From contig JBBEBG010000038.1 of the NCBI GenBank assembly GCA_040882465.1, positions 1 to 57,479 of the forward strand: a stretch of 57,479 nucleotides of DNA. Reading direction: 5' to 3'. Each line of letters starts with the position of its first letter. The first letter of the stretch is position 1. A model generated the notes under the pieces. That model was not told the origin of the DNA, made no database searches, and saw nothing but the letters and a program-made list of their open reading frames with translations. Origin of the DNA: Gemmatimonadota bacterium. GTDB lineage: Bacteria > Gemmatimonadota > Gemmatimonadetes > Longimicrobiales > Gaopeijiaceae. Shown here piece by piece: positions 1 through 57,479 of the stretch. The position numbers were made by a program, and so were the translations under genes.

Positions 1-27
1 GATTCAGTGCGTCCCCGCGCGGGCGTT

Positions 28-152
28 CTGATAACGTTCCAGCGTTGCCGAACCCTGAGTCTTGGCGCGGGCCGTGCTCAGCACGGGCCGTGACAGGGCG
101 AAGGGTTGCAGCGGAGGCGCGAAGCGCCGGAGCCGGCAAAGCGTTGTTATAC
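28..152. repeat. attC-like folded recombination site 1 (candidate)
   Basis: The left end carries TGATAAC (29-35) followed by a CAGCGTTGCC block. The right end carries GGCAAAGCGTTG (135-146) followed by GTTATAC (146-152). The two ends are imperfect inverted copies, with matching AAC/GTT triplets as in the R''/R' boxes of integron attC sites. The interior also pairs with itself (AACCCT with AGGGTT). The length of about 125 bp is inside the known attC range. The site would close a cassette lying further left, outside the window. The primary sequence is degenerate, so this is a structural call. Confidence 0.5.
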
Positions 153-166
153 GAGGCTCGTGCCGC
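146..166. repeat. 21-bp inverted repeat bracketing the toxin-antitoxin cassette
   Basis: The 21 bases at 146-166 are the reverse complement of 938-958 with two mismatches. The pair frames the yefM-yoeB segment exactly and overlaps the outer boxes of the two attC-like sites. Such a long match is not expected from the short attC boxes alone. It may reflect duplication and inversion of a site, or a transposition-like footprint. Confidence 0.6.
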
Positions 167-214
167 TGGTCCCTTGATCCGACCCTCCGACTCGAGCAGC
201 CCCGTCACACAGTC

Positions 215-254
215 TTGCATCGAGGCCCTTTATCTTGTACTGTATTCTTGTACA
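215..254 (+). promoter_or_regulatory. Promoter and YefM-type operator of the toxin-antitoxin pair
   Basis: A -35-like TTGCAT (215-220) and a -10-like TACTGT (238-243) are separated by 17 bp. Two repeats sit on the -10 region: TTGTACT (235-241) and a perfect TGTACA (249-254), 13 bp apart. E. coli YefM is known to bind a long and a short repeat with a TGTACA core about one helical turn apart. The arrangement therefore predicts autorepression by the antitoxin or the complex. Confidence 0.65.
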
Positions 255-280
255 TGTTCTCCCCAACCGAGTGATTACGT

Positions 281-562
281 ATGGCAACCCGTGCAACTTA
301 CAGCCGCGCCCGAGCGAACTTTGCGGCGATCTGGAACGAAGTTGAGAATAGCCGAGAGCCGGCAATTCTAGAGCGCCGCGGTCATGACACCATGGCTCTC
401 GTGCCAGCGGACGAGCTGTCCAGTCTTCAACAAACAGCATACCTCCTACGCTCTCCAAAGAATGCCGTGCGACTCCTAAGTGCTCTGGTACGTTCCCGAA
501 AGGGATCCACCCGTCCTGTTGAACTCGAAGCGCTCATGAGTGAACTCGAGCTCGTTGAGTAG
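281..562 (+). CDS. yefM: Type II antitoxin, Phd/YefM family
   Basis: This 93-residue protein has the size and layout of a Phd/YefM antitoxin. Residues about 1-55 form the DNA-binding and dimerisation fold (ATYSRARANF, then a RRGHDTMALVP strand typical of the family). A charged C-terminal tail is expected to wrap the toxin. It would neutralise the RNase encoded 9 bp downstream and repress the shared promoter through the TGTACA repeats at 235-254. The coding region is visibly less GC-rich than the chromosomal genes to the right, which fits mobile-cassette origin. Family assignment is firm; the exact YefM name rests on the YoeB partner and the operator. Confidence 0.88.
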   Translation: MATRATYSRARANFAAIWNEVENSREPAILERRGHDTMALVPADELSSLQQTAYLLRSPKNAVRLLSALVRSRKGSTRPVELEALMSELELVE

Positions 563-571
563 GGCCCTTAC

Positions 572-874
572 GTGAGCGCCAAGGGACGCGGCTCAAAATC
601 TTCCTCCACTCCGAAGCACCGCGTCACAATCATTCAGAGCGAATGCATGGAGGACCTAGAACACTGGATCGCAACCGACCGGAAGACCGCGCTCCGAATC
701 TTCGATCTAATGAAGGCTGCACGCCGTGATCCCTTCCAGGGGATCGGCAAACCCGAGCCGCTCAAACACATGGGACCCGATGTTTGGTCCCGGAGAATCA
801 CGAGCCGTGACCGACTCGTTTACAGAGTGGGAAACGACTTCGTCGACTTCCTGCAGGCCAGATATCACTACTGA
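572..874 (+). CDS. yoeB: Type II toxin, Txe/YoeB family mRNA endonuclease
   Basis: This 100-residue protein starts at GTG 572, 9 bp after the antitoxin stop. YoeB toxins cut mRNA in the ribosomal A site. The family hallmarks are present: a KPEPLKH segment holding the general-base Glu, SRRITSRDRLVYRV holding the catalytic Arg, and a terminal RYHY that supplies the His-Tyr pair at the extreme C terminus. The N-terminal 15 residues (SAKGRGSKSSSTPK) are longer and more basic than in E. coli YoeB, so an internal start cannot be excluded. All catalytic positions look intact, so the toxin should be active. Confidence 0.9.
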   Translation: MSAKGRGSKSSSTPKHRVTIIQSECMEDLEHWIATDRKTALRIFDLMKAARRDPFQGIGKPEPLKHMGPDVWSRRITSRDRLVYRVGNDFVDFLQARYHY

Positions 875-951
875 CTACTGACCTTTTCCAGGCTCCTTAC
901 GTCGTCCTGCCGTTCGTCCTACCTCGCACGAGAAAGAGCGGCACGAGTTTC

Positions 952-1055
952 GTATAACTCCCCGTTTCCGCCCCCGCGTTCGCCTGGGTTGTGCGGCGTG
1001 GGGTTCGTGATTGAAACCCAGATGCGGGGGAATGCGGTTGGGGGTGGTGTTAGGG
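952..1055. repeat. attC-like folded recombination site 2 (candidate)
   Basis: The site runs from GTATAAC (952-958) to GTTAGGG (1049-1055). Between them are nested perfect inverted repeats: CCCCCGC (971-977) with GCGGGGG (1024-1030), and CTGGGTT (984-990) with AACCCAG (1015-1021). These would fold the strand into one long hairpin with a GTGCGG...GATTG loop region, the shape recognised in attC sites. It follows the toxin stop by 77 bp, the usual place for an attC in a gene cassette. A transcription terminator is the main alternative, but there is no T-run. The rest of 875-1216 holds no gene I can recognise. Confidence 0.55.
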
Positions 1056-1216
1056 GCGAATCTTTGGGTGCGAATCGCCTGAAGTGGCCGTCCCGCCGAT
1101 GTGAGTCCCTGGATTGGCCCAACGATGCCAATGATGGCGATGCGGTCGCGGTGAAGGCAAGCAATTCTTCCGCTCGGGGCCGGAGGGAGCGGTCGGCGTG
1201 CACGATTTGCGAACCT

Positions 1217-2596
1217 TCACTTTCCGTCAGCGTCCCATTCCTCTTCCCCGCCGAGCTCGTCCAATGGGTTTCGGATTCTTGCAAAGTCCCGGTTGCTGAC
1301 ATGTGTATAGATCTCGGTCGTCCGGCTCGAGGCGTGGCCGAGCAACTCCTGAATGTATCGGAGATCCGTCCCCGCTTCGAGCAAATGCGTGGCGAACGAA
1401 TGTCGCAGAGTGTGCGGGGTCACTCGCTTAGCGATCTTGGCTCGGGTCCGAGCCCGCGCGACGACTTTTTGCACGCTCCGCGTGTTGAGATGTCTTCCCC
1501 CGGATTCTCCCGGAAAGAGCCACTCCCCACAATCCTCCGCGCGAAGCAGGAGGTGTCGGTCAACCGCCTGTAGCGCGCGTACGCTCAGGAGCGTGTATCG
1601 ATCTTTTCTTCCCTTCCCTCCCCGGACCTTGAGCAGCCGACGGTCACGGTCCACGTCTTCGGCGCGGAGGCGCACGACCTCGCCAACGCGAAGGCCGCTC
1701 GAGTAGAGGATCATGAGGAGCGCACGTGTCGAGGGATGTCGCGCAACGCCCAGGAGCGACTCGACTTCTTTGCGCGAGAGGACGGTCGGCAGAGTCCGCG
1801 CCCTTTTGGGGCGAGGGATCTCCCGAAGAAGCTGGGGACGGCCGAAGACGGTGTCGTACAGGAGGCGAAGCGCACTGACCGCCTGCCCATGGAGCGGACG
1901 GGACACGCCCCTCTCTTCGATCAGGTAGACCAGGTATCCGCGAATCTCGTCCGGCGAGGCGACCCGGAGCTCCGGCGGCGGTCCGCAGGTCGCATTTGCG
2001 GCGTCCCAACGCCAACGAGCGAATCGCCGAATGTGACCCAGGTAAACGCGGCGGGTCTTGGGGGAGTAGCCAGCGAGGACCATCGCACGGTTCATTTCGG
2101 CGAGGGCCTCGGCGTCCATGATCGCCCGGGCTGCGGAGTCTCGGGGTGGAGCGTCGCGGGCATCTGGTGCCTTGCCGTCTCGCGCATCTCGGACGGCGGG
2201 CACGTCGCGACCCGAGTCTCGGCCGGGGAGTCCCGCGGCGTCTCGCCCCTGGCCGGGGCGCGTATCGGCGCTCTTGGATCCCGCTCCCCCGACGGGAGAA
2301 GCGGCGCGACCTGGAAGCCGGATTCCGGGAAAGGTGGATGCGAGTCGTTCCGCCGATCTGTGCGTTGCCGGCAGGCTCCAGCTCTTTGTGTCCGGGTGCC
2401 ATCGCTTTCCCGGAATCTCTTTGATGCGCCGCACGATTTCGGGGTCGTAGGGAAAGGTGACGAGGAATCGACCCTGCCCGTCGAGTTGCACCAGAGGGGG
2501 CCTGATCACCGACCCGGGGAGTCGGCCCGGTACTTCAGTGCTCTTGGGTGGGAAGTACCCGGGAGTGGTGGAGTCGCCGGGCTCTGACTGCGACAT
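1217..2596 (-). CDS. Tyrosine recombinase, integron/Xer-like, with extra N-terminal domain
   Basis: A 459-residue site-specific recombinase. Residues about 160-255 are a SAM-like core-binding domain and 270-445 the catalytic domain. The full catalytic set is visible: Arg in SSGLRVGEV, Lys in GKGRKDRY, HTLRHS, LGHASS and the nucleophilic Tyr in IYTHV near residue 430. The end IRNPLDEL resembles the RSPLDAL ending of IntI proteins, but the additional IntI-specific insert between the Lys and HxxR motifs is missing, so it is Xer-like by that test. Residues about 30-95 (IPGKRWHPDTKSWSLP) look like a small HARP-like module. A disordered Arg/Asp-rich linker follows. Its 3' end faces the cassette, the reverse of classical integrons. 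Confidence 0.85.
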   Translation of the reverse strand: MSQSEPGDSTTPGYFPPKSTEVPGRLPGSVIRPPLVQLDGQGRFLVTFPYDPEIVRRIKEIPGKRWHPDTKSWSLPATHRSAERLASTFPGIRLPGRAASPVGGAGSKSADTRPGQGRDAAGLPGRDSGRDVPAVRDARDGKAPDARDAPPRDSAARAIMDAEALAEMNRAMVLAGYSPKTRRVYLGHIRRFARWRWDAANATCGPPPELRVASPDEIRGYLVYLIEERGVSRPLHGQAVSALRLLYDTVFGRPQLLREIPRPKRARTLPTVLSRKEVESLLGVARHPSTRALLMILYSSGLRVGEVVRLRAEDVDRDRRLLKVRGGKGRKDRYTLLSVRALQAVDRHLLLRAEDCGEWLFPGESGGRHLNTRSVQKVVARARTRAKIAKRVTPHTLRHSFATHLLEAGTDLRYIQELLGHASSRTTEIYTHVSNRDFARIRNPLDELGGEEEWDADGK

Positions 2597-2680
2597 GGGC
2601 GCCTCGCGGCGGAAAGGAGTACGATAACCGCACCACGATCCTACGGGCGGTGGGACGAAGCCATGGCTGGAGGGGACAAC

Positions 2681-3238
2681 TCAGCCGCGCCACTCTGATC
2701 GCAGGATTCCGTACCAGGCTTCGTCGATCGGCTCCTCCCGTTCGATCCGATTCTGCCGAAGCACCCCTTCCCTCGTCATTCCGATCTTCTCCATGACGCG
2801 CTGCGAGGCGGTGTTTCGTACGTCGGCCATGGCGCAGATCCGATTGAGCTCCGGAAGGGTCGAGAATGCCGCATGGACAACCGCGCCGGTGGCCTCGGTC
2901 ATAAACCCACGATTCCAGAGCGGGCGGGCGATCGAGTATCCGATCTCCCCCCGGCGATGTTGGAGGTTCAGCCGGAGGTTGATCCCGCCAACCGCCCCGT
3001 CATCGAGCCCGATCGCCCAAGCCGGATGTGTCGAGCGATCGAGGAGGATCTGCCTCGCGATGAATTCTTCCGCGTGTTTTCGTCCATACGGGATTGGAAG
3101 CGCCTTCAGAAATTGCGCCCACCCGGGGTCGCGGGCATAGGTCAGGACGTCGCCGACGTCGCTCAACCCCCAGGGGCGGAGGACCAGGCGCTCGGTCTCA
3201 ATTCGCTCAGGGAGCACGGGCCAGAACTCTTCAGCCAC
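2681..3238 (-). CDS. GNAT N-acetyltransferase, RimJ/RimL-like
   Basis: This 185-residue protein has the classical opening IETERLVLRPW of the RimJ/RimL-type GNAT family and acetyl-CoA-binding sequence around RPLWNRGFMTEA, followed by NRICAMADVRNTASQRVMEKIGM, the family's C-terminal motif. It should transfer an acetyl group from acetyl-CoA to an amine, either a protein N terminus or a small molecule; the substrate cannot be told. The start overlaps the stop of the upstream lipoprotein gene by 8 bp, so the two are probably co-transcribed. Confidence 0.85.
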   Translation of the reverse strand: MAEEFWPVLPERIETERLVLRPWGLSDVGDVLTYARDPGWAQFLKALPIPYGRKHAEEFIARQILLDRSTHPAWAIGLDDGAVGGINLRLNLQHRRGEIGYSIARPLWNRGFMTEATGAVVHAAFSTLPELNRICAMADVRNTASQRVMEKIGMTREGVLRQNRIEREEPIDEAWYGILRSEWRG

Positions 3239-4340
3239 ACCCCTCTACCCACTCGACCGCCGGCAGCGCGCCGGCCCGGAAGCGCTCGACGCGAGCCCCG
3301 TCCGTCTCGAAGACGATTCTGAGCTTCGCTTCCTCCGGCTCACCCGGCGTGACGGTCAGGTACTTCCCATCCGTGTATTTGTGGGGCCCCTCCGTCAGGT
3401 TGCCCGGATGAAGCGTGCGAATTTCGTCCTCGGTCGAGCCGATGCGCGCTCCCCGCGCGGTCGCCACCGCTCCCTCCCGCACATCCACGCGCACGAATCG
3501 TCCCTCCACGAATATCAGAGAGACGCCCGCGGGCCATCCCGAGGGCGTGACTTGCTCGCATGCGACGGTGGACGCCACTCCTGCGGGTTCTGTGCCCGGA
3601 ACGAGCGCCGGGAGCTCGGCGGTCGACGCGGGCCCCGTGGAAGCGGTGCCCGGCGCCGGAAGATCGGCAGGGGGAGCCGGCCCCGAAGGATCCGGCCGCT
3701 CCAACGCCCCACCGAGCGCGGCGTCCACCTCGTCGCGACTCATTCCCACCCGGACCGGTCCGAATCCGCTCGGCTGCACGATCCAGGTGGAATCGAAGGC
3801 CACTCCCGCGACGGGGGCGACGGGATCGGGTGTCGGATCCGCCGGGGTCTCGGACGCCGCACGCCCCTGGAAGTACGCGGCCGCCAGAGCCACATCCAGG
3901 GGCGCGATGGCCCTCGGTTCCTTCCCCGGCTCGAAGAGCACGATCGCGTCGAGGGCCGGCAGCGCCGCGAAATCGTACTTCTTCGCTTCCCCAGAAACGA
4001 CGAACTCGAGGGGGCGGCGGCCCGCCAGGGTCGTAATGGGCCACCCTTCCCTCTCCAGGAAAAGGTGTGCCTCGGCGCGATAAAACATGAGATCGTCCGC
4101 GATGGTCGCGAAGTCCTCCTCGGGAACAGTGGCGCGAAGCGCCTCGAGCTCCTCCGGCGTCGCCTCCATGAATACGACGACCCGCTCTTCGAAGGGCGCG
4201 GTTTCGGGAGCGGCTCCGCAGGCCGCGGCCCCGATCCAGAGGAGGGTGACCGCAGGAAGGAAGCGGGGGGCGCGCGGAGAGTTCCAGGCACACCCGGCGG
4301 CCGCGGCACCTCGGCCGGGGCGCGCGCTCGGGAGGCGCAC
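3231..4340 (-). CDS. Putative lipoprotein of unknown function
   Basis: I do not recognise the family. A GTG at 4340, 2 bp after the preceding gene's stop, gives 369 residues. The frame stays open upstream, but that would run deep into the neighbouring gene. The N terminus has a hydrophobic stretch ending FLPAVTLLWIGAAACG, which reads as a lipoprotein signal with Cys in the lipobox. The middle carries a long Pro/Ala/Thr-rich linker (about residues 205-260). Before the linker is a repeat-like phrase, PSGFGPVRVGMSRDEVDAALG, that is seen in secreted bacterial proteins of unknown role. Start assignment is uncertain and no strong ribosome-binding site is seen. Confidence 0.6.
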   Translation of the reverse strand: MRLPSARPGRGAAAAGCAWNSPRAPRFLPAVTLLWIGAAACGAAPETAPFEERVVVFMEATPEELEALRATVPEEDFATIADDLMFYRAEAHLFLEREGWPITTLAGRRPLEFVVSGEAKKYDFAALPALDAIVLFEPGKEPRAIAPLDVALAAAYFQGRAASETPADPTPDPVAPVAGVAFDSTWIVQPSGFGPVRVGMSRDEVDAALGGALERPDPSGPAPPADLPAPGTASTGPASTAELPALVPGTEPAGVASTVACEQVTPSGWPAGVSLIFVEGRFVRVDVREGAVATARGARIGSTEDEIRTLHPGNLTEGPHKYTDGKYLTVTPGEPEEAKLRIVFETDGARVERFRAGALPAVEWVEGCG

Positions 4341-4342
4341 GC

Positions 4343-4735
4343 TCAGGGAAGGTTCAGCTGCCACGACACCCCGTACCGGTCCGCGAGCCATCCGAACCTC
4401 TGGCTGAAACCATAGGAATCGAGGGGCATGAGGACGGATCCGCCCTGCGACAGCTCCCCGAACAACCGTTCGAGCTCCGCATTCGACTCGCACTCGACGA
4501 AGAGGGAGATGGCGGGAGTGAAGGTGAACTCGTGCTTCACCGGGGAATCGATCGCCATGTATTCCCTCCCGCCGAGCGCGAATACGGATTGCTTGACGCT
4601 CCCCGCCGCTCCGGGTCCGGATTCGTCGTAACGCTCGATCGAGATGACCTCGGAGTCCTCGAAAAGAGATGTGTAGAGGCGGATTGCCTCCTCGGCCTTT
4701 CCCTCGAACATGAGAAATGTCCTGATCTGCTTCAT
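4343..4735 (-). CDS. VOC-superfamily PhnB-like protein
   Basis: A 130-residue protein of the PhnB/3-demethylubiquinone-methyltransferase-like branch of the vicinal-oxygen-chelate fold. It has the characteristic opening IRTFLMFEGKAEEAIRLYTSLF, a central EFTFTPAISLFVECE strand and the ending YGFSQRFGWLADRYGVSWQL. Members are usually annotated as VOC proteins of unknown substrate; a methyltransferase activity should not be assumed. It sits in a run of minus-strand genes between elbB and the lipoprotein gene. Confidence 0.88.
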   Translation of the reverse strand: MKQIRTFLMFEGKAEEAIRLYTSLFEDSEVISIERYDESGPGAAGSVKQSVFALGGREYMAIDSPVKHEFTFTPAISLFVECESNAELERLFGELSQGGSVLMPLDSYGFSQRFGWLADRYGVSWQLNLP

Positions 4736-4817
4736 GGCTCTCGCGCGTCCCGCGTCGAATGCGGCTGGGTTCGGGGGCGGCTCGTGCAGGCGAGGGGAGA
4801 CCGCGGGCCCGCCGCCC

Positions 4818-5474
4818 TCAGGCCCGTGCCAGGACTTCCTTCACCGCTTTCGTGATCCCCTCCTCGGCTTCGGAGATCCGGTGCGCCAGCATGTACGCGG
4901 GAGTCGTGACGATATTCAGCTCATCGTCCACCACGATGTCTTCGACTCCGCAATTCACATGACGCCCCCCGAGCGGTGCGAGGGCGTTCGCCGTCTCCTG
5001 GTCGGTTCCGATCGTGTACCGGAACCCTTCTTTGCCGAAGAGATGCGCTCCGATCGCGGGTGCGATGCAGAGGAGCCCGATCGGTTTCCCCGTCGCATGA
5101 AACTTTCGGAGGAAGTCCGCCACGTCCTGATTGACGGAGAAGTCCGTGCCCTTGAAGGCGAAGTCCGAGAGATTCTTCACGGCGCCGTATCCTCCGGGGA
5201 CGATCACCGCGTCGAACTCGTTGGGATCGAGCTCTGCCACATCCTTCACCGGACCTCGCGCGATCCGCGCCGACTCGGTGCGGACGTTCCTCACCTCGTC
5301 CTTCGCCGCCTTCCCTCGCTGATGGTCGAAGACGTAGGCCTGGGGAATGTCGGGAGCGGCGCAGACGGCTTCTGCCCCGGCTTTGTCGAGGGCGAGGAGA
5401 GTGAGGACCGCCTCGTGGATCTCGGCGCCGTCGTGGACGCCGCAGCCGGAGAGGATGACGGCGACTTTTTTCAT
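4818..5474 (-). CDS. elbB: Isoprenoid-biosynthesis-associated glyoxalase ElbB
   Basis: A 218-residue DJ-1/PfpI-superfamily protein. It opens KKVAVILSGCGVHDGAEIHE and carries PGGYGAVKNLSDFA and the nucleophile-elbow Cys in LLCIAPA, followed by GGRHVNCGVEDIVVD, all typical of ElbB. E. coli ElbB has weak glyoxalase activity and was linked to enhanced isoprenoid production. It is divergent from ispH, whose start lies 135 bp away. The shared isoprenoid link may be meaningful or coincidental. Confidence 0.92.
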   Translation of the reverse strand: MKKVAVILSGCGVHDGAEIHEAVLTLLALDKAGAEAVCAAPDIPQAYVFDHQRGKAAKDEVRNVRTESARIARGPVKDVAELDPNEFDAVIVPGGYGAVKNLSDFAFKGTDFSVNQDVADFLRKFHATGKPIGLLCIAPAIGAHLFGKEGFRYTIGTDQETANALAPLGGRHVNCGVEDIVVDDELNIVTTPAYMLAHRISEAEEGITKAVKEVLARA

Positions 5475-5609
5475 GGCTCACGACCGTGTGGCTCGGGAGA
5501 TGGGGTTGCCGGGGTAGCTCGCGCCCCGCCCTCCGCACTCTAGGAGGGGGGGCCACTCACGGCAACACCCCCGGAACCCCCGACTTCATCCGGTGTTCGA
5601 CCCGCCGCC

Positions 5610-6836
5610 ATGACGATCGAACAGACTTACTTCCGGCGGGGATTCGGCCTCAAGGACGAGGTGCGCCCCGTCATCGAGGCGGAGTACCATTCGGCCGTCG
5701 TCGAGGACATCCGCGCGCATGGGTACCGGCGGACCTTCGGCGATGTCACGGTCCGTCTCGCCGAGGAGTTCGGCTTCTGTTATGGCGTGGACCGCGCCGT
5801 GGATTACGCCTACGAAACTAGACAGAAATTTCCCGACAAGACAGTATTTCTTGTCGGTGAGATCATTCACAACCCGTACGTCAACCAGCGGATGCGGGAT
5901 ATGGGGATCCGCTGTCTGTATCCCGACGCGCATGGACACTTCGATTTTTCGGTCGTCCGTCCCGAGGACGTGGTCCTCCTTCCGGCCTTTGGCGTTACCA
6001 TCGAGGCCTTCGAGGAGCTGAAGAAGATCGGCTGCGTGCTCGTGGATACGACATGCGGGTCTGTCCTCCTCGTCTGGAAGCGGGTCGAGCAATACGCGAA
6101 GGAGGGTCTCACCTCGATCATCCACGGGAAATACACGCACGAGGAGAGCCGGGCCACAGCTTCGCAGGTGCGGAAGCACCCGGGGGGGAAGTACCTGATC
6201 GTGAGGGACATGGCCGAAGGGGAGCTGGTCTGCGACTACGTCGCCGGCCGGCCCGGGCACCTTACGCGGAAGGCCTTCGTCGAGCACTTCTCCGAAAAGG
6301 CTTCTCCCGGCTTCGATCCCGACCGGGACCTCCTCCGTTTCGGCGTTGCGAACCAGACCACCATGCTCGCGAACGAGTCCATGGCGATCGGCCGCAAGCT
6401 GGAAGAAGCGCTGATCGAGGCCCGGGGCGCCGAATACGCGCGGGAGAACTACCGCTCTTTCGGGACGATCTGCTCCGCCACGCAGGAGAGGCAGGACGCG
6501 GTGGTGAAGATGATGGAGACCCCGCCGGACCTGATGATCGTGATCGGGGGATACAATTCCTCCAACACGAACCACCTCGCCCACATGTGCCGCGAGCGCA
6601 CGCGGACCTACCACATCGAGGATTCGGCCTGCATTGACGTCGAGTCCGGAACGATCCGCCACAAGGCCGAGCTGGCGGCCGACGCCCCCGAAACCGTCGA
6701 ATCCGCCTGGATCCCCGAGGGCCCCTTCGAGTTGGGCCTCACAGCGGGGGCCTCCACCCCCAACAACAAAGTGGGCGACGCCCTCCTCCGCGTCCTCGAA
6801 ATTCGGGGGATCACCCCGCAGTGGTCCGGTAGCTGA
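5610..6836 (+). CDS. ispH: 4-hydroxy-3-methylbut-2-enyl diphosphate reductase, long form
   Basis: IspH makes IPP and DMAPP from HMBPP in the last step of the MEP pathway, using a [4Fe-4S] cluster. The three cluster cysteines are in GFCYGVDRA, DTTCGSV and GTICSAT. At 408 residues it is about 90 longer than E. coli IspH, with an N-terminal extension (QTYFRRGFGLKDEV...) and an internal insertion. This is the long form known from cyanobacteria and plant plastids. The ATG at 5610 lacks a strong Shine-Dalgarno sequence. It stands alone, divergent from elbB. Confidence 0.95.
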   Translation: MTIEQTYFRRGFGLKDEVRPVIEAEYHSAVVEDIRAHGYRRTFGDVTVRLAEEFGFCYGVDRAVDYAYETRQKFPDKTVFLVGEIIHNPYVNQRMRDMGIRCLYPDAHGHFDFSVVRPEDVVLLPAFGVTIEAFEELKKIGCVLVDTTCGSVLLVWKRVEQYAKEGLTSIIHGKYTHEESRATASQVRKHPGGKYLIVRDMAEGELVCDYVAGRPGHLTRKAFVEHFSEKASPGFDPDRDLLRFGVANQTTMLANESMAIGRKLEEALIEARGAEYARENYRSFGTICSATQERQDAVVKMMETPPDLMIVIGGYNSSNTNHLAHMCRERTRTYHIEDSACIDVESGTIRHKAELAADAPETVESAWIPEGPFELGLTAGASTPNNKVGDALLRVLEIRGITPQWSGS

Positions 6837-7005
6837 CCGTTCCCTGACACCTTTCTGGTTAACGCTTGTCACCCAGGGAGTGTCATTATAGGTGCGGGCA
6901 ACCCACATTGCAGTAAGACGATCCAATGTTTGGGCGGATTTTGGGCGGCGTCCCGGTATGGGCCTCGCCCCGTCCGTGCCGTCACCTCCTTCGGGAACGC
7001 GAGCC

Positions 7006-7434
7006 ATGGTGAAGCGAACGAGCGGGTTTACCCTCATCGAAATCCTCGTCGTCGTGACGGTGATCGCGGTCCTCGCGGCGCTCGTGGCCCCGAACGTCTT
7101 CCAGCACCTGGGGACCGCGCAGGACGCCGCGGCTCGCTCGCAGATCGAGATGCTCGGCGCCGCGCTCGACGCGTACCGCCTCGACAATGGGCGGTATCCG
7201 GCCTCGGCTCAGGGGCTCCAGGCGCTCCGCGGGGAACCCGCGGCGGAGCCCCGCCCCCGCAACTGGCGCGGTCCTTACCTCCGCCGCGAGGTCCCACTCG
7301 ATCCGTGGGGGAACCCTTACATCTATGTGAGCCCCGGCGAGGCCAACCCGCAGTCGTACGACCTCGTTTCGTTCGGCGCCGACGGTCTCGCGGGGGGAAG
7401 TGGGGAAGAAGCGGACATCCTGAGCTGGGAGTAG
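7006..7434 (+). CDS. gspG: Type II secretion major pseudopilin GspG
   Basis: The 142-residue product has a short basic leader (MVKRTSG) and the prepilin cleavage/methylation motif G^FTLIEILVV with Glu at +5. A hydrophobic N-terminal helix follows. The C-terminal part (DNGRYPASAQGLQAL, WRGPYLRREVPLDPWGNPYIY, FGADG) is the GspG signature including the calcium-site region. GspG forms the bulk of the pseudopilus that pushes substrate through GspD. It is the first gene of an 11-gene operon. An earlier GTG in frame exists at 6892, but ATG 7006 gives the correct leader length. Confidence 0.95.
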   Translation: MVKRTSGFTLIEILVVVTVIAVLAALVAPNVFQHLGTAQDAAARSQIEMLGAALDAYRLDNGRYPASAQGLQALRGEPAAEPRPRNWRGPYLRREVPLDPWGNPYIYVSPGEANPQSYDLVSFGADGLAGGSGEEADILSWE

Positions 7435-7440
7435 CGACCC

Positions 7441-8643
7441 TTGCCCGTCTTCGCGTACCGCGCGGTCACCGCGGAGGGACGCCGGACTCGGGGGCGCGTC
7501 ACGGCCCTTACCGAGACGGCCGCCGCGCTCGATCTGGAGACGCGGGGGCTCCTCCCGCTCGACCTCCAGGAAGACGCCGCCACCGCGCAGGGGAAGGGAA
7601 GCGTCGGTCGGGGACGGCGGCGTGCCGTGCTCGAGTTCACGAGGGGAATGGCGGCTCTCCTCCCCGCGGGGATGCCCCTTTCGAAAGCACTCGCGGCCTC
7701 CACTTCGACCTCGCCGGCCTCGATTCAGGCGCCTCTTCATTCGGTTCGCGAGCGGGTCCAGCGGGGCGACGAGCTTGCGGCCGCCCTCGGCGAACACACC
7801 GACCTCTTCTCCCCGCTCTACGTGGGGATCATCCGGGCGGGCGAAAAGACCGGCGCCCTCGACGGCGCCTTCATCCGCCTCACCGCCCACCTCGAGAGGG
7901 AGGAGGAGCTTCGAGGAAAGCTCCTTTCGATGTCCATTTATCCGGTGGCGCTCGCCGTCGTCGGGCTCGCGTCGGTCCTCGTCCTGGTACTTTTTGTCCT
8001 TCCCCGTTTTGCGGAGGTCCTCGTGGGATCGGGCTCTCCGCTCCCGCGTTCGACCGCCCTCGTCCTCGGAATCGCGGAGGCGGCTCAGCAGGGATGGGTC
8101 TACCTCCTCTTGGTCCCCGTCGCCTTCGCTCTCGCCCTCGCCTGGATGCGGGGGACGGAGGCGGGCCAGGCGGCGGCCTCGCGATTCCTCCTTTCCCTCC
8201 CCGTGGTCGGGACCTGGCGGAAGCAGGCGCTCGCGGCGCGATTCGCGCGGATGTCCGGAGAGCTCCTGGTGGGGGGCTCGCCCCTCCTCTCGGCGCTCAG
8301 GGACACCGCGGAGTGCATGGGAGACCCCATCGCACGCGGGGCCATTGACACCGTGCGGGGGCGGGTGCGCGAGGGTTCGACGCTGACGCGGGCGGTGGAA
8401 GAGGTGTCGCTTTTTCCCCAGGAGCTCTGGCAGCTCGTTTCTCTGGGCGAGGAGTCGGGGAGCCTCGCCGACTTCCTGTTGAAGGCGGCGGACCTCCTGG
8501 AGCGGAGGACGGAGCGCGGGCTCGAGCGGATGGTCGCGCTCGCGGAGCCGGCGGTGATCATCGCTTTCGGAGGAATCGTGGCGCTGGTGGCGCTTTCGCT
8601 CCTCCAGGCGATCTACGGGGTGAATCTGGAGGCGGTGCGATGA
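7441..8643 (+). CDS. gspF: Type II secretion inner-membrane platform protein GspF
   Basis: The 400-residue product starts at TTG 7441, 6 bp after gspG, giving the standard GspF opening PVFAYRAVTAEGR. It has the two-repeat T2SSF layout: a cytoplasmic helical domain (FTRGMAALLPAGMPLSKAL), a membrane segment near residues 170-195, a second cytoplasmic domain (RFARMSGELLVGGSPLLSAL) and a C-terminal membrane helix. GspF links the GspE ATPase to the pseudopilus base. The last bases overlap the gspH ATG. Confidence 0.95.
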   Translation: MPVFAYRAVTAEGRRTRGRVTALTETAAALDLETRGLLPLDLQEDAATAQGKGSVGRGRRRAVLEFTRGMAALLPAGMPLSKALAASTSTSPASIQAPLHSVRERVQRGDELAAALGEHTDLFSPLYVGIIRAGEKTGALDGAFIRLTAHLEREEELRGKLLSMSIYPVALAVVGLASVLVLVLFVLPRFAEVLVGSGSPLPRSTALVLGIAEAAQQGWVYLLLVPVAFALALAWMRGTEAGQAAASRFLLSLPVVGTWRKQALAARFARMSGELLVGGSPLLSALRDTAECMGDPIARGAIDTVRGRVREGSTLTRAVEEVSLFPQELWQLVSLGEESGSLADFLLKAADLLERRTERGLERMVALAEPAVIIAFGGIVALVALSLLQAIYGVNLEAVR

Positions 8644-9194
8644 GGCGAGGGGTCGCTCGCCCGGCGGCTCGCGGAGCGGGCAGATCACGGGGTCGCTCTT
8701 CGACGCCGATCGGGTCTGCCGGTTTCACCCTCGTCGAGGTGGTCGTCGTCCTCGTGATCCTCTCGGTCACGGCGGTGATCGCGGTGCCGGCCTTTCGGTC
8801 GTCGCGCGAGCTGAGCGATCTGGACCTGGCCACCGAACGGGTCGAGATCCTCCTCCGGATCGCGCGCGATTCGGCGGTGAAGACCGCGATTCCGGTCACC
8901 GTCGTCGTGGATTCGGCCAGCTCGCTCGTCTGGCTCACGACTCCGACCTCGATCGGGATGGCGGGCGAAGCCTCTGCGCTCCTGAGCGCCGGGGTGGCCG
9001 CGGCCGCCTCGACGGGACCGGGCTCGTCGCTCGACCTCCCCGCCGGAGTGCGCATGGAGCTCACCTCGGCGCGGGCCCGCTTCACCTTCCAGCCGGACGG
9101 GCAGGTCTTCCCGGACTCGATCTATTTGCGAAGTGGAGCGACGATCCGCCTAGTGACCGTGAACCCCTGGACCGGCCATGCGCAGGTTTACTGA
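8640..9194 (+). CDS. gspH: Type II secretion minor pseudopilin GspH
   Basis: This 184-residue protein has the prepilin motif SAG^FTLVEVVVVLVIL with Glu+5 and an RFTFQPDGQV strand that is seen near the C terminus of GspH/FimT proteins. The leader is unusually long (about 28 residues, Arg-rich), so a later start is possible, though the ATGA overlap with gspF supports 8640. GspH is one of the minor pseudopilins with I, J and K. Confidence 0.85.
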   Translation: MRRGVARPAARGAGRSRGRSSTPIGSAGFTLVEVVVVLVILSVTAVIAVPAFRSSRELSDLDLATERVEILLRIARDSAVKTAIPVTVVVDSASSLVWLTTPTSIGMAGEASALLSAGVAAAASTGPGSSLDLPAGVRMELTSARARFTFQPDGQVFPDSIYLRSGATIRLVTVNPWTGHAQVY

Positions 9195-9879
9195 AGCTCC
9201 GAAGGAGCGGGAAGCGCGGCGGGACGGCGCTTCGGGGGCGGCGGGCTCCGGCGCGGGAGCTCACGGGAAGGCTCGCCGAGCCGCGGGAACGACGATCCGG
9301 TCTTTCCGGGCGTCCGCAACCCACGGCTTCTTGCTCCTCGAGGCGGTCGTCGCGCTGGCGATCATCGGGATCGTCGCCGTGGGCGTCCTGGCCTCGACCG
9401 CGGCCCAGGTTCGGACCGCCGGCAAGGCGAGCGTGCTCGCAGTCGCCCGCACCCTCGCGGAAGACCGGACGACCGCCTTCCGCTTCCTCGGATACGAGGA
9501 GCTTCGCGATCCTCCGGATTCGCTGATGGGCGGCGCCTTCCCGGCCCCCTTCGACGAATACTCGTGGAGCGCGGCGATTCACGAGACGGAAGGCGAATAC
9601 GATCTCTTCACCCTCGATGTGGTCACCACGGGGCGGGGCGAGGTCTTCCCGGTCCAGACTCTTCTCCACCGCCCGCGGCCGCAAATCGTGGCGGGCAGCG
9701 CCGCGGCGGGGAGGGGCGGAGCGGGTCAGGGGGGGGCCGGTGGGCGAGGGGGACGCGGCGGGAACGTGACGGATGCACCGCCGGGGCGCGGCGGAGGCGG
9801 AGCGGGTCTTCCGGCGGGCGGCGGACGTGGCGGCGCCGGCCGGGGCGGCGGCCAAGGCGGCGGAAGGGGGGGCGAATGA
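9178..9879 (+). CDS. gspI: Type II secretion minor pseudopilin GspI with Gly/Arg-rich tail
   Basis: Two features mark it: the motif HG^FLLLEAVVALAIIGIVAVG with Glu+5, and the following AxxQ/RTLAEDR pattern of GspI. From about residue 175 the protein changes to a low-complexity tail of some 55 residues made of Gly, Arg, Ala and Pro (GRGGAGQGG, GGRGGRGGN, GRGGGQGGGRGGE). I know of no such tail in characterised GspI proteins. The predicted leader is about 50 residues, also unusually long. The gene overlaps gspH by 17 bp and gspJ by an ATGA. Confidence 0.8.
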   Translation: MRRFTEAPKEREARRDGASGAAGSGAGAHGKARRAAGTTIRSFRASATHGFLLLEAVVALAIIGIVAVGVLASTAAQVRTAGKASVLAVARTLAEDRTTAFRFLGYEELRDPPDSLMGGAFPAPFDEYSWSAAIHETEGEYDLFTLDVVTTGRGEVFPVQTLLHRPRPQIVAGSAAAGRGGAGQGGAGGRGGRGGNVTDAPPGRGGGGAGLPAGGGRGGAGRGGGQGGGRGGE

Positions 9880-10487
9880 AAAGCCGCTCCGCCGGATTTA
9901 CCCTGGTCGAAATGCTCGTTGCCCTCACGGTCGCGGGGATCGCGCTCGCCGCGGGGTTCGGCGCACTCACCTCCCTCCAGGACCGCTCGACACACGCCCG
10001 CGACGCGACGACGGCCGCCCTCGAAAGTGCCGCGAGCCGCGACCTCATCGTGAACTGGCTGGTCGGCGCTCGCCGCGGAGATTCCGACCTCGGGGAAGTT
10101 TTCGAGGGCCGGGACGCCGCCGAGCTCTCTCTCGTCTCGGACGAGCTTTACTTCCCCACAACGGCGCGCACTCCCCTGGACACGCCCACGACGCTGGTGC
10201 GCCTCTATCTGGACTTCGATCCGAATACGCCGGAGCGGGGCCTCGTCGCCGAGCTGGTCGGCCGCCAGGCCGACGAACCGGTCCGCATGGAGCTCGCGCC
10301 GCAAGTCCTCGGGATGGAGATCCGCTACCGCCCCGACGTGGACGGCCAAGTCGAATGGGCGGCGAGCTGGATGGCGCAGGACGCACTTCCCCGCGCCGTG
10401 GAGATCGTCCTCTTCGACGATCCCGCGGATCCGATGCCTCCCCTTCTCGCCCTTCCCATTCGCGTAGCGCTGGCGACCCTCCAATGA
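9876..10487 (+). CDS. gspJ: Type II secretion minor pseudopilin GspJ
   Basis: The 203-residue product starts at ATG 9876, overlapping the gspI stop. It has a normal short leader MKSRSAG, cleavage motif G^FTLVEMLVALTVAG with Glu+5, and a C-terminal beta-rich region. The LQDRSTHARDATTA helix and the WL/RYRPDVDGQVEW block fit the GspJ family. With I and K it should make the tip complex that primes pseudopilus assembly. Confidence 0.85.
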   Translation: MKSRSAGFTLVEMLVALTVAGIALAAGFGALTSLQDRSTHARDATTAALESAASRDLIVNWLVGARRGDSDLGEVFEGRDAAELSLVSDELYFPTTARTPLDTPTTLVRLYLDFDPNTPERGLVAELVGRQADEPVRMELAPQVLGMEIRYRPDVDGQVEWAASWMAQDALPRAVEIVLFDDPADPMPPLLALPIRVALATLQ

Positions 10488-11518
10488 TCCGCGACGAGAA
10501 CGGGTTCATCCTGATCGCCGTCCTCTGGCTTCTCGTGGCGATCGCCGCGGTGGGGCTCGACGCGGGGCTCCGCGGGCGCACCGAACGCCTCGCGGTCGCG
10601 AACTCGGTGGACGACAGCCGCGCCCGCGCGGCCGCTTACGCCGGAGCGGAATACGCGCGCTCCCGCCTGACCGCCGCGATGCTCGCGCGCGCGGACGAGC
10701 TCCGCGCGCAGGTGGCCGAACAGAGCCGGAATGCCCGCGGCGGCGGGCGAGGAAACACTCGCACGCAGTCCGTGGAGCGCCTCTTCCGGAGTGCCGATCC
10801 GATGGAGGATCCGTGGCGGGACCCTTCGGGACTCCTGATGGACCAGATCTCGCTCGGCGATTCGAACTTCCGCCTCCAGGTGCGCGACACGGGCGCGGCC
10901 GTGAACCTCAACCAGGCCGACGAAGAGATGCTCCGCAATTTCTTCGCCCAGGGGATCGGTCTCGACTTCACCGATGCGGACCGGATCACGCAGGCGGTCC
11001 TCGACTGGCGAGACGAGGACGAGATCCCTCGCGTCGGCGGCGGGGAGCGCGAAGCGTACCTCGACGCAGGGCTTCCCGTCCTGCCGCCGAATCGCCTCTT
11101 CGCTTCCCTCGACGAGCTCCGCTTCGTCCTCGGGATGACGCCGGAGGCATTCGAGGCGGCCACCCCTCACCTCACCCTGATCGGCTCCGGCCGAATCAAC
11201 GTGAACGCGGCTCCCGAGGCCGTTCTTCTCGCCGTCCCCGGGATGACGCCCGGGCTCGCCGGAGAGCTCATTCGGAATCGCGAGAGTGGCTACTTCCCAC
11301 GGAACAACGACGAGTTCTTGGAGATGGTGCCGGCCGCTGTCACGGGGTCGGGGCGCCAAGCCGAGCGCCAGCTTCAGGCGCGCATCACCTTTGCCACGAA
11401 TGAAGTCGAGATCCTCTCGGAGGGGTGGGTCGAAGGAAGCCCGGTGAGCTCCCTCGTGCACCTCGTGGTCTCGCGAGCGAGCGAAGGCGCGCTCGTCGTG
11501 TGGAGGAGGGTGGAGTGA
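10484..11518 (+). CDS. gspK: Type II secretion minor pseudopilin GspK
   Basis: The 344-residue product starts at ATG 10484 in an ATGA overlap with gspJ. It opens DENG^FILIAVLWLLVAIAAV, lacking Glu at +5 as is usual for GspK, the tip pseudopilin. The large helical domain (VNLNQADEEMLRNFF, VLDWRDEDE, FASLDELRFVLGMT, INVNAAPEAVLLAVPGM) is diagnostic of GspK. A Gly/Arg stretch (GGGRGNTR) sits near residue 90. It caps the IJK complex. Confidence 0.92.
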   Translation: MIRDENGFILIAVLWLLVAIAAVGLDAGLRGRTERLAVANSVDDSRARAAAYAGAEYARSRLTAAMLARADELRAQVAEQSRNARGGGRGNTRTQSVERLFRSADPMEDPWRDPSGLLMDQISLGDSNFRLQVRDTGAAVNLNQADEEMLRNFFAQGIGLDFTDADRITQAVLDWRDEDEIPRVGGGEREAYLDAGLPVLPPNRLFASLDELRFVLGMTPEAFEAATPHLTLIGSGRINVNAAPEAVLLAVPGMTPGLAGELIRNRESGYFPRNNDEFLEMVPAAVTGSGRQAERQLQARITFATNEVEILSEGWVEGSPVSSLVHLVVSRASEGALVVWRRVE

Positions 11519-13020
11519 TGGTGAAGGCTCCGCTCGGAATCGCGATCGGCCCCGACCGGATCACCGCCCTCGTCGGTGAAGGAGGGGCGTTCCGCGAAGT
11601 TTCCGTACCGCTCGTCCTCCCTGCCGGGTCGGAGGATCCGACGCCCGCGCTCGCGCTCGCGCTGGACGGGCTTCGCGAGCTCGGCTTCGGCGAAGAGGGG
11701 GGAGAGGTCACGGTCGCCCTCCTTCCCCCGCTCGTCGAGGTGAAGCTCGTCCCCCTCCCGCCGCTTCGGCCGGAAGAGGCCGAGGCGGTCCTCCGCCGCG
11801 ACCTCGCGAAACACTTCCTCCGGGGAGGCACGGCCTCGGTGGTCGGGGTGGACATGCACCGCGGAATGGATATGCACCGCGGAGGGGTACGGAGCTCGGA
11901 GGGGAGCGGAATGGGAGTCGGCTCGGAGGTAGTCGGAGCGTCCGACGGGGAGGTGCAGCGTGCCGGTCGTGGGCCGGTCCTCGCCGCCGCCGCGCCGCGG
12001 CAGCTCGCCGAGGCGATCCTGCGCTCGGTCGCCGGTGCGGGGTGGCGGCTCGCCGCGATCGTTCCGGCGCACGCCGCGTGGGTCGAGGCCGTGCGGAGCG
12101 GTGGAGAGGGGAAAGCGCCGGCTCGCGGCGCTCCGGGACTCGTAGTCGCGATCCACGGGGAGACCGCGCACCTCCTTCGCCTGGACGAGGACCGCCCGAC
12201 GGGGATGCGCCGGCTTCCCGCCACGAACATTCCGGAAATCGTCGCCGCGGCCGGGGGCGGCGCCGGGCGCGCCTGGGTCTTCGCCTCGGACGCCGAGGGG
12301 CGACCGATCGCCGAGGCGCTCGCCGCCGCGGGGTGGCAATCGGGAGTGGAAGCTCGCCTCCGCCGCTCCGCCGCGGGTGTCGCGGCCCTGCACGCGCACG
12401 AGGCGGGAGCCGAGCTCGTCCCCCCGACACTCGCGATGGCACGCCGCGACCGGGCTCGCCGGGTCGCGGTCGGAATGGGGATCGCCGCGGCGGTCCTCGT
12501 CGTAGCCGCGGCGGGGGTCCAGCTCTGGGGCGCGAGCCGGGAGCTCCGCCTCGTCCGCGCCGAACGGGCCGAGATCCGGGAGGCGGTCGCGCCGGTGCTC
12601 GCCGCCGCCGATTCCCTCGGGATGATCGAGGAGCGGCTCGCGTCAATCGGGACCCTCGAGGAGGCGGCGTCCGGATGGACCTTCGCCCTCGTGGAGCTCG
12701 CCGTCGTCTTGCCGGAGGACGTCCACCTCGCGGCGCTGCAGGCCGCGGGCGACACGCTCGTGATGGACGCGGTCGGGGGGCGAGCCGGTGACGCGCTCGA
12801 CGCGCTCGGCAACTCTTCGAGCTTCCGCGACGTCCAACTCGAAGGCACGATCCAGCGCGATGTGGAGGCGGGCGCGGCCGCTCGGGAGCGCTTCACCCTG
12901 AGCGCGATTCGGGCGGACGGACTCCCCTCTGCAGCGAAGACGGGCGAACGGCCCTCCGAGCTCGAACGAGTGGCGGAGCCGGACCGTCCGCGCCCCGATT
13001 CCGAGGAGAGGGATCCATGA
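11518..13020 (+). CDS. gspL: Type II secretion assembly protein GspL/PilM-PilN-like
   Basis: This 500-residue protein starts at an ATG that overlaps the gspK stop by one base. Residues about 1-310 look like the cytoplasmic actin-like fold (GIAIGPDRITALV, then VALLPPLVEVKLVPLPPL). A membrane helix follows at about 320-345 (VAVGMGIAAAVLVVAAAGVQ), then a periplasmic PilN-like domain with a short coiled coil. It thus joins PilM- and PilN-type parts in one chain as GspL does. An insert at residues 112-150 is Gly/Arg/Met-rich and contains a tandem copy of DMHRG. GspL would dock GspE to the membrane. Confidence 0.8.
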   Translation: MVKAPLGIAIGPDRITALVGEGGAFREVSVPLVLPAGSEDPTPALALALDGLRELGFGEEGGEVTVALLPPLVEVKLVPLPPLRPEEAEAVLRRDLAKHFLRGGTASVVGVDMHRGMDMHRGGVRSSEGSGMGVGSEVVGASDGEVQRAGRGPVLAAAAPRQLAEAILRSVAGAGWRLAAIVPAHAAWVEAVRSGGEGKAPARGAPGLVVAIHGETAHLLRLDEDRPTGMRRLPATNIPEIVAAAGGGAGRAWVFASDAEGRPIAEALAAAGWQSGVEARLRRSAAGVAALHAHEAGAELVPPTLAMARRDRARRVAVGMGIAAAVLVVAAAGVQLWGASRELRLVRAERAEIREAVAPVLAAADSLGMIEERLASIGTLEEAASGWTFALVELAVVLPEDVHLAALQAAGDTLVMDAVGGRAGDALDALGNSSSFRDVQLEGTIQRDVEAGAAARERFTLSAIRADGLPSAAKTGERPSELERVAEPDRPRPDSEERDP

Positions 13021-13625
13021 CGCCCCGCTTCGAGTCGCTCGAGCGCCTCCGCGATCGGGTGCGTGCGCTCTCCACCCGTGATCGGCGCGCACTTCTCCTC
13101 GGGCTTCTCATCCTGGGACCGGCTCTCGGTTGGATCGGGATCGTGCGCCCGTGGCAGAGCGCCCTCGCCTCGCTCGCGGAGACGGCTGGGGCCGAAGAGT
13201 CGCTCCTCCAGCGCGAGCGCGCCCTTCTTCGGGAAGCGCCGACCCTCCCGGGCCGGCTGAGCGAGGCCCGGGCCACTCTCGCGCGGAAAGAGGCCCGGCT
13301 CGTCCAATCGGTGAACCCGGCCCTCGCGGAGGCAGAAGTCGTCGGACTCGTGGAGGAGCTCGCCCGCGCGAATCGCGCCCTCTTCCTCGAGGCGAGGAGC
13401 GTGGCGCTGGGAGTGGGGGAAGAGCCCCCCCCGGGGCTTATTCCGATTCGTCTTAACGTTCGTGTTGAGAGCGATTTCGAAGGTATATTGGACTTTCTGC
13501 ACGCGATCGAATCCGACCCTCTCCTCATCCGGGTGGTCGGGCTTTCGATGCAGGCCGGTGAGTCCGGTGTAATGAACTTCATGGCGGTGATCGAGGCATA
13601 CGCGTCGAGGGAGGAGGTCACATGA
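13017..13625 (+). CDS. gspM: Type II secretion assembly protein GspM/PilO-like
   Basis: This 202-residue bitopic protein has a short cytoplasmic start rich in Arg, a membrane helix at about residues 26-45 (ALLLGLLILGPALGWIGIV), a coiled coil of about 55 residues, and a ferredoxin-like domain ending FLHAIESDPLLIRVVGLSMQ, as in GspM and PilO. It should dimerise with GspL in the inner-membrane platform. ATGA overlaps join it to gspL and to the next gene. Confidence 0.85.
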   Translation: MTPRFESLERLRDRVRALSTRDRRALLLGLLILGPALGWIGIVRPWQSALASLAETAGAEESLLQRERALLREAPTLPGRLSEARATLARKEARLVQSVNPALAEAEVVGLVEELARANRALFLEARSVALGVGEEPPPGLIPIRLNVRVESDFEGILDFLHAIESDPLLIRVVGLSMQAGESGVMNFMAVIEAYASREEVT

Positions 13626-14557
13626 GACGGCAAGCGGGAGTCGGAGCGTGGATTGGTGGGGGAGCACTCATCGTGGGGGTGCTCGTTTTCGGGGTTGCCC
13701 TGGGACGCGCCATGGCGAGCGGGCCCGCGCCGGCGGAACCCGCGGTGTCGCCTCCGGCCTCGGATGGACCGACGGAGGGATATGCCGCCGCCAACCCTGA
13801 AGGCGCCTGGCGCGCAAGCGAGGGCGCAATGGCCGACGTCGGCCGTGCCTCGAATTCGAGCCGCGAGCCCGTCTCTCCCGAGGTGCTCCGCCTCGCCGTC
13901 GAACGCGCGCCCTTCGATGAGGACCGCGAGCCCCCGTCGCGCCGCTACGTCCTCCCGGGGACGGAGCAGCCCGTCTTCGAGATGCCCCGGATCGAGCTTC
14001 CCCCACCGCCCGAGTTCAGCCTCCTCGGCGCGGTCGCGACGGAGAGGGGCGGGTGGGCCGTGATCCGCGTCGGCGATGAGACGCCGCGGATGGTCGCGAC
14101 GGGGGACATGATCGAAGGCTATACCGTCGCCTCGATCGAGGGCGACGCGGCCGTCATGGCGGGGATGGGACGCACCCTTCAGGTGCAGTTGAACGAGCCG
14201 TCGGCGACGGTCGCGGCTCCGCAGCGTGGCAGAAACAACCGGAATGACCGGGACGACGACGACGATGACGACGATCGCGCGGCGGCGCTCCGCGAGGCGC
14301 AGGCCCGTTTCCAGCAGTTGGGGGGCGCACTCGGCGGAAACCTTCCCGCGGCTGCGCTCCAGATGATGGAGCGCCTCCAGGCCGGGGGTGGGATCGCAAA
14401 CGTCGAGGTTCGGGACGGACAGATCTTCATCCAGGGACAGGGTGGGGAGCAGGTGACGGTGAATCCGAACCAGGGGACCGTCCAGATGATGCGCCAAAAC
14501 GGCGCGGGAGGACGACAGGTGGAAGCCGTCCGCGTGCGGCCCGGCGGAAACCAGTGA
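13622..14557 (+). CDS. gspC: Type II secretion GspC-like protein
   Basis: 311 residues with one N-terminal membrane helix (IGGGALIVGVLVFGVALG), a long Pro/Ala-rich periplasmic linker and, at about 140-185, a block FSLLGAVATERGGWAVIRV...YTVASIEGDAAVM that matches the GspC homology region, which binds the N0 domain of GspD. After it comes an acidic low-complexity run with eight consecutive Asp, then a Gln/Gly-rich C-terminal third in place of a recognisable PDZ domain. The place just before gspD supports GspC; GspN is the alternative. Confidence 0.7.
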   Translation: MRRQAGVGAWIGGGALIVGVLVFGVALGRAMASGPAPAEPAVSPPASDGPTEGYAAANPEGAWRASEGAMADVGRASNSSREPVSPEVLRLAVERAPFDEDREPPSRRYVLPGTEQPVFEMPRIELPPPPEFSLLGAVATERGGWAVIRVGDETPRMVATGDMIEGYTVASIEGDAAVMAGMGRTLQVQLNEPSATVAAPQRGRNNRNDRDDDDDDDDRAAALREAQARFQQLGGALGGNLPAAALQMMERLQAGGGIANVEVRDGQIFIQGQGGEQVTVNPNQGTVQMMRQNGAGGRQVEAVRVRPGGNQ

Positions 14558-16107
14558 AACTTCCGGCGGCGCGCCGGCGCCCGCCGACGGCGGTCGTCCT
14601 CCTGGCCGCGCTCCTCCTCGCGGCCGGGTTCGGACCGCGCGCCGCCGAAGCCCAGCAGATCCAGCAGGTGAACGGGGGAGTTCAGCTCAATTTCCAGGAT
14701 CTGGACCTCGCCTTCGTCTTCACCGCGCTCGCCCAGGCGTCGAATCTGAACCTGATCTACCACGACCTCCCCTCGAAGCCGATCACGCTCCGCACTACCG
14801 AGCCGATGCCGGTCGAAGAGCTCCCGGCGCTGATCCAGTCGATTGCCCGGGCGAACGGCGTGGCCGTCGTGGAGGAAGGGGGCTTCGTCCGTCTCCAGGG
14901 CACCACGGAAGATGAGGACGAACCGCCGGATCTCCGCGAGCTCTTCATCTACCGGCTTCGCCACGCGCGCGCGCCCGTCCTCGCTCAGACCCTTTCGGCC
15001 CTTTTCGGGGGACCGGCGCCGGCGTCGGGCTCGTTGACGCGGCCGCAAACGCTTTCCCAACAGATCACCCAGCTCCAGGGGACGGGGCTCGGACCCGGGG
15101 GCCAGGCGGCCCAACAGGCCCCGGTGATCAACTTCCAGCCCGGATCGGGTGAGCTCGAGGGGAACGTCCTCATCATTCCCGAAGAGGTGACGAACTCACT
15201 CCTGATCCGCGCCACCCCGAACGATTGGACGATTCTCGAGCAGGCGCTCCAGGCACTCGACCTCCGACCCCTCCAGGTCGTGATCGAGGTCGTGATCGCG
15301 GAGGTCAGCCGGACCGAGGACCTTGACATTGGGACGACCTTCAGCATCACCGGATCGGCCGACGGGGCCGACGTCACGGGCGCGCTCACCCGAGACCTGC
15401 CTCCCGCGAACGCCTTCACCCTCGACCTTCTCCGGACAGGAAATGTGGACGTGGAGGCGACGTTGAGGGCGCTCGCCGCGACCGGAAACGTGCGGATTCT
15501 CTCGCGCCCGGTGGTCCTCGCCCAGAACAACCAGGAGGCACGCATCAACGTCGGATCGCAGCGCCCCTTCGTGCAGGTGTCGCGGACCCTCCCCACCGAC
15601 GAAGGCGCCCGCGACGAGGTCATCCAGTACCAGGACGTGGGGACGATCCTGAACATTCTCCCTACGATCAACGAGGACGGATACGTCAATCTCCTCGTCG
15701 CCCAGGAAGTGAGCAGCGCGACCGCCGAGGTCCAGTTCGGTGCGCCCATCATCAACACGCGCGAAGCGACGACGCAGCTCCTCGCGCGGAACGGCCAGAC
15801 CGTCGTGCTCGGCGGCCTCGTCTCGCGGCAGGAGGATCAGGTTCGCTCCGGCATTCCGTTTCTGAAGGACATCCCGATCCTCGGGTACCTCTTCGGGTTC
15901 GAACGCACGATGTCGTCGAACTCGGAGTTGTTCCTCTTTCTGACGCCGTACATCGTCGCCACGGACGAAGACGCCGACCTCCTCCGCGAACAGATCGAGC
16001 AGGACGCGGAGCTGATCGGACCGATCCTTCCCGATGCGCCCCTGACCCCGCCGGTCGTGTTCCCGGCCCCGGGAGCGCCGGCCCCTGACGGTGGAGGAGG
16101 AGGGTGA
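14554..16107 (+). CDS. gspD: Type II secretion outer-membrane secretin GspD
   Basis: 517 residues starting at GTG 14554 inside the gspC stop. A Sec signal peptide (AALLLAAGFGPRAAEA) is followed by a reduced N-domain region (NFQDLDLAFVFTALAQASNLN) and then the N3-type domain (NSLLIRATPNDWTILEQALQALD). The secretin domain includes LNILPTINEDGYVNL and the signature VVLGGLVSRQ...GIPFLKDIPILGYLFG. It is shorter than the usual 650-700 residues, mostly because fewer N domains are present. A Pro/Gly-rich tail ends the protein. It forms the exit channel. Confidence 0.95.
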   Translation: MKLPAARRRPPTAVVLLAALLLAAGFGPRAAEAQQIQQVNGGVQLNFQDLDLAFVFTALAQASNLNLIYHDLPSKPITLRTTEPMPVEELPALIQSIARANGVAVVEEGGFVRLQGTTEDEDEPPDLRELFIYRLRHARAPVLAQTLSALFGGPAPASGSLTRPQTLSQQITQLQGTGLGPGGQAAQQAPVINFQPGSGELEGNVLIIPEEVTNSLLIRATPNDWTILEQALQALDLRPLQVVIEVVIAEVSRTEDLDIGTTFSITGSADGADVTGALTRDLPPANAFTLDLLRTGNVDVEATLRALAATGNVRILSRPVVLAQNNQEARINVGSQRPFVQVSRTLPTDEGARDEVIQYQDVGTILNILPTINEDGYVNLLVAQEVSSATAEVQFGAPIINTREATTQLLARNGQTVVLGGLVSRQEDQVRSGIPFLKDIPILGYLFGFERTMSSNSELFLFLTPYIVATDEDADLLREQIEQDAELIGPILPDAPLTPPVVFPAPGAPAPDGGGGG

Positions 16108-17651
16108 GCTCCGCGGAGCCCCGAACGGACCGGGATCCGGTCGCCCTTCTCCAATCCCTCGAGCCCCTCTCCCGCGACCTCACCGACCGGTACCTCGAGC
16201 ACCACGGGGTCCTCCCCCTCCAGGTCGAGGACGGGCGCCTTCTCGTCGCGACCTGGCGGGACGAGGTGGATGCGCAGGCGCTCGACGACCTCCGTCAGAT
16301 CGCCGCTGCTCCCGTCGAGCTGATCCACCTCCCCGAAGCGGAGCTCCGCAGCGCGATTCGCCGCGTTTATCAGCCCGACGCGGTCACGGCCGAGGATCTG
16401 ATCGCGGGGATGGGCGACGAGGTCCGCACGGAGGGAACGAGCGACACCGACGGCGCGCTCGACGACCTCGTCGCGATGGCGAACGAGGCCCCCGTGGTGA
16501 AGCTCGTGAACCTCCTTCTCCTCGAAGCGCTCGAGGCGCGCGCCTCGGACGTACACCTCGAGACCTACCAGGGAGGCGTGCGCGTCCGTTACCGGGTGGA
16601 CGGGGTCCTCCAGGATGCCCCGGCTCCGCCCCGGCGCCTCGCCGCCGCCGTCGTGAGCCGCCTCAAGATCATGGCCGAGCTGGACATCGCCGAGCGGCGG
16701 GTCCCCCAGGACGGCCGGATCCGCCTCCGGATGAAGGACCGCCAGGTGGATGTCCGGATCGCGACCCTCCCGACCCTCCACGGCGAGAGCGTCGTCCTCC
16801 GCCTCCTCGACAAGGAGCAGGGGCGGATCGGACTCGAAGAGCTGGGGATGGCGGAAGACACGAGGCGGGTCTTCGAGCGGGTGATCGCCCATCCGCACGG
16901 GATCGTCCTCGCGACGGGGCCGACCGGATCGGGAAAAACGACGACGCTTTACGCTGCGGTGGACAAGATCCGTACAGGGCGGGAAAAAATCGTGACTGTC
17001 GAAGACCCGGTCGAATACGAGCTGGCCGGGGTTCCGCAGGTCCCGGTGAACGAAAAGGTCGGCCTCACCTTCGCCACCGCGCTCCGCGCCCTCCTCCGCC
17101 AGGACCCCGACATCATGCTCGTCGGGGAGATCCGGGACCACGACACCGCGGAGATCGCGACCCACGCGGCGCTCACCGGGCACCTCGTCCTCTCGACGCT
17201 CCATACGAACGACGCCGCGACGGCGCTCACCCGCCTCGTGGACCTCGGGATCGAGTCGTACCTCGTGGCCAGCACGGTCGAAGCGGTCCTCGCGCAGCGG
17301 CTCGTCCGAACGATCTGCGAGAGCTGCCGCGAACGGACTGAGCTCACCTCCGAGGAGAAGTCGGCACTCGGCTTCGGGCCCGACGACCAGGTCCCGGCGT
17401 GGAAGGGGAGCGGGTGCGAAGAGTGCCGGGGGACGGGCTACCGTGGACGGATCGGGATCTACGAGCTCCTCGTGATGGACGATGACCTCCGCACCGCGAT
17501 GCACCAGGACCCGAGCGCGGGGCAGCTCTCCCGCATCGCAGTCTCGAAGGGGATGCGCCTCCTCCACCAGGATGGGATCCGCCTCATCCGCGAGGGAGTC
17601 ACGACGGGGGAAGAAGTCCTGCGGGTAGCGAGCGGGGGCGGCGCGGTCTAG
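16104..17651 (+). CDS. gspE: Type II secretion ATPase GspE
   Basis: 515 residues, GTG start overlapping the gspD stop. The N-terminal part has the T2SSE N1/N2 fold (LSRDLTDRYLEHHGVLPLQ). The ATPase domain shows Walker A GPTGSGKTTTLYA, the Asp box region VTVEDPVEYEL, Walker B DIMLVGEIRD and the His box HAALTGHLVLSTLHTNDAA. A four-Cys zinc element follows (CESC, then CEECRGTGYRGR about 30 residues later), as expected for GspE. It powers pseudopilus assembly. It is the last gene of the operon. Confidence 0.96.
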   Translation: MSSAEPRTDRDPVALLQSLEPLSRDLTDRYLEHHGVLPLQVEDGRLLVATWRDEVDAQALDDLRQIAAAPVELIHLPEAELRSAIRRVYQPDAVTAEDLIAGMGDEVRTEGTSDTDGALDDLVAMANEAPVVKLVNLLLLEALEARASDVHLETYQGGVRVRYRVDGVLQDAPAPPRRLAAAVVSRLKIMAELDIAERRVPQDGRIRLRMKDRQVDVRIATLPTLHGESVVLRLLDKEQGRIGLEELGMAEDTRRVFERVIAHPHGIVLATGPTGSGKTTTLYAAVDKIRTGREKIVTVEDPVEYELAGVPQVPVNEKVGLTFATALRALLRQDPDIMLVGEIRDHDTAEIATHAALTGHLVLSTLHTNDAATALTRLVDLGIESYLVASTVEAVLAQRLVRTICESCRERTELTSEEKSALGFGPDDQVPAWKGSGCEECRGTGYRGRIGIYELLVMDDDLRTAMHQDPSAGQLSRIAVSKGMRLLHQDGIRLIREGVTTGEEVLRVASGGGAV

Positions 17652-17690
17652 TCACGCGCGGACCCGAGGACCTGGCCGCGCCCGGCGGCC

Positions 17691-17709
17691 GAGACCGGAA
17701 CCGGGTCTC
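17691..17709. terminator. Hairpin between convergent gspE and marR
   Basis: A short inverted repeat, GAGACC (17691-17696) with GGTCTC (17704-17709), lies exactly where the two transcripts meet and touches the marR stop codon. No T-run follows on either strand, so termination strength is doubtful. It may act as a bidirectional RNA stabiliser. Confidence 0.35.
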
Positions 17710-18241
17710 ACCCCAGCTTCGGGGCGGTCCCCTCGGGGTCTTCCGCCTCGTCCTCTCCGTGATCCGCCAGCAGCCCCTTTCCGAGCTTCTTGAGGAGCCG
17801 CCTCAACTCACATCTCTCGTCCGGCTCCAGGTGGGCGACTCGCGCGAGGACGAACTCCGCGTAATGGGGGAAAGTCGAGGCCACGAGCCGAAGCCCCTCT
17901 TCAGTCAACTCCGCGGTGACGACGCGCCGGTCCTCGGGATTTCGCCGGCGCCGCACGAGCCCCTCCGATTCGAGGCGATCCATCACGTAGGTAATGTTTC
18001 CCCCGGTGACCAGGAGCTTGTCCGCGAGCTCCCCGAGGGAGAGCGGACCCAGGTGGTAAAGCGCTTCCAGGACTCCGAACTGCGGGATCGTCACCCCATG
18101 GTCCGTGAGGAGGCCGCCCACGATGCGCGACATCGTGTGGTAGGAACGCGCGAGCGCGAGCCAGAGCCGAAGCGCCTCCTCTTCGGGGTCGCCCCAGGTC
18201 CTGTGGCCGGTCGCGGGCTCTGTCGTCGTCTGCTCTTCCAT
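17708..18241 (-). CDS. MarR-family transcriptional regulator
   Basis: The 177-residue product starts at ATG 18241 (MEEQTTTEP) with a GGAG-type site just upstream. A longer version to 18301 would overlap lpdA. The winged-helix core is clear: FGVLEALYHLGPLSLGELADKLLVTGGNITYVMDRLESEGLV followed by the wing RRRNPEDRRVVTAELTEEG. A flexible acidic C terminus is present. It lies 43 bp after lpdA on the same strand and probably shares its message. Its ligand and operator are not apparent; regulation of lpdA or a nearby redox/efflux gene is a guess. Confidence 0.9.
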   Translation of the reverse strand: MEEQTTTEPATGHRTWGDPEEEALRLWLALARSYHTMSRIVGGLLTDHGVTIPQFGVLEALYHLGPLSLGELADKLLVTGGNITYVMDRLESEGLVRRRRNPEDRRVVTAELTEEGLRLVASTFPHYAEFVLARVAHLEPDERCELRRLLKKLGKGLLADHGEDEAEDPEGTAPKLG

Positions 18242-18284
18242 CGGCTCCAATCGGCTCCGTACGTCCAGTGCGCCCATCTCGCTG

Positions 18285-19700
18285 TTAGATGTGAATGGCA
18301 CGCCCGAGGGATGCCAGCGCTGCCTCCGCGATCCCTTCCGAAAGAGTCGGGTGGGGGTGAATCGCCTTCTCCATCTCCTCCGCGGTCGTCTCGAGGTGTC
18401 GCCCCACGACGAACTCGCCGATCAACTCGGTCGCGTGCGGACCCACGATGTGGGCCCCCAGGATCTCCGAATACTTTTTGTCGCGGATCACCTTGAGGAA
18501 CCCCTCCGTGTCCGCGTAGGCCACGGCCCGCCCATTCCCCACCCAGGGGAAACGGCCGACCTCGATGTCGTAACCCTTCTCCTTCGCTTGCTCCTCGGTG
18601 AGCCCCACCGAGGCGACTTCCGGATGGCAGTAGGTGCAGTTCGGGATATTCCCGTAATCCACGGACCCGTGTGCCTTCCCGGCGATCTTCTCCACGCAGG
18701 CGATCCCCTCGTGCGACGCCTTGTGCGCGAGGAGGGCGCCGCCCGCGCAGTCACCGACCGCATAGATCCCGGCCACGTTCGTCCGCATCCACTCGTCCAC
18801 CTGGATGAAGCCGCCCTTCTCCGTCTTTTTCACTCCCGCCTGGTCGAGCCCGACGTCTTCCGTATTCGGAGCGCGCCCCACCGCGGAAAGGACACGGTCC
18901 ACCTCGAGCTTCTGCGCCTTCCCCTCCCGGTCCTTGAAGGTCAGGGTGACGGAGTCCTTCCCTACTTCGGCCTTTTCGAGCCGCGCCCCCGTATGCACCG
19001 TGATCCCCCGCTTTTTGTAGACCTTTTCGACGTGCGCCGAGACATCCTTGTCTTCGAGGGGGAGGACCCGGTCGAGCGCCTCGAGGACCGTGACCTCCGA
19101 TCCGTACGCGTCGAAAACGTCGGCGAACTCCATCCCGATCGCCCCCGCCCCGACGATCGCGAGCCGCTTGGGGGCCTCCTTCACGAAGAGGGCATCGTCC
19201 GAGGACCAGACCTTGTCGCCGTCTATTTCGAGAAAGGGGAGGCTCTTCGGACGGGAGCCGGTGGCGATGATGATGTGTTTCGCCTCGACCGTCTCCTTTT
19301 TTCCGTCCGGGCTCTCGATTTCCACCTTCCCCTTCCCGGCCAGCCGCCCGTATCCCTGGAGGTGCGTCACTTTGTTTTTCTTGAAGAGGAACTCGACCCC
19401 GCGGTTCATCTGCTCCGCCACCTGGCGGCTCCGTTCCTGCGCGGGACCGAGAGAGACCTTCACCTCTCCCGTCGTGATCCCATGTTTTCCGGCCCCGCGG
19501 ACCTCCTTGACCAGGAGGGCGGAGGTGAGGAGCGCCTTCGTCGGAATGCATCCGATGTTGAGGCAGACGCCCCCCAGCTTGTCGGCCTCGATACAGGCCA
19601 CGCCGAGACCGAGCTGGGCCGCCCGGATCGCCGCCACGTACCCGCCCGGGCCACTCCCCACGATCACGACGTCGAAGCTCTTCGGATTGTTTCCCGCCAC
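18285..19700 (-). CDS. lpdA: Dihydrolipoyl dehydrogenase (E3)
   Basis: 471 residues. It has FAD-binding GSGPGGYVAAIRAAQLG, the redox-active disulfide in GGVCLNIGCIPTK, the NAD-binding GAGAIGMEFADVF, the second FAD motif GIYAVGDCAGG and the catalytic His-Glu dyad in HPHPTLSE. E3 reoxidises dihydrolipoamide on the E2 arms of pyruvate and related 2-oxoacid dehydrogenases. It is split from the other pdh genes by lemA on the opposite strand, so it has its own promoter and may serve several complexes. Confidence 0.97.
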   Translation of the reverse strand: MAGNNPKSFDVVIVGSGPGGYVAAIRAAQLGLGVACIEADKLGGVCLNIGCIPTKALLTSALLVKEVRGAGKHGITTGEVKVSLGPAQERSRQVAEQMNRGVEFLFKKNKVTHLQGYGRLAGKGKVEIESPDGKKETVEAKHIIIATGSRPKSLPFLEIDGDKVWSSDDALFVKEAPKRLAIVGAGAIGMEFADVFDAYGSEVTVLEALDRVLPLEDKDVSAHVEKVYKKRGITVHTGARLEKAEVGKDSVTLTFKDREGKAQKLEVDRVLSAVGRAPNTEDVGLDQAGVKKTEKGGFIQVDEWMRTNVAGIYAVGDCAGGALLAHKASHEGIACVEKIAGKAHGSVDYGNIPNCTYCHPEVASVGLTEEQAKEKGYDIEVGRFPWVGNGRAVAYADTEGFLKVIRDKKYSEILGAHIVGPHATELIGEFVVGRHLETTAEEMEKAIHPHPTLSEGIAEAALASLGRAIHI

Positions 19701-19839
19701 CCTGAAAACCCCCGGTCGAATGGATTTTTCTGGATCCGTATCCGGCTCCCTGGGAGATGTCCCGGAAGGAGCCGAAACAAGTTAGAGGAAGGGCGTCCCC
19801 CCCTGCCAGTCCGCCCGTCCCCGAGCATTACCGCACCCT

Positions 19840-19868
19840 TTGCCTTGAACGGGATGGGTGCCTATCAT
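19840..19868 (+). promoter_or_regulatory. Sigma-70-type promoter for lemA
   Basis: TTGCCT (19840-19845) and TATCAT (19863-19868) with a 17-bp spacer precede the lemA ATG by about 60 bp. The hexamers each match the consensus at four or five of six positions. Confidence 0.5.
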
Positions 19869-19928
19869 GTTGAGGTTCGCATCGCGCGCCGCGAGCCCTC
19901 CTGACCTCAGTCCCGGAGTCGTCTCTCG

Positions 19929-20477
19929 ATGTGGATTCTCATCGTGCTCGGCCTCGCCGCCGTCGTCGTTCTGGCGGTGGTGGCGATGTACAACGGTCTG
20001 GTCCGGTTGCGGGAGCAGGTGGACGCTTCCTGGTCCAACATCGATGTCGAGCTCAAGCGTCGCCACGACCTCATCCCGAACCTCGTCGAGACGGTGAAGG
20101 GGTACGCGACGCACGAACAAACCACGCTCGAACGGGTGATCCAGGCCCGTAATGCGGCGCTTTCCGCGAAGGGACCGGCCGAAACCGCCGCGGCGGAAAA
20201 CGTCCTGACCGGAGCGCTCCGCCAGATCTTCGCCCTCTCCGAGGCGTACCCGGATCTCAAGGCAAACCAGAATTTCCTCCAGCTTCAGGGACAGCTGAGT
20301 CAGGTGGAGGATCAGATCCAGCGGGCGCGGAGCACCTACAACGGGGTCGTGCGGGATTACAACACGAAGATCCGGCAGATCCCGACGAACCTCATCGCGA
20401 CCGCCTTCGGCTTCGACGCCCGGGAGTTCTTCGAGATCGAAGAGGAGGCGCGGGCGGCCCCGCAGGTGAAGTTCTAG
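19929..20477 (+). CDS. lemA: LemA family protein
   Basis: 182 residues: an N-terminal membrane anchor (WILIVLGLAAVVVLAVVAMYN) and then a long helical-bundle region with the LemA signatures QVDASWSNIDVELKRRHDLIPNLVE, YPDLKANQNFLQLQ and YNTKIRQIPTNLIA, ending in FFEIEEEARAAPQVKF. The molecular role is not settled. The usual partner genes (TPM-domain or HtpX-type proteins) are absent, so it seems monocistronic. It sits oddly between lpdA and the pdhC end. Confidence 0.95.
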   Translation: MWILIVLGLAAVVVLAVVAMYNGLVRLREQVDASWSNIDVELKRRHDLIPNLVETVKGYATHEQTTLERVIQARNAALSAKGPAETAAAENVLTGALRQIFALSEAYPDLKANQNFLQLQGQLSQVEDQIQRARSTYNGVVRDYNTKIRQIPTNLIATAFGFDAREFFEIEEEARAAPQVKF

Positions 20478-20548
20478 GCGCGCCGGGGACGGCGGCACGC
20501 CTCACGCGACCCGCGCCTCGCACCCTCCTCAGGGTAGCGCGGTGAGCC

Positions 20549-21883
20549 TTAAAGGAGCGCGGTAAGCGGCTCCTCGAGGATCGCCCTGAGGGTGCGGAGG
20601 AAGGCGGACCCCTGGGCTCCGTCGATCACCCGGTGATCGCAGCTCATCGTGATCTTCATGCGGGGCTGGACCTTCACTTCTCCGTTCACCACCACGGCCC
20701 TCTCCTCGAGCGCGCCGACGGCGAGAATCCCCGCTTCGGGCGGGTTGATCACCGCGGTGAACTCTTCGATCCCGAACATTCCCAGGTTCGACACGGAGAA
20801 GGTGGCTCCCGTGTACTCGCCGGGCTTGAGTTTTTTCTCGCGCGCGCGGCCGGCGAGCTCACGGACCTCCGCGGCGATCTCCGCGATCCCCTTCAGGTGC
20901 GCGTCGCGGACGACCGGAGTGATGAGGCCGTCCTCGATCGCGACCGCGACCCCCAGGTGGACCCGGTTGAAGTGGCGGATGTGGTCGCCGCCCCAGTGCG
21001 CATTGCACTCGGGGTGCCGGCGAAGCGCGGCGGCCGTCGCTTTCAGAACGATGTCGTTGAAAGAGACCTTCACACCGGTGGACTCGAGGAGGGCGTTCAC
21101 CCGCTCTCGAGCCTCGACGACGCGACTCATGTCCACGTCCACGGTGAGGAAGAAGTGGGGGACCGGCCCGATGGACTCGACGAGGCGCTTCGCGATCGTC
21201 TTCCGCATCTGCGAAAGCGCGACGTCGCGGAAGTCTTCCGTCGAATCGGGGGGGGTCAGGCGGGGTGCGAAGGCCGGGGCCTTCGCGGCGGCCGGCGCGG
21301 CCGGTGCTTCCTGCGCCGCCCGCTCCACGTCCCGCTTTACGATCCGCCCGCCGGGTCCCGAGCCCTGGATGGCGCGGAGCTCGAGCCCCTCGTTCGCGGC
21401 GAGCCGGCGCGCGAGGGGTGAAGCCTTCACCCGACCCTCCGTGGCCGGAGCAGTCGTTCCTTCGACCTCCGCGGGACTCGGCGCCGCCGCGGCCGCTGTC
21501 TCGGCGGCGGGCGCCTCGGGCTCGGCCTCGCTTTCTTCTTTGACCTCTTCCTTCTTCTTCCCCTTCGTGGACTTCTTCTCGGCCTTCGGCGCGGGCGGGG
21601 GGGCCGCGTCCCCACCCCCGCCGACCAGGTCCGAGATGTCCTCGTCTTTCGTGCCGATCACGGCGATCACTTCCCCGACCGGGGCGGTGCTCCCCTCGCC
21701 GAGCACGATCTTCCGAAGGATCCCCTCCCCCCGCGCCACGAGCTCCATGGTGGCCTTATCCGTCTCGATCTCGGCGAGGACGTCCCCGTTCGAGACGGCG
21801 TCCCCTTCGGACTTGAGCCACTTCACGAGCTGCCCCTCCTCCATGGTGGGGGAGAGCGCCTCCATATGCACCTTCGTCGCCAT
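20549..21883 (-). CDS. pdhC: Pyruvate dehydrogenase E2, dihydrolipoamide acetyltransferase
   Basis: 444 residues. A single lipoyl domain at about 1-80 carries the lipoylated Lys in ETDKATME. A Lys/Glu/Ala/Pro-rich hinge follows (80-150), then the peripheral-subunit-binding domain (ASPLARRLAANEGLELRAIQGSGPGGRIVKRDV) and a catalytic core with the active-site motif DHRVIDGA. The MEALSPTMEEG opening is of the mitochondrial/alphaproteobacterial PDH type. It transfers acetyl groups to CoA. It is the last gene of lipA-pdhABC, 9 bp after pdhB. Confidence 0.95.
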   Translation of the reverse strand: MATKVHMEALSPTMEEGQLVKWLKSEGDAVSNGDVLAEIETDKATMELVARGEGILRKIVLGEGSTAPVGEVIAVIGTKDEDISDLVGGGGDAAPPPAPKAEKKSTKGKKKEEVKEESEAEPEAPAAETAAAAAPSPAEVEGTTAPATEGRVKASPLARRLAANEGLELRAIQGSGPGGRIVKRDVERAAQEAPAAPAAAKAPAFAPRLTPPDSTEDFRDVALSQMRKTIAKRLVESIGPVPHFFLTVDVDMSRVVEARERVNALLESTGVKVSFNDIVLKATAAALRRHPECNAHWGGDHIRHFNRVHLGVAVAIEDGLITPVVRDAHLKGIAEIAAEVRELAGRAREKKLKPGEYTGATFSVSNLGMFGIEEFTAVINPPEAGILAVGALEERAVVVNGEVKVQPRMKITMSCDHRVIDGAQGSAFLRTLRAILEEPLTALL

Positions 21884-21892
21884 GACTCGGCC

Positions 21893-22882
21893 CTAACTCC
21901 GGTAGAGGACCCGGTTGCACGCGTCAACGACGCGATCGGCGCTCGGCTTCGCGAGCTGCTCCAGATTTTTCGCGTACGGCATGGGAACGTCGGCCTGCGT
22001 GACCCGCACGACCGGCGCGTCGAGGTCGTCGAAGGCTTCGTCCTGAATAATCGAAACGACCTGCGACCCGACCCCGGCGAAGGGCCACCCCTCCTCCAGC
22101 ATTACGGCCCGGTTCGTCTTTCGGACCGAAGCGAGGATCGTGTCCACGTCGAGGGGACGGATCGAGCGCAGATCCACCACTTCCGCCTCGATCCCCTCCT
22201 TCTCCAGCTTCTGAGCGGCCATCAGGGCGATGTGCACGGTCGGACCGTGCGTGATGATCGAGACGTCTTCCCCCTCGCGCTTCAGGTCCGCCAGCCCGAG
22301 CGGGATCACGAAGTCGCCGTCCTCCGGGTCGGGGACCTCGCCCTTCACGTTGTAGAGAAGCTCCCCCTCCATGACCGCCACGGGGTCCTTGTCCCGGATC
22401 GCGGCCTTCAAGAGCCCTTTCGCGTCCGCCGGCGTCGCAGGCGTCACGACCTTCACCCCGGGCGCATGCACGTACCAGGAGGCACACGCCTGCGAATGCT
22501 GGGCGGAGAGCTGAAGCGCGGCGCCGGTGGGTCCGCGGAAAACGATTGGCACCGAGATCTGGCCGCCCGACATGTAATACATCTTCGCCGCCGAGTTGAT
22601 GACCTGGTCGAGGGCGAGGAGGGAGAAGTTGAAGGTCATGAACTCGATGACCGGACGGAGCCCGACCATCGCCGCTCCGACTCCGAGTCCCGCGAAGCCG
22701 AGCTCCGAGATCGGCGTGTCCACGACGCGCCGGTCGCCGAAACGATCGAGGAGTCCCTTGGACACCTTATAGGCTCCGTCGTACTCGGCGACCTCTTCGC
22801 CCATGAGGAAGACGGTCTCGTCCCGGTCCATTTCCTCGGCGAGCGCCTGGTTCAGAGCTTCACGGTAGGTGATGTTCGCCAT
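21893..22882 (-). CDS. pdhB: Pyruvate dehydrogenase E1 component, beta subunit
   Basis: 329 residues with the standard opening ITYREALNQALAEEMDRDETVFLMGEEVAEYDGAYKVSKGL, the TPP-contacting Glu in GEEV, and C-terminal RVTQADVPMPYAKNLEQLA. The DGRPVIEFMTFNF-like segment and AQHSQ are typical of acetyl-transferring E1-beta. It forms the heterotetramer with PdhA. It is the third gene of the cluster, 78 bp after pdhA. Confidence 0.96.
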   Translation of the reverse strand: MANITYREALNQALAEEMDRDETVFLMGEEVAEYDGAYKVSKGLLDRFGDRRVVDTPISELGFAGLGVGAAMVGLRPVIEFMTFNFSLLALDQVINSAAKMYYMSGGQISVPIVFRGPTGAALQLSAQHSQACASWYVHAPGVKVVTPATPADAKGLLKAAIRDKDPVAVMEGELLYNVKGEVPDPEDGDFVIPLGLADLKREGEDVSIITHGPTVHIALMAAQKLEKEGIEAEVVDLRSIRPLDVDTILASVRKTNRAVMLEEGWPFAGVGSQVVSIIQDEAFDDLDAPVVRVTQADVPMPYAKNLEQLAKPSADRVVDACNRVLYRS

Positions 22883-22960
22883 CGCGCGGGTCGTCGTGAT
22901 CTCGATGCGGGGGGAGAGGGTTGGAACCGCCGGGATCCGCGTCTTGGGCCCGGCGGAGGA

Positions 22961-24031
22961 TCACCGATCGCGGCCGTCCAGGAAGAGGCGGCCGTGTTCG
23001 TTGATTTCCGCGTATGCGTGGGAGTAAAGTTCTTCGGGGGAGGGAGGGGGGGATTCGCCGGCGAATCGTACCGCCTCGTTTACTACCTCCCGTGCCTCCC
23101 CGTCCATCGCTTCGAGCTCCTTCTTGGTGAGAAGCTCGGCGTCGAGGAGCCTGTCACGCAGGCGGGTGATGGGATCGTCCTCTCGCTTGCGCCCTTCCAC
23201 TTCCTCCTTCGAGCGATATGTCCCGGAAACGGGGTCGGACATCGAGTGCCCTTTGAACCGGTAGGTGCGCGCGTCCACATATTGTGGACCCGCGCCGCTC
23301 CGGACGTCCGCCACCAGGCGCTCCATGAGCCGCCAGGACGCGAGGACATCCTGGCCGTCCACGGCGTGCGCCGGCACGCCGGTCCCGCCGGCCCGCTCCA
23401 CGACCGGGAGGGCGGAGACGCGCCTGAAGGCGGTCCCCATCCCGTATTCGTTGTTCTCGACGACGTAGATGACGGGGAGCTTCCAGACCGCCGCCATGTT
23501 CAGCGATTCCCAGAAAGCGCCCTGGTTCACCGCGGCGTCTCCGAGGAAGCAGACGCAGACTTCGTCGCCTCCCCGATACCGGATGGCCCAACCGATGCCC
23601 GTCGCCAGCGGGATCTGGCTCCCCACGATCCCGTGGCCACCCATGAAGCCGACGTCGGCGCCGAAGATGTGCATTGAGCCGCCCTTCCCGAGTGCTGAGC
23701 CTCCCGCCCGGCCGAAGAGCTCCGCCATCACGGGGCCCGCCTCGACCCCCTTCGCGAGCGCCTGCGTGTGATCGCGATACGCGGTGAGGACGTAGTCCTC
23801 TTGGCGAAGAGGGCCAATCATTCCGAGCGCGACCGCCTCCTGTCCGATGTGAAGGTGGCAGAATCCGCCGATCTTCCCGATCGCGTAAGCCTCCTCCGCG
23901 GCCTCCTCGAAGCGCCGGTAGAGGAGCATGTCCCTGAGGAAGGAGTGCAACTGCTCCTTGGAGAAGCCTTCTAGCTTCCCGGCGGGCCCCCGTTCCCCAG
24001 AGCTGGGCTTTCGCGTCTTGGTATCCGCCAT
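22961..24031 (-). CDS. pdhA: Pyruvate dehydrogenase E1 component, alpha subunit
   Basis: 356 residues. The thiamine-diphosphate motif begins with FLGDAAVNQGAF and ends at VVENNEYGMGT; the phosphorylation-loop-like stretch YRFKGHSMSDP is conserved. The HLHIGQEAVALGM and GGSMHIFGADVGFMGGHGIVG segments identify acetyl-transferring E1-alpha. It decarboxylates pyruvate and reductively acetylates the E2 lipoyl arm. It starts 5 bp after the lipA stop, so lipoate synthesis and its consumer enzyme are co-expressed. Confidence 0.97.
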   Translation of the reverse strand: MADTKTRKPSSGERGPAGKLEGFSKEQLHSFLRDMLLYRRFEEAAEEAYAIGKIGGFCHLHIGQEAVALGMIGPLRQEDYVLTAYRDHTQALAKGVEAGPVMAELFGRAGGSALGKGGSMHIFGADVGFMGGHGIVGSQIPLATGIGWAIRYRGGDEVCVCFLGDAAVNQGAFWESLNMAAVWKLPVIYVVENNEYGMGTAFRRVSALPVVERAGGTGVPAHAVDGQDVLASWRLMERLVADVRSGAGPQYVDARTYRFKGHSMSDPVSGTYRSKEEVEGRKREDDPITRLRDRLLDAELLTKKELEAMDGEAREVVNEAVRFAGESPPPSPEELYSHAYAEINEHGRLFLDGRDR

Positions 24032-24036
24032 ATCCT

Positions 24037-25140
24037 TCAGCCCCTTCCGTTCGTATTTGACCGCCCCATCGTGAGCTGGACGAGCGCCGGCCGTCCGAGC
24101 TCCGCCGGGGCGGGAAGGTCGGCCTCGAGAATCTCCCGGATCATCCCGGGCTCCCCGGCCTCGACTTCACGCGCCTGTTCCTTCGCATGGTACGACGACC
24201 GCACGAGAGGGCCCGCCTCTACGTGGCGAAACCCGAACTCCTCCTCGCCCACCCGCTTCCATTCCCCAAACTCTCCCGGAGTCACCCAGCGCGCCACCGG
24301 GATGTGCGCGGCGGAAGGACGCAGATACTGCCCGAGCGTCAGAATGTCCACCCCGGCCGAGCGCAGGTCCCGCATCGCGTCGCGGACCTCGTTCCCCTCT
24401 TCACCCATCCCCAGGATGATTCCGGTCTTGGCGAGAATTCCCGGATCCATCCGTTTTGCGGCACCCAGGTACGAAATCGAGCGCCAATAACGACCGCCCG
24501 GGCGAACCTCGGGATGCAGCCGCTCCACCGTCTCCAGATTGTGCCCGAGAATCTCGGGCCGCGCCTCCACGACCGTCCGGAGCGCTTCTTCGTCGCCCTT
24601 GAAATCCGGGATCAGGAGCTCCACCGAGCATCCCGGGACACGCCGCCGGATCTCACGGACCGTGTCCGCGTAGATCCCGGCGCCGCCGTCCGGGAGCTCG
24701 TCGCGGTTCACCGAGGTGATCACGACGTGCTCCAACTCCATCGCGGCCACCGTCTCGGCCACCCGCCGGGGCTCGTCCCGGTCCAGCTCCGTCGGCATCC
24801 CGTGCGCCACCGCGCAGTACTTACATGCGCGGGTGCAGACATCGCCGAGGATCATGAAGGTGGCGGTCCCCGCTTCCCAGCACTCCCCGATGTTCGGACA
24901 GCCGGCTTCTTCACAGACCGTATGGAGCGACTGGCTCCGCATCAACTCTTTCAGCCGGAGATAGCTCTTCCCCCCCGGGGAGCGGACCTTCAGCCATTCC
25001 GGCTTGCGATCCCGCATCGGAACGGTCGCGAGCCCTTCATGGGCCCGGATCCGCGACGTTCCCTTGGGCTTCACGACGCCCGTGTCCTTGTCGCCGGGGT
25101 GATACCCCCGAGCGACCGTCGCGGTCGCGGTGTCCGTCAT
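24037..25140 (-). CDS. lipA: Lipoyl synthase
   Basis: 367 residues from ATG 25140, which follows a strong purine-rich site (GGGAGGCGG) 7-8 bp upstream; an in-frame earlier start at 25287 would run into the structured leader. LipA inserts two sulfurs into octanoyl-protein using two [4Fe-4S] clusters. The radical-SAM motif is CTRACKYC, the auxiliary cluster cysteines are CEEAGCPNIGEC, and the family's RSSYHA stands near the C terminus. No lipB is seen here. Confidence 0.97.
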   Translation of the reverse strand: MTDTATATVARGYHPGDKDTGVVKPKGTSRIRAHEGLATVPMRDRKPEWLKVRSPGGKSYLRLKELMRSQSLHTVCEEAGCPNIGECWEAGTATFMILGDVCTRACKYCAVAHGMPTELDRDEPRRVAETVAAMELEHVVITSVNRDELPDGGAGIYADTVREIRRRVPGCSVELLIPDFKGDEEALRTVVEARPEILGHNLETVERLHPEVRPGGRYWRSISYLGAAKRMDPGILAKTGIILGMGEEGNEVRDAMRDLRSAGVDILTLGQYLRPSAAHIPVARWVTPGEFGEWKRVGEEEFGFRHVEAGPLVRSSYHAKEQAREVEAGEPGMIREILEADLPAPAELGRPALVQLTMGRSNTNGRG

Positions 25141-25233
25141 TTTATCCGCCTCCCGCCGCGCTTCCCCAAAGGGGCGCGGCGCGCGTTTGCAGGTGTCGCA
25201 ACGCACGCCCTTCACATGCGAGCCCGATGAAGC

Positions 25234-25265
25234 AAAAAAGCTCCCTCGCAGGCTTCGCGGGGAGC
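25234..25265 (-). terminator. Intrinsic terminator upstream of lipA
   Basis: On the minus strand GCTCCC (25265-25260) and GGGAGC (25245-25240) form a stem extended by CGC/GCG, followed at once by six T (25239-25234). It is the clearest Rho-independent terminator in the window. It lies about 94 bp before the lipA start, reading in the same direction, so it either ends a small RNA or acts as a conditional attenuator. Confidence 0.8.
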
Positions 25266-25334
25266 GCGGCTCGATGCGCTCCACCAACCCGGTCCAGGTT
25301 CGGTGGACGGCGCGCGGTATTGCGGCTTCCTCCG
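25234..25334 (-). ncRNA. Candidate structured leader RNA / small RNA before lipA
   Basis: A predicted transcript of about 100 nt starts just after the promoter at 25341-25370 and ends at the terminator. Its middle holds a strong hairpin (25281-25306: CCACC...GGTGG with AACC/GGTT, one bulge and a 7-nt loop). I do not recognise the family. It does not match the SAM, TPP, FMN, cobalamin or glycine riboswitch cores. The direction and distance suggest control of lipA-pdhABC by attenuation; an independent sRNA is the other reading. The rest of 25141-25475 holds no gene. Confidence 0.5.
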
Positions 25335-25340
25335 GTCTGG

Positions 25341-25370
25341 ATCATAGCATCCCCGGACATTTGATGGCAA
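25341..25370 (-). promoter_or_regulatory. Promoter of the lipA leader RNA
   Basis: On the minus strand TTGCCA (25370-25365) and TATGAT (25346-25341) are spaced by 18 bp. The start of transcription would be near 25334. This is a good sigma-70-type promoter and the only one evident upstream of lipA-pdhABC. Confidence 0.6.
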
Positions 25371-25475
25371 CCGATCCGAGGGGGAATCGGCCGAGGCATT
25401 CCGCCCTCCTCTCACCCCACCGAAGACGCCCCATGAGAGGGTTACCCGCACGGGGACCTCGGAGACCTTCGATCC

Positions 25476-26561
25476 TCATCCGGAGCTCCTCTTCGTGCGC
25501 GTTTTCCGACTCCTCCACTCCCCGGTACTCTTCCCCTCCTCGGTCACCCATGCCGCCGTGCGGGCCAGCGCTTCCTCCAGAGTGAAGGGGGGCGCCCATC
25601 CGAGCTCCTCGCGGGCGCGCTCGGAGCGATAGGGGTCCGGAAGCACTGCCACCTCGACCACCCGCCGGAGCCTCAACCCCCCAAGCCCGGGGAGGCGCCC
25701 CCCCAGCGCATCAACCACTCTCGCCCCCGCCATGACCAGGTGCCGAGGAATGGCGACCGGGCGAAAAGGAAGGCCGAGATGCCGGGCGAGCCCGGCCAGA
25801 AGCGCCCGCTGGCTCACCGGATGGTCCCCGGAGACGTTGTACGGCCGCGCCCCGACGGGGAGCTCCGCGACGAGCGCCGCCAGTGCAGCCTGGGCAAGGT
25901 TCCCCGCATACACGGTCGCGATCGGCGTCCGGCCGCTTCCGAGGACCAGATGTACCGGGAAGCACAGGGTCCGGACGAGCCTCGGCGTGAAGAGGCGGTC
26001 CCTCTCCCCGTACACCACCGGTGGCCGGAGGAGAGCCACCCGCATCCCGCTCTCGCGCGCCGCGCCGCCCACGGCCTCTTCGGCTTCCCGCTTCGAGCGC
26101 CCGTATCCCCCGCGCGGAGCCCCGTTGGGGGAGTCCGCCGCCGTTTCGTCCGCCGGTCCCGCCAGAGAGCCGTAGACCGCGACCGAAGAGACGTGGACCC
26201 CGCGCCGGATTCCCGCCCCGGCCGCGCCCTGAAAGACCCTCAGCGCCCCTCCCACGTTGATCTCGTGGAGCCGGGTCCAGGGGAGATTCCCATACACGGA
26301 AGCCGCCGCGTGGACGACGGCGCCGCACCCCGCCATGACCTCGCCGAGCGCTTTCGCCGACCAGTCAAGCTCCCCCTCGACCAGCTCGCACCCGAGGGCG
26401 TGGAGGTGATTCGTGTCGGAGCCTGCGCGATGAAGGGCGCGGACTCGAGTCCCACCGCTGCGGAGGGCTTCCGCGATATGGGATCCCACGAGCCCCGTCC
26501 CGCCGGTCAGAAAAACCGGGGGCGGGGAGTGCACGACTTCGTGCTCAGTTGGGGCCGCCAT
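25476..26561 (-). CDS. NAD-dependent epimerase/dehydratase family protein (extended SDR)
   Basis: 361 residues. The nucleotide motif TGGTGLVGSHIAEALRSGG, the AAASVYG strand and the active-site pair Tyr-Lys in YGRSKREAEE mark an extended short-chain dehydrogenase. The second half (VYAGNLAQAALAAL, YNVSGDHPVS, RRVVEVAVLPDPYRSERAREELGWAPPFTLEEAL) resembles 3-beta-hydroxysteroid-dehydrogenase-like or UDP-sugar epimerase proteins; substrate unknown. The ATG at 26561 overlaps the previous gene by 17 bp; a GTG at 26534 would avoid this. Confidence 0.85.
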   Translation of the reverse strand: MAAPTEHEVVHSPPPVFLTGGTGLVGSHIAEALRSGGTRVRALHRAGSDTNHLHALGCELVEGELDWSAKALGEVMAGCGAVVHAAASVYGNLPWTRLHEINVGGALRVFQGAAGAGIRRGVHVSSVAVYGSLAGPADETAADSPNGAPRGGYGRSKREAEEAVGGAARESGMRVALLRPPVVYGERDRLFTPRLVRTLCFPVHLVLGSGRTPIATVYAGNLAQAALAALVAELPVGARPYNVSGDHPVSQRALLAGLARHLGLPFRPVAIPRHLVMAGARVVDALGGRLPGLGGLRLRRVVEVAVLPDPYRSERAREELGWAPPFTLEEALARTAAWVTEEGKSTGEWRSRKTRTKRSSG

Positions 26562-27345
26562 CGGAAAGGAACGCCTCCGCGTCCTCCCGGATCAGGGGAA
26601 GGAGCGCCCCGTGCTCCTCGTATTCGAGGCGGTCCGCCGCGATTTCGCGGTCCCAGGCGGCGAGGAGACGCTCGTAATAGCCCCGGGCCGCCGCGGAGTC
26701 GCCGAGGGCGACTGAAGCCTCCGCCGCGCCGTACAGGTTGAGGAGGTGATCCGGGTTGGCGGCGAGCCCGTCCAGCGCCGATTGAAGGGCGGCCTCCTGC
26801 TCTCTGGCCGCCCGCTGAAGGAGTGAGAGATGGAAGAGCCCGTCGGCGTCCAGGGGGCGCGCGAGGTCGTACGCCGCGATCGCCATCGGGAGGAAATTCG
26901 TCGCCTCGGTCGTGTTCCCGTTGGCGACCGCCTGCATGACCCTATTAAAGAGATTGTCCGCCGCCTGACGGGCGGTCATGGAGGAAAGGTCGACGTTGGG
27001 TGCCGGGCCGAGCCCGCCGACGGGGGGCACCCCGGCCACCGTCGGCTCGGTCCGGTCGGAGAGCTCGACGATCGCCACCACGACCACCAAGGCGGCGAGA
27101 AGGATCCCCGACACCCACCAGCCCATCCGCGACCCGTTCGTGGCGGCAGGGGTTCCCGTGGCGGACGGGGCACCCCCGGGGGAGGTCCCTCTTGCACCCA
27201 CCGGCGTGCCGCAGCCCGTGCAGAACCGGGTCCCGGCGGGAAGCTCGGTTCCGCACGCGGGGCACGGGAGCGTCCGGAGGGAGGCCCCGCACGACGAACA
27301 GAATCTCCCGGATCCTTCCTGGCCGCATTGAGTGCAGAACTTCAT
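26545..27345 (-). CDS. Zinc-ribbon membrane protein with TPR-like region
   Basis: 266 residues. Two zinc ribbons open the protein: CTQCGQEGSGRFCSSC and CPACGTELPAGTRFCTGCG, eight Cys in four CxxC knuckles. A Thr/Gly/Pro linker and one membrane helix (about residues 76-96, WWVSGILLAALVVVVAIV) follow. The C-terminal 160 residues are helical with two or three TPR-like units (AAREQEAALQSALDGLAANPDHLLNLYGAAEASVALGDSAAARGYYERLL). Function unknown. It probably forms a two-gene unit with the SDR. Confidence 0.75.
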   Translation of the reverse strand: MKFCTQCGQEGSGRFCSSCGASLRTLPCPACGTELPAGTRFCTGCGTPVGARGTSPGGAPSATGTPAATNGSRMGWWVSGILLAALVVVVAIVELSDRTEPTVAGVPPVGGLGPAPNVDLSSMTARQAADNLFNRVMQAVANGNTTEATNFLPMAIAAYDLARPLDADGLFHLSLLQRAAREQEAALQSALDGLAANPDHLLNLYGAAEASVALGDSAAARGYYERLLAAWDREIAADRLEYEEHGALLPLIREDAEAFLSDGGPN

Positions 27346-27393
27346 CGAGAGCCGCCGTCGCGGAGGGATCCCGAGATTCGAACGGGAGGTTAG

Positions 27394-27399
27394 TATAAT
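27394..27399 (+). promoter_or_regulatory. Perfect -10 box upstream of the outer-membrane protein gene
   Basis: TATAAT at 27394-27399 lies 227 bp before the chosen start at 27626. No good -35 is found at 16-18 bp upstream. The 27346-27625 stretch otherwise contains only open frame without recognisable protein similarity, so it is read as a leader. Confidence 0.35.
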
Positions 27400-27625
27400 G
27401 CGCGCTCACCGGGCGAGGGACCCCGGGACGGGACTCCGAGGGAAAGTCCGCCGCGCGCCGGCCCCCGCGACGCGAATGCGCCGACAGACGCGATCCCGCT
27501 TGTCGCCACTGACACCTGGACGGTGTTTCGCGCGTATGTGTAGTGCGGGCGCGAAGCGTTTCGACGATCCCGCCACCTTTCCCACGCCTGCCCCCACTCC
27601 TGGGAGCTGCCCGACCCGAAATTCC

Positions 27626-29875
27626 ATGCCCCATTCCGATCCTCCCGCGCCTCCCGGTCGTTCGACCCGAAATGCCGGGCCTCGCGGCCTTCCCTTCTTG
27701 CTCGTCCTGGCGCTATTTCCGCGCGCCGCGGTCGCGCAAGACCCGGGCGCCGCCGCCCAGGCCGACACGCTCCCCGCCACGCCCCCCCGCGAAGCCCCCG
27801 CGGACACTTACGCCGACGTAGAAGTTCGCGCCCTAATGGAACGCGCCCGCGTTGCGCGATCCGAGGTCGCCGAGGGGCTCGAGACCTACGAGGCGCGCCT
27901 CCGCGAACGGGTCTACTTCGGGGTTTCGGGCGACATCTTCCGAAGAGAGCGTGGGATTTTCGACCAGGAGCGAGTCTCGCGAGTTCGGTGGTCCAGGGAC
28001 GGGAACCATGTGATTCGATGGGAGGGCGCGCGCCTCGACATCCCGATCGCCGGCCTCTCGTCCACAGACGACCCGAACGAAAATATCGGCCAATTCCTCG
28101 TGCGAAATCTCTCTGGAATTAACCCGGACGGGGACGACGATCCGACCGATCCCGTCATCCCGCCGCCCCTCGCATACGATCCGGCGAGCGACCGCATCTT
28201 TTTTGGTCCGGACTGGGTGCTGAACCCGCTCGCTGACACCGCCGTCCACCAATACCGCTTCCAAAGCGGGGACACGCTGTCCATCACCCTACCGGGGACG
28301 AACGACCGAGTGGTCCTCGCCGAAGTGCGTGTTCAGCCCCGGTTCAACGACTTCCGACTGGTGTCGGCTTCGCTCTGGTTCGACCTGGCGACTGCCGCCC
28401 TGGTGCGCGCCGGATATCGTCCGGCCCGTCCCTTCGATCTCGAGCTCGACGCTGCCGACGACGATGACCTGCCGCCCGGCTTCCTCCGCCCGATTCGCGC
28501 CGAGATCCGATACGTGACGATGGATCATGGCCTCTTCGACCTCCAGTTCTGGATTCCTAGGCGTGCGACCTTCGAAGGAGAGGGGCAGGTGGCCGCTTTT
28601 GCGCGCTTTCCGATCACCATCGAGTGGACGATGGATCAGATCCTCCCCAACGAGCTGAGCGACCTGATCCCCGACGTGATTCCGGAAGGGTGGATCCTGC
28701 GCGAGGCCGAAGTCGAGCGTGATGACGAGATTCGCAGCATCACGGTGCTCGTTCCGACCGCCCAAGAACTCGCCCGGTCGCCGGAGCTCACGATGGGGAC
28801 CCCCTCCTCCGCCAGCGCCTTCACCCCCGACGAGCTCGGAGCGTTGGAACGCACCCTCGCGGGGCTCGCGGCCCCCACGATCTTTCCCGGAGTGCGCTTT
28901 GCGTACGGACTGCAGGAGGGACTGACCCGTTACAACCGGGTGGAAGGGCTCTCCACCGGCGTTTCGGCCACACTTCCCCTTCCCCGCCTCGAGATCAGGG
29001 CCGAGGCGCGGATCGGGCTCGCGGACGGAGAGCCCGGGGGAGAGCTCCGGGTTCGGCGCGGCTCCGAGGTCCGGAGCGAAGAGCTCGCCGTTTACCGGCG
29101 ACTCGATTCCTCCTCCGAATGGGTCAGGCCGAATGCGCTCGCCACCTCACTCGCCTCGGCCCTCTGGGGGACCGACTTCACCCCCTTCCATCGCGCCTGG
29201 GGCGTCGAAGGGGTCCTGGGGCGCGAGGGCCGATTCGTCACGGGCGAGCTGCGCCTCTTCTGGGAAGCGCAGGACACGGCCGTTCGCGAGACGCACGCAC
29301 ACCTCGCGCGGCTCTGGACCGACCGCGACCTTCCGGAAAACCCGATGGCCGCGGAGGGGAGCTGGGGCGGGGCGGCCCTCCATCTGGCCTGGGATGCGGG
29401 GCGGGATCCCCGTGGCGTTCGGGGGTTCGGCTCCGTGCGCCTCGAAGGGGCGGGCGGGACCTCCTCCTACGGCCGCGGGTGGACGAGCGCCGGGCTCACC
29501 TTTCCCCTCCTCCGGCGCTGGACCGGGGCGATCGAGGCCGGAATCGGGAGTTCGACCGGGACCCTTCCGCCCCAACGCTCCTTTTATCCCGGTGGCCCGG
29601 CGGTCTTCCGGGGCGCGGAGGCGGGACGTTTCGCGGGGGAGGCGTTCTGGTTCGGGAGGGCGGAGATCGGGACTTCGTTGCCGGCCATCCGCCTGGTGGG
29701 GTTCGCGGACGCCCTCTCTGTGGGGTCTCGCTCGGGTTTCACCGAGGGGAAGCCCGAGGTGGCGGTCGGAGCCGGGATCTCACTCCTGGATGGGATCTTC
29801 CGCCTCGATGTCGCCCGAAACCTCAGGGGGACCAAGAGTTGGAAGCTATTGCTCTATCTGGATGGGCTCTTTTGA
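27626..29875 (+). CDS. Putative outer-membrane beta-barrel protein
   Basis: 749 residues from ATG 27626, which places a signal peptide (LPFLLVLALFPRAAVA^Q) at the N terminus; the frame is open further upstream but without signal-like sequence. The N-terminal half (residues about 30-400) is a soluble, strand-rich domain (YFGVSGDIFRRERG, VRWEG-type phrases, VRVQPRFNDFRLV, RAEIRYVTMDHGLFDLQFWIPRR). The second half alternates polar and hydrophobic residues in barrel-like strands and ends in the aromatic F of LYLDGLF. Outer-membrane insertion is inferred. I do not recognise the family; similar large proteins are common in Gemmatimonadota-like genomes. Confidence 0.6.
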   Translation: MPHSDPPAPPGRSTRNAGPRGLPFLLVLALFPRAAVAQDPGAAAQADTLPATPPREAPADTYADVEVRALMERARVARSEVAEGLETYEARLRERVYFGVSGDIFRRERGIFDQERVSRVRWSRDGNHVIRWEGARLDIPIAGLSSTDDPNENIGQFLVRNLSGINPDGDDDPTDPVIPPPLAYDPASDRIFFGPDWVLNPLADTAVHQYRFQSGDTLSITLPGTNDRVVLAEVRVQPRFNDFRLVSASLWFDLATAALVRAGYRPARPFDLELDAADDDDLPPGFLRPIRAEIRYVTMDHGLFDLQFWIPRRATFEGEGQVAAFARFPITIEWTMDQILPNELSDLIPDVIPEGWILREAEVERDDEIRSITVLVPTAQELARSPELTMGTPSSASAFTPDELGALERTLAGLAAPTIFPGVRFAYGLQEGLTRYNRVEGLSTGVSATLPLPRLEIRAEARIGLADGEPGGELRVRRGSEVRSEELAVYRRLDSSSEWVRPNALATSLASALWGTDFTPFHRAWGVEGVLGREGRFVTGELRLFWEAQDTAVRETHAHLARLWTDRDLPENPMAAEGSWGGAALHLAWDAGRDPRGVRGFGSVRLEGAGGTSSYGRGWTSAGLTFPLLRRWTGAIEAGIGSSTGTLPPQRSFYPGGPAVFRGAEAGRFAGEAFWFGRAEIGTSLPAIRLVGFADALSVGSRSGFTEGKPEVAVGAGISLLDGIFRLDVARNLRGTKSWKLLLYLDGLF

Positions 29876-29946
29876 GACCTCCGCGCGTGCGGACGAATTC
29901 CGGCTGCGGCTCCAGGTCGGAGATCGGCACCCCCGGCGGGGCGGCC

Positions 29947-30732
29947 CTATAGTCCGGAGGGAACGTCGAGGAACTCCCAGGGGACGCCGAACTTCTCCCC
30001 GACGAGCTCCGCGAGGGCCTTCACTCCCCAGGTCTCCGTAGCATAGTGCCCCGCATAATAAACATTCACCCCCAGCTCCATCGCTTCCGTGAAGGTGTGG
30101 TGGGCTCCCTCCCCTGTCAGTAGGGCATCGAGACCGGCCTCCGCGGCCTCTCTTATGAAGCTCGCGCCGCCCCCGGTGACGACCCCGATCCGGCCGAGAC
30201 TTTCCCGGCCCCCGGGGACCAGCGTCACTGGTCCTCCGACCACCGCTGAGACCTTGTCGTGGAACGCTTTCCGCGAATCGGAGACAGACGCCTCGAAGCC
30301 GATCGGCGTGTCGGAAAAGTGCCCGAAACGCGCTCCGGGCTCGAGACCCAGCGCCTGGATAAGAACCGCCGCGTTTCCCAGCTTGGGGTGAGCATCGAGC
30401 GGGAGATGCGCACTGTAGAGCGCGATTCCGTTTTCGAGGAGGGGAAGGATCCTGCGATACCGGTGTCCGGTGAGGGGCCTCAGTCCCTCCCAGAACAGCC
30501 CATGATGAACCACCAGGAGGTCCACTTTCCGTTCGACGGCCGCCGCAACCGTAAGGGTGTTTGCATCCACAGCGGCGCCCACCCGGGTGACGGGCCCCGG
30601 TCCTTCGACCTGGAGTCCATTCGCGGCGCCCTCATAATCGGGAAACCCGGGAATCCCCAGGGCCGCGTCCATGAATTGGAGGACATCTTCTAATGCGATC
30701 GAGCCCCGGGACATCGTCGTCACTCCTTCCAC
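29947..30732 (-). CDS. Nif3-like dinuclear metal centre protein
   Basis: 261 residues of the Nif3/GTP-cyclohydrolase-I-type-2 family. Metal ligands are in LLVVHHGLFW, the ALYSAHLPLDAHP segment, GEGAHH and GHYATE. The family makes toroidal hexamers with a two-metal centre; the physiological reaction is unclear. The reading frame is preceded by a good GGAG site and a leader holding an inverted repeat (30747-30768). It is the gene immediately following the DnaA-box palindrome. Confidence 0.93.
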   Translation of the reverse strand: MEGVTTMSRGSIALEDVLQFMDAALGIPGFPDYEGAANGLQVEGPGPVTRVGAAVDANTLTVAAAVERKVDLLVVHHGLFWEGLRPLTGHRYRRILPLLENGIALYSAHLPLDAHPKLGNAAVLIQALGLEPGARFGHFSDTPIGFEASVSDSRKAFHDKVSAVVGGPVTLVPGGRESLGRIGVVTGGGASFIREAAEAGLDALLTGEGAHHTFTEAMELGVNVYYAGHYATETWGVKALAELVGEKFGVPWEFLDVPSGL

Positions 30733-30793
30733 AACCCGTTGTTGAGAAGGGGCCTCGGCGGCCCCCTTTCCCCGAATGTGATCATATAATGCA

Positions 30794-30831
30794 ATGACTT
30801 ACGGGATTGTCCACATCTGTGGATAAGTCAT
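30794..30831. promoter_or_regulatory. Palindrome containing two inverted DnaA boxes
   Basis: TTGTCCACA (30807-30815) and TGTGGATAA (30818-30826) are inverted DnaA boxes two bases apart. The second is the perfect TTATCCACA on the minus strand; the first has one change from consensus. They are nested in an outer inverted repeat, ATGACTTA (30794-30801) with TAAGTCAT (30824-30831). The neighbouring bases (TATAAT-like, 30785-30790) are AT-rich for this genome. It lies between the bactofilin stop and the nif3 promoter region, so regulation by DnaA or an origin-linked element are both possible. Confidence 0.55.
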
Positions 30832-30855
30832 GAAGAGAAGGCTCCGGGCGCCCGG

Positions 30856-31311
30856 TCACGGGAGGGCGCGCTTCTCTCGATCATGGGGGACGGGCCCGTC
30901 CTGGAGCGCCTCCCCTCGATCGGGAAACGACCCGCTCGCCGGCGGTGCGCCGACGTCAATGTCGCCCATGCGGATGTCCCCGTTGAGGACGGCGCCCTCC
31001 TCGAGTTGAACCCGTCGAGCGTGCACTTCCCCCTCGATCCGGGCGCTGCCCTGCACCTCTAGCCGTGAGGCGACCATCAGGGAGCCGACCACTTCACCGG
31101 CGATCACCGCGTCCTGCGTGCGGATTTCTCCATGGACCCCTCCTTCGGTGCCGACGACGACCGCCTTTCCGGCCCAGATCGAACCGCGAACATACCCTTC
31201 GACGCGCACCGTTCCTTCGGTCACGCAGTCACCGATGACCCGCATCCCGGGCCCGATGATGGAGATCGCCGAAGGGCTCTGTGCTTCGTCTCGTTCTTTG
31301 CCACGCGCCAT
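30856..31311 (-). CDS. Bactofilin
   Basis: 151 residues. The central bactofilin (DUF583) domain, about residues 15-115, is a right-handed beta-helix built of short Gly/Val-rich repeats (GTVRVEGYVRGSIWAGKAVVVG, GEIRTQDAVIAGEVVGS, GSARIEGEVHARRVQLEEGAVLNGDI). Flanking tails are disordered. Bactofilins self-assemble without nucleotides and serve cell-shape, stalk and chromosome-positioning roles. The gene follows the M23 peptidase by 59 bp on the same strand, a pairing known from shape modules such as CcmA/Csd1. Confidence 0.93.
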   Translation of the reverse strand: MARGKERDEAQSPSAISIIGPGMRVIGDCVTEGTVRVEGYVRGSIWAGKAVVVGTEGGVHGEIRTQDAVIAGEVVGSLMVASRLEVQGSARIEGEVHARRVQLEEGAVLNGDIRMGDIDVGAPPASGSFPDRGEALQDGPVPHDREKRALP

Positions 31312-31370
31312 CGACCGGTCTCCGATTCAACTCCGGAGGGGAAAGACCTCGGGTTTCACACCACCCACGT

Positions 31371-32150
31371 TCAGGGCTGCGCCACCATTGCGAGGGGATC
31401 CACCGGCTCCCCTTCGAGAAAGATCTCGAAATGAAGGTGGGGTGCGGTGGACCGGCCGCTCGACCCGCTCAAAGCGATGATTTCGTTCCTCCGGACCAGG
31501 TCTCCCCGGGCCGCGAGGAGGAGGGACACATGGGCGTACCGCGTACGATACCCCTCCGCGTGGTCGAGAACCAGATAGCTCCCGTAGATGGGGTCCTCTC
31601 CAGCGTCCGCGACCGTTCCGCTCCCCGCCGCCCTCACGTACGAGCCGGCCGGAACGGCGATGTCGATGCCCGGATGGTCCGTCCCTCCGCCCTCGAGAAG
31701 CACCTGTGTCACGAACCCGGCTTCGGTGAGGGGCCAGCTCGTAGGAAGGAACTGTTCGGCCTCAGGGAGATTCGAGGCCCCGGAGGGGCGTCCCACCGCA
31801 GGGGGGAGCCAGAGCTCTTCCGTCGCGGGTGCCGTACCGGCACCGAACATATCCCGAATCCGAGCGTAGGCCGCCTCCACTTCGGCGAGAGTTTGCGCGA
31901 GCGCTTCGACTCTCTCTTCCCGGGCAAGTAGTTCCGTCACTTGCGCCTCGAGAAGCGCCGTGCGGTGTGCGCGGGCCGCCAGATACCACCAGCTTCCCAC
32001 GAATCCGACGAGGAGGACGAAGACGAAGGCGCCGGCCCCCACGACCCACGGGAGCTGTCGGTAAGGAATGCGGAGGGACCGGGTTCGCCCCCCGGAATCG
32101 GGAACGACCAGGAACGTTAGCAGACGATCTGAGTCCATCGGTCGTCTCAC
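31371..32150 (-). CDS. M23 family metallopeptidase, membrane-anchored
   Basis: 259 residues. A cytoplasmic start, one membrane helix (about 35-57) and a coiled coil (about 60-105) precede a LytM domain with all zinc ligands: HPGID (about 159), and the HLH of APHLHFEI (about 240); RYAHVS supplies the additional His. It should cut peptidoglycan cross-bridges in the periplasm. The ATG overlaps the parB stop by 4 bp, and bactofilin follows, so it is a probable scaffold-controlled hydrolase. Confidence 0.93.
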   Translation of the reverse strand: MRRPMDSDRLLTFLVVPDSGGRTRSLRIPYRQLPWVVGAGAFVFVLLVGFVGSWWYLAARAHRTALLEAQVTELLAREERVEALAQTLAEVEAAYARIRDMFGAGTAPATEELWLPPAVGRPSGASNLPEAEQFLPTSWPLTEAGFVTQVLLEGGGTDHPGIDIAVPAGSYVRAAGSGTVADAGEDPIYGSYLVLDHAEGYRTRYAHVSLLLAARGDLVRRNEIIALSGSSGRSTAPHLHFEIFLEGEPVDPLAMVAQP

Positions 32151-33058
32151 CCGATCAGGTCGGCGGGGTCACGTCCGGTGATCAGCTCGAAGACCCGTTC
32201 GAGATCCGCCGAAGAACCGAAGGGAATCTCGATAGACCCCGTTCCCTTCCGTCCGACCTTGAGCCGTACTCGGGTCCCCAGGGTTTCCTGAAGCGCCTCC
32301 TGGAGGGCCTGGGCGACCGGGTCCACCGAGCCTCCCGCCCGCGGCCGGCTTCGCCCCCTGGTTTTCCCCTTCCCGGCTTCACCTCGCACCCGATCCTCCA
32401 CGGCCCGCACCGTCCACCCCTCTTCGGCCGCCCGGCGCGCGAGCTCGGCGAGTTTTCCCGCATCTTCGACTGCGAGAAGGGCGCGGGCATGCCCCATGGA
32501 AAGGGACCCCTCCAGGAGATACCGGCGGACCGAGGGGGGAAGCTTGAGGAGACGTAGCGTGTTGGCCACCGTGGAACGGTTTCGCCCTACTGCCCCCGCG
32601 ATTTCACCCTGTGTGAGCCCGAACTCACGGGCGAGCAGCTCGAATCCCTCGGCCTCCTCGAGCGGATTCAGGGCCTCTCGCTGGATGTTCTCGACCAGGG
32701 CGAGGACGAGGAGCGTCCGGTCGTCCACCTCCCGCACCACGACCGGGACCTCCACCCAACCGAGCTCCGACACGGCCCGGAGCCGCCGTTCTCCGGCGAC
32801 GAGCTGAAATCGGTCCCCCTCTCCATCCGGGCCGGGGCGAACGACGAGCGGCTGCAGGAGACCGTGCTCCCGGATGGACTGCGCGAGATCCGCGAGCTCT
32901 TCCTTTTTGAACTCTCGCCGGGGTTGGAAGGGATTCGCGCCGATCCGCGCGACCGGGAGCGTCCGGACCTCGGACGGATCCGCCACAGGACCGAGATAAT
33001 CTTCACCCAGAAGGGCCCCAAGGCCCCGCCCCAACCTGTCTCGCTTGGCCGCGCTCAA
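32147..33058 (-). CDS. parB: Chromosome-partitioning protein ParB
   Basis: 303 residues. The N terminus carries the ParA-stimulating basic motif (KRDRLGRGLGALLG), the CTP-binding motifs around NPFQPRREF and AGERRLRA, and ENIQREALNPLEEA. The HTH that binds parS is FGLTQGEIAGAVGRNRSTVANTLRLLKLP. A disordered linker (KGKTRGRSRPRAGG) and the C-terminal dimer domain complete it. It spreads from the parS site at 33968. It overlaps parA and the M23 gene by 4 bp each. Confidence 0.96.
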   Translation of the reverse strand: MSAAKRDRLGRGLGALLGEDYLGPVADPSEVRTLPVARIGANPFQPRREFKKEELADLAQSIREHGLLQPLVVRPGPDGEGDRFQLVAGERRLRAVSELGWVEVPVVVREVDDRTLLVLALVENIQREALNPLEEAEGFELLAREFGLTQGEIAGAVGRNRSTVANTLRLLKLPPSVRRYLLEGSLSMGHARALLAVEDAGKLAELARRAAEEGWTVRAVEDRVRGEAGKGKTRGRSRPRAGGSVDPVAQALQEALQETLGTRVRLKVGRKGTGSIEIPFGSSADLERVFELITGRDPADLIG

Positions 33059-33873
33059 CGTGCCACCCCCTTCGCTGTGGACTTCTTCGCCCCGCCGGCA
33101 CCCCCCTTCTTCGCGCCACGCACGAACTCCTTCGCGAGCCCCAGATAACTCTGCGCCCCGGCGGAAAGGACATCGTAGGTGACGATCGGCTGGCCGAAAC
33201 TCGGCGCCTCCGCGAGCCGCACGTTCCGAGGAATAGTCGTGTCGAAGACTTTGGCGCCAAAATAGTCGCGGGCCTCGTCAGCCACCTGCTTCGAGAGGTT
33301 GAGCCTTCGGTCGTACATCGTGAGCAGAACCCCCTCGATTTCCAGGCGCGGATTCAACCCGCGTTGCACGAGGCGAACCGTGCTCAGGAGCTGGGAGAGC
33401 CCCTCGAGCGCATAAAACTCGCACTGGATTGGAATCAGGACGCTGTCCGCCGCGGTCAGCGTGTTCAGCGTCAGGAGCCCGAGCGAGGGGGGGCAGTCCA
33501 CCAGGATGTAATCGTAGCTGTCGCGAAGCCCCTCCAGCGCCCGGGCGAGGACCCGCTCCCGTTCCGGCCGGTCCACGAGCTCGATCTCCGCACCCACGAG
33601 GTCGCGACTGGACGGAATCAGGTCGAGGGAAGGGAAGTGAACGCCTTTCGTGACGCACTCCTCGGCCGGACGTCCCTCCACGACAAGATCGTACACAGTG
33701 GAGAGATCCTCTGACTTCTCGACGCCCAGCCCCGACGTCGCATTCCCCTGGGGATCGATGTCGATGATCAGGGTCCGGAGCTCGGCGACGGCGAGGGAAG
33801 CGCCCAGATTGATGGCCGTCGTGGTCTTTCCGACCCCGCCCTTCTGATTTGCGATGGCGACGACGCGGGACAT
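33055..33873 (-). CDS. parA: Chromosome-partitioning ATPase ParA
   Basis: 272 residues. The deviant Walker A motif is NQKGGVGKTTTAINLG, Walker A' is LIIDIDPQGN and Walker B is YILVDCPPSLG. The SKQVADEARDYF and EAPSFGQPI segments are the standard Soj ones. It ends in a Lys/Gly-rich basic tail (RGAKKGGAGGAKK), likely for non-specific DNA binding. The candidate -10 (TATATT, 33922-33917 minus strand) lies between the parS site and the start, so ParB bound at parS could act on this promoter. Confidence 0.96.
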   Translation of the reverse strand: MSRVVAIANQKGGVGKTTTAINLGASLAVAELRTLIIDIDPQGNATSGLGVEKSEDLSTVYDLVVEGRPAEECVTKGVHFPSLDLIPSSRDLVGAEIELVDRPERERVLARALEGLRDSYDYILVDCPPSLGLLTLNTLTAADSVLIPIQCEFYALEGLSQLLSTVRLVQRGLNPRLEIEGVLLTMYDRRLNLSKQVADEARDYFGAKVFDTTIPRNVRLAEAPSFGQPIVTYDVLSAGAQSYLGLAKEFVRGAKKGGAGGAKKSTAKGVAR

Positions 33874-33967
33874 GGGGCGCGTTCGGAATGAGGTCGAGCC
33901 GACTCAGAGGAGGTCGAATATACGTCGGGGGCTGCGATGGGGAAACCGCGAAGAGGGAAAGTGCGAT

Positions 33968-33983
33968 TGTTCCACGTGGAACA
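33968..33983. promoter_or_regulatory. parS centromere-like site
   Basis: A perfect 16-bp palindrome, TGTTCCACGTGGAACA, a known variant of the bacterial parS consensus (TGTTTCACGTGAAACA). It is 95 bp upstream of parA. It is the only copy I noticed in the window. Its presence inside 33874-34241 rules out the longer reading frame of the flanking glycosyltransferase gene. Confidence 0.93.
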
Positions 33984-34001
33984 GGCCCTATCGTCCAGAA
34001 T

Positions 34002-34045
34002 ACCGAATCTACACCGTATAGACACCGAATAGACGGCGAATCACC
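34002..34045. repeat. Helically phased 11-bp tandem repeats next to parS
   Basis: Four consecutive 11-bp units: ACCGAATCTAC, ACCGTATAGAC, ACCGAATAGAC and GGCGAATCACC (34002-34045). They share CCG.AT, and units 2 and 3 differ in one base; unit 4 is degenerate. They begin 18 bp from the parS palindrome. The 11-bp period places each unit on the same face of the helix, as for protein-binding iterons. No binding protein is known to me. The rest of 33874-34241 contains only promoter-like sequence. Confidence 0.6.
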
Positions 34046-34241
34046 TCCGGTCCCCGTTTACGGTGGTAGGGCAATTCCAGGTTGCGCTCGTCGTTTCGAG
34101 AGCGCGCCGCCCGCCATCGGATTCGGAACGTGCTTCGGCCCGCCGCCACTTGGCTTTGCCCCAAGCCGACCCCTAAGTTCCGGCCCGTTCCTGTCCGCAG
34201 TCATCCTGACGCTCGTTTTCTCCTGGAGGATTGGTCTGGAG

Positions 34242-35480
34242 TTGCGAAGTGGCTCGCGAAGCCTTGGCGGTCCGAGAAAGATCCTTTACTTGGACAATAC
34301 GACCACGTTCGGGGGTGCGATCAACAGCCTTGCGGAGCTCGTCGCCGGGCTGGATCCCTCCCGTTTCACCCCGATTGTCGCCACTCCCCAGCCTGAGGCG
34401 ACTCTCCGAGAGCGCCTTCCGGGAATAGAAACACGCCGGGTAAGACCGGTCCCGCACCGGAGTGCTCCACGGACAGAGCGACCGGGGCTCGAATCGAGCG
34501 GCCCTCGATCTCGATCCTCCACCTTCGGCCAGGACCGGGCCAAGACAGCTCTCCGTCTGCTCGGTGAGACCTCTCCCGAAGCCCTGCAAATCGCTCGATT
34601 GGCCCGCCGCGAGGGTGCGGAGCTGATTCACCTGAATAACAACCTCGAGAGTCAGGAGGCGGGAGTGCTCGCCGCGAGGCTCATCGGCCTCCCTTGCGTT
34701 GCGCACGCTCGAAGTTTTCAGGTCGGGACTAGATTTCTCCGTTGGATCGCGCGCAGGGTAGACCGGCATGTGGCGATATCGAACGCGATCGCCCAGAACC
34801 TTCGCGATCTCGGGATCCCGGAAAGCCGGATCGTCCTCATCCACGACGGAATTCGGTGCGACCGATTTGCCGATGTCCCTTCGCGGCACGAATGCCGAGT
34901 GGCTCTGGGAATCCCTTCCGGCTCCTTCGCTTTTGGGATTTTGGGGCGTCTCGTTCCCTGGAAGGGGATCGCAGAGTTCGTGGAGGTTGCCGCAGAAATC
35001 GTCCGCTCGGATCCCGACGCAACAGCCTTCGTCGTCGGCAGCGTCTCCGACGGCGACGACGATTATTACGACACACTTCGGGAAAGGGTGAACTCCCTCG
35101 GCCTTGCCGACCGCATCGTGTTCACCGGCTTTCGTCCCGACGTACGCCAAGCCATGGCCGCCATGGACCTCGTGGTTCATGCCTCCACGGAGCCCGAACC
35201 CTTTGGAATGGTCCTTATCGAGGCGATGTCTCTTGGCCGTCCGATCGTGGCGACTCGCGGCGGGGGCCCGGAGGACATCGTCCTCCACGGGGAGACCGGC
35301 CTCCTGGTGAAACGTGGGGCAATCCGCGAGATGCGAAATGCGATCGTGGAACTCAGGGAGAACCCAGAGCGGGCACGTGCGATGGGTGAAAAGGGACGGG
35401 ATCGGGTGCGCACGAACTTCAGCGCGGAGATTCACACCTCGAGAGTCTCACGGATGTACGACGAGCTGCTGAAGGAGTAG
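34242..35480 (+). CDS. GT4-family glycosyltransferase
   Basis: About 412 residues if TTG 34242 is the start; GGAGG lies 12 bp upstream. The start is uncertain, but the longer open frame would cross parS and the 11-bp repeats. The GT-B fold begins at KILYLDNTTTFGGAINSLAELV. The C-terminal donor-binding half has GRLVPWKGIAEFVEVAAEIV, FTGFRPDVRQAMAAMDLVVHAS and the EPFGMVLIEAM motif (EX7E-like), then GGPEDIVLHGETGLLV. It probably adds a sugar to a lipid-linked precursor. It faces the following minus-strand genes. Confidence 0.85.
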   Translation: MRSGSRSLGGPRKILYLDNTTTFGGAINSLAELVAGLDPSRFTPIVATPQPEATLRERLPGIETRRVRPVPHRSAPRTERPGLESSGPRSRSSTFGQDRAKTALRLLGETSPEALQIARLARREGAELIHLNNNLESQEAGVLAARLIGLPCVAHARSFQVGTRFLRWIARRVDRHVAISNAIAQNLRDLGIPESRIVLIHDGIRCDRFADVPSRHECRVALGIPSGSFAFGILGRLVPWKGIAEFVEVAAEIVRSDPDATAFVVGSVSDGDDDYYDTLRERVNSLGLADRIVFTGFRPDVRQAMAAMDLVVHASTEPEPFGMVLIEAMSLGRPIVATRGGGPEDIVLHGETGLLVKRGAIREMRNAIVELRENPERARAMGEKGRDRVRTNFSAEIHTSRVSRMYDELLKE

Positions 35481-35493
35481 ATGTCCGTCGCCC

Positions 35494-37539
35494 TCAGGAC
35501 AGTCCCGGGACGCACTCCCCCCGTGCCCGCCACTCATCCGAAGGGACTCGGTAGCTCTTGGCGCTTCCGCCGATGTTGGAGAAGACCTCCCACGCGGCGA
35601 GGCGCTCTCGCACCGCCGCGTCCCGTTCGCTGCGAATCCCGCGTGGGTCGGCGTGCAAAACGAGCCAGATGTCAGCCTCCGCTTCGCAGAGAACCGCGAG
35701 CAGATCTTCCTGGCGCCAGAGGAGGCCGGCCCCCGTCCACAACTCCCGCGTTCCCCCGGCCGTCGAGATGTCGAAGAACCGAATGCTCGGATGGAGCTCG
35801 TAGGCGAAGTCCACCTGCTCGAGATAATACGCGGACGCGGGCGGCCCGAAGATCACGATATCACCCACTTCCAGCCCCGCGTTCACGACCTCGGCCGGAG
35901 CCCGGTGATCGTCTCTCGGGACGAAATGCCCCCAACGCGCCGGAGTCATCCCAATCCCGTAGGCGACATCAGGCGTGTGAATTCTCGCGAGGCGCGAAGC
36001 GGAGTAGTCATCGGACACCCACATGAAGGCAACGAGCGCCGCCACCGTTCCGATCGCTCGCACTCGCCCCGCACGCAACACGACGCCCACCAACGTCCAA
36101 ATCGCCTCCGCCGCGAGAAGGAGAACGCTCGCGTACAGGAAAAACGTGTAGCGGCTGCTCTGCTGGTTCGTGGCGATCACCGCGACTGCGAGCACGCAGA
36201 CCAGGGGAACGCCGGCCAGGAATCGCCAGACGTCGGACCGCCGCTCGGCCAGGAGCTCCAGCGCCAATCGGGTCGCCAAGAGCAGTAGGAGGGCCACCGT
36301 CATCCTCGGCATGGCCCCGAGCCACGGCTGAAGCACGGGCTGATTCAAGGGCGGGTAGTTCAGAAGCTCCTTGGCAACGCCGTACGGGGCGAGTCCGCTC
36401 GTGAGGTGAAAGAGGCTCCAGACCAGGAGCGCCGCAACGCCCACCCCCACCAGCGCCGTGGTTCCCTCCCGCGCCCCATCCGTCCGAAGGAGCTCGGGGC
36501 GTAGGAGCCAGGTCCCGAGAACGAGGAAGAGCGCGGCGCCGAACAGCCCCAGGAGCGCGAGGAGAAGAACGAGTCCCCGAAACGCCAGGGCGAGGGGCTC
36601 CTGCCTCGACCGCCAGCCTCGCACCAGGATCCAACCCCCGATCGCCGCGAGCGCCAGGAGGAGCGCCGCCGCCCAGAACGGGCCCTCTAGGAGCCGCTCT
36701 ACCCCCAATGCGGGAGTCACGACCGGCCCGACCAGGCCCGTTCCCGATGCGGCCGTCTCTATCCCAATCCCCGGAGGGAGCCTCGGAGGCTGACCCATAC
36801 CCCGGAAGTCGGTGCGCTCCCAAAGGAACAACGCCGCAAGGACGGCCCCTGCCGCACCGACGCGGCCTGCGGAGGCGCGCAGGTCACCTCTGAGAAGCGG
36901 GATCGCGGCCAGGACCCATAAAAAAACGGCCCCGTCGTACACCAGAATGCCGGCTAGGGCCAACCCGGGCATCCACTTCCAGAGCCCTTTCGCGCCGTCC
37001 AACGAAACGCGCAGGAGGAGAACCGTCTGCCATAGGAATAGGGTTTGGAAGGGAGTGTACATCCGGCCGAAGCGGGCGAACTCGACCTCCCAAAGCGAGA
37101 GGCCGAAGAGGGCCACGGCGACCGCGGCGACCGGAGGACCCCCGAGTCGCCGTCCCATCAGGACGAGCGCCGGAATCGCCGCGAGGCTCGCAAGGGCGGG
37201 AACGATCCGGACCGACCACTCCGCAGCGCCCGTGAGCCAGAAGATGGGAGCGGTGAGGTACTGGAGAAGGAGTCCCCGCGGGTAATACCCACCCCCGGGG
37301 AAAGAGGGAATTCCTCGCTCGAGGATGTACCCGACCGAAGTGATGAGGTAATACTCATCCTCGGCGAGCGCCGCCCGGCCGAGCGCGAAGAGACGCACGA
37401 AGACTGCCGCGACCGCGGCCGCGATCGCGAGCGCCCACCATCCGCGGGCGCCCCAGAACGTCTCCCCGGACCCACCAGTGAGGCGCGATTCGCCTCGTGT
37501 CCCTTCCGGCAAGGCGGACTCCCGATCAACGGCGCTCAT
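35494..37539 (-). CDS. GT-C fold membrane glycosyltransferase, PMT/ArnT-like
   Basis: 681 residues with about 11-13 membrane segments by hydrophobicity. The first periplasmic loop has an acidic pair followed by aromatics (AEDEYYLITSVGYIL), the expected place of the catalytic Asp of GT-C enzymes using polyprenyl-phosphate sugars. A soluble C-terminal domain of about 180 residues (VGDIVIFGPPASAYYLEQVDFAYELHP) follows. The substrate is unknown; transfer of a sugar to polysaccharide or a protein is inferred. The start overlaps the preceding GT4 gene's stop by 4 bp. Confidence 0.75.
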   Translation of the reverse strand: MSAVDRESALPEGTRGESRLTGGSGETFWGARGWWALAIAAAVAAVFVRLFALGRAALAEDEYYLITSVGYILERGIPSFPGGGYYPRGLLLQYLTAPIFWLTGAAEWSVRIVPALASLAAIPALVLMGRRLGGPPVAAVAVALFGLSLWEVEFARFGRMYTPFQTLFLWQTVLLLRVSLDGAKGLWKWMPGLALAGILVYDGAVFLWVLAAIPLLRGDLRASAGRVGAAGAVLAALFLWERTDFRGMGQPPRLPPGIGIETAASGTGLVGPVVTPALGVERLLEGPFWAAALLLALAAIGGWILVRGWRSRQEPLALAFRGLVLLLALLGLFGAALFLVLGTWLLRPELLRTDGAREGTTALVGVGVAALLVWSLFHLTSGLAPYGVAKELLNYPPLNQPVLQPWLGAMPRMTVALLLLLATRLALELLAERRSDVWRFLAGVPLVCVLAVAVIATNQQSSRYTFFLYASVLLLAAEAIWTLVGVVLRAGRVRAIGTVAALVAFMWVSDDYSASRLARIHTPDVAYGIGMTPARWGHFVPRDDHRAPAEVVNAGLEVGDIVIFGPPASAYYLEQVDFAYELHPSIRFFDISTAGGTRELWTGAGLLWRQEDLLAVLCEAEADIWLVLHADPRGIRSERDAAVRERLAAWEVFSNIGGSAKSYRVPSDEWRARGECVPGLS

Positions 37540-38762
37540 GGCGCCCGTGCCGGTCGCGCCCCGCCGCCGGAAGCGCTTAGAATCGTCTCGTCGAACACCC
37601 TTTCGATCCCCCTCACCTGTCCCTCGATCGAAAACCGCTCCCGCGCGTCGGCGAGCGCCGCGCGGCCCAGCCGTTCCCGCAGCCCGACGTCCCCGACGAG
37701 GCGTCCCAGCTTCGCGGCCAGGTCCCGCGCGTCGCCGGGCTCGAAGAAGAGTCCGGTGACGCCCTCACGGACGATCTCCTGCATTCCGCCCGTGCGGGCG
37801 GCCACCAGGGGTAGCCCCGAGGCGGCCCCCTCGATCAGGGCCACCCCGAATGCCTCGGCGCGCGAAGCCAACACGTTGATGTCGAAAATGTCTCGGTACC
37901 AGGGGGCCGGGTCGCGGAGGTCGCCGGCGAACGTCACCTGGTCCGCGATCCCGAGCTCCGCTGCGAGCCGCCTGAAACCATCTGCGTCGGGGCCGCTTCC
38001 GACGAACGCCACGTGTACGGGCGCGCCGGCGCCGAGAAGATCCGCCGCCGCTCGGATCAGGAGGTCCACACCCTTGCGATGGATCAGGCTTCCCACCTGA
38101 CCGACGACCACCCGGTCGAGCGGAATCCCGGCCCGCTCGCGCGCATGGCTCCGCGCCTCCGCATCGTCGCTTGGGCGGAAGCGGGTGAGATCCACGCCGT
38201 TGTGGATGACGTGGATTGCCCCGCGGAGGCGCGCCTTTCGCACGATCGAGGCACGTACTTCGTCGCTGCAGAAGAGGACCGCGGGGACCCTTGGGATCCG
38301 GTACAGGTGGATGTCTCGCCGAATGTAGAAGGAGTGGACGTAGGACACGCAGGGGATGCGCCCTCGGTTCCCCGCATAATACGCGACCATGGAGGGCTGG
38401 CCGTTCATGCAGCAGAGGAGGTCCACCCCGAGGCGTCCCGCTAGGTCACGAAGGGCACGCACGGTACGGAGCCACCGAATCGGCTCGATCCGGGTCCGGA
38501 GTCCGTCAACCCAGATCGTGGGCCGGTCGATGACGAAGGCCTCGACGCCGGCGGTGCGCACGGCCTCGGCCAGGCTCTCGTGGTTACACGCGACGTACGG
38601 CTGAAAGCGAGTGCGGTCCAAGCGCCGCACGAGCTCCAACAGCACGGTCTCGGTGCCGCGGATCCAGTTCTCGCCGTAATGCACGAAGAGGACCCTCACA
38701 GGGAGCCCCTTCACCGCGTGTCCGGGAGCGGTGTCTGTCACCACCTCGGGGCGAATGCTCAC
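37536..38762 (-). CDS. GT4-family glycosyltransferase
   Basis: 408 residues with a GT-B fold. The acceptor half opens VRVLFVHYGENWIRGTETVLLELV. The donor half has VGQVGSLIHRKGVDLLIRAA, FVGSGPDADGFRRLAAELGI and SRAEAFGVALIEGAASGLPLVA (EX7E-like). It is one of a tail-to-head set with its neighbours. It is part of an operon running from 39901 to 35494, with 4-bp overlaps between all three genes. Confidence 0.9.
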   Translation of the reverse strand: MSIRPEVVTDTAPGHAVKGLPVRVLFVHYGENWIRGTETVLLELVRRLDRTRFQPYVACNHESLAEAVRTAGVEAFVIDRPTIWVDGLRTRIEPIRWLRTVRALRDLAGRLGVDLLCCMNGQPSMVAYYAGNRGRIPCVSYVHSFYIRRDIHLYRIPRVPAVLFCSDEVRASIVRKARLRGAIHVIHNGVDLTRFRPSDDAEARSHARERAGIPLDRVVVGQVGSLIHRKGVDLLIRAAADLLGAGAPVHVAFVGSGPDADGFRRLAAELGIADQVTFAGDLRDPAPWYRDIFDINVLASRAEAFGVALIEGAASGLPLVAARTGGMQEIVREGVTGLFFEPGDARDLAAKLGRLVGDVGLRERLGRAALADARERFSIEGQVRGIERVFDETILSASGGGARPARAP

Positions 38763-39901
38763 CGCGCTCCGCCCGCCGCACGGTAGAGGGCGAGGTATCG
38801 ATCCATCATCGCCTCGAGTCCATATGCCGCCGCCGCGACCTCGCGGCCGCGGGCTCCCATCCGTGCCGCCTCGGCCGGGTCATCGAGAAGCCGCACCGTC
38901 GCTTCGGCCAGCGCCTCGGCGTCTTCGGGGGGCACGAGCAGACCGGTCTCCCCGGAGCGGACGACCTCCGGAATCCCCCCCACATCGCTCGCCACGACCG
39001 GAAGCCCCACCGACATCGCTTCGACGATAGCCAGCGGAAGGCCCTCGCTACGGGACGGATGGACGAAGAGGTCGGCCGCGTGAAGGAGCGACGCCACGTC
39101 CCGGCGAAGCCCGAGAAAACGCACCCGCGAGGTGATGCCGAGGGCTCCGGCCAGAGCCTGGAGCGGCTCGAGTTCCTCGCCTCGGCCTGCGATCGCCAAC
39201 ACCCACGGGGAGAGATCGGTCCGCTCGGCGATCCGCGCCACCGCCCGGAGGAGGACGTCGTGTCCTTTCACGGCATAGAGATTTCCCACGGCGAGGAGGA
39301 GCCGCTCATCCGGCCCGATTCCGAGTGCGGCCCGTGCGGCGGCCCGCTCCCCGCGAGGCACGGGAACGCCGTTGGGGATGACGATCCAGGTGTCGGCAGG
39401 CGTTCCGAGCCGATCCACGAGCTGTCTTCGCGTCGCCGCCGACACGGTGGTGGCCGCGCTCGCTTGCCGCACGGCCCACCGAATCGCGATACGACGGCGC
39501 AGCCGCTCGGGAAAGGCCTGCGCCGAGTGGAGGGTCACCACGGAGGGGACGCCACAGAGCCGACCCGCCGCCGTCGCGAATACCGACATCGTGAACTCGT
39601 GAGCGTGCACGACCGACACCTTCTCCTCGATCAGAAGACGCCTCAGGCGGAGGACACACCCCGCGTCGAGCGGATGGTCGAGCCGGAAGGTGCGCGGCGC
39701 GAAACCGCGCGCCTCGAGCTCCGAGCCGAGCCAACCGACACCCCGCTCTGGCAAGATCGGGACCACCCCGAGCCCGCGCTCTCGCAGTCCGACCGCGAGG
39801 TGGATGAGCATCCATTCGGCTCCACCCGGCCCATCCGACTCGAGTGCGAGCGCGACGGTCATGGGCGGCGCATCGGGGGGTGAGCTCTCGGACCGCGTCA
39901 T
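38759..39901 (-). CDS. GT4-family glycosyltransferase
   Basis: 380 residues. The acceptor half has DGPGGAEWMLIHLAVGLRERGL and VVHAHEFTMSVFATAAGRLCGVPSVVTLHS. The donor half carries VGNLYAVKGHDVLLRAVARI, RFLGLRRDVASLLHAADLFVHPSRSEGLPLAIVEAMS (full EX7E) and VASDVGGIPEVV. It is the first gene of the minus-strand three-gene operon and is divergent from the amidotransferase gene at 40130. Confidence 0.92.
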   Translation of the reverse strand: MTRSESSPPDAPPMTVALALESDGPGGAEWMLIHLAVGLRERGLGVVPILPERGVGWLGSELEARGFAPRTFRLDHPLDAGCVLRLRRLLIEEKVSVVHAHEFTMSVFATAAGRLCGVPSVVTLHSAQAFPERLRRRIAIRWAVRQASAATTVSAATRRQLVDRLGTPADTWIVIPNGVPVPRGERAAARAALGIGPDERLLLAVGNLYAVKGHDVLLRAVARIAERTDLSPWVLAIAGRGEELEPLQALAGALGITSRVRFLGLRRDVASLLHAADLFVHPSRSEGLPLAIVEAMSVGLPVVASDVGGIPEVVRSGETGLLVPPEDAEALAEATVRLLDDPAEAARMGARGREVAAAAYGLEAMMDRYLALYRAAGGAR

Positions 39902-40129
39902 TCGTCGCCGCCCTCGGCGTTCCGTCCCTTCGACCGGCGACGGCCGCCCGGGATGGGGAAATCAGTCGGGAAACGGAAATCAGCGGGAAGGTAACGTGCG
40001 CTCGGACGATCGCCCAACGGTCACGCACCAGGTGGTCCCGTTCTTGCTAACTCGGGCGTGTCGCGGGATGATTCGCTCGGACCTTCCCATGCAGAGCGTC
40101 GGACCCATCGGAGGAACAAAGCTTCCAAG

Positions 40130-42112
40130 ATGTGCGGTTTTGCCGGGATTTTTCAGGGCCCTCCAACCGATCCGGGGCGTCTCGCCGCGGACGCCAGGAG
40201 GATGGCGGAGCTCCTCCGCCACCGAGGTCCAGACGACGACGGCGCGTGGGTAGATCCCTCCGGGCGGGTCGCCTTCGCCTTCCGGCGGCTCGCGATCCTG
40301 GATCTGTCCCCGGGCGGACACCAGCCCATGGTCTCCGGCTCCGGACGCTACACGATCGTCTTTAATGGCGAGGCCTACAGCTTCGAGGCGATCCGGCGCG
40401 AACTCGGGATCCCCCGGAGCGAATACCGGGGCGGGTCCGACACAGAAGTCATTCTCGAGGCCTTTGACCGGATGGGGGTGGAGGCGACGCTCGAGCGAAT
40501 GATCGGGATGTTCGCGATTGCTCTCTGGGATCAGGAGCGCCAGGAGCTCCTCCTGATCCGCGACCGGATGGGAATCAAGCCCCTCTACGTCGCCCAGACC
40601 TCGGGGGGAATCGCCTTCGGTTCGGAGCTGGGCGCCGTCACACGGGCACCCGGCCTGGATCCGGCGGTGGACCTCGCCGCGATCACCAGCTTCCTCCGCT
40701 ACCTCTACGTCCCGGCGCCAGGCACTCCCTTCCGCGACGTGCGAAAGCTCCTGCCGGGCCACCTCCTCCGTATCCGCGATCCGCGCGGGCCACTTCCCAA
40801 GTCCGAGCCCTTCTGGTCGCTCGGCGCAGTCCGCGCCCGAGCCATGCCGCTCCGAGATTCCAGCCCTTCCGATGACGAGGCCGTGGACGCGCTGGACGCC
40901 CTCCTGTCGGACGCCGTGCGACTCCGCATGGTCGCCGACGTCCCGGTGGGTGCGCTCCTCTCCGGCGGGATCGATTCGAGCCTGGTCGTCGCGCTCATGC
41001 AGGAGCACTCCGACCGGCCGGTCCGCACCTTCACCGTCGGGTTCGACCATCCGGAGCACGACGAGTCGGTCCACGCTCGCGGCGTGGCGGCCCACCTCGG
41101 AACCGACCACACCGAGCTTCGCGTGACCGGGACGGACGCGCTTCGCCTGGTGCCCCAACTTCCCGAGATCTTCGACGAGCCGCTCGCCGACCCCTCGCAG
41201 ATCCCGACTTACCTCATCAGCCGCCTTGCCCGCGAGAGCGTGACCGTGGCCCTCTCCGGAGACGGCGGGGACGAGCTCTTCGCGGGATACAACCGCTATC
41301 GCGACGGCCCCGCGATGGCGAGGCGGCTCTCCGGTCTTCCCGCCATGCCCCGGCGGTGGATGGGTGCGGCGATCCGGGCACTCCCCGCTCCGACGTGGGA
41401 CCGCCTGGGCGATCTGCCGTTCATCGGCGCCCGAATTCCGCGCCTCGCCGGACAGAAGGCCCACAAGCTCGCCCGCATGATGCGGGATGGGTCGCGCGCC
41501 GATACGTACCAGACGCTGATGTCCATCTGGGACGAGGCCGAGCGATTGGTCCGGAACGGATCCGGCGGCGCGCCCGACCCCGTGCGCGCGATGCTCGAAG
41601 GGAGCCCCAACCCCCTCGCGCTCGACGAGATGCTCCTTCTCGACCAGACGTATTACCTCCCCGACGATCTCCTGCAGAAGGTGGATCGGGCCAGCATGGC
41701 GGTCAGCCTGGAGGTCCGCGTCCCCCTCCTCGACCACCGAGTGGTCGAGGAGAGCTGGCGGCTCGGCGGTGCGATGAAACTGCGGGGAGAGGTGGGGAAG
41801 TGGATTCTCCGGGAGATCCTTTACCGCCGCGTGCCCCGCGAGCTGATCGAGCGGCCGAAGACCGGATTCTCGGTTCCCGTGGAGGACTGGCTCGCCGGCC
41901 CGCTCCGGGAGTGGTGCGAGGACCTCCTCCTCTCCGCCTCGCCGGCGCGCGACGCGATTCTCGAGCCGCGCGAGGTCCAGGCCGCATGGAAGCGCTTCCG
42001 GAAGGGGCGCACCGAACTCGCGCTGGGGATCTGGAGCGTGGCGATGCTCGAGGCCTGGCGCAGGCACTGGAAAATCGAGAACCTCTCCGAGGCCGGCGCA
42101 TGCGCGTCCTGA
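40130..42112 (+). CDS. asnB: Glutamine-dependent asparagine synthetase-like amidotransferase
   Basis: 660 residues from ATG 40130, preceded by GAGGAAC. Met removal exposes the N-terminal nucleophile Cys2 (MCGFAGIF). The class II glutaminase domain shows LLRHRGPDDDG, RRLAILDLSPGGHQPM and FNGEAY. The synthetase half carries the PP-loop motif LLSGGIDSSLVVALM. The length and position suggest a locus-specific amidotransferase that makes amide-modified sugars or peptides, as in exopolysaccharide clusters, rather than the housekeeping enzyme. It overlaps the next gene by 13 bp. Confidence 0.93.
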   Translation: MCGFAGIFQGPPTDPGRLAADARRMAELLRHRGPDDDGAWVDPSGRVAFAFRRLAILDLSPGGHQPMVSGSGRYTIVFNGEAYSFEAIRRELGIPRSEYRGGSDTEVILEAFDRMGVEATLERMIGMFAIALWDQERQELLLIRDRMGIKPLYVAQTSGGIAFGSELGAVTRAPGLDPAVDLAAITSFLRYLYVPAPGTPFRDVRKLLPGHLLRIRDPRGPLPKSEPFWSLGAVRARAMPLRDSSPSDDEAVDALDALLSDAVRLRMVADVPVGALLSGGIDSSLVVALMQEHSDRPVRTFTVGFDHPEHDESVHARGVAAHLGTDHTELRVTGTDALRLVPQLPEIFDEPLADPSQIPTYLISRLARESVTVALSGDGGDELFAGYNRYRDGPAMARRLSGLPAMPRRWMGAAIRALPAPTWDRLGDLPFIGARIPRLAGQKAHKLARMMRDGSRADTYQTLMSIWDEAERLVRNGSGGAPDPVRAMLEGSPNPLALDEMLLLDQTYYLPDDLLQKVDRASMAVSLEVRVPLLDHRVVEESWRLGGAMKLRGEVGKWILREILYRRVPRELIERPKTGFSVPVEDWLAGPLREWCEDLLLSASPARDAILEPREVQAAWKRFRKGRTELALGIWSVAMLEAWRRHWKIENLSEAGACAS

Positions 42113-43332
42113 AGCTCTGGACGTCGGAGTATCCTTGGGACGTGCGAGTCGAGAAGGTCTGCCAGGCGTTGACCGCGGGCGGCCACGCCGTGCATCTCCT
42201 CGCCCGGAACCGAACCCGCGACGCGCTCCGGGAGACCTTCCCCGAGTGCGTCGTGCACCGGATGCGTCCATGGAGCCGGCTCGGCCGGCGCATGGACGCC
42301 GCCTCTCAGTTTCCGGCCTTCTGCAATCCGCGCTGGATGCGGCACATCCTGAAGGTGGGACGGGCCGAGCAGGTGGACCTCATCCTCTGCAGGGACCTTC
42401 CCCTCGCGCCCGCCGCCGTCTGGGCGGGCCGCCGGCTCGGCGTCCCCATGGTCCTCGACATGGCCGAGAACTATCCGGCGATGATTCGGGATCTCTGGCT
42501 CACGGGTGCCACCAGGTTCGGGGACACGCTGGTCCGGAACCCGCGAGCGGTCGAAGCGGTCGAGCGCTGGACGGTGCGGCGCGCGGGCCACATCGTCGTC
42601 GTGGTCGAGGAGTCCCGGGACCGGCTTGTGGCCCTCGGCGTCCCGCCCGATCGGATCACGGTCGTGGGAAACACCCCATCCGCCAGCCGACTGGACCGCT
42701 TTCCGTTTCCCCGTCCCCGCGACGAGGAGCCCCGCGGCCGCCTCGAGGTCGTTTACCTGGGGCTCCTCGAGAAGGCCAGGGGGGTGGGGACGGCGATCGA
42801 GGCGGTAGCCCTCTGCCGGGATCGGGGCGTCCCGGTGGGCTTTACCATCATCGGCGACGGGCGAGGGCGACAGGCCTTCGAGGAGGACGCCACCGCCCTC
42901 GGCCTCACCGGCGACGAGATCCGGTTTCGCGGATTCCTTCCCTACGATGAAGCGCTCGATATCGTCGCCGGGGCGGATGTCGGCCTGATCCCCCACCTCG
43001 CCCACGAGAGCTGGAATTCTACCATCCCGAATAAGCTATTCGACTATATGTCGGCCGGCCTCACGGTCCTCGCTTCCGATGCCCGACCCACCCGTCGGGT
43101 GATCGAGGAAACGGGATGCGGCCTTTGGTTTCGGAGCGGGGACGCGGAGCACCTGGCTGAACAGATGGAGGCGCTATGGCGCTCGGAGACACGCAAGGCG
43201 CACGCGGGGGCGGGGCGAGCCGCGATCCGCGACCGCTTCAACTGGGAGACGGACGGTGCGCGGCTGGTTGCGGCACTCGAGGGGCTCGCCCGGGGACCCC
43301 GGGCAGACTCACGGGCCCCGTCCAGTGCCTGA
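42100..43332 (+). CDS. GT4-like glycosyltransferase
   Basis: 410 residues starting at ATG 42100 inside the asnB end. It has the N-terminal acceptor half MRVLKLWTSEYPWDVRVEKVCQAL and the donor half LEVVYLGLLEKARGVGTAIEAVAL, FRGFLPYDEALDIVAGADVGLIPH and NSTIPNKLFDYMSAGLTVLAS. The canonical EX7E motif is not visible; the PNKLFDYM version is that of several WsaF/ExpE7-type transferases. It most likely extends the lipid-linked oligosaccharide. Convergent with the deacetylase gene. Confidence 0.87.
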   Translation: MRVLKLWTSEYPWDVRVEKVCQALTAGGHAVHLLARNRTRDALRETFPECVVHRMRPWSRLGRRMDAASQFPAFCNPRWMRHILKVGRAEQVDLILCRDLPLAPAAVWAGRRLGVPMVLDMAENYPAMIRDLWLTGATRFGDTLVRNPRAVEAVERWTVRRAGHIVVVVEESRDRLVALGVPPDRITVVGNTPSASRLDRFPFPRPRDEEPRGRLEVVYLGLLEKARGVGTAIEAVALCRDRGVPVGFTIIGDGRGRQAFEEDATALGLTGDEIRFRGFLPYDEALDIVAGADVGLIPHLAHESWNSTIPNKLFDYMSAGLTVLASDARPTRRVIEETGCGLWFRSGDAEHLAEQMEALWRSETRKAHAGAGRAAIRDRFNWETDGARLVAALEGLARGPRADSRAPSSA

Positions 43333-43351
43333 CCGCCCCCGGCCCGCGGAG

Positions 43352-44254
43352 CTACCGCTGGACTACGCCAGAGACGCGAAGTTCGAAGCCTTCGTCCGAA
43401 ACGCCCGCCGGAATGTTCAGGCGCGGCGTGCGAAATGGGTCCCACCCGGATTCTGGGACCCAGCCACCCGCGATCTCGAGGGCGCCCCAGTACCCGATGC
43501 CGGCCGCGATCCGGCCAACCGCGGGGGAGTTGAACCCGTAAGGGCAGGCGAGCCACCGGCTGGGGCGCTCGACCGAACGCTCCAGCCAGTCCCAGCTCGA
43601 GCGGAGATCGTCGCGGAGGCGGTCCTCCTCGAGTGCGGCCAGGTTTCGATGGCTCCAGCTGTGGCTCCCGAAGCGAATCGCCCCCTCTCGGTCGCGGAGG
43701 TACGGGGAAAGAAGCTCCATCCGTGCCGGGCGGCGCCACTCGGAGGAGGACTTCCGGCGCCTCGGATCGCCGGCGAGGAATCGCGAGACGTCGCCATCGT
43801 CCCCCGCGAGCTCCTGAAAGACCTTCCCCTCCGCCCCGCGAGCATCGAAGACATCCCACCAGAAACGTTCCGCATCGAGGAGACCGGGACAGAGGAAGAC
43901 GGTGGCCGGAAGCTCCCTCCGGAGAAGCTCGGGGAGGGCCAGCTCCACCGCTTCCCGATAGGCGTCATCGAAGGTGAGCGCCACCCGAGGTTTCCCTCGG
44001 GGTTCGACCGAGCCGGCCGAGTCAGGAGACTCGAGCGCTACGATATGCGATGCTCGCTCGAGGAGGTCGAGCTCCTTACGGAAGCGCGACAAGGGGAGGT
44101 GGAGCGAGTCCGGAGCAGCCGCCGCGTCTTCGTCCGGGACCACGTTGTGGTACGCCAGGATCAGGAGGCGTCCCGCGCGCCGCGGGCGCACGGCGCGCGC
44201 GTACCCCGCCCCAACGAGAATGCGCTCCACCGCGTGTTTCACGAAGGATTTCAT
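43352..44254 (-). CDS. Polysaccharide deacetylase (CE4/NodB-type)
   Basis: 300 residues. The metal-site motifs are TFDDAYRE (Asp-Asp) and HSWSH (His-x3-His), with LACPYGFNSPAVGR as motif 3. NILAYHNVVP-like N-terminal strand LLILAYHNV is typical. Members remove N-acetyl groups from polysaccharide; export or cytoplasmic site cannot be decided because no signal peptide is seen. It is the only minus-strand gene between two plus-strand polysaccharide genes and reads divergently from the next. Confidence 0.9.
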   Translation of the reverse strand: MKSFVKHAVERILVGAGYARAVRPRRAGRLLILAYHNVVPDEDAAAAPDSLHLPLSRFRKELDLLERASHIVALESPDSAGSVEPRGKPRVALTFDDAYREAVELALPELLRRELPATVFLCPGLLDAERFWWDVFDARGAEGKVFQELAGDDGDVSRFLAGDPRRRKSSSEWRRPARMELLSPYLRDREGAIRFGSHSWSHRNLAALEEDRLRDDLRSSWDWLERSVERPSRWLACPYGFNSPAVGRIAAGIGYWGALEIAGGWVPESGWDPFRTPRLNIPAGVSDEGFELRVSGVVQR

Positions 44255-44292
44255 GGAGCGGAAGGATCGTTGGCGGGAGGGGGAGGGACAAG

Positions 44293-45444
44293 GTGGAGCC
44301 GTTGATCCGACTTCGCGTCCTCCAGGGCGACCAGGGCGACGAGATCCGTGAAGCGTGGATCTCGCTCCTCCCGCGAGAGCGGTGGAGGTTTTTTCTCCAC
44401 CCGGACTGGTTCGAGATCGCGCGGGCGAGCTACTTCCCCCGGGCCCGCGTGCGGTATCATGTCGCCTACGAAGGGGACCGGATCGTGGGGATCCTTCCCA
44501 CCTCGCGGCGCCGGATGAACCGCTTCGGCCTCTTCCTTCCGGTGGTGGACGCCCTCGCGGGAGGACGGGGCGATTACTCTCTCCCGATCACGGGGCAGGA
44601 GGCCCGGCCCGAAGTCGTTCGTCCCCTGCTCGAGTCGGCCCTCTCCAGCGCGCGCGGGGCAGGGACGCTGGTCCTTGCGAACCTCCCGGTGGAAACCGGA
44701 GTCCCCGGGATTCTCGAATCGCTACTCGAGGAGCGGGGGCTCCCCTTTCGTCACGTGGAAGCACCTTCCCTCACCCTCTCCCTCCCCCCCACCTTCGATG
44801 AGGCGGAGGCGGCGATGAAGAAGGGCCTCCGTGGCGATCTTCGGCGCCAGGCGAAGCGAATCGAGGAGTCGGTGGGGCCGCTGGACTTCCGAGTGGTGAC
44901 CGACCCGGAAGAGGCGAAGGCCCACCTCCCCGGCCTCTTCGAGATGCACGACCGTCGCTGGCTCGAGGCCGGCCTCCCCGCCTCCTTCGAAGATCGCTCC
45001 GCGAGAGACTTCTACTACGGAATGATCGAGAAGCTCTGGGGGGAGGGACTCCACTTCTCCCTCCTGAGGGCGGGAGAGCGGGTGATCGCCTACCATGTGG
45101 GAGCCGTTGGAGGGGGATACCTCCTCTACTACAAACCCACCTTCGACCACACCCTTCAGAATTACTCTCCCGGGAAGCTTCACCTCCGCTTCCTCCTAGT
45201 GCATGCGATCGAGGCGGGGCTCAGCGGAATCGACTTCCTCCAGGGGACGGAAGGGTACAAGCGCGACTGGGCTTCGTCGGTCACGGAGTGCGGGAGCTAC
45301 ACCGTGCGGACCCGGCGCGTCAGCCCGTCGTACTTCTGGCTTGCGTGCGGCCGGCCCTGGACGGAGCGGGTGGTCGGACCGGCCTACAATCGCTGGGTCG
45401 CTCGCTTCGAGCGACTGGTCAGGCGTCGAGCGGAACGAGGGTGA
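44293..45444 (+). CDS. FemAB-like GNAT acyltransferase (CelD/BcsL-like)
   Basis: 383 residues from GTG 44293, chosen because GGGAGGGACAAG lies just before it. The protein has WRFFLHPDWFEIA, the DDGSLGILPTSRRRMNRFG-type first domain and the second GNAT domain FRVVTDPEEAKAHLPGLFEMHDRRW...HFSLLRAGERVIAYHVGAVGGGYLLYYKPTFDHTLQNYSPG. This is the architecture of FemAB-like proteins found in cellulose and exosortase-type polysaccharide loci. It probably acylates or amino-acylates a sugar. The last 26 bases overlap the next minus-strand gene. Confidence 0.85.
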   Translation: MEPLIRLRVLQGDQGDEIREAWISLLPRERWRFFLHPDWFEIARASYFPRARVRYHVAYEGDRIVGILPTSRRRMNRFGLFLPVVDALAGGRGDYSLPITGQEARPEVVRPLLESALSSARGAGTLVLANLPVETGVPGILESLLEERGLPFRHVEAPSLTLSLPPTFDEAEAAMKKGLRGDLRRQAKRIEESVGPLDFRVVTDPEEAKAHLPGLFEMHDRRWLEAGLPASFEDRSARDFYYGMIEKLWGEGLHFSLLRAGERVIAYHVGAVGGGYLLYYKPTFDHTLQNYSPGKLHLRFLLVHAIEAGLSGIDFLQGTEGYKRDWASSVTECGSYTVRTRRVSPSYFWLACGRPWTERVVGPAYNRWVARFERLVRRRAERG

Positions 45445-46039
45445 GGTGGGACCTCCAGAGCGTTCGCCGGTATTCGAGACGCCGGGGGGCTCGGAACCCG
45501 CACTTCTCGAATGCGGAGATCGAGGGCCGGTTGGCAGGATGGACGACGGCGACTGCCCGTGTCAGTCCCCGCGCCTCCGCCCTGCGGAGGATCTCGCGGA
45601 GGGCGAGAGCCTGGCACCCCCGTCGCCGGAAGCCGGGGAGGGTGAACATATCGTAGATTCCCGCGGCGCCCGCCGCGGCGAAGACGGGAAGGCCCGGATC
45701 CAGGGGGAGCCGGTGGGAGGCCATCCATGCGACGTGCGCCAGCGAACCGTCCATGAAAATTCCGAGGCAGAGGTCCCCATCCGCGAATCGGGCCCTCAGG
45801 TCATCCGGATAGTGGACCGCCTTGAAGAAGTGGTGGAGGAGAAGGTCCTCCATCGTCATCGTGCGGAGCTCAGTCCCCGGGGCGAGTTCCGGTGCCGCCG
45901 GCGATTCGAGGTCCATCTCGAAGAGGAGCCAGGCCTCCGCGCGATAAAAGAGGGCTACGAGGCGGCCTGCGACTTTCCGGAGAACCACGCCCACGCCGCC
46001 GTGCTCGAGATTGTACCGCAAAGCGCGGATGGCTCGCAT
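45419..46039 (-). CDS. GNAT family N-acetyltransferase
   Basis: 206 residues from ATG 46039 (MRAIRALRYNLEHGG); the frame is open to 46222, but without family similarity. The CoA site is in YDMFTLPGFRRRGCQALALREILRRAEARGL, followed by AVVHPANRPSISAFEKCGFR, the canonical GNAT end. The substrate is probably a sugar amine given the context. Convergent overlap with the FemAB-like gene is 26 bp. Confidence 0.85.
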   Translation of the reverse strand: MRAIRALRYNLEHGGVGVVLRKVAGRLVALFYRAEAWLLFEMDLESPAAPELAPGTELRTMTMEDLLLHHFFKAVHYPDDLRARFADGDLCLGIFMDGSLAHVAWMASHRLPLDPGLPVFAAAGAAGIYDMFTLPGFRRRGCQALALREILRRAEARGLTRAVAVVHPANRPSISAFEKCGFRAPRRLEYRRTLWRSHLTLVPLDA

Positions 46040-46185
46040 GCGCCTCGATGGTGCGGGCGGGGGCCGCAAACTCAGTCCTTTGGCCCGGGTCGTGCTGTTA
46101 CACCCCGCGATCCCGAGGCGGTGCCGCGGTACCTTGGACTCGGGCGCGCCGGGGGAATTGCGGGGACGCGAGGCAAGGAGCGCTG

Positions 46186-47916
46186 ATGGAGAGTCGGAAC
46201 GGACTGGTGCAGTACATTGCACGCCACGACCGGGCGAGGGTCACGCTCATGGTGGTCCTGCTCGCCCTTGCCGGCGTCCTGGAGGGCTTCGGCATCGTCG
46301 CGGCACTCCCGGTCCTCGAGTCGATGGTGTCCGCCGACGCGGGGACGGAGAGCGGACTCAGCCTCGCCATCGAGCAAGGCCTGCGGACCGTGGGACTCGA
46401 GCCCTCGACCGGGCTTCTTCTCACCCTCCTCGTGGTCATGTTCACCCTCAAGGGTGTGGTCTTCTACCTCGCCGTCCTGACGGTGGGGACCGTCGTGGCG
46501 CGCGTCGCCATGGAGCTGCGGATCCGGCTCCTGCGCGCGATCTCGAGCGCAGAGTGGAGGCACGTCCTCCGTTACCCGTCCGGCTTCATCTCGAACGCCG
46601 TGAGCAACGAGGTGGGCCGAACCGGAATGGCTTATCAGGAGTTCGCGCAGGTCGTGGCCGAGGGAACGCAGGTCATCGTCTACCTCGCGATCGTCTTTCT
46701 GATGTCGTGGGAGACGGGTGTCGCCGCGATTGGGGCGGGGGCCGTGATCCTCCTCATCCTCCAGGGAAGGGTCATGGCGAGCCGACGCGCGGGCCACGAC
46801 CAGGTGCAGATTCTCCGGTCGATTCTCGCGCGACTCACCGATGCGCTTCCCAGCCTCAAGCCGCTCAAGGCGATGGGGATGGAGGGGTATCTCCTTCCCC
46901 GGCTCGAGGAGGAGACCGAGGCCTTTTTCATCGCCCAACGAAAGGAGATCGCTTCGACCGAGCTCCTAAAGAAGGCACGCGAGCCCCTCCTCATGGCGGC
47001 ACTCGCATTCGGGCTTTGGTTTGTGCTCACCTTCACGACGTTGGCCGCGACGTCCATCATGATCCTTGCCGGGCTTTTTTACCGGACGGTGACGAGCATC
47101 ACGAACATGCAGCAGCGGTGGGTTTCTGTACTCATCGGGGATAGCTCCTTCCGCTCCCTCATGGAACACATCGAGGCGGCAGAGACGGCCCGCGAGACCT
47201 GGGCCGAGGACGGGAAGCCTCCGCCGCGCTTCGAGGAGGAGCTACGGGTGGAGGACCTCTCGTTTTCTTTTGGTGACACGGCCGTGCTCAAGGGTGCGAA
47301 CGCGACGCTCCGCGCGGGCCGGTTCGTGGCCGTCGTCGGTCCCTCAGGGTCGGGAAAAACGACGCTGACCGACCTCCTCACCGGGCTCCTCCGACCGGCC
47401 GGCGGTCGCATTCTCGTCGATGGAGTGAGCCTGGCGGAAGCTGGCGTTCGCGGGTGGCGCCGACAGATCGGCTACGTTCCGCAGGAACCGATGCTCTTCA
47501 GCGATACCGTGCGTGCGAACGTCACCCTCGGCAACCCGGCATTCGGTGACAACGAGGTCGAGGCGGCACTTCGCGCCGCCAGCGCATGGGACTTCGTGAT
47601 GGCGCTCGACGGGGGATTGAACCACCGGATCGGCGAGGAGGGGACTACGCTCTCCGGAGGCCAGCGCCAGAGACTAGCGATTGCGCGCGCGCTCGTCACG
47701 CGCCCGAGCCTTCTGATCCTGGACGAACCCACAACGGCGCTTGACACCGTGTCCGAGCAGGAAGTCTGCCGCGCCATCGCGCGTCTGAAGGGGAAGCTCA
47801 GCATCCTCTCGATCTCGCACCAGCCGGCGCTCCGGGAGCTCGCGGACGAAGTGTGGGATGTACGCGACGGGAAGATTCACATCCTCGTCGCCGGCGCGGC
47901 TGGCGGAAAGGTGTGA
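46186..47916 (+). CDS. ABC transporter, fused permease and ATP-binding (MsbA-like exporter)
   Basis: 576 residues from ATG 46186, preceded by AGGCAAGGAG. Residues about 15-300 are a six-helix type IV exporter domain (LMVVLLALAGVLEGFGIVAALPVL...). The nucleotide-binding domain from about 345 has Walker A VGPSGSGKTTL, the Q loop GYVPQEPMLFSD, signature LSGGQRQRLAIARAL, Walker B LLILDEPTTALD and the H loop. It would export a lipid-linked oligosaccharide or another polysaccharide precursor, standing in for a Wzx flippase. Confidence 0.93.
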   Translation: MESRNGLVQYIARHDRARVTLMVVLLALAGVLEGFGIVAALPVLESMVSADAGTESGLSLAIEQGLRTVGLEPSTGLLLTLLVVMFTLKGVVFYLAVLTVGTVVARVAMELRIRLLRAISSAEWRHVLRYPSGFISNAVSNEVGRTGMAYQEFAQVVAEGTQVIVYLAIVFLMSWETGVAAIGAGAVILLILQGRVMASRRAGHDQVQILRSILARLTDALPSLKPLKAMGMEGYLLPRLEEETEAFFIAQRKEIASTELLKKAREPLLMAALAFGLWFVLTFTTLAATSIMILAGLFYRTVTSITNMQQRWVSVLIGDSSFRSLMEHIEAAETARETWAEDGKPPPRFEEELRVEDLSFSFGDTAVLKGANATLRAGRFVAVVGPSGSGKTTLTDLLTGLLRPAGGRILVDGVSLAEAGVRGWRRQIGYVPQEPMLFSDTVRANVTLGNPAFGDNEVEAALRAASAWDFVMALDGGLNHRIGEEGTTLSGGQRQRLAIARALVTRPSLLILDEPTTALDTVSEQEVCRAIARLKGKLSILSISHQPALRELADEVWDVRDGKIHILVAGAAGGKV

Positions 47917-47918
47917 CG

Positions 47919-49091
47919 ATGGCCTCCGGTCAAGAGCCCTACCTCGTCATCGTTCGACTGGGACCCGTCCACAATGTCGAGAACCACCTCCTCTTCTTCG
48001 CTCGCGCCTTCGCGCCGGTCCTCGACGGAGAGATTGCGACCCGTTCGGGCCAGCAGGCGCACTATCAGGTGGGGCGCTTCAAGATTCGTTTGTACGCCTG
48101 GGGGAGCCGGTTTCTCCCCGAACCGGTCCGCCGTATCCTTTACACGGCGCGCGTCGTGGGGCATGGCCTCCGGCTCCGTTGGCTGGAAGGGAAGCGGCTC
48201 GTCGTGATCACCTACGATCCGTTCCAGAGCGGGGTCATCGGCCTTCTCCTCAAGTGGCTCACCGGCGCGGCCTTCATTTGCGAAGTGAACGGCGTCTTCG
48301 GCGATCCGAATACTCTCATCGACCTCGAGGACCAGCGAAAGGCCGAGAGGAAGCGCAAGTGGATGCTCCGGGTGGGTTCATGGATGCTTCGGAGGGCAGA
48401 CTTCATCAAGCTCCTCTACCCCGGCCAGCTGATGGGCTTCATGGTCCCGGCGGACCGCCCCCCTCGCGCCTCCTTCCACGAATTGATCCACACCGCGGCC
48501 TTCGAGCCTACCGGACGCGCGCCGGAGGACCGCCTCATCTTCGTCGGGCACCCCTATCTTCTGAAGGGTGTGGATCTCCTCCTCGAAGCCTTCGCGCGCG
48601 TCGCTCCCGAATTTCCGGGGTGGCGGCTCCTCGTCGTGGGATGGCGAATCGAGGAATCGGCGCGCGGCGCGGACTTTCCCCGGGACCGGGTCGAGTTTCG
48701 AGGGCCTTCGGAACCGCCCATCTTGCGCGAACTGATCGAGGGTTCGAGCGCACTCGTCCTTCCCTCCCGTTCAGAGGGGATGGGGCGAGTGCTCCTGGAA
48801 GCAGCCTTTCTCGGCCGGGCCCGGATCGGAAGCACGGCCGGCGGGATCCCCCACGTCGTGGAAGATGGGGAGGATGGCCTTCTCTTCCGCTCAGGCGACG
48901 TCAACGACCTGGTGCGAGCGCTCCGGCGTTTCATGGGCCTTTCCCCGGGCGAGCGCGCCCGCATGGGGGCCGCCGCACGGAAGCGTGCGCTCGAGTCGTT
49001 CACGACTGACGCTTACGTGCGACACTACCTTGAGATCATCCGCCGCGTCGCCCCTCAGGATCCCGCGGACGGAGGGTCCGCGCTCCACTGA
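47919..49091 (+). CDS. GT4-family glycosyltransferase
   Basis: 390 residues from ATG 47919, 2 bp after the ABC transporter stop. The acceptor half is atypical (YLVIVRLGPVHNVENHLLFFARAF, then GGAAFICEVNGVFGDPNTLIDLEDQRKAERKRK-like segment). The donor half has FVGHPYLLKGVDLLLEAFARV, FRGPSEPPILRELIEGSSALVLPSRSEGMGRVLLEAA (EX7E) and GSTAGGIPHVVEDGEDGLLF. Operon with its neighbours on the plus strand. Confidence 0.9.
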   Translation: MASGQEPYLVIVRLGPVHNVENHLLFFARAFAPVLDGEIATRSGQQAHYQVGRFKIRLYAWGSRFLPEPVRRILYTARVVGHGLRLRWLEGKRLVVITYDPFQSGVIGLLLKWLTGAAFICEVNGVFGDPNTLIDLEDQRKAERKRKWMLRVGSWMLRRADFIKLLYPGQLMGFMVPADRPPRASFHELIHTAAFEPTGRAPEDRLIFVGHPYLLKGVDLLLEAFARVAPEFPGWRLLVVGWRIEESARGADFPRDRVEFRGPSEPPILRELIEGSSALVLPSRSEGMGRVLLEAAFLGRARIGSTAGGIPHVVEDGEDGLLFRSGDVNDLVRALRRFMGLSPGERARMGAAARKRALESFTTDAYVRHYLEIIRRVAPQDPADGGSALH

Positions 49092-49151
49092 CGTAGCGTC
49101 CCCCGAACCCAAACTCGTCCTCGGACCCATGAATCTCACCGCGGGGTGGCG

Positions 49152-50039
49152 ATGATCCGAAACACGCTGAGGCGCCTGTACCGGGAGTTCGTCCCACTCC
49201 TTTACGGGCGCACGAACTACAAGCTCTTCCTCCAGCGCTCCCTCGAGAGCCTCGATGCCCGGGTCGCTGCGATCCTCTGCGCTACGAACGTCCTCCCTGC
49301 GGTGATTCGCCCCGTCCCGATCCGCGCGCCGTTCGGCCGCTCCATGCTTGTGGTGGCCCCGCATCAGGACGACGAGATGATCGGGTGCGGGGGAGCGATG
49401 ATCCTCCAGCGGCGCGCCGGGAGTGCGCTCGCGGTGGTTTTCACCCAGGACGGGGGGGACGAGCACGCCGAGGACGGGAGAACTCGGGCGGAGCAAGTCG
49501 CGCTGAGAGAGGGGGAAGCCACTGCCGTTGCTCGAGAGTTGGGGATTGCACCACCCCGTTTCCTTCGTTATTTGCACCTCTCGGGAGAGGAAGAGAGGGC
49601 GGCCGCCGCAGATCTCCGGGAGGAAATCGAGCGGACGCGGGCCGACGTCGTCTTCGTCCCCTTTTTCCTGGACTACAACTTGCATCATCAGCGTACCAAC
49701 TTCGCGTTGGCGGAGGCGTTGGCTGAGACCACGCTCCGGCCACGGGTCATGGGTTACGAGGTTTGGGGGCTCACGGTGCCGAATGTTATCGTTAACATTG
49801 ACGAGACGCAGGAGGAAAAGCGGCGCCTCCTCGGGCTCCACGCGTCCCAAATGTCGGGGAAGGACTACGTGCACGGGATCACGGGGCTCAACATGTTTCA
49901 CTCCCTGCACTTCGGCGCCGGGGAGTGTCGGTTCGCCGAGCGCTTCTTCGAGATCCCGGCCGAAGACTACGTTCGCGTCGTCCGGGCCGTCCGGGAGAAA
50001 GTGACCGTTGCGGGCTCCCAGATTCCGGAAGCGTTCTAG
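49152..50039 (+). CDS. PIG-L family deacetylase
   Basis: 295 residues from ATG 49152 (a GTG two codons upstream also works). The zinc site is in VVAPHQDDEMIGCGGAM, and the second ligand region is FFLDYNLHHQRTNFALAEAL with His. LmbE/PIG-L enzymes remove acetyl from GlcNAc on lipids and small molecules. With the CE4 protein upstream the locus has two deacetylases of different fold, likely for two different acetylated sugars. Confidence 0.9.
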   Translation: MIRNTLRRLYREFVPLLYGRTNYKLFLQRSLESLDARVAAILCATNVLPAVIRPVPIRAPFGRSMLVVAPHQDDEMIGCGGAMILQRRAGSALAVVFTQDGGDEHAEDGRTRAEQVALREGEATAVARELGIAPPRFLRYLHLSGEEERAAAADLREEIERTRADVVFVPFFLDYNLHHQRTNFALAEALAETTLRPRVMGYEVWGLTVPNVIVNIDETQEEKRRLLGLHASQMSGKDYVHGITGLNMFHSLHFGAGECRFAERFFEIPAEDYVRVVRAVREKVTVAGSQIPEAF

Positions 50040-50040
50040 G

Positions 50041-51522
50041 ATGCGATCCCTTCCGACCGCACGCAGCACCGCCACCTTCCCCTGGGCCGGGGGGACCATG
50101 CGCGCCCGCCGGCGAGCGAATCCCGCCACTGCCGGGCGATTTTCCCTCATCGCCGAACTCAGAAGGCTTGCGACGCTGCGAAACGGTGTGCTCGCGGCGC
50201 TGGTCCTGACGTACATCTGGCGATATCACGATATGGCGGCGATCCTCCAGCCTTTCCGGCTGGCGGCGATCGCCACTGTTGCCTCGTGGGGCTATCTCGT
50301 CTTCGAACCGCGCATGTCCCAACTTGGACGCGCCCTCAAGCTTCCGTATGTCTGGATGCTGGTGGTCTGGATGCTCTGGGTGGCCGCCACGTCGCCGGCC
50401 GCCATCGATCCGGACCGTGCATGGGATGCCTGGCTCAACACCCATTCGAAGTCTCTCACGATGGCCCTCTTCACGCTGACCTGCCTCGTGTCGTTCAGAG
50501 CGGTCCGCGGGCTCATGGCGGTGCATGTGCTTGGTGCCGCGACACTCACCTACTTTTACGTGAAGGGCGGATTTCCTCTCTGGGGAACCCCGGTCTCGAT
50601 GTACGACGTGAACGACCTTGCTCTTCTCCTCAACATGGTCCTTCCGATGACGCTCTACTTCGCGTTCTCGGAGAAGGACACGAAGATCAAGGCCGTGCTC
50701 TGGATCATCGCCGGCATGATGGCGGTGAGCATCCTGATGACGCAGTCACGGGGCGGATTCCTCACCCTCGGTCTCCTCCTCCTCGTGCTCTGGGTGCGGG
50801 TCCGCGGGATCAAGTGGTGGGTACGTCTTGTTCCGGCTATCGCGCTCGTGGTGGGATTCTTCTTCCTCCCCGCATCCGTCCAGGACCGCCTGTCCACACT
50901 CTTTAGCCCGACGGAGGACTACAATTACGCGGATCAGGAAGGGCGAGTCGAGATCTGGAAGCGAGGCATGGGTTATCTGGCCGACCGACCGATCACGGGA
51001 GTGGGCACCCTGAACTTTCCGGTGGCCGAGGCTACCCTCTCGCCCCAAGCGCAGCGCGGCCTCCCTGCCGGCGCACGCGTCTCGCACAATTCCTTTGTCG
51101 AAGTCGCCACGGAAACCGGTTACCCGGGAATCATTCTGTACCTGGGGATGTTCTTGACCGCGTTTCTGGCGCTCTTCCGACTCCGTCGCACCTGCGCCCG
51201 CGTTCGCGGATCGTCTCAGGCCGCCGAGCTCACGCTTTGCGCGGACTGCCTCATGCTCTCCCTGATGGCCTTCTGTGTCGGGGGATTCTTCCTCTCGATG
51301 GGCTACATTGCGATGCTTTTCTCACTCTTCGCGCTGATCGCCGGACTCGAGATCACGGCGGCCCAGTGGCTCGCCGCGGGCAGTCCGGCGGCCTCGGCGA
51401 CCTTGAGCAATGGATTCGGTGGGCGGATGAGCCGGCGGATTTCCGGTCACTCTCGTCCCGTTGGACGGCGAGGCTTTGACGCGGAGTCGCTCCCACCCCT
51501 CGCCCGCCCGGGGAGAGCGTAG
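50041..51522 (+). CDS. O-antigen ligase/polymerase-like membrane protein
   Basis: 493 residues from ATG 50041, 1 bp after the previous stop; a second ATG at 50098 is possible. About ten membrane helices and a large periplasmic loop. The Wzy_C-type motif TEDYNYADQEGRVEIWKRGMGYLADRPITGVGTLNF is close to that of exosortase-A-associated O-glycosylation ligases. It would polymerise or ligate the repeat unit after export. The C-terminal 50 residues are disordered and Arg/Gly-rich. Confidence 0.82.
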   Translation: MRSLPTARSTATFPWAGGTMRARRRANPATAGRFSLIAELRRLATLRNGVLAALVLTYIWRYHDMAAILQPFRLAAIATVASWGYLVFEPRMSQLGRALKLPYVWMLVVWMLWVAATSPAAIDPDRAWDAWLNTHSKSLTMALFTLTCLVSFRAVRGLMAVHVLGAATLTYFYVKGGFPLWGTPVSMYDVNDLALLLNMVLPMTLYFAFSEKDTKIKAVLWIIAGMMAVSILMTQSRGGFLTLGLLLLVLWVRVRGIKWWVRLVPAIALVVGFFFLPASVQDRLSTLFSPTEDYNYADQEGRVEIWKRGMGYLADRPITGVGTLNFPVAEATLSPQAQRGLPAGARVSHNSFVEVATETGYPGIILYLGMFLTAFLALFRLRRTCARVRGSSQAAELTLCADCLMLSLMAFCVGGFFLSMGYIAMLFSLFALIAGLEITAAQWLAAGSPAASATLSNGFGGRMSRRISGHSRPVGRRGFDAESLPPLARPGRA

Positions 51523-51737
51523 ACCCATCTCCCGCTCCGACGGAGGTGGCTTCTGGTGAGGGCATCGCCACGTCCCCCCCGCTTGGACCTTTAGGGCCCA
51601 CTCCCGCATTCGGGCGCGCGAACATCCTTGATTCGTCCATTCCCACTCCGGGCAGGTACCGTGCACCGCTCACTTGCACCAGGCACGCGCCGCTCCGGGG
51701 TCTCGGGAGCGCCGGCCCTCGAACCATCTCCCATTCC

Positions 51738-52511
51738 ATGAACACCGACGATTCGTCCCACCGATGGGCCGACGACGTGCGAACGGTCATTGTCGTTCCC
51801 TGTTTCAACGAAGCGTCCCGCCTCCCCGTCCCGCGCTTCCTGGAGTTCGCCGCGCGGGTCCCGGGCGTCGGGTTTCTCTTCGTCGACGATGGCAGCAGGG
51901 ACGGCACTGCGGCGATTCTGGGCCAACTGATGGATCGCGCGCCACAGCGCATGCGCATGATGTCGCTCTCAGAAAACGTTGGGAAAGCGGAGGCCGTGCG
52001 GCAGGGCCTCAGAGAGGCTTTCGGCGGAGGTGCCACGCACGCCGGCTATTGGGACGCCGATTTGGCGACCCCTTTGGATGAGATCCCATCCTTCATGATG
52101 GAATTTCAGCGGCGACCTACGGCCATCGCGGTGATCGGATCGCGGGTTCAAATGTTGGGCAGGAGCATCGAGCGCGGCACACTACGGCACTACCTCGGCC
52201 GAGTCTTCGCGACGGTCGCCTCGATGGTCCTCTCGATGCGTGTATATGACACCCAGTGCGGTGCGAAGATATTTCGCGCGACGCCAGACGTGACCGCAGC
52301 CCTCGACGACCCGTTTCGATCGAGATGGATCTTCGATGTCGAGATCCTGGCCCGACTTGCAGCCCGTATCGGTGCAGAGCCGGCCTCTCAGGTCGTGATA
52401 GAATTTCCCCTCGAGGCGTGGAAAGACGTTTCAGGTTCCAAGCTCACGGCGCGCTCGATGATCCGGGCCTTTTTCGACCTGCTCTCGATCCGCCACCGCT
52501 ACCGCGTCTGA
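51738..52511 (+). CDS. GT2-family glycosyltransferase, dolichyl-phosphate-glucose-synthase-like
   Basis: 257 residues from ATG 51738; the frame is open further upstream but has no GT2 similarity. Motifs: VIVVPCFNEASRL, LFVDDGSRDGTA, NVGKAEAVRQGL and YWDADLATPLDEIP. The C-terminal YDTQCGAKIFR...RWIFDVEILARL is that of Alg5/polyprenyl-phosphate glucosyltransferases. It would make the polyprenyl-phosphate-linked donor that the GT-C proteins here require. Its last 81 bp overlap the end of the convergent methyltransferase gene. Confidence 0.92.
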   Translation: MNTDDSSHRWADDVRTVIVVPCFNEASRLPVPRFLEFAARVPGVGFLFVDDGSRDGTAAILGQLMDRAPQRMRMMSLSENVGKAEAVRQGLREAFGGGATHAGYWDADLATPLDEIPSFMMEFQRRPTAIAVIGSRVQMLGRSIERGTLRHYLGRVFATVASMVLSMRVYDTQCGAKIFRATPDVTAALDDPFRSRWIFDVEILARLAARIGAEPASQVVIEFPLEAWKDVSGSKLTARSMIRAFFDLLSIRHRYRV

Positions 52512-53291
52512 GGCACGCTGACCAACACTGCCATTTCCGGCCTTTTCTAAGACGGCGATCAAGCTCACTCCAAAACGGTAAGCCGCCGCAGGGTTTTCGA
52601 GTGCCCGGACCAGCCTCTGTGATTCACCTCGAAACACCGACAGGAGCACCCGATTCAACCACGGACCAGTCGCCGCGAGATCCGACGCTTCTCCAGAAAT
52701 GCCCAGCAATCGCTTTGCGGCGCGAAAGGTCCGGATGGCTGGATAGAGTCGGGTGTTGAAGTAGGACAGCATACGGAGTCGAATCGGCAGGGCTTCCCAG
52801 AGCGATTGTAGCGTCCGCATGTCGTAGCGTCGAAAGTGACCGAAACGTTCGTCGTGACTGCTCCAGAGTCGCATGTCCGCGGGCACCGTGAGGACCACAT
52901 AGCCACCCGGTGCCAGGGCCTCCACAGCGCACGCCAAGAGCGCTGCGTCGTTCTTTACGTGCTCGAGAACATCCATGATGAGAACGGCATTGACCCGCTC
53001 CTTCGACCCGAGAAGAATTTCACACGGCTCACCGCATCGAAGGTCCAGCTCGGGAAATCTCGCCCGCGCAAAACCGATAGCGGTCGCGGATGGGTCGATG
53101 CCGCTCACGGCGTAGTCCCCTGCAAGGCCCGCAACGGCCCCGCCCGTGCCGCATCCAATGTCCACGATCTTCAGGTCCCTCGACGGAGGAAGCACTTGGT
53201 GAAGTAGCATTCGCACGATTTCGAGCCGTGCGACGAACCACCAGTGACTGGTGTCGAGGCGAGAGTGGGCTTGGAAGTCGTCGTCCTGCAT
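52431..53291 (-). CDS. Class I SAM-dependent methyltransferase
   Basis: 286 residues from ATG 53291 (MQDDDFQAHSRLDTSHWWF). Motif I is LKIVDIGCGTGGAVAGLA; then SGIDPSATAIGFAR, NAVLIMDVLEHVKNDAALL and GGYVVLTVPADMRLWSSHDERFGHFRRYD follow, the pattern of Methyltransf_11/23-type proteins in polysaccharide loci. The last 40 or so residues after VLEKAGN are charged and of doubtful importance, and overlap the GT2 gene. It starts 65 bp after the membrane-protein gene. Confidence 0.88.
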   Translation of the reverse strand: MQDDDFQAHSRLDTSHWWFVARLEIVRMLLHQVLPPSRDLKIVDIGCGTGGAVAGLAGDYAVSGIDPSATAIGFARARFPELDLRCGEPCEILLGSKERVNAVLIMDVLEHVKNDAALLACAVEALAPGGYVVLTVPADMRLWSSHDERFGHFRRYDMRTLQSLWEALPIRLRMLSYFNTRLYPAIRTFRAAKRLLGISGEASDLAATGPWLNRVLLSVFRGESQRLVRALENPAAAYRFGVSLIAVLEKAGNGSVGQRASDAVAVADREQVEKGPDHRARRELGT

Positions 53292-53356
53292 GGCTTCAAC
53301 GTCCGTGGAAAGGACCCTCGGCACCCGTGGCCGACACCTCCCCGGCGAGTTCCAGC

Positions 53357-54895
53357 CTAGCGTGGTAAGGGCGGGTCGGCGATCAGGTACAGAGTCGATT
53401 GACCCCGCGAAAGAATTTCCTCGGCGCCGATCTGCGCCTGCGTCCCGGCGGAAAGCCGGGCTCCAATCGTGACGGCATATTGGTAGTCCTCGGCGACCCG
53501 GTGCCAATCAGGGTCGTTCACGCCCGGAATCCACACAAGTGGAACGTCGTAGGGCAGGTTGCTCACCATAAAGTGGGCCAAATGGCCGCCGTGTTCTGCC
53601 GTGAACATCGTGTTGGCAAGGCCGCCGTGCTGAATTGTGTGCCAAAAGATGAAGTGTCGCTCAGGGTCCACGCGCCCCCGGGACTCCGTCGCCACGAGGG
53701 CAACCACGTTCACGCCATTGGGGAGCGCGTCGATGACCTCGGCAAGGTCACCCAAGGACTCATCAATCGTGCGCATGTGCGTATATGTGACGGCCGAATG
53801 TACAACAACTCCCAAAGTGACAAGCCGGAGGACCCATGAGCTTACACGCGTTCGTGGTGCTGCCCAAAAGAGGAGAAAGACGTACCCGGGCAACAGGAAA
53901 CGTACGTCGACGTCGTACACCCCACCCATCTCGACGGGAAACACGAGAAAAAAGAAGAGCAGCATTGCCCCCGTAAGCAGGAACAAGGGGCCCCTTCGAG
54001 AGGATCGTCGGCCTTCGATCCAGCAAGCGACGAACGCGAAGCTTAGGGTCCCGACCATGAGCAAGGCCTGAGCCAGCGAGAACACGTAGATCGGTGAAAG
54101 GAACTGCATGGCCTTTTCGAATGGGGTGCGGAACATCATTTCGGGGCTTTCGGCGACCGGCGACCCGCTTCCCTCCACGAGCATCCGGCTGACGATGGCG
54201 AAAGAGAAACCGGCCATGGCGGCCGTCAAGGGGATGACCCAGATGGGCAGCATGGATGTCCAGGGCGCACCGGACCGGTTACGACCCTTGTTCCAGGTCG
54301 ACCAGATGGCATGTGTCCAGATCACCGTCAGCGCGATAGCGACCGCCGCAAGATGCCACAGGCCTATGACCACGATGCCGACAGCGGTGACCGCCAGTGT
54401 CGATGGCCGGTTCACGTCCCGCAGTTTCCACCACCAAGCGAGAAAAAAGTATGCGAATCCGAGACCTATCAGGTAATTGAAGAAGCCGTAGAATAGGTAC
54501 CAATTCAGCGAAAGGACCGGGAGAACCCCGACGACGTCTCGATTTTCTTCTAACAGCGAACCCGCGAGCACGTACACACCGATGCTGGGGATCAGTAGCG
54601 CGAGCAAAGCCAGAAGTCGCGCGGCGAACCCGGCGGGAAAAAGGTGCAGGAGGCCCACGCCCAAAAGATCGCCGGCGATGTAACCAGTCGGCAGAAACCG
54701 AAACTCCATCGGGATCGTCGAATGCCCGGCGAGATAATCCGCAATGAGGCGATACCGAGCGAGATGATTGACTGCATCGGCATACGGAAAGTGGTCCACC
54801 GCAAGCACGACGAAAATGCACGAAAGAAGTCCGAGCCAAAACAGTCGCTGGGGCTCGTTGGACGCAGGATTTCCGGCGAGGCGGTCCTCACTCAC
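53357..54895 (-). CDS. Multi-pass membrane protein, putative GT-C-like
   Basis: 512 residues from GTG 54895 with about ten to twelve membrane helices. The first loop has VDHFPYADAVNHLARYRLIADYLAG, a place where GT-C enzymes have acidic catalytic residues, and the protein ends in a soluble region of about 110 residues (GVNVVALVATESRGRVDPERHFIFWHTIQHGGLANTMF). No family is recognised with certainty. The base composition is less GC-rich than the T2SS region, which suggests a locus of different origin. Confidence 0.65.
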   Translation of the reverse strand: MSEDRLAGNPASNEPQRLFWLGLLSCIFVVLAVDHFPYADAVNHLARYRLIADYLAGHSTIPMEFRFLPTGYIAGDLLGVGLLHLFPAGFAARLLALLALLIPSIGVYVLAGSLLEENRDVVGVLPVLSLNWYLFYGFFNYLIGLGFAYFFLAWWWKLRDVNRPSTLAVTAVGIVVIGLWHLAAVAIALTVIWTHAIWSTWNKGRNRSGAPWTSMLPIWVIPLTAAMAGFSFAIVSRMLVEGSGSPVAESPEMMFRTPFEKAMQFLSPIYVFSLAQALLMVGTLSFAFVACWIEGRRSSRRGPLFLLTGAMLLFFFLVFPVEMGGVYDVDVRFLLPGYVFLLFWAAPRTRVSSWVLRLVTLGVVVHSAVTYTHMRTIDESLGDLAEVIDALPNGVNVVALVATESRGRVDPERHFIFWHTIQHGGLANTMFTAEHGGHLAHFMVSNLPYDVPLVWIPGVNDPDWHRVAEDYQYAVTIGARLSAGTQAQIGAEEILSRGQSTLYLIADPPLPR

Positions 54896-55308
54896 GGGAT
54901 GTAGTGGAAATACGTTGCCGGAGGAAAATCGACGCAGGCCCGCTCGGCATGAGCCTCGAGATTAGGCACCGTCCGTCCGTGGTCCCAAGAGGGGGAAGTG
55001 ACCATAGCGGCCATTGGCCATGGTCAAGTTGTCTTCTCTTATCGCTCGATGCAACTGGTGGGATGCGCGCACAGAGATGGGATAGTGTCTGGGCGAACGG
55101 AAGGACGGCGGTGGTGCGTCGCCGTCCCTGTGTGGAATTACTCCAACCCGTGTGGCATGACCTGGGCCGACCTCTCAGCTCCATGGGACCGCGGTCGCGC
55201 CACGATCGCAATCCACGCAAGGGGCACGTTACCGACGAAGCGGGGGCTACTGAAGGATCAGGGGAGCCGAAACGAAGGACCCCGGAAGCTCATCCAACGG
55301 GAGGCGAA
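54896..55308. other. Gene-poor stretch upstream of the methyltransferase pseudogene
   Basis: No intact gene is recognised. One plus-strand frame over 55120-55240 reads VELLQPVWHDLGRPLSSMGP, then SRHDRNPRKGHV, which looks like the decayed C terminus of a protein and continues open into the pseudogene. No terminator or transposon end is seen. The stretch has lower GC than the rest of the window. Confidence 0.4.
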
Positions 55309-55710
55309 ATGACCGTTGAACCATTGGCCCCCGCAGCGCAGTGCGTCGTCTGCGGGAGCACCGAGGTTGGGCCTGACCCGTTCCAATAGGATTGGCAGGG
55401 AAGGCGCTTCGAGATTTTCCGGGGCGGAGACTGCACGCACCAATTCGAGCATCCGCCGGTGTCGCCAGGGGATCAGGCGGCCATCTACGGCTACGGGTAC
55501 TTCCGGGCGGACGGCGATTGGTCGGCGGGCTACTTCCGCGCCTACGAAAACACGGAGGTGCCTCTGCGCCGGGAGGCCACGCAGGTGCTCGGGATGGTGC
55601 TTCGGGCCTCCTGCTAGACGGCGGCTGCGCGGGCGGCGTATTTCTCGATCAGGAGCGGCGCGCAGGGTTCAAACTCGCCGATCTCGAAATCGACGGTCGG
55701 ATGGCAGGAG
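55309..55710 (+). pseudogene. Decayed class I SAM methyltransferase with N-terminal zinc ribbon
   Basis: Reading from ATG 55309 gives TVEPLAPAAQCVVCGSTEVG and then a TAG at 55387-55389. The same frame continues with DWQGRRFEIFRGGDCTHQFEHPPVSPG...YGYGYFRADGDWSAGYFRAYE up to a second stop at 55615. The SAM motif continues in another frame (LLLDGGCAGGVFLDQERRAGFKLADLEIDGRMA). So there is one nonsense codon, one frameshift near 55600-55610 and a lost C-terminal half. The second zinc knuckle also seems damaged (RGGDC instead of RCGDC). Relatives act in polysaccharide and nucleotide-sugar loci. Confidence 0.75.
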
Positions 55711-55764
55711 CTCCGGCGGGACCCACCTTTTCTTTCCCCGACCCGACTGTGGCCGCCCATCGGC

Positions 55765-57186
55765 CTACCACCCCGGGGTCGAGGCGTAAATCCGCAGTCG
55801 GCCCCAATCGCGCTCCGCGGAGCCATTTGGATCGGCATTGACCCCGAGCGCATGCACCCGGAAGAACGCGGCCTCATGCGAATCGGTACGAATCCCGACT
55901 CGGGACGTCACCTTTCGGTCGCCGACCCAGACCTCGTAAATCCCGTCTGTGGCCGTCATGTTCGACGCCATCTTGAAGTGATAGCGGAGCCGGACCCACT
56001 GGCCCGTGAACATCTGTGACGTGAGGTTCGACTGATTTTCGAACCCGACGAGCTGGAAGTAAGGCCCACCGTAACCCGAGTTATTCCTCAGATAAATCGC
56101 CCACCTCCAGACCTCTCCTTCGCCGCCCCCGTAGAAGGACCCTGGGACGTTTCTCCAGTCCTCCATGACGAAAAGCGTTTTGTCGTCTGACTTGATGCTC
56201 CAGTCCGACGGAACTCGGAAGTAGACTTCGCCCCAGATTTCACGGGGTCGGTCCGTGGTGGCGAGAGTAGGTGAGACGGCCACGCCTGCGGTCCCATCTC
56301 CACCGTTCCCCGGGTACCTCGACCGGACGAATCGGCCCGTGGATCCATCGAAGAGGGTCCCGGTCTCGATCGTCGAGTTCTGGGCCCAATGGATCCCCGG
56401 CGCGGAACCGTACTGGGGGAGGGACGAGTACCCCGCCCACGTCTCCTCGAACCAGACCGAACCGTCTGCCGGAGGCGGAAAGTAGGGAGAGGGAGGGAGG
56501 AGGGTCTGGCGTACGGTCACCGCAACCGTATCCGTCCCACAGCACTCCGCGGCGACCGCGATGAGGGCGGTGCCCGCCGACTTCCCCGTCACCCGCCCGT
56601 TCCCGTCCACGGTCGCGATATGCGGCGCGAAACTCGTCCACGAGAGCCCGGGATCCACGACGACCTGTTCTTCGGTGACCCTCGCGGTCGCCGTCAATTC
56701 GAGCGCCACGCCGATCTCCGGAATCGTCCCGCCGTTCGGGGTGATCTGGACCCAAGGGGGAGGTGGGGGTCGGAGCTCCACGGCCACGAACACGGTATCC
56801 GCACCGCAGCAGCCGGTCACCACAACGATCGGCGCCGTTCCGACGGAGGCCGCCGTGAGCAGGCCGGTCGAGCTCACGGTCGCCACGAATGGCGTCAAGC
56901 TTCGCCAGGCGAGTCCGGGCGTTGAGACGAAGTTTCCTTCTCCGTCCAGGGCGGTCGCGAACATCTGGAGCGTGGACCCGACCGCTAGGACCGAAGTCGT
57001 GTCGGGTTCGTGAGTGATCAAGATCGTGCCGATCGTCGGCAGAACCGTCGGAGGTCGATAGGGCGGCGGCGGCTCATCTCCCTCGTCTACGGCCACCAAC
57101 ATCGTATCGGGGCCGCAGCTCATCCCGACCATGGCCAAGCAGATGAAGCCGATCGAGCGCGCGACCCCGCGTCCCCAATGCGTCAA
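55765..57186 (-). CDS. Lipoprotein with two Ig-like (Big_2) domains and a jelly-roll-like C-terminal domain
   Basis: About 473 residues from TTG 57186; longer starts lie upstream without signal-like sequence. The lipobox is FICLAMVGMSC. Two Ig-like domains of about 90 residues follow (LAWRSLTPFVATVSSTGLLTAASVGTA and LSWTSFAPHIATVDGNGRVTGKSAGTA). Each ends in a vicinal-Cys motif, GCCGADTVFVAV and ECCGTDTVAVTV, echoed by SCGPDTMLVAV right after the lipobox. From about residue 240 comes a concanavalin/polysaccharide-lyase-like region (IWGEVYFRVPSDWSIKSDDKTLFVMEDW, QWVRLRYHFKM, DGIYEVWVGDRKV). Carbohydrate binding at the cell surface is inferred. Confidence 0.7.
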   Translation of the reverse strand: MTHWGRGVARSIGFICLAMVGMSCGPDTMLVAVDEGDEPPPPYRPPTVLPTIGTILITHEPDTTSVLAVGSTLQMFATALDGEGNFVSTPGLAWRSLTPFVATVSSTGLLTAASVGTAPIVVVTGCCGADTVFVAVELRPPPPPWVQITPNGGTIPEIGVALELTATARVTEEQVVVDPGLSWTSFAPHIATVDGNGRVTGKSAGTALIAVAAECCGTDTVAVTVRQTLLPPSPYFPPPADGSVWFEETWAGYSSLPQYGSAPGIHWAQNSTIETGTLFDGSTGRFVRSRYPGNGGDGTAGVAVSPTLATTDRPREIWGEVYFRVPSDWSIKSDDKTLFVMEDWRNVPGSFYGGGEGEVWRWAIYLRNNSGYGGPYFQLVGFENQSNLTSQMFTGQWVRLRYHFKMASNMTATDGIYEVWVGDRKVTSRVGIRTDSHEAAFFRVHALGVNADPNGSAERDWGRLRIYASTPGW

Positions 57187-57435
57187 TGTCGGATGGTCCT
57201 CGAACGTCACCCTCGAGTGAAGCCGGGAAGGGAGACGAGTTCTCGGTGTTCGAACGCCGCCCGCGCGGATGACTCGGTGTCGAGCCGCCGGCCATTGTAT
57301 GCTCACCCCGCGCGCACGCAAGCTCCTCCGGAAATGCGATCGAGACCGTGACTCGAGTCGCGGCCCTCGCGTTCGCCCGGAGGTCCGCCATCAGCAACGA
57401 CTGTGGAGGAGACCAAGGATCTCCGAAACGACGAA

Positions 57436-57468
57436 GAGCCCTGCCGACCATCTCGGTCGGCAGGGCTC
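57436..57468. terminator. Perfect 14-bp stem hairpin near the window end
   Basis: GAGCCCTGCCGACC (57436-57449) is the exact reverse complement of GGTCGGCAGGGCTC (57455-57468), with a 5-nt loop. There is no following T-run on the plus strand and only a mixed CTTCGTCGTTT on the minus strand. It is probably a terminator for a gene beyond the window or upstream of the lipoprotein gene. Confidence 0.6.
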
Positions 57469-57479
57469 TCGATCGCCAG

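Follow-up and report, generated by a model that had tools for sequence, protein, structure and literature searches.

The window, which is the whole stretch of 57,479 nucleotides analysed here, carries on its minus strand, in this order, a promoter, a leader of about 100 nt, an intrinsic terminator, a gap of 93 nt, and the genes lipA, pdhA, pdhB, and pdhC. lipA is the first gene of the operon, with its ATG at position 25140, and the identities of all four genes were backed by curated protein models.

24037–25140, minus strand: lipA, lipoyl synthase (TIGR00510, 361.9 bits; cut-off, 310)
22961–24031, minus strand: pdhA, pyruvate dehydrogenase (PDH) E1 alpha (TIGR03182, over cut-off)
21893–22882, minus strand: pdhB, PDH E1 beta (NF008854, over cut-off)
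20549–21883, minus strand: pdhC, PDH E2 dihydrolipoamide acetyltransferase (TIGR01349, over cut-off)

The neighborhood of lipA and pdhA was constant, and pdhA adjoined lipA in 44/44 long loci of the family that were tested. The gene upstream of the leader, as read from the sequence, appeared to vary between genomes: a sugar-nucleotide epimerase-like frame was seen in the genome of the window (G000), G023, and G050, and a gene of a different kind was seen in G047 and G017. Because the upstream gene appears to differ while pdhA follows lipA in every locus tested, the element goes with lipA.

The first-pass annotation had placed a promoter, a hairpin, and an intrinsic terminator 94–230 bp before the ATG of lipA, and all three features were found at this distance. 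The promoter is a strong one of the sigma70 type, TTGCCA-18-TATGAT with a TG before the −10 hexamer (25370–25341, minus strand). With 10/12 matches, it is the best promoter in the window, and 0.0 ± 0.1 such sites were expected in the 1.7-kb test region.

25365–25370, minus strand: −35 hexamer TTGCCA (TTGCC[A/C/T] in 15/15 promoter-plus-terminator relatives)
25341–25346, minus strand: −10 hexamer TATGAT with the upstream TG, an extended −10 (relatives show no variation in the 18-bp spacer)

A second promoter-like site, TTGCCT-17-TATCAT, was observed on the plus strand of the window at 19840–19868, about 60 bp ahead of an ORF (19929–20477) whose putative product was LemA-like by eye.

The hairpin (25313–25276) folds as a helix designated P1, and the terminator occupies 25265–25234. 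The conserved parts of the leader are three mutually exclusive helices, namely P1, P2, and the terminator.

25232–25317, minus strand: conserved leader element in full (covariance model R1: 74.4 bits, E 3.7e-20; the model includes this copy)
25276–25313, minus strand: P1 hairpin, the putative anti-antiterminator (predicted fold and hand-aligned pairs in six relatives)
25276–25282, minus strand: 5′ strand of the P2 antiterminator, GGAGCGC (pairs in 9/9 sequences; GG extension at 25284–25285 across a bulged U)
25261–25267, minus strand: 3′ strand of the P2 antiterminator, GCGCUCC (CC extension at 25259–25260; overlaps the terminator 5′ arm)
25257–25265, minus strand: terminator 5′ arm, GCUCCCCGC
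25240–25249, minus strand: terminator 3′ arm, GCGAGGGAGC (relatives retain one A that is bulged or mismatched)
25234–25239, minus strand: U6 tract of the intrinsic terminator

P1 of the window was predicted to be a long, imperfect hairpin, GCGC-cg-UCCACC-g-AACCUG-gac-CGGGUU-GGUGGA-GCGC, and in the other members it takes the form UGCU-ca-CCG-g-CY-n-CCGG...CCGG-n-RG-g-YGG-AGCG. Its 3′ strand contains GGUGGAGCG and thereby holds the 5′ strand of P2. Compensatory changes in P1 (C-G/U-A and C-G/G-C) were found in a hand alignment of six sequences, and the covariation of P1 is not independent of that alignment. The apical part and the loops of P1 are free to vary, both in sequence and in length; the conserved bases of the leader sit in helices, and the sole conserved unpaired nucleotides are those of a CA bulge. 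P2 reads GGAGCGY/RCGCUCC across the relatives, with 100% of cells paired over nine sequences, and varies as C-G/U-G/U-A at one pair and as C-G/U-G and G-C/G-U at two others.

The terminator, GCUCCCCGC/GCG-A-GGGAGC, has a GC-rich stem of 9 bp that contains a single bulged A and is followed by U6, and its free energy is about −17 kcal/mol. Across the relatives, GCUCCCCGC faces GCG-A-GGGRGC, with 92.6% of cells paired and G-C/A-U/C-G at one pair. A simple terminator scan did not report it, and the bulged A is the presumed reason. This A, which precedes GGG in the 3′ arm and is either bulged or opposite C, was invariant in 9/9 leaders; a plain pair in its place would give a stronger terminator. 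The 3′ strand of P2 and the 5′ arm of the terminator have 5–7 nt in common, which is most of the terminator arm.

The comparison of lipA upstream regions covered the majority of the family's genomes, together with other families from its order and class. The window comes from an uncultured member of the Gemmatimonadota, since the named records with the nearest LipA proteins belong to this phylum; the LipA encoded in one of these records is identical to that of family genome G027. A leader of about 85 nt with a terminator was present upstream of lipA in nine genomes from five genera of the family, and many genera of the family were without such a leader. The covariance model R1, built from seven leaders (G000, G021, G023, G050, G134, G136, and G137), found the held-out leaders of G047 and G017 at E-values of 4.7e-9 and 1.1e-8, respectively. 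Strong R1 copies occurred once per genome and always before lipA, and no comparable match was found elsewhere in the genome of the window, in 121 genomes of the family, or in 395 genomes of the phylum. Weaker matches of up to 28 bits were obtained among about 500 genomes, a chance level that is to be expected for so many genomes. With the filters off, R1 also matched the divergent lipA leaders of G055, G009, G057, and G015 at their terminators (E 0.0003–0.008). Leader alignments across genera gave z values of 3.6–13.8 against shuffles, and the spacer before lipA and the 150 bp upstream of the promoter were mostly not alignable across genera. In BLAST searches with the leader, convincing E-values were obtained among the relatives for G023 and G050 only, and nothing was found in plasmids. 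Conservation upstream of lipA in relatives had been named in advance as the check on this structure, and the alternative terminator/antiterminator pairings were found to be kept there.

The basal fork of the LipA tree has weak support. In this tree, every genome with a leader or a terminator lay within one part of 17 rows, a distribution consistent with a single gain of the leader. The same part includes a row labelled "none" (L117), the LipA of which is identical to that of the terminator-carrying G027. G032 and G031 are apparent losses of the leader. G138 (L200), the sister of G017 and G047, retained the promoter and the U-tract, and P1 and P2 were not recognisable in it; the leader can thus change fast within a genus.

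The nearest relatives repeat the whole arrangement, in which TTGCC[A/C/T]-18-TATNRT with the upstream TG is followed by the leader, the terminator, the spacer, and lipA. Since a promoter, a transcript of about 100 nt, and a strong terminator are also typical of an sRNA gene, the element might be a free-standing small RNA that has its own promoter and terminator and acts in trans, with lipA expressed by read-through or from another promoter; a terminated leader fragment would arise under either reading. However, the element always lies directly before lipA even though the preceding gene appears to differ, and no promoter clearly above shuffles was detected in the spacer between the terminator and lipA. 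Moreover, in G032, which is without the terminator, a promoter of like type lies immediately before lipA and would drive it directly, and the conserved bases are located in the competing helices, with no conserved single-stranded seed. These observations weaken the small-RNA alternative that had been raised at the outset, and we consider it unlikely.

Promoters of a related type were also seen before lipA in other genera of the family. In L043, L045, L048, L053, L068, and L075, the promoter was TTGTNN-18-TATSAT within GGCTATSATT, its hexamers being again spaced by exactly 18 bp, and the terminator was mostly absent. In L047, L049, L058, L212, L215, and L226, a recurrent block of the form TTGT...GCTTTTTTTC or TTGTGAGGCC...CCTTTTCTTT was located about 75–90 nt ahead of codon 12 of lipA, and this block looks more promoter-like than terminator-like.

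Hairpins are cheap in GC-rich DNA. The free energy of the 113-nt leader was only slightly better than that of shuffled sequences (z −1.8), and in most leaders neither the terminator 5′ arm nor the P2 5′ strand paired better with the sequence upstream of it than with shuffled sequence. Because folding energy alone reached only this z value, the significance of the leader rests on conservation. The covariation score of the P1-P2 structure was matched by 3/500 shuffles, and slid control structures paired 26–65% of cells compared with 97% for the P1-P2 structure. In this set of nine sequences, of which about six are independent and which contain few double changes, the covariation support for the leader helices was modest, that is, suggestive rather than strong.

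The predicted ensembles were then compared between members. For the transcript without the terminator 3′ arm, P2 dominated in G000, G134, G136, and G137 (0.95–0.99), was partial in G023 (0.41), and was minor in G021, G050, G047, and G017 (0–0.13), so that P2 did not dominate the predictions for the unfinished transcript in the latter five members. In the full-length fold, P2 ranged from about 0 to 0.9 overall, being about 0 in G000 and 0.6–0.9 in G134, G136, and G137, which suggests that the P2 and terminator states are close in energy. The isolated 5′ part was predicted to fold into P1-like hairpins in most members. The predicted energetics would thus allow a switch.

These comparisons of sequence suggest that the element is probably the 5′ leader of the lipA-pdhABC mRNA and acts in cis as a new transcription attenuator. 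A promoter, a leader, and an intrinsic terminator precede the first gene, no promoter was found past the terminator, and the conserved antiterminator P2, paired in 9/9 sequences, excludes the terminator; the test based on energy only was not significant. Besides the promoter and the terminator, the conservation of the leader, its linkage to lipA, and the potential of its nine members to pair as P2 or as the terminator can be read directly from the sequences. From these, we infer an intracellular competition among the three folds, an off state made up of P1 and the terminator, and some factor that regulates the choice.

In this attenuator, RNA polymerase would start at TTGCCA-18-TATGAT and make about 100 nt of leader. 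P1 would form first and sequester the GGUGGAGCG strand. With P1 formed, the downstream CGCUCCCCGC strand would be free to pair with GCGAGGGAGC as the terminator, and transcription would stop before lipA. If P1 were opened or unformed, GGAGCGC would pair with GCGCUCC (P2), the terminator would be blocked, and the operon would be transcribed. A protein factor, pausing or speed of the polymerase, or a fixed set point of partial termination is more likely to be the trigger than a small-molecule aptamer, because only the competing helices are conserved, with no conserved loop or leader peptide.

A special case of the attenuator would be a riboswitch of a new class that senses lipoate or another PDH-linked metabolite, with P1 as the aptamer, its lower part serving as a minimal binding site, and the P2/terminator pair as the expression platform to which it is coupled. 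Lipoate, octanoate, pyruvate, acetyl-CoA, and compounds related to Fe-S or S-adenosylmethionine are possible but not favoured ligands. The logic of the operon and the presence of a terminator/antiterminator platform agree with such a riboswitch, and the leader had no covariance-model match at the gathering score among 4227 Rfam models, as a new class would show. In addition, a 2022 review counted lipoic acid among the cofactors that lacked a known riboswitch (PMC9971707). The free variation of the P1 apical part and loops and the restriction of this small element (~85 nt) to one family argue against it, and the comparison of relatives revealed no conserved ligand-binding core of invariant unpaired nucleotides, the CA bulge apart. 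We therefore give a small-molecule riboswitch only a slim chance. The first-pass annotation had rightly recognised no known riboswitch core and had proposed a new attenuator or ligand-responsive leader; the attenuator half of this proposal agrees with a conserved, lipA-tied leader that keeps its alternative pairings, whereas the ligand-responsive half found no aptamer-like conserved loops to support it.

The leader may instead be a constitutive partial terminator that fixes the level of read-through and is not regulated. Conservation limited to the competing helices agrees with this explanation, as do the fast divergence and loss in relatives (G138, G031, and G032), which fit a weakly constrained set point. 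Nevertheless, a simple terminator would not need the fully conserved P2 pairing, which points to a switch, and we regard constitutive termination as a serious but rather doubtful alternative to the attenuator.

The antiterminator sequence of T-box leaders is AGGGUGGNACCGCG, and the antiterminator 5′ strand of three relatives, AGGGUGGAGCG, resembles it, with a seven-letter match, AGGGUGG, in G023, G134, and G137. The lipA leader thus shares with the T-box (RF00230) an antiterminator 5′ strand with GGUGG and a CUCCC strand common to the antiterminator and the terminator. It differs in that G000, G021, G050, and G136 do not keep AGGG, the tRNA-binding bulge (UGGNACC) has no ACC, and only about 13–32 nt precede P1, which is too short for Stem I with its specifier loop; there was also no match to the Rfam T-box model. 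As these defining features fail, including the AGGGUGGNACCGCG antiterminator, T-box identity was rejected and has practically no chance of being correct.

Other candidates were also rejected. SRP RNA (RF00169) was a first impression from GACCGGAGGAAGCC, and no match to the model was found here; a candidate SRP RNA lies on contig C30. This only SRP RNA candidate of the genome (L031, G000:C30:60672-60768, minus strand) scored 39.3 bits, just below the Rfam cut-off of 40. A peptide-coding attenuator was rejected since no conserved short leader ORF, start, or frame was read by eye: the core leaders were without ATG except those of G047 and G017, and a GTG near the start was present in some only. 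A TTG ORF that begins at 25287 and continues in frame across the leader and into lipA was not conserved, and the open frame around lipA in G021 is only 375 aa.

The lipA leader is a compact leader RNA outside Rfam that is specific to the lipoate/pyruvate-dehydrogenase operon in Gemmatimonadota. If the switch is real, it would provide RNA-level control of the entry of pyruvate into central metabolism; if the leader is only a set-point terminator, it would represent ordinary tuning of an operon. No lipA/PDH leader, lipoate riboswitch, or Gemmatimonadota leader RNA was found in the open literature searched, in which few subscription papers were covered. Because no riboswitch for lipoic acid was known to the 2022 review (PMC9971707), the leader is a concrete candidate, and one that is short and simple to test.

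The leader can also be compared with established control systems of bacterial operons. PdhR-type DNA-binding repressors control pdh genes at the promoter; the target genes are of a like kind, whereas the candidate control described here lies in the RNA leader and not in the promoter. Transcription attenuators that use a terminator, an antiterminator, and an anti-antiterminator are represented by trp-, pyr-, and riboswitch-type expression platforms. The lipA leader resembles them in having three exclusive helices between the promoter and the first gene and an antiterminator that shares the 5′ arm of the intrinsic terminator. It differs from them in having no leader peptide, recognised aptamer, or protein-binding site, in its sequence, which is unrelated to Rfam families, and in its position before lipA-pdhABC. 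The leader is thus of the known terminator/antiterminator type, and its novelty lies in the sequence family, the target, and the host group.

Follow-up and report, generated by a model that had tools for sequence, protein, structure and literature searches.

The window, by which we mean the whole 57,479-nucleotide stretch of DNA analysed here from a Gemmatimonadota genome, carries on its minus strand, in this order, the chromosome-partition genes parA and parB, a gene for an M23 peptidase, a bactofilin gene, an array of DnaA boxes and nif3 (Table 1). DnaA boxes are the motifs of DnaA, which initiates replication of the chromosome. The array stands at the 3' end of the parA-parB-M23-bactofilin block and directly before nif3. 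The nif3 start was set at the ATG at 30714; the mechanically called open reading frame opens at a GTG at 30732. A long open reading frame past nif3, running towards it, had no Pfam match. The preliminary description of this DNA had placed parS about 3 kb from the boxes, and the parS-like sequence upstream of parA indeed lies 3.1 kb from the box pair. After parA (33849-52508) the window carries glycosyltransferase, ABC transporter and O-antigen ligase genes, whereas in relatives, genome G004 for example, mnmG and dnaA follow within about 12 kb; a phage-type integrase gene lies near the left end of the contig (1220-2596).

Table 1. Features at the array and in its neighbourhood (window coordinates unless a contig is named)
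Feature	Position	Strand	Basis and remarks
nif3 (PF01784 DUF34_NIF3)	29947..30714	-	Pfam; downstream of array
Putative weak DnaA box 3, TTCTCAACA	30740..30748	-	Motif scan; 1 mismatch to TTNTCCACA
Promoter-like TGGACA-16-CATTAT	30786..30813	-	Consensus match only; first hexamer within box 2
Interval of the preliminary description, 8-bp inverted arms at both ends	30794..30831		Inverted-repeat inspection
TAAGTC, fits YAASTY	30796..30801	-	One outer arm, read after the pair in the nif3 sense
DnaA box 2, TTGTCCACA	30807..30815	+	Motif scan; same pair before nif3 in relatives
DnaA box 1, TTATCCACA	30818..30826	-	Motif scan; perfect, oriented towards nif3
Bactofilin gene (PF04519)	30856..31311	-	Pfam; upstream of array
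M23 peptidase gene (PF01551)	31371..32150	-	Pfam
parB	32147..33058	-	Pfam
parA	33055..33873	-	Pfam
parS-like TGTTCCACGTGGAACA	33968..33983	+	2 mismatches to TGTTTCACGTGAAACA; just upstream of parA
dnaA-dnaN gap, own genome	L118 about 1528-1827, contig C13		Degenerate DnaA boxes and CTACTACTACTACTG

The window genome is assembled in 41 contigs; mnmG has its best match on contig C15, dnaA lies on C13, and the nearer end of the window contig is 26.6 kb from the site. Therefore, as far as the assembly shows, the par block does not lie beside these genes here. In 19 relatives, picked for having nif3 and dnaA on one contig, the start of nif3 lies 6.6-14.7 kb from the start of dnaA, with parA and parB between them in all, the M23 and bactofilin genes as well in 18 of the 19, and mnmG also in G004.

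Boxes 1 and 2 form a convergent pair with a gap of 2 bp. This is the perfect and near-perfect inverted pair, two bases apart, that had been described previously, and the motif scan recovered it as such. A putative third, weak box, overlooked in that description, lies 78 bp from box 1, start to start, and the same spacing class (78-79 bp) is found in genomes G021, G009, G017 and G234. An imperfect inverted repeat, GAGAAGGGGCC / GGCCCCCTTTC (30744-30770), is located between the array and nif3 and overlaps box 3. Taken singly, the boxes are unremarkable, because the four matches with at most one mismatch in the window (2.0 expected) were also reached in 15 of 100 shuffles. Across the window genome, TTNTCCACA occurs 44 times, compared with 41 for a reversed control; among the 30 of these 44 boxes that were inspected, the one at dnaA-dnaN has another three near-matches within 200 bp; of the rest, three have one each and 26 have none. 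The pair, however, is remarkable: from the genome-wide box rates, convergent pairs at 10-12 bp would be expected by chance at 0.0004 per whole 3.5-Mb genome. The exact pattern TTNTCCACAN{1,3}TGTGGANAA was found in 6 of 298 genomes of the phylum (reversed control, 0), in all six just upstream of nif3.

Conservation of the boxes was analysed at 94 of 95 nif3 loci (G265, whose contig stops at nif3, was omitted; f5, a family that is large within the class, lies outside the sample). Within 450 bp before nif3, TTNTCCACA was present in 53 of 74 genomes of the same order, with 98 boxes and a single one in the reversed control; by family, the counts were 41/61 in f1, 6/7 in f2 and 6/6 in f3. Other orders of the class gave 1/20 (1/14 in f4 and 0/6 in f6, f7 and f9 together). 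These statistics are uncorrected for the tree, and the start codons of relatives were extrapolated and may be off by about 15 bp. A looser convergent pattern, TCCACA-N2..20-TGTGGA, preceded nif3 in 7/14 f4 genomes (reversed control, 0) and in 0/6 genomes of f6, f7 and f9. Among named records (79 of 80 loci; L316, having no upstream DNA, was left out), TTNTCCACA occurred before nif3 in 10/25 from Gemmatimonadota and 1/50 from Verrucomicrobiota, compared with 1/25 and 0/50 for the reversed control; one of these records, L292, titled Longimicrobium sp., has three strict boxes there. The strict boxes are biased in orientation, 80 of 98 pointing along nif3. No strict box was found before nif3 in 21 of the 74 genomes of the order, several of which have bactofilin beside nif3, and in G022, G008, G027 and G014 there was no box within 330 bp of nif3 even at one mismatch.

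The spacing of the boxes is conserved as well. Counting convergent pairs in all members of the order with at most one mismatch in each box, we found 18 at 11 bp, start to start, 5 at 12 bp, 1 at 10 bp, 2 at 14 bp, 2 at 15 bp and 4 at 22 bp; 35 of 74 genomes have a 10-12 bp pair whose mismatches total no more than two. Boxes on the same strand gather near spacings of 11, 23, 35, 46, 56, 66, 78, 91 and 101 bp. Their best period was 11.1 bp, with an R of 6.16 (88 genus-level distances of 15-140 bp, the genera being not fully independent), and the maximum in 2000 jitters of up to 6 bp was 3.75; when each distinct distance was used once (41 values), R was 3.53 and was reached by none of 2000 nulls. 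Divergent spacings gave an R of 4.26 at 11.6 bp (42 distances), and convergent spacings beyond the close pair showed no phasing (19 distances, best R 2.0). In relatives a further box lies 78-103 bp from the pair, and the distance from array to nif3 start differs widely.

An alignment of nine chosen 100-bp spans from family f3, two of them identical (G028, 100 bp, and G026, 97 bp, were left out), had the outer boxes at fixed columns and diverged sequence between them. The first and last boxes were intact in 9/9 spans, the second was degenerate in two, and the third lacked its last A in 9/9. A search for two same-strand boxes 76-104 bp apart returned 35 places in 32 of 99 genomes of the order (reversed control, 1), of which 21 were at nif3 (12 by tblastn, 9 by coordinates), 4 before ribonucleotide reductase (RNR) genes, 1 at dnaA-dnaN and 6 elsewhere; the window genome was not among the matches, and the nif3 check covered all places but the three in G306, G307 and G309. 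The site has at least two clustered boxes outside oriC and is conserved in relatives, two features of extra-origin DnaA-box clusters. On the strength of these comparisons, we consider it highly probable that the site is a real extra-origin DnaA-binding array.

The conserved unit is the box pair rather than the 38-bp palindrome in which the preliminary description had set it. The outer arms of that interval, ATGACTTA (30794-30801) and TAAGTCAT (30824-30831), do match at 8/8 positions. However, their centre is displaced 4 bp from that of the box pair, the second arm has TAA in common with the perfect box, and no outer repeat was seen among the 35 listed convergent pairs of relatives. The palindrome was overstated because the arms are not concentric with the pair, and as a single unit it was rejected; the box pair itself was found beside nif3 and bactofilin genes in relatives.

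Genomes in which the neighbourhood differs bear on which gene the array follows. In G017, G128 and G009 the M23 gene reaches near the boxes and bactofilin was not detected, yet the boxes still precede nif3, which weakens the idea that the array follows bactofilin only. Bactofilin was also not detected in G211 and G286, but the gap there, about 470 bp, is long enough to contain a divergent gene. In the outgroups G205 and G188, where nif3 is far away, strict boxes lie behind bactofilin and before a SLOG-type gene, and none lies before nif3; the G188 boxes are 15 kb from dnaA, and in G205 dnaA was not found within the 40 kb examined. With more than 1 kb between bactofilin and nif3, G133 and G207 each have a one-mismatch box in the gap (by scan in G133, by eye in G207). 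The gap in G150 holds no box, and the G171 contig ends before the gap. These par loci come from 8 of 12 genomes, G049, G166, G186 and G304 being left out with weak M23 matches only. A nif3-only operator is weakened by G205 and G188, which keep boxes at the par operon without nif3, and the site may therefore be tied more closely to the par locus than to nif3. The par locus appears, from these few genomes, to be the more constant partner.

Arrays of similar geometry stand at other genes. Strict boxes 76-78 bp apart directly precede RNR genes in G004 (L231 1501-1586), G090 (L227), G099 (L226) and G187 (L238), the assignment resting on Pfam for G004 and on reading of the translated frames for the other three; by our reading, these are probably class II enzymes. 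The RNR leader of the window genome has three one-mismatch boxes, CTCTCCACA and two of TTTTCCACG. A strict box lies upstream of dnaA in 18 of 28 genomes (34 loci minus 4 with short upstream DNA, the window genome included, and minus 2 without the nif3 region). Boxes at dnaA and at nif3 occurred together in 17 genomes, at dnaA only in 1, at nif3 only in 5 and at neither in 5 (Fisher p 0.013, with no tree correction).

The layout has been kept in many relatives, and it is therefore probable that the cluster is a control switch. The reading to which we lean, tentatively and at a little less than an even chance, is that its main output is control of transcription of the downstream gene by bound DnaA. 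Three things incline us this way: the overlap with a promoter-like sequence, the bias in box orientation and the comparable spacing before RNR genes. DnaA would bind the array cooperatively as a phased complex and, with box 2 over the -35-like hexamer, would meet RNA polymerase there. When DnaA is abundant, probably as DnaA-ATP, the complex would block or gate transcription into nif3, and relief of this block would come after initiation. Both a DnaA-controlled promoter and a titration site had been proposed for the locus beforehand, and both are strengthened by the conservation, the phasing and the promoter-like overlap.

Precedents in Escherichia coli bear on transcriptional control. RNR genes are DnaA targets there (PMC11317965; PMC8203912), and E. 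coli DnaA is reported to bind mostly tandem double boxes 2-3 bp apart, including those at RNR promoters, DARS and datA (PMC11317965). The DnaA-regulated promoters of nrdA, nrdD, polA, purH and dnaA share with the pair described here boxes 2-3 bp apart, and RNR genes have arrays here too; the E. coli double boxes are tandem, whereas the close pair here is convergent. The bound regions in Table 1 of PMC11317965 do not include nif3, and the main text of the DUF34 review does not contain the term DnaA. Among the papers listed from an open-access library, none deals with DnaA control in Gemmatimonadota, judged by title and start of abstract. Several of our own results speak against transcriptional control. 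The boxes of G205 and G188 precede a SLOG-type gene, with nif3 lacking a strict box and the par locus as partner; the distance from array to nif3 is widely variable and 21 of the 74 genomes have no strict box; the far convergent spacings are unphased; and the promoter-like sequence, one match at the site against a shuffle mean of 0.1, is a weak one.

Alternatively, the array could be an origin-proximal DnaA control element, acting by titration, datA-like inactivation or DARS-like reactivation, with the neighbouring gene incidental. Shortly after the origin fires, DnaA bound there would then change how much free DnaA there is or which nucleotide it carries. We regard this as a serious rival, with the balance somewhat against it. 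The distances to dnaA in the 19 relatives and in G188 favor such an element. So do G205 and G188, where the par operon has boxes although nif3 is elsewhere, and a phased geometry that persists despite the variable distance to the gene. Against it, the closeness to the origin rests on relatives, mnmG and dnaA of the window genome being on other contigs; two to four boxes would titrate few molecules; and a similar spacing is found at RNR genes.

Comparison with known control elements leaves likenesses and differences. In Bacillus subtilis, removal of all six extra-origin DnaA-box clusters leads to early initiation, which suggests that such clusters restrain initiation, although the same review states elsewhere that their role is not significant (PMC5295017). 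The oriC-proximal clusters of B. subtilis are, like the array, DnaA-box clusters outside oriC; the array differs from them as a single cluster, conserved at the par operon, whose boxes include a convergent pair and are helically phased. In E. coli, DnaA boxes become denser towards oriC (PMC12371093). The DARS of E. coli have opposed boxes I and II as their hallmark, where ADP-DnaA molecules meet head to head (PMC8682772), and an opposed pair in a noncoding region is common to DARS and the array. In our own mapping of the E. coli MG1655 DARS1 and DARS2 cores, however, boxes I and II are 14 bp apart, followed by 12 bp, start to start, to a third box in tandem with the second. The pair here is usually spaced at 11 bp, with the further box 78-103 bp away; the window has 11 bp and no tandem third box 12 bp on, and only 2 pairs among order members are at 14 bp. 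The datA locus also has its boxes outside oriC, and their spacing matters (PMC4585315); datA needs IHF between its boxes. A bolder version seems unlikely to us: the 2-bp convergent pair and phased boxes would form a catalytic element like DARS or datA, which would have evolved separately and have its anchor in the parABS operon. If it were true, the phylum would set the state of DnaA at the same locus that segregates new origins.

We consider it improbable that the motifs resemble DnaA boxes by coincidence and belong instead to an operator for a different dimeric regulator or to a par-operon terminator. In the f3 alignment, an inverted repeat between the first and second boxes of the alignment (columns 24-54) directly precedes a T-rich DnaA box. 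Of its 9 pairs, 5 show two-sided changes and 7 are broken in one or more sequences, with only a small covariation term. This repeat may be an RNA hairpin or the operator of a second protein. YAASTY, a motif picked after inspection of the sequences, follows the convergent pair by 3-9 bp in 11 of 30 f1/f2 pairs (null mean 0.35, maximum 3 in 2000 shuffles). The f3 repeat, with its partly compensatory changes, and YAASTY both favor another regulator, and therefore other factors may act here. On the other side, the 9-mer TTNTCCACA is found both as single copies and in tandem, it stands upstream of dnaA, some genomes also have it in the dnaA-dnaN gap, and its A and T forms fit the DnaA consensus TTWTNCACA (PMC4585315, PMC12371093). 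Hairpin and terminator readings of the window were dropped, as the RNA hairpin was not exceptional (z -0.84) and a terminator scan at the site found none.

The preliminary description had also suggested part of a bipartite origin, and had named GC skew as a check. The closeness of strong, conserved boxes to parAB and to a parS-like site would suit a chromosomal origin, or half of a bipartite one. However, in the 200 kb examined of two single-contig relatives, the cumulative GC-skew minimum fell at 3,126,439 in G004 and 2,467,116 in G022, each time no more than 0.4 kb from the dnaA-dnaN gap and some 12 kb from nif3. The skew is weak, and when G004 was sampled coarsely at 20 points, those at 3.80 and 4.01 Mb went slightly against the sign expected from an origin there. 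The skew of the window is mostly negative from 17 to 42 kb and near zero at 28-31 kb, with no sustained change of sign at the site. The dnaA-dnaN gap of the window genome carries degenerate boxes and CTACTACTACTACTG, which we take to resemble a DnaA-trio run, and is likely the chromosomal origin; trio-like runs were also found in this gap in 7 of 19 relatives. Between dnaA and dnaN, G022 has five copies of TTTTCCACA (2467320-2467494), and it has no strict boxes before nif3 or dnaA. A bipartite oriC, with boxes in the gaps flanking dnaA, was rejected, since nif3 lies 6.6-14.7 kb from dnaA in the 19 relatives and on another contig in the window genome. The array shares with oriC several boxes, mostly on one strand, and differs in having no skew minimum in G004 or G022; G022, G008, G027 and G014 lack boxes, even at one mismatch, within 330 bp of nif3. 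Because the skew minima and the trio-like and box features lie at the dnaA-dnaN gap, the array is most likely not the origin, and we judge an origin or half-origin at the site to be very improbable. For the preliminary description the outcome is divided: the origin lies elsewhere in relatives, yet the box pair is present in them.

That the boxes arose by chance and have no function, as their genome-wide count equal to that of the reversed control might suggest, is scarcely credible against the conservation and helical phasing.

How DNA sites beyond oriC control replication has been worked out in detail in E. coli and to a lesser extent in B. subtilis. A geometry-conserved array beside parAB would be a defined element of this kind in another, little-studied phylum, the Gemmatimonadota. 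It allows one to ask what is controlled, whether the amount of DnaA, its nucleotide state or the expression of nif3, and its phased spacings lead to direct predictions for the DnaA complex that would form there.
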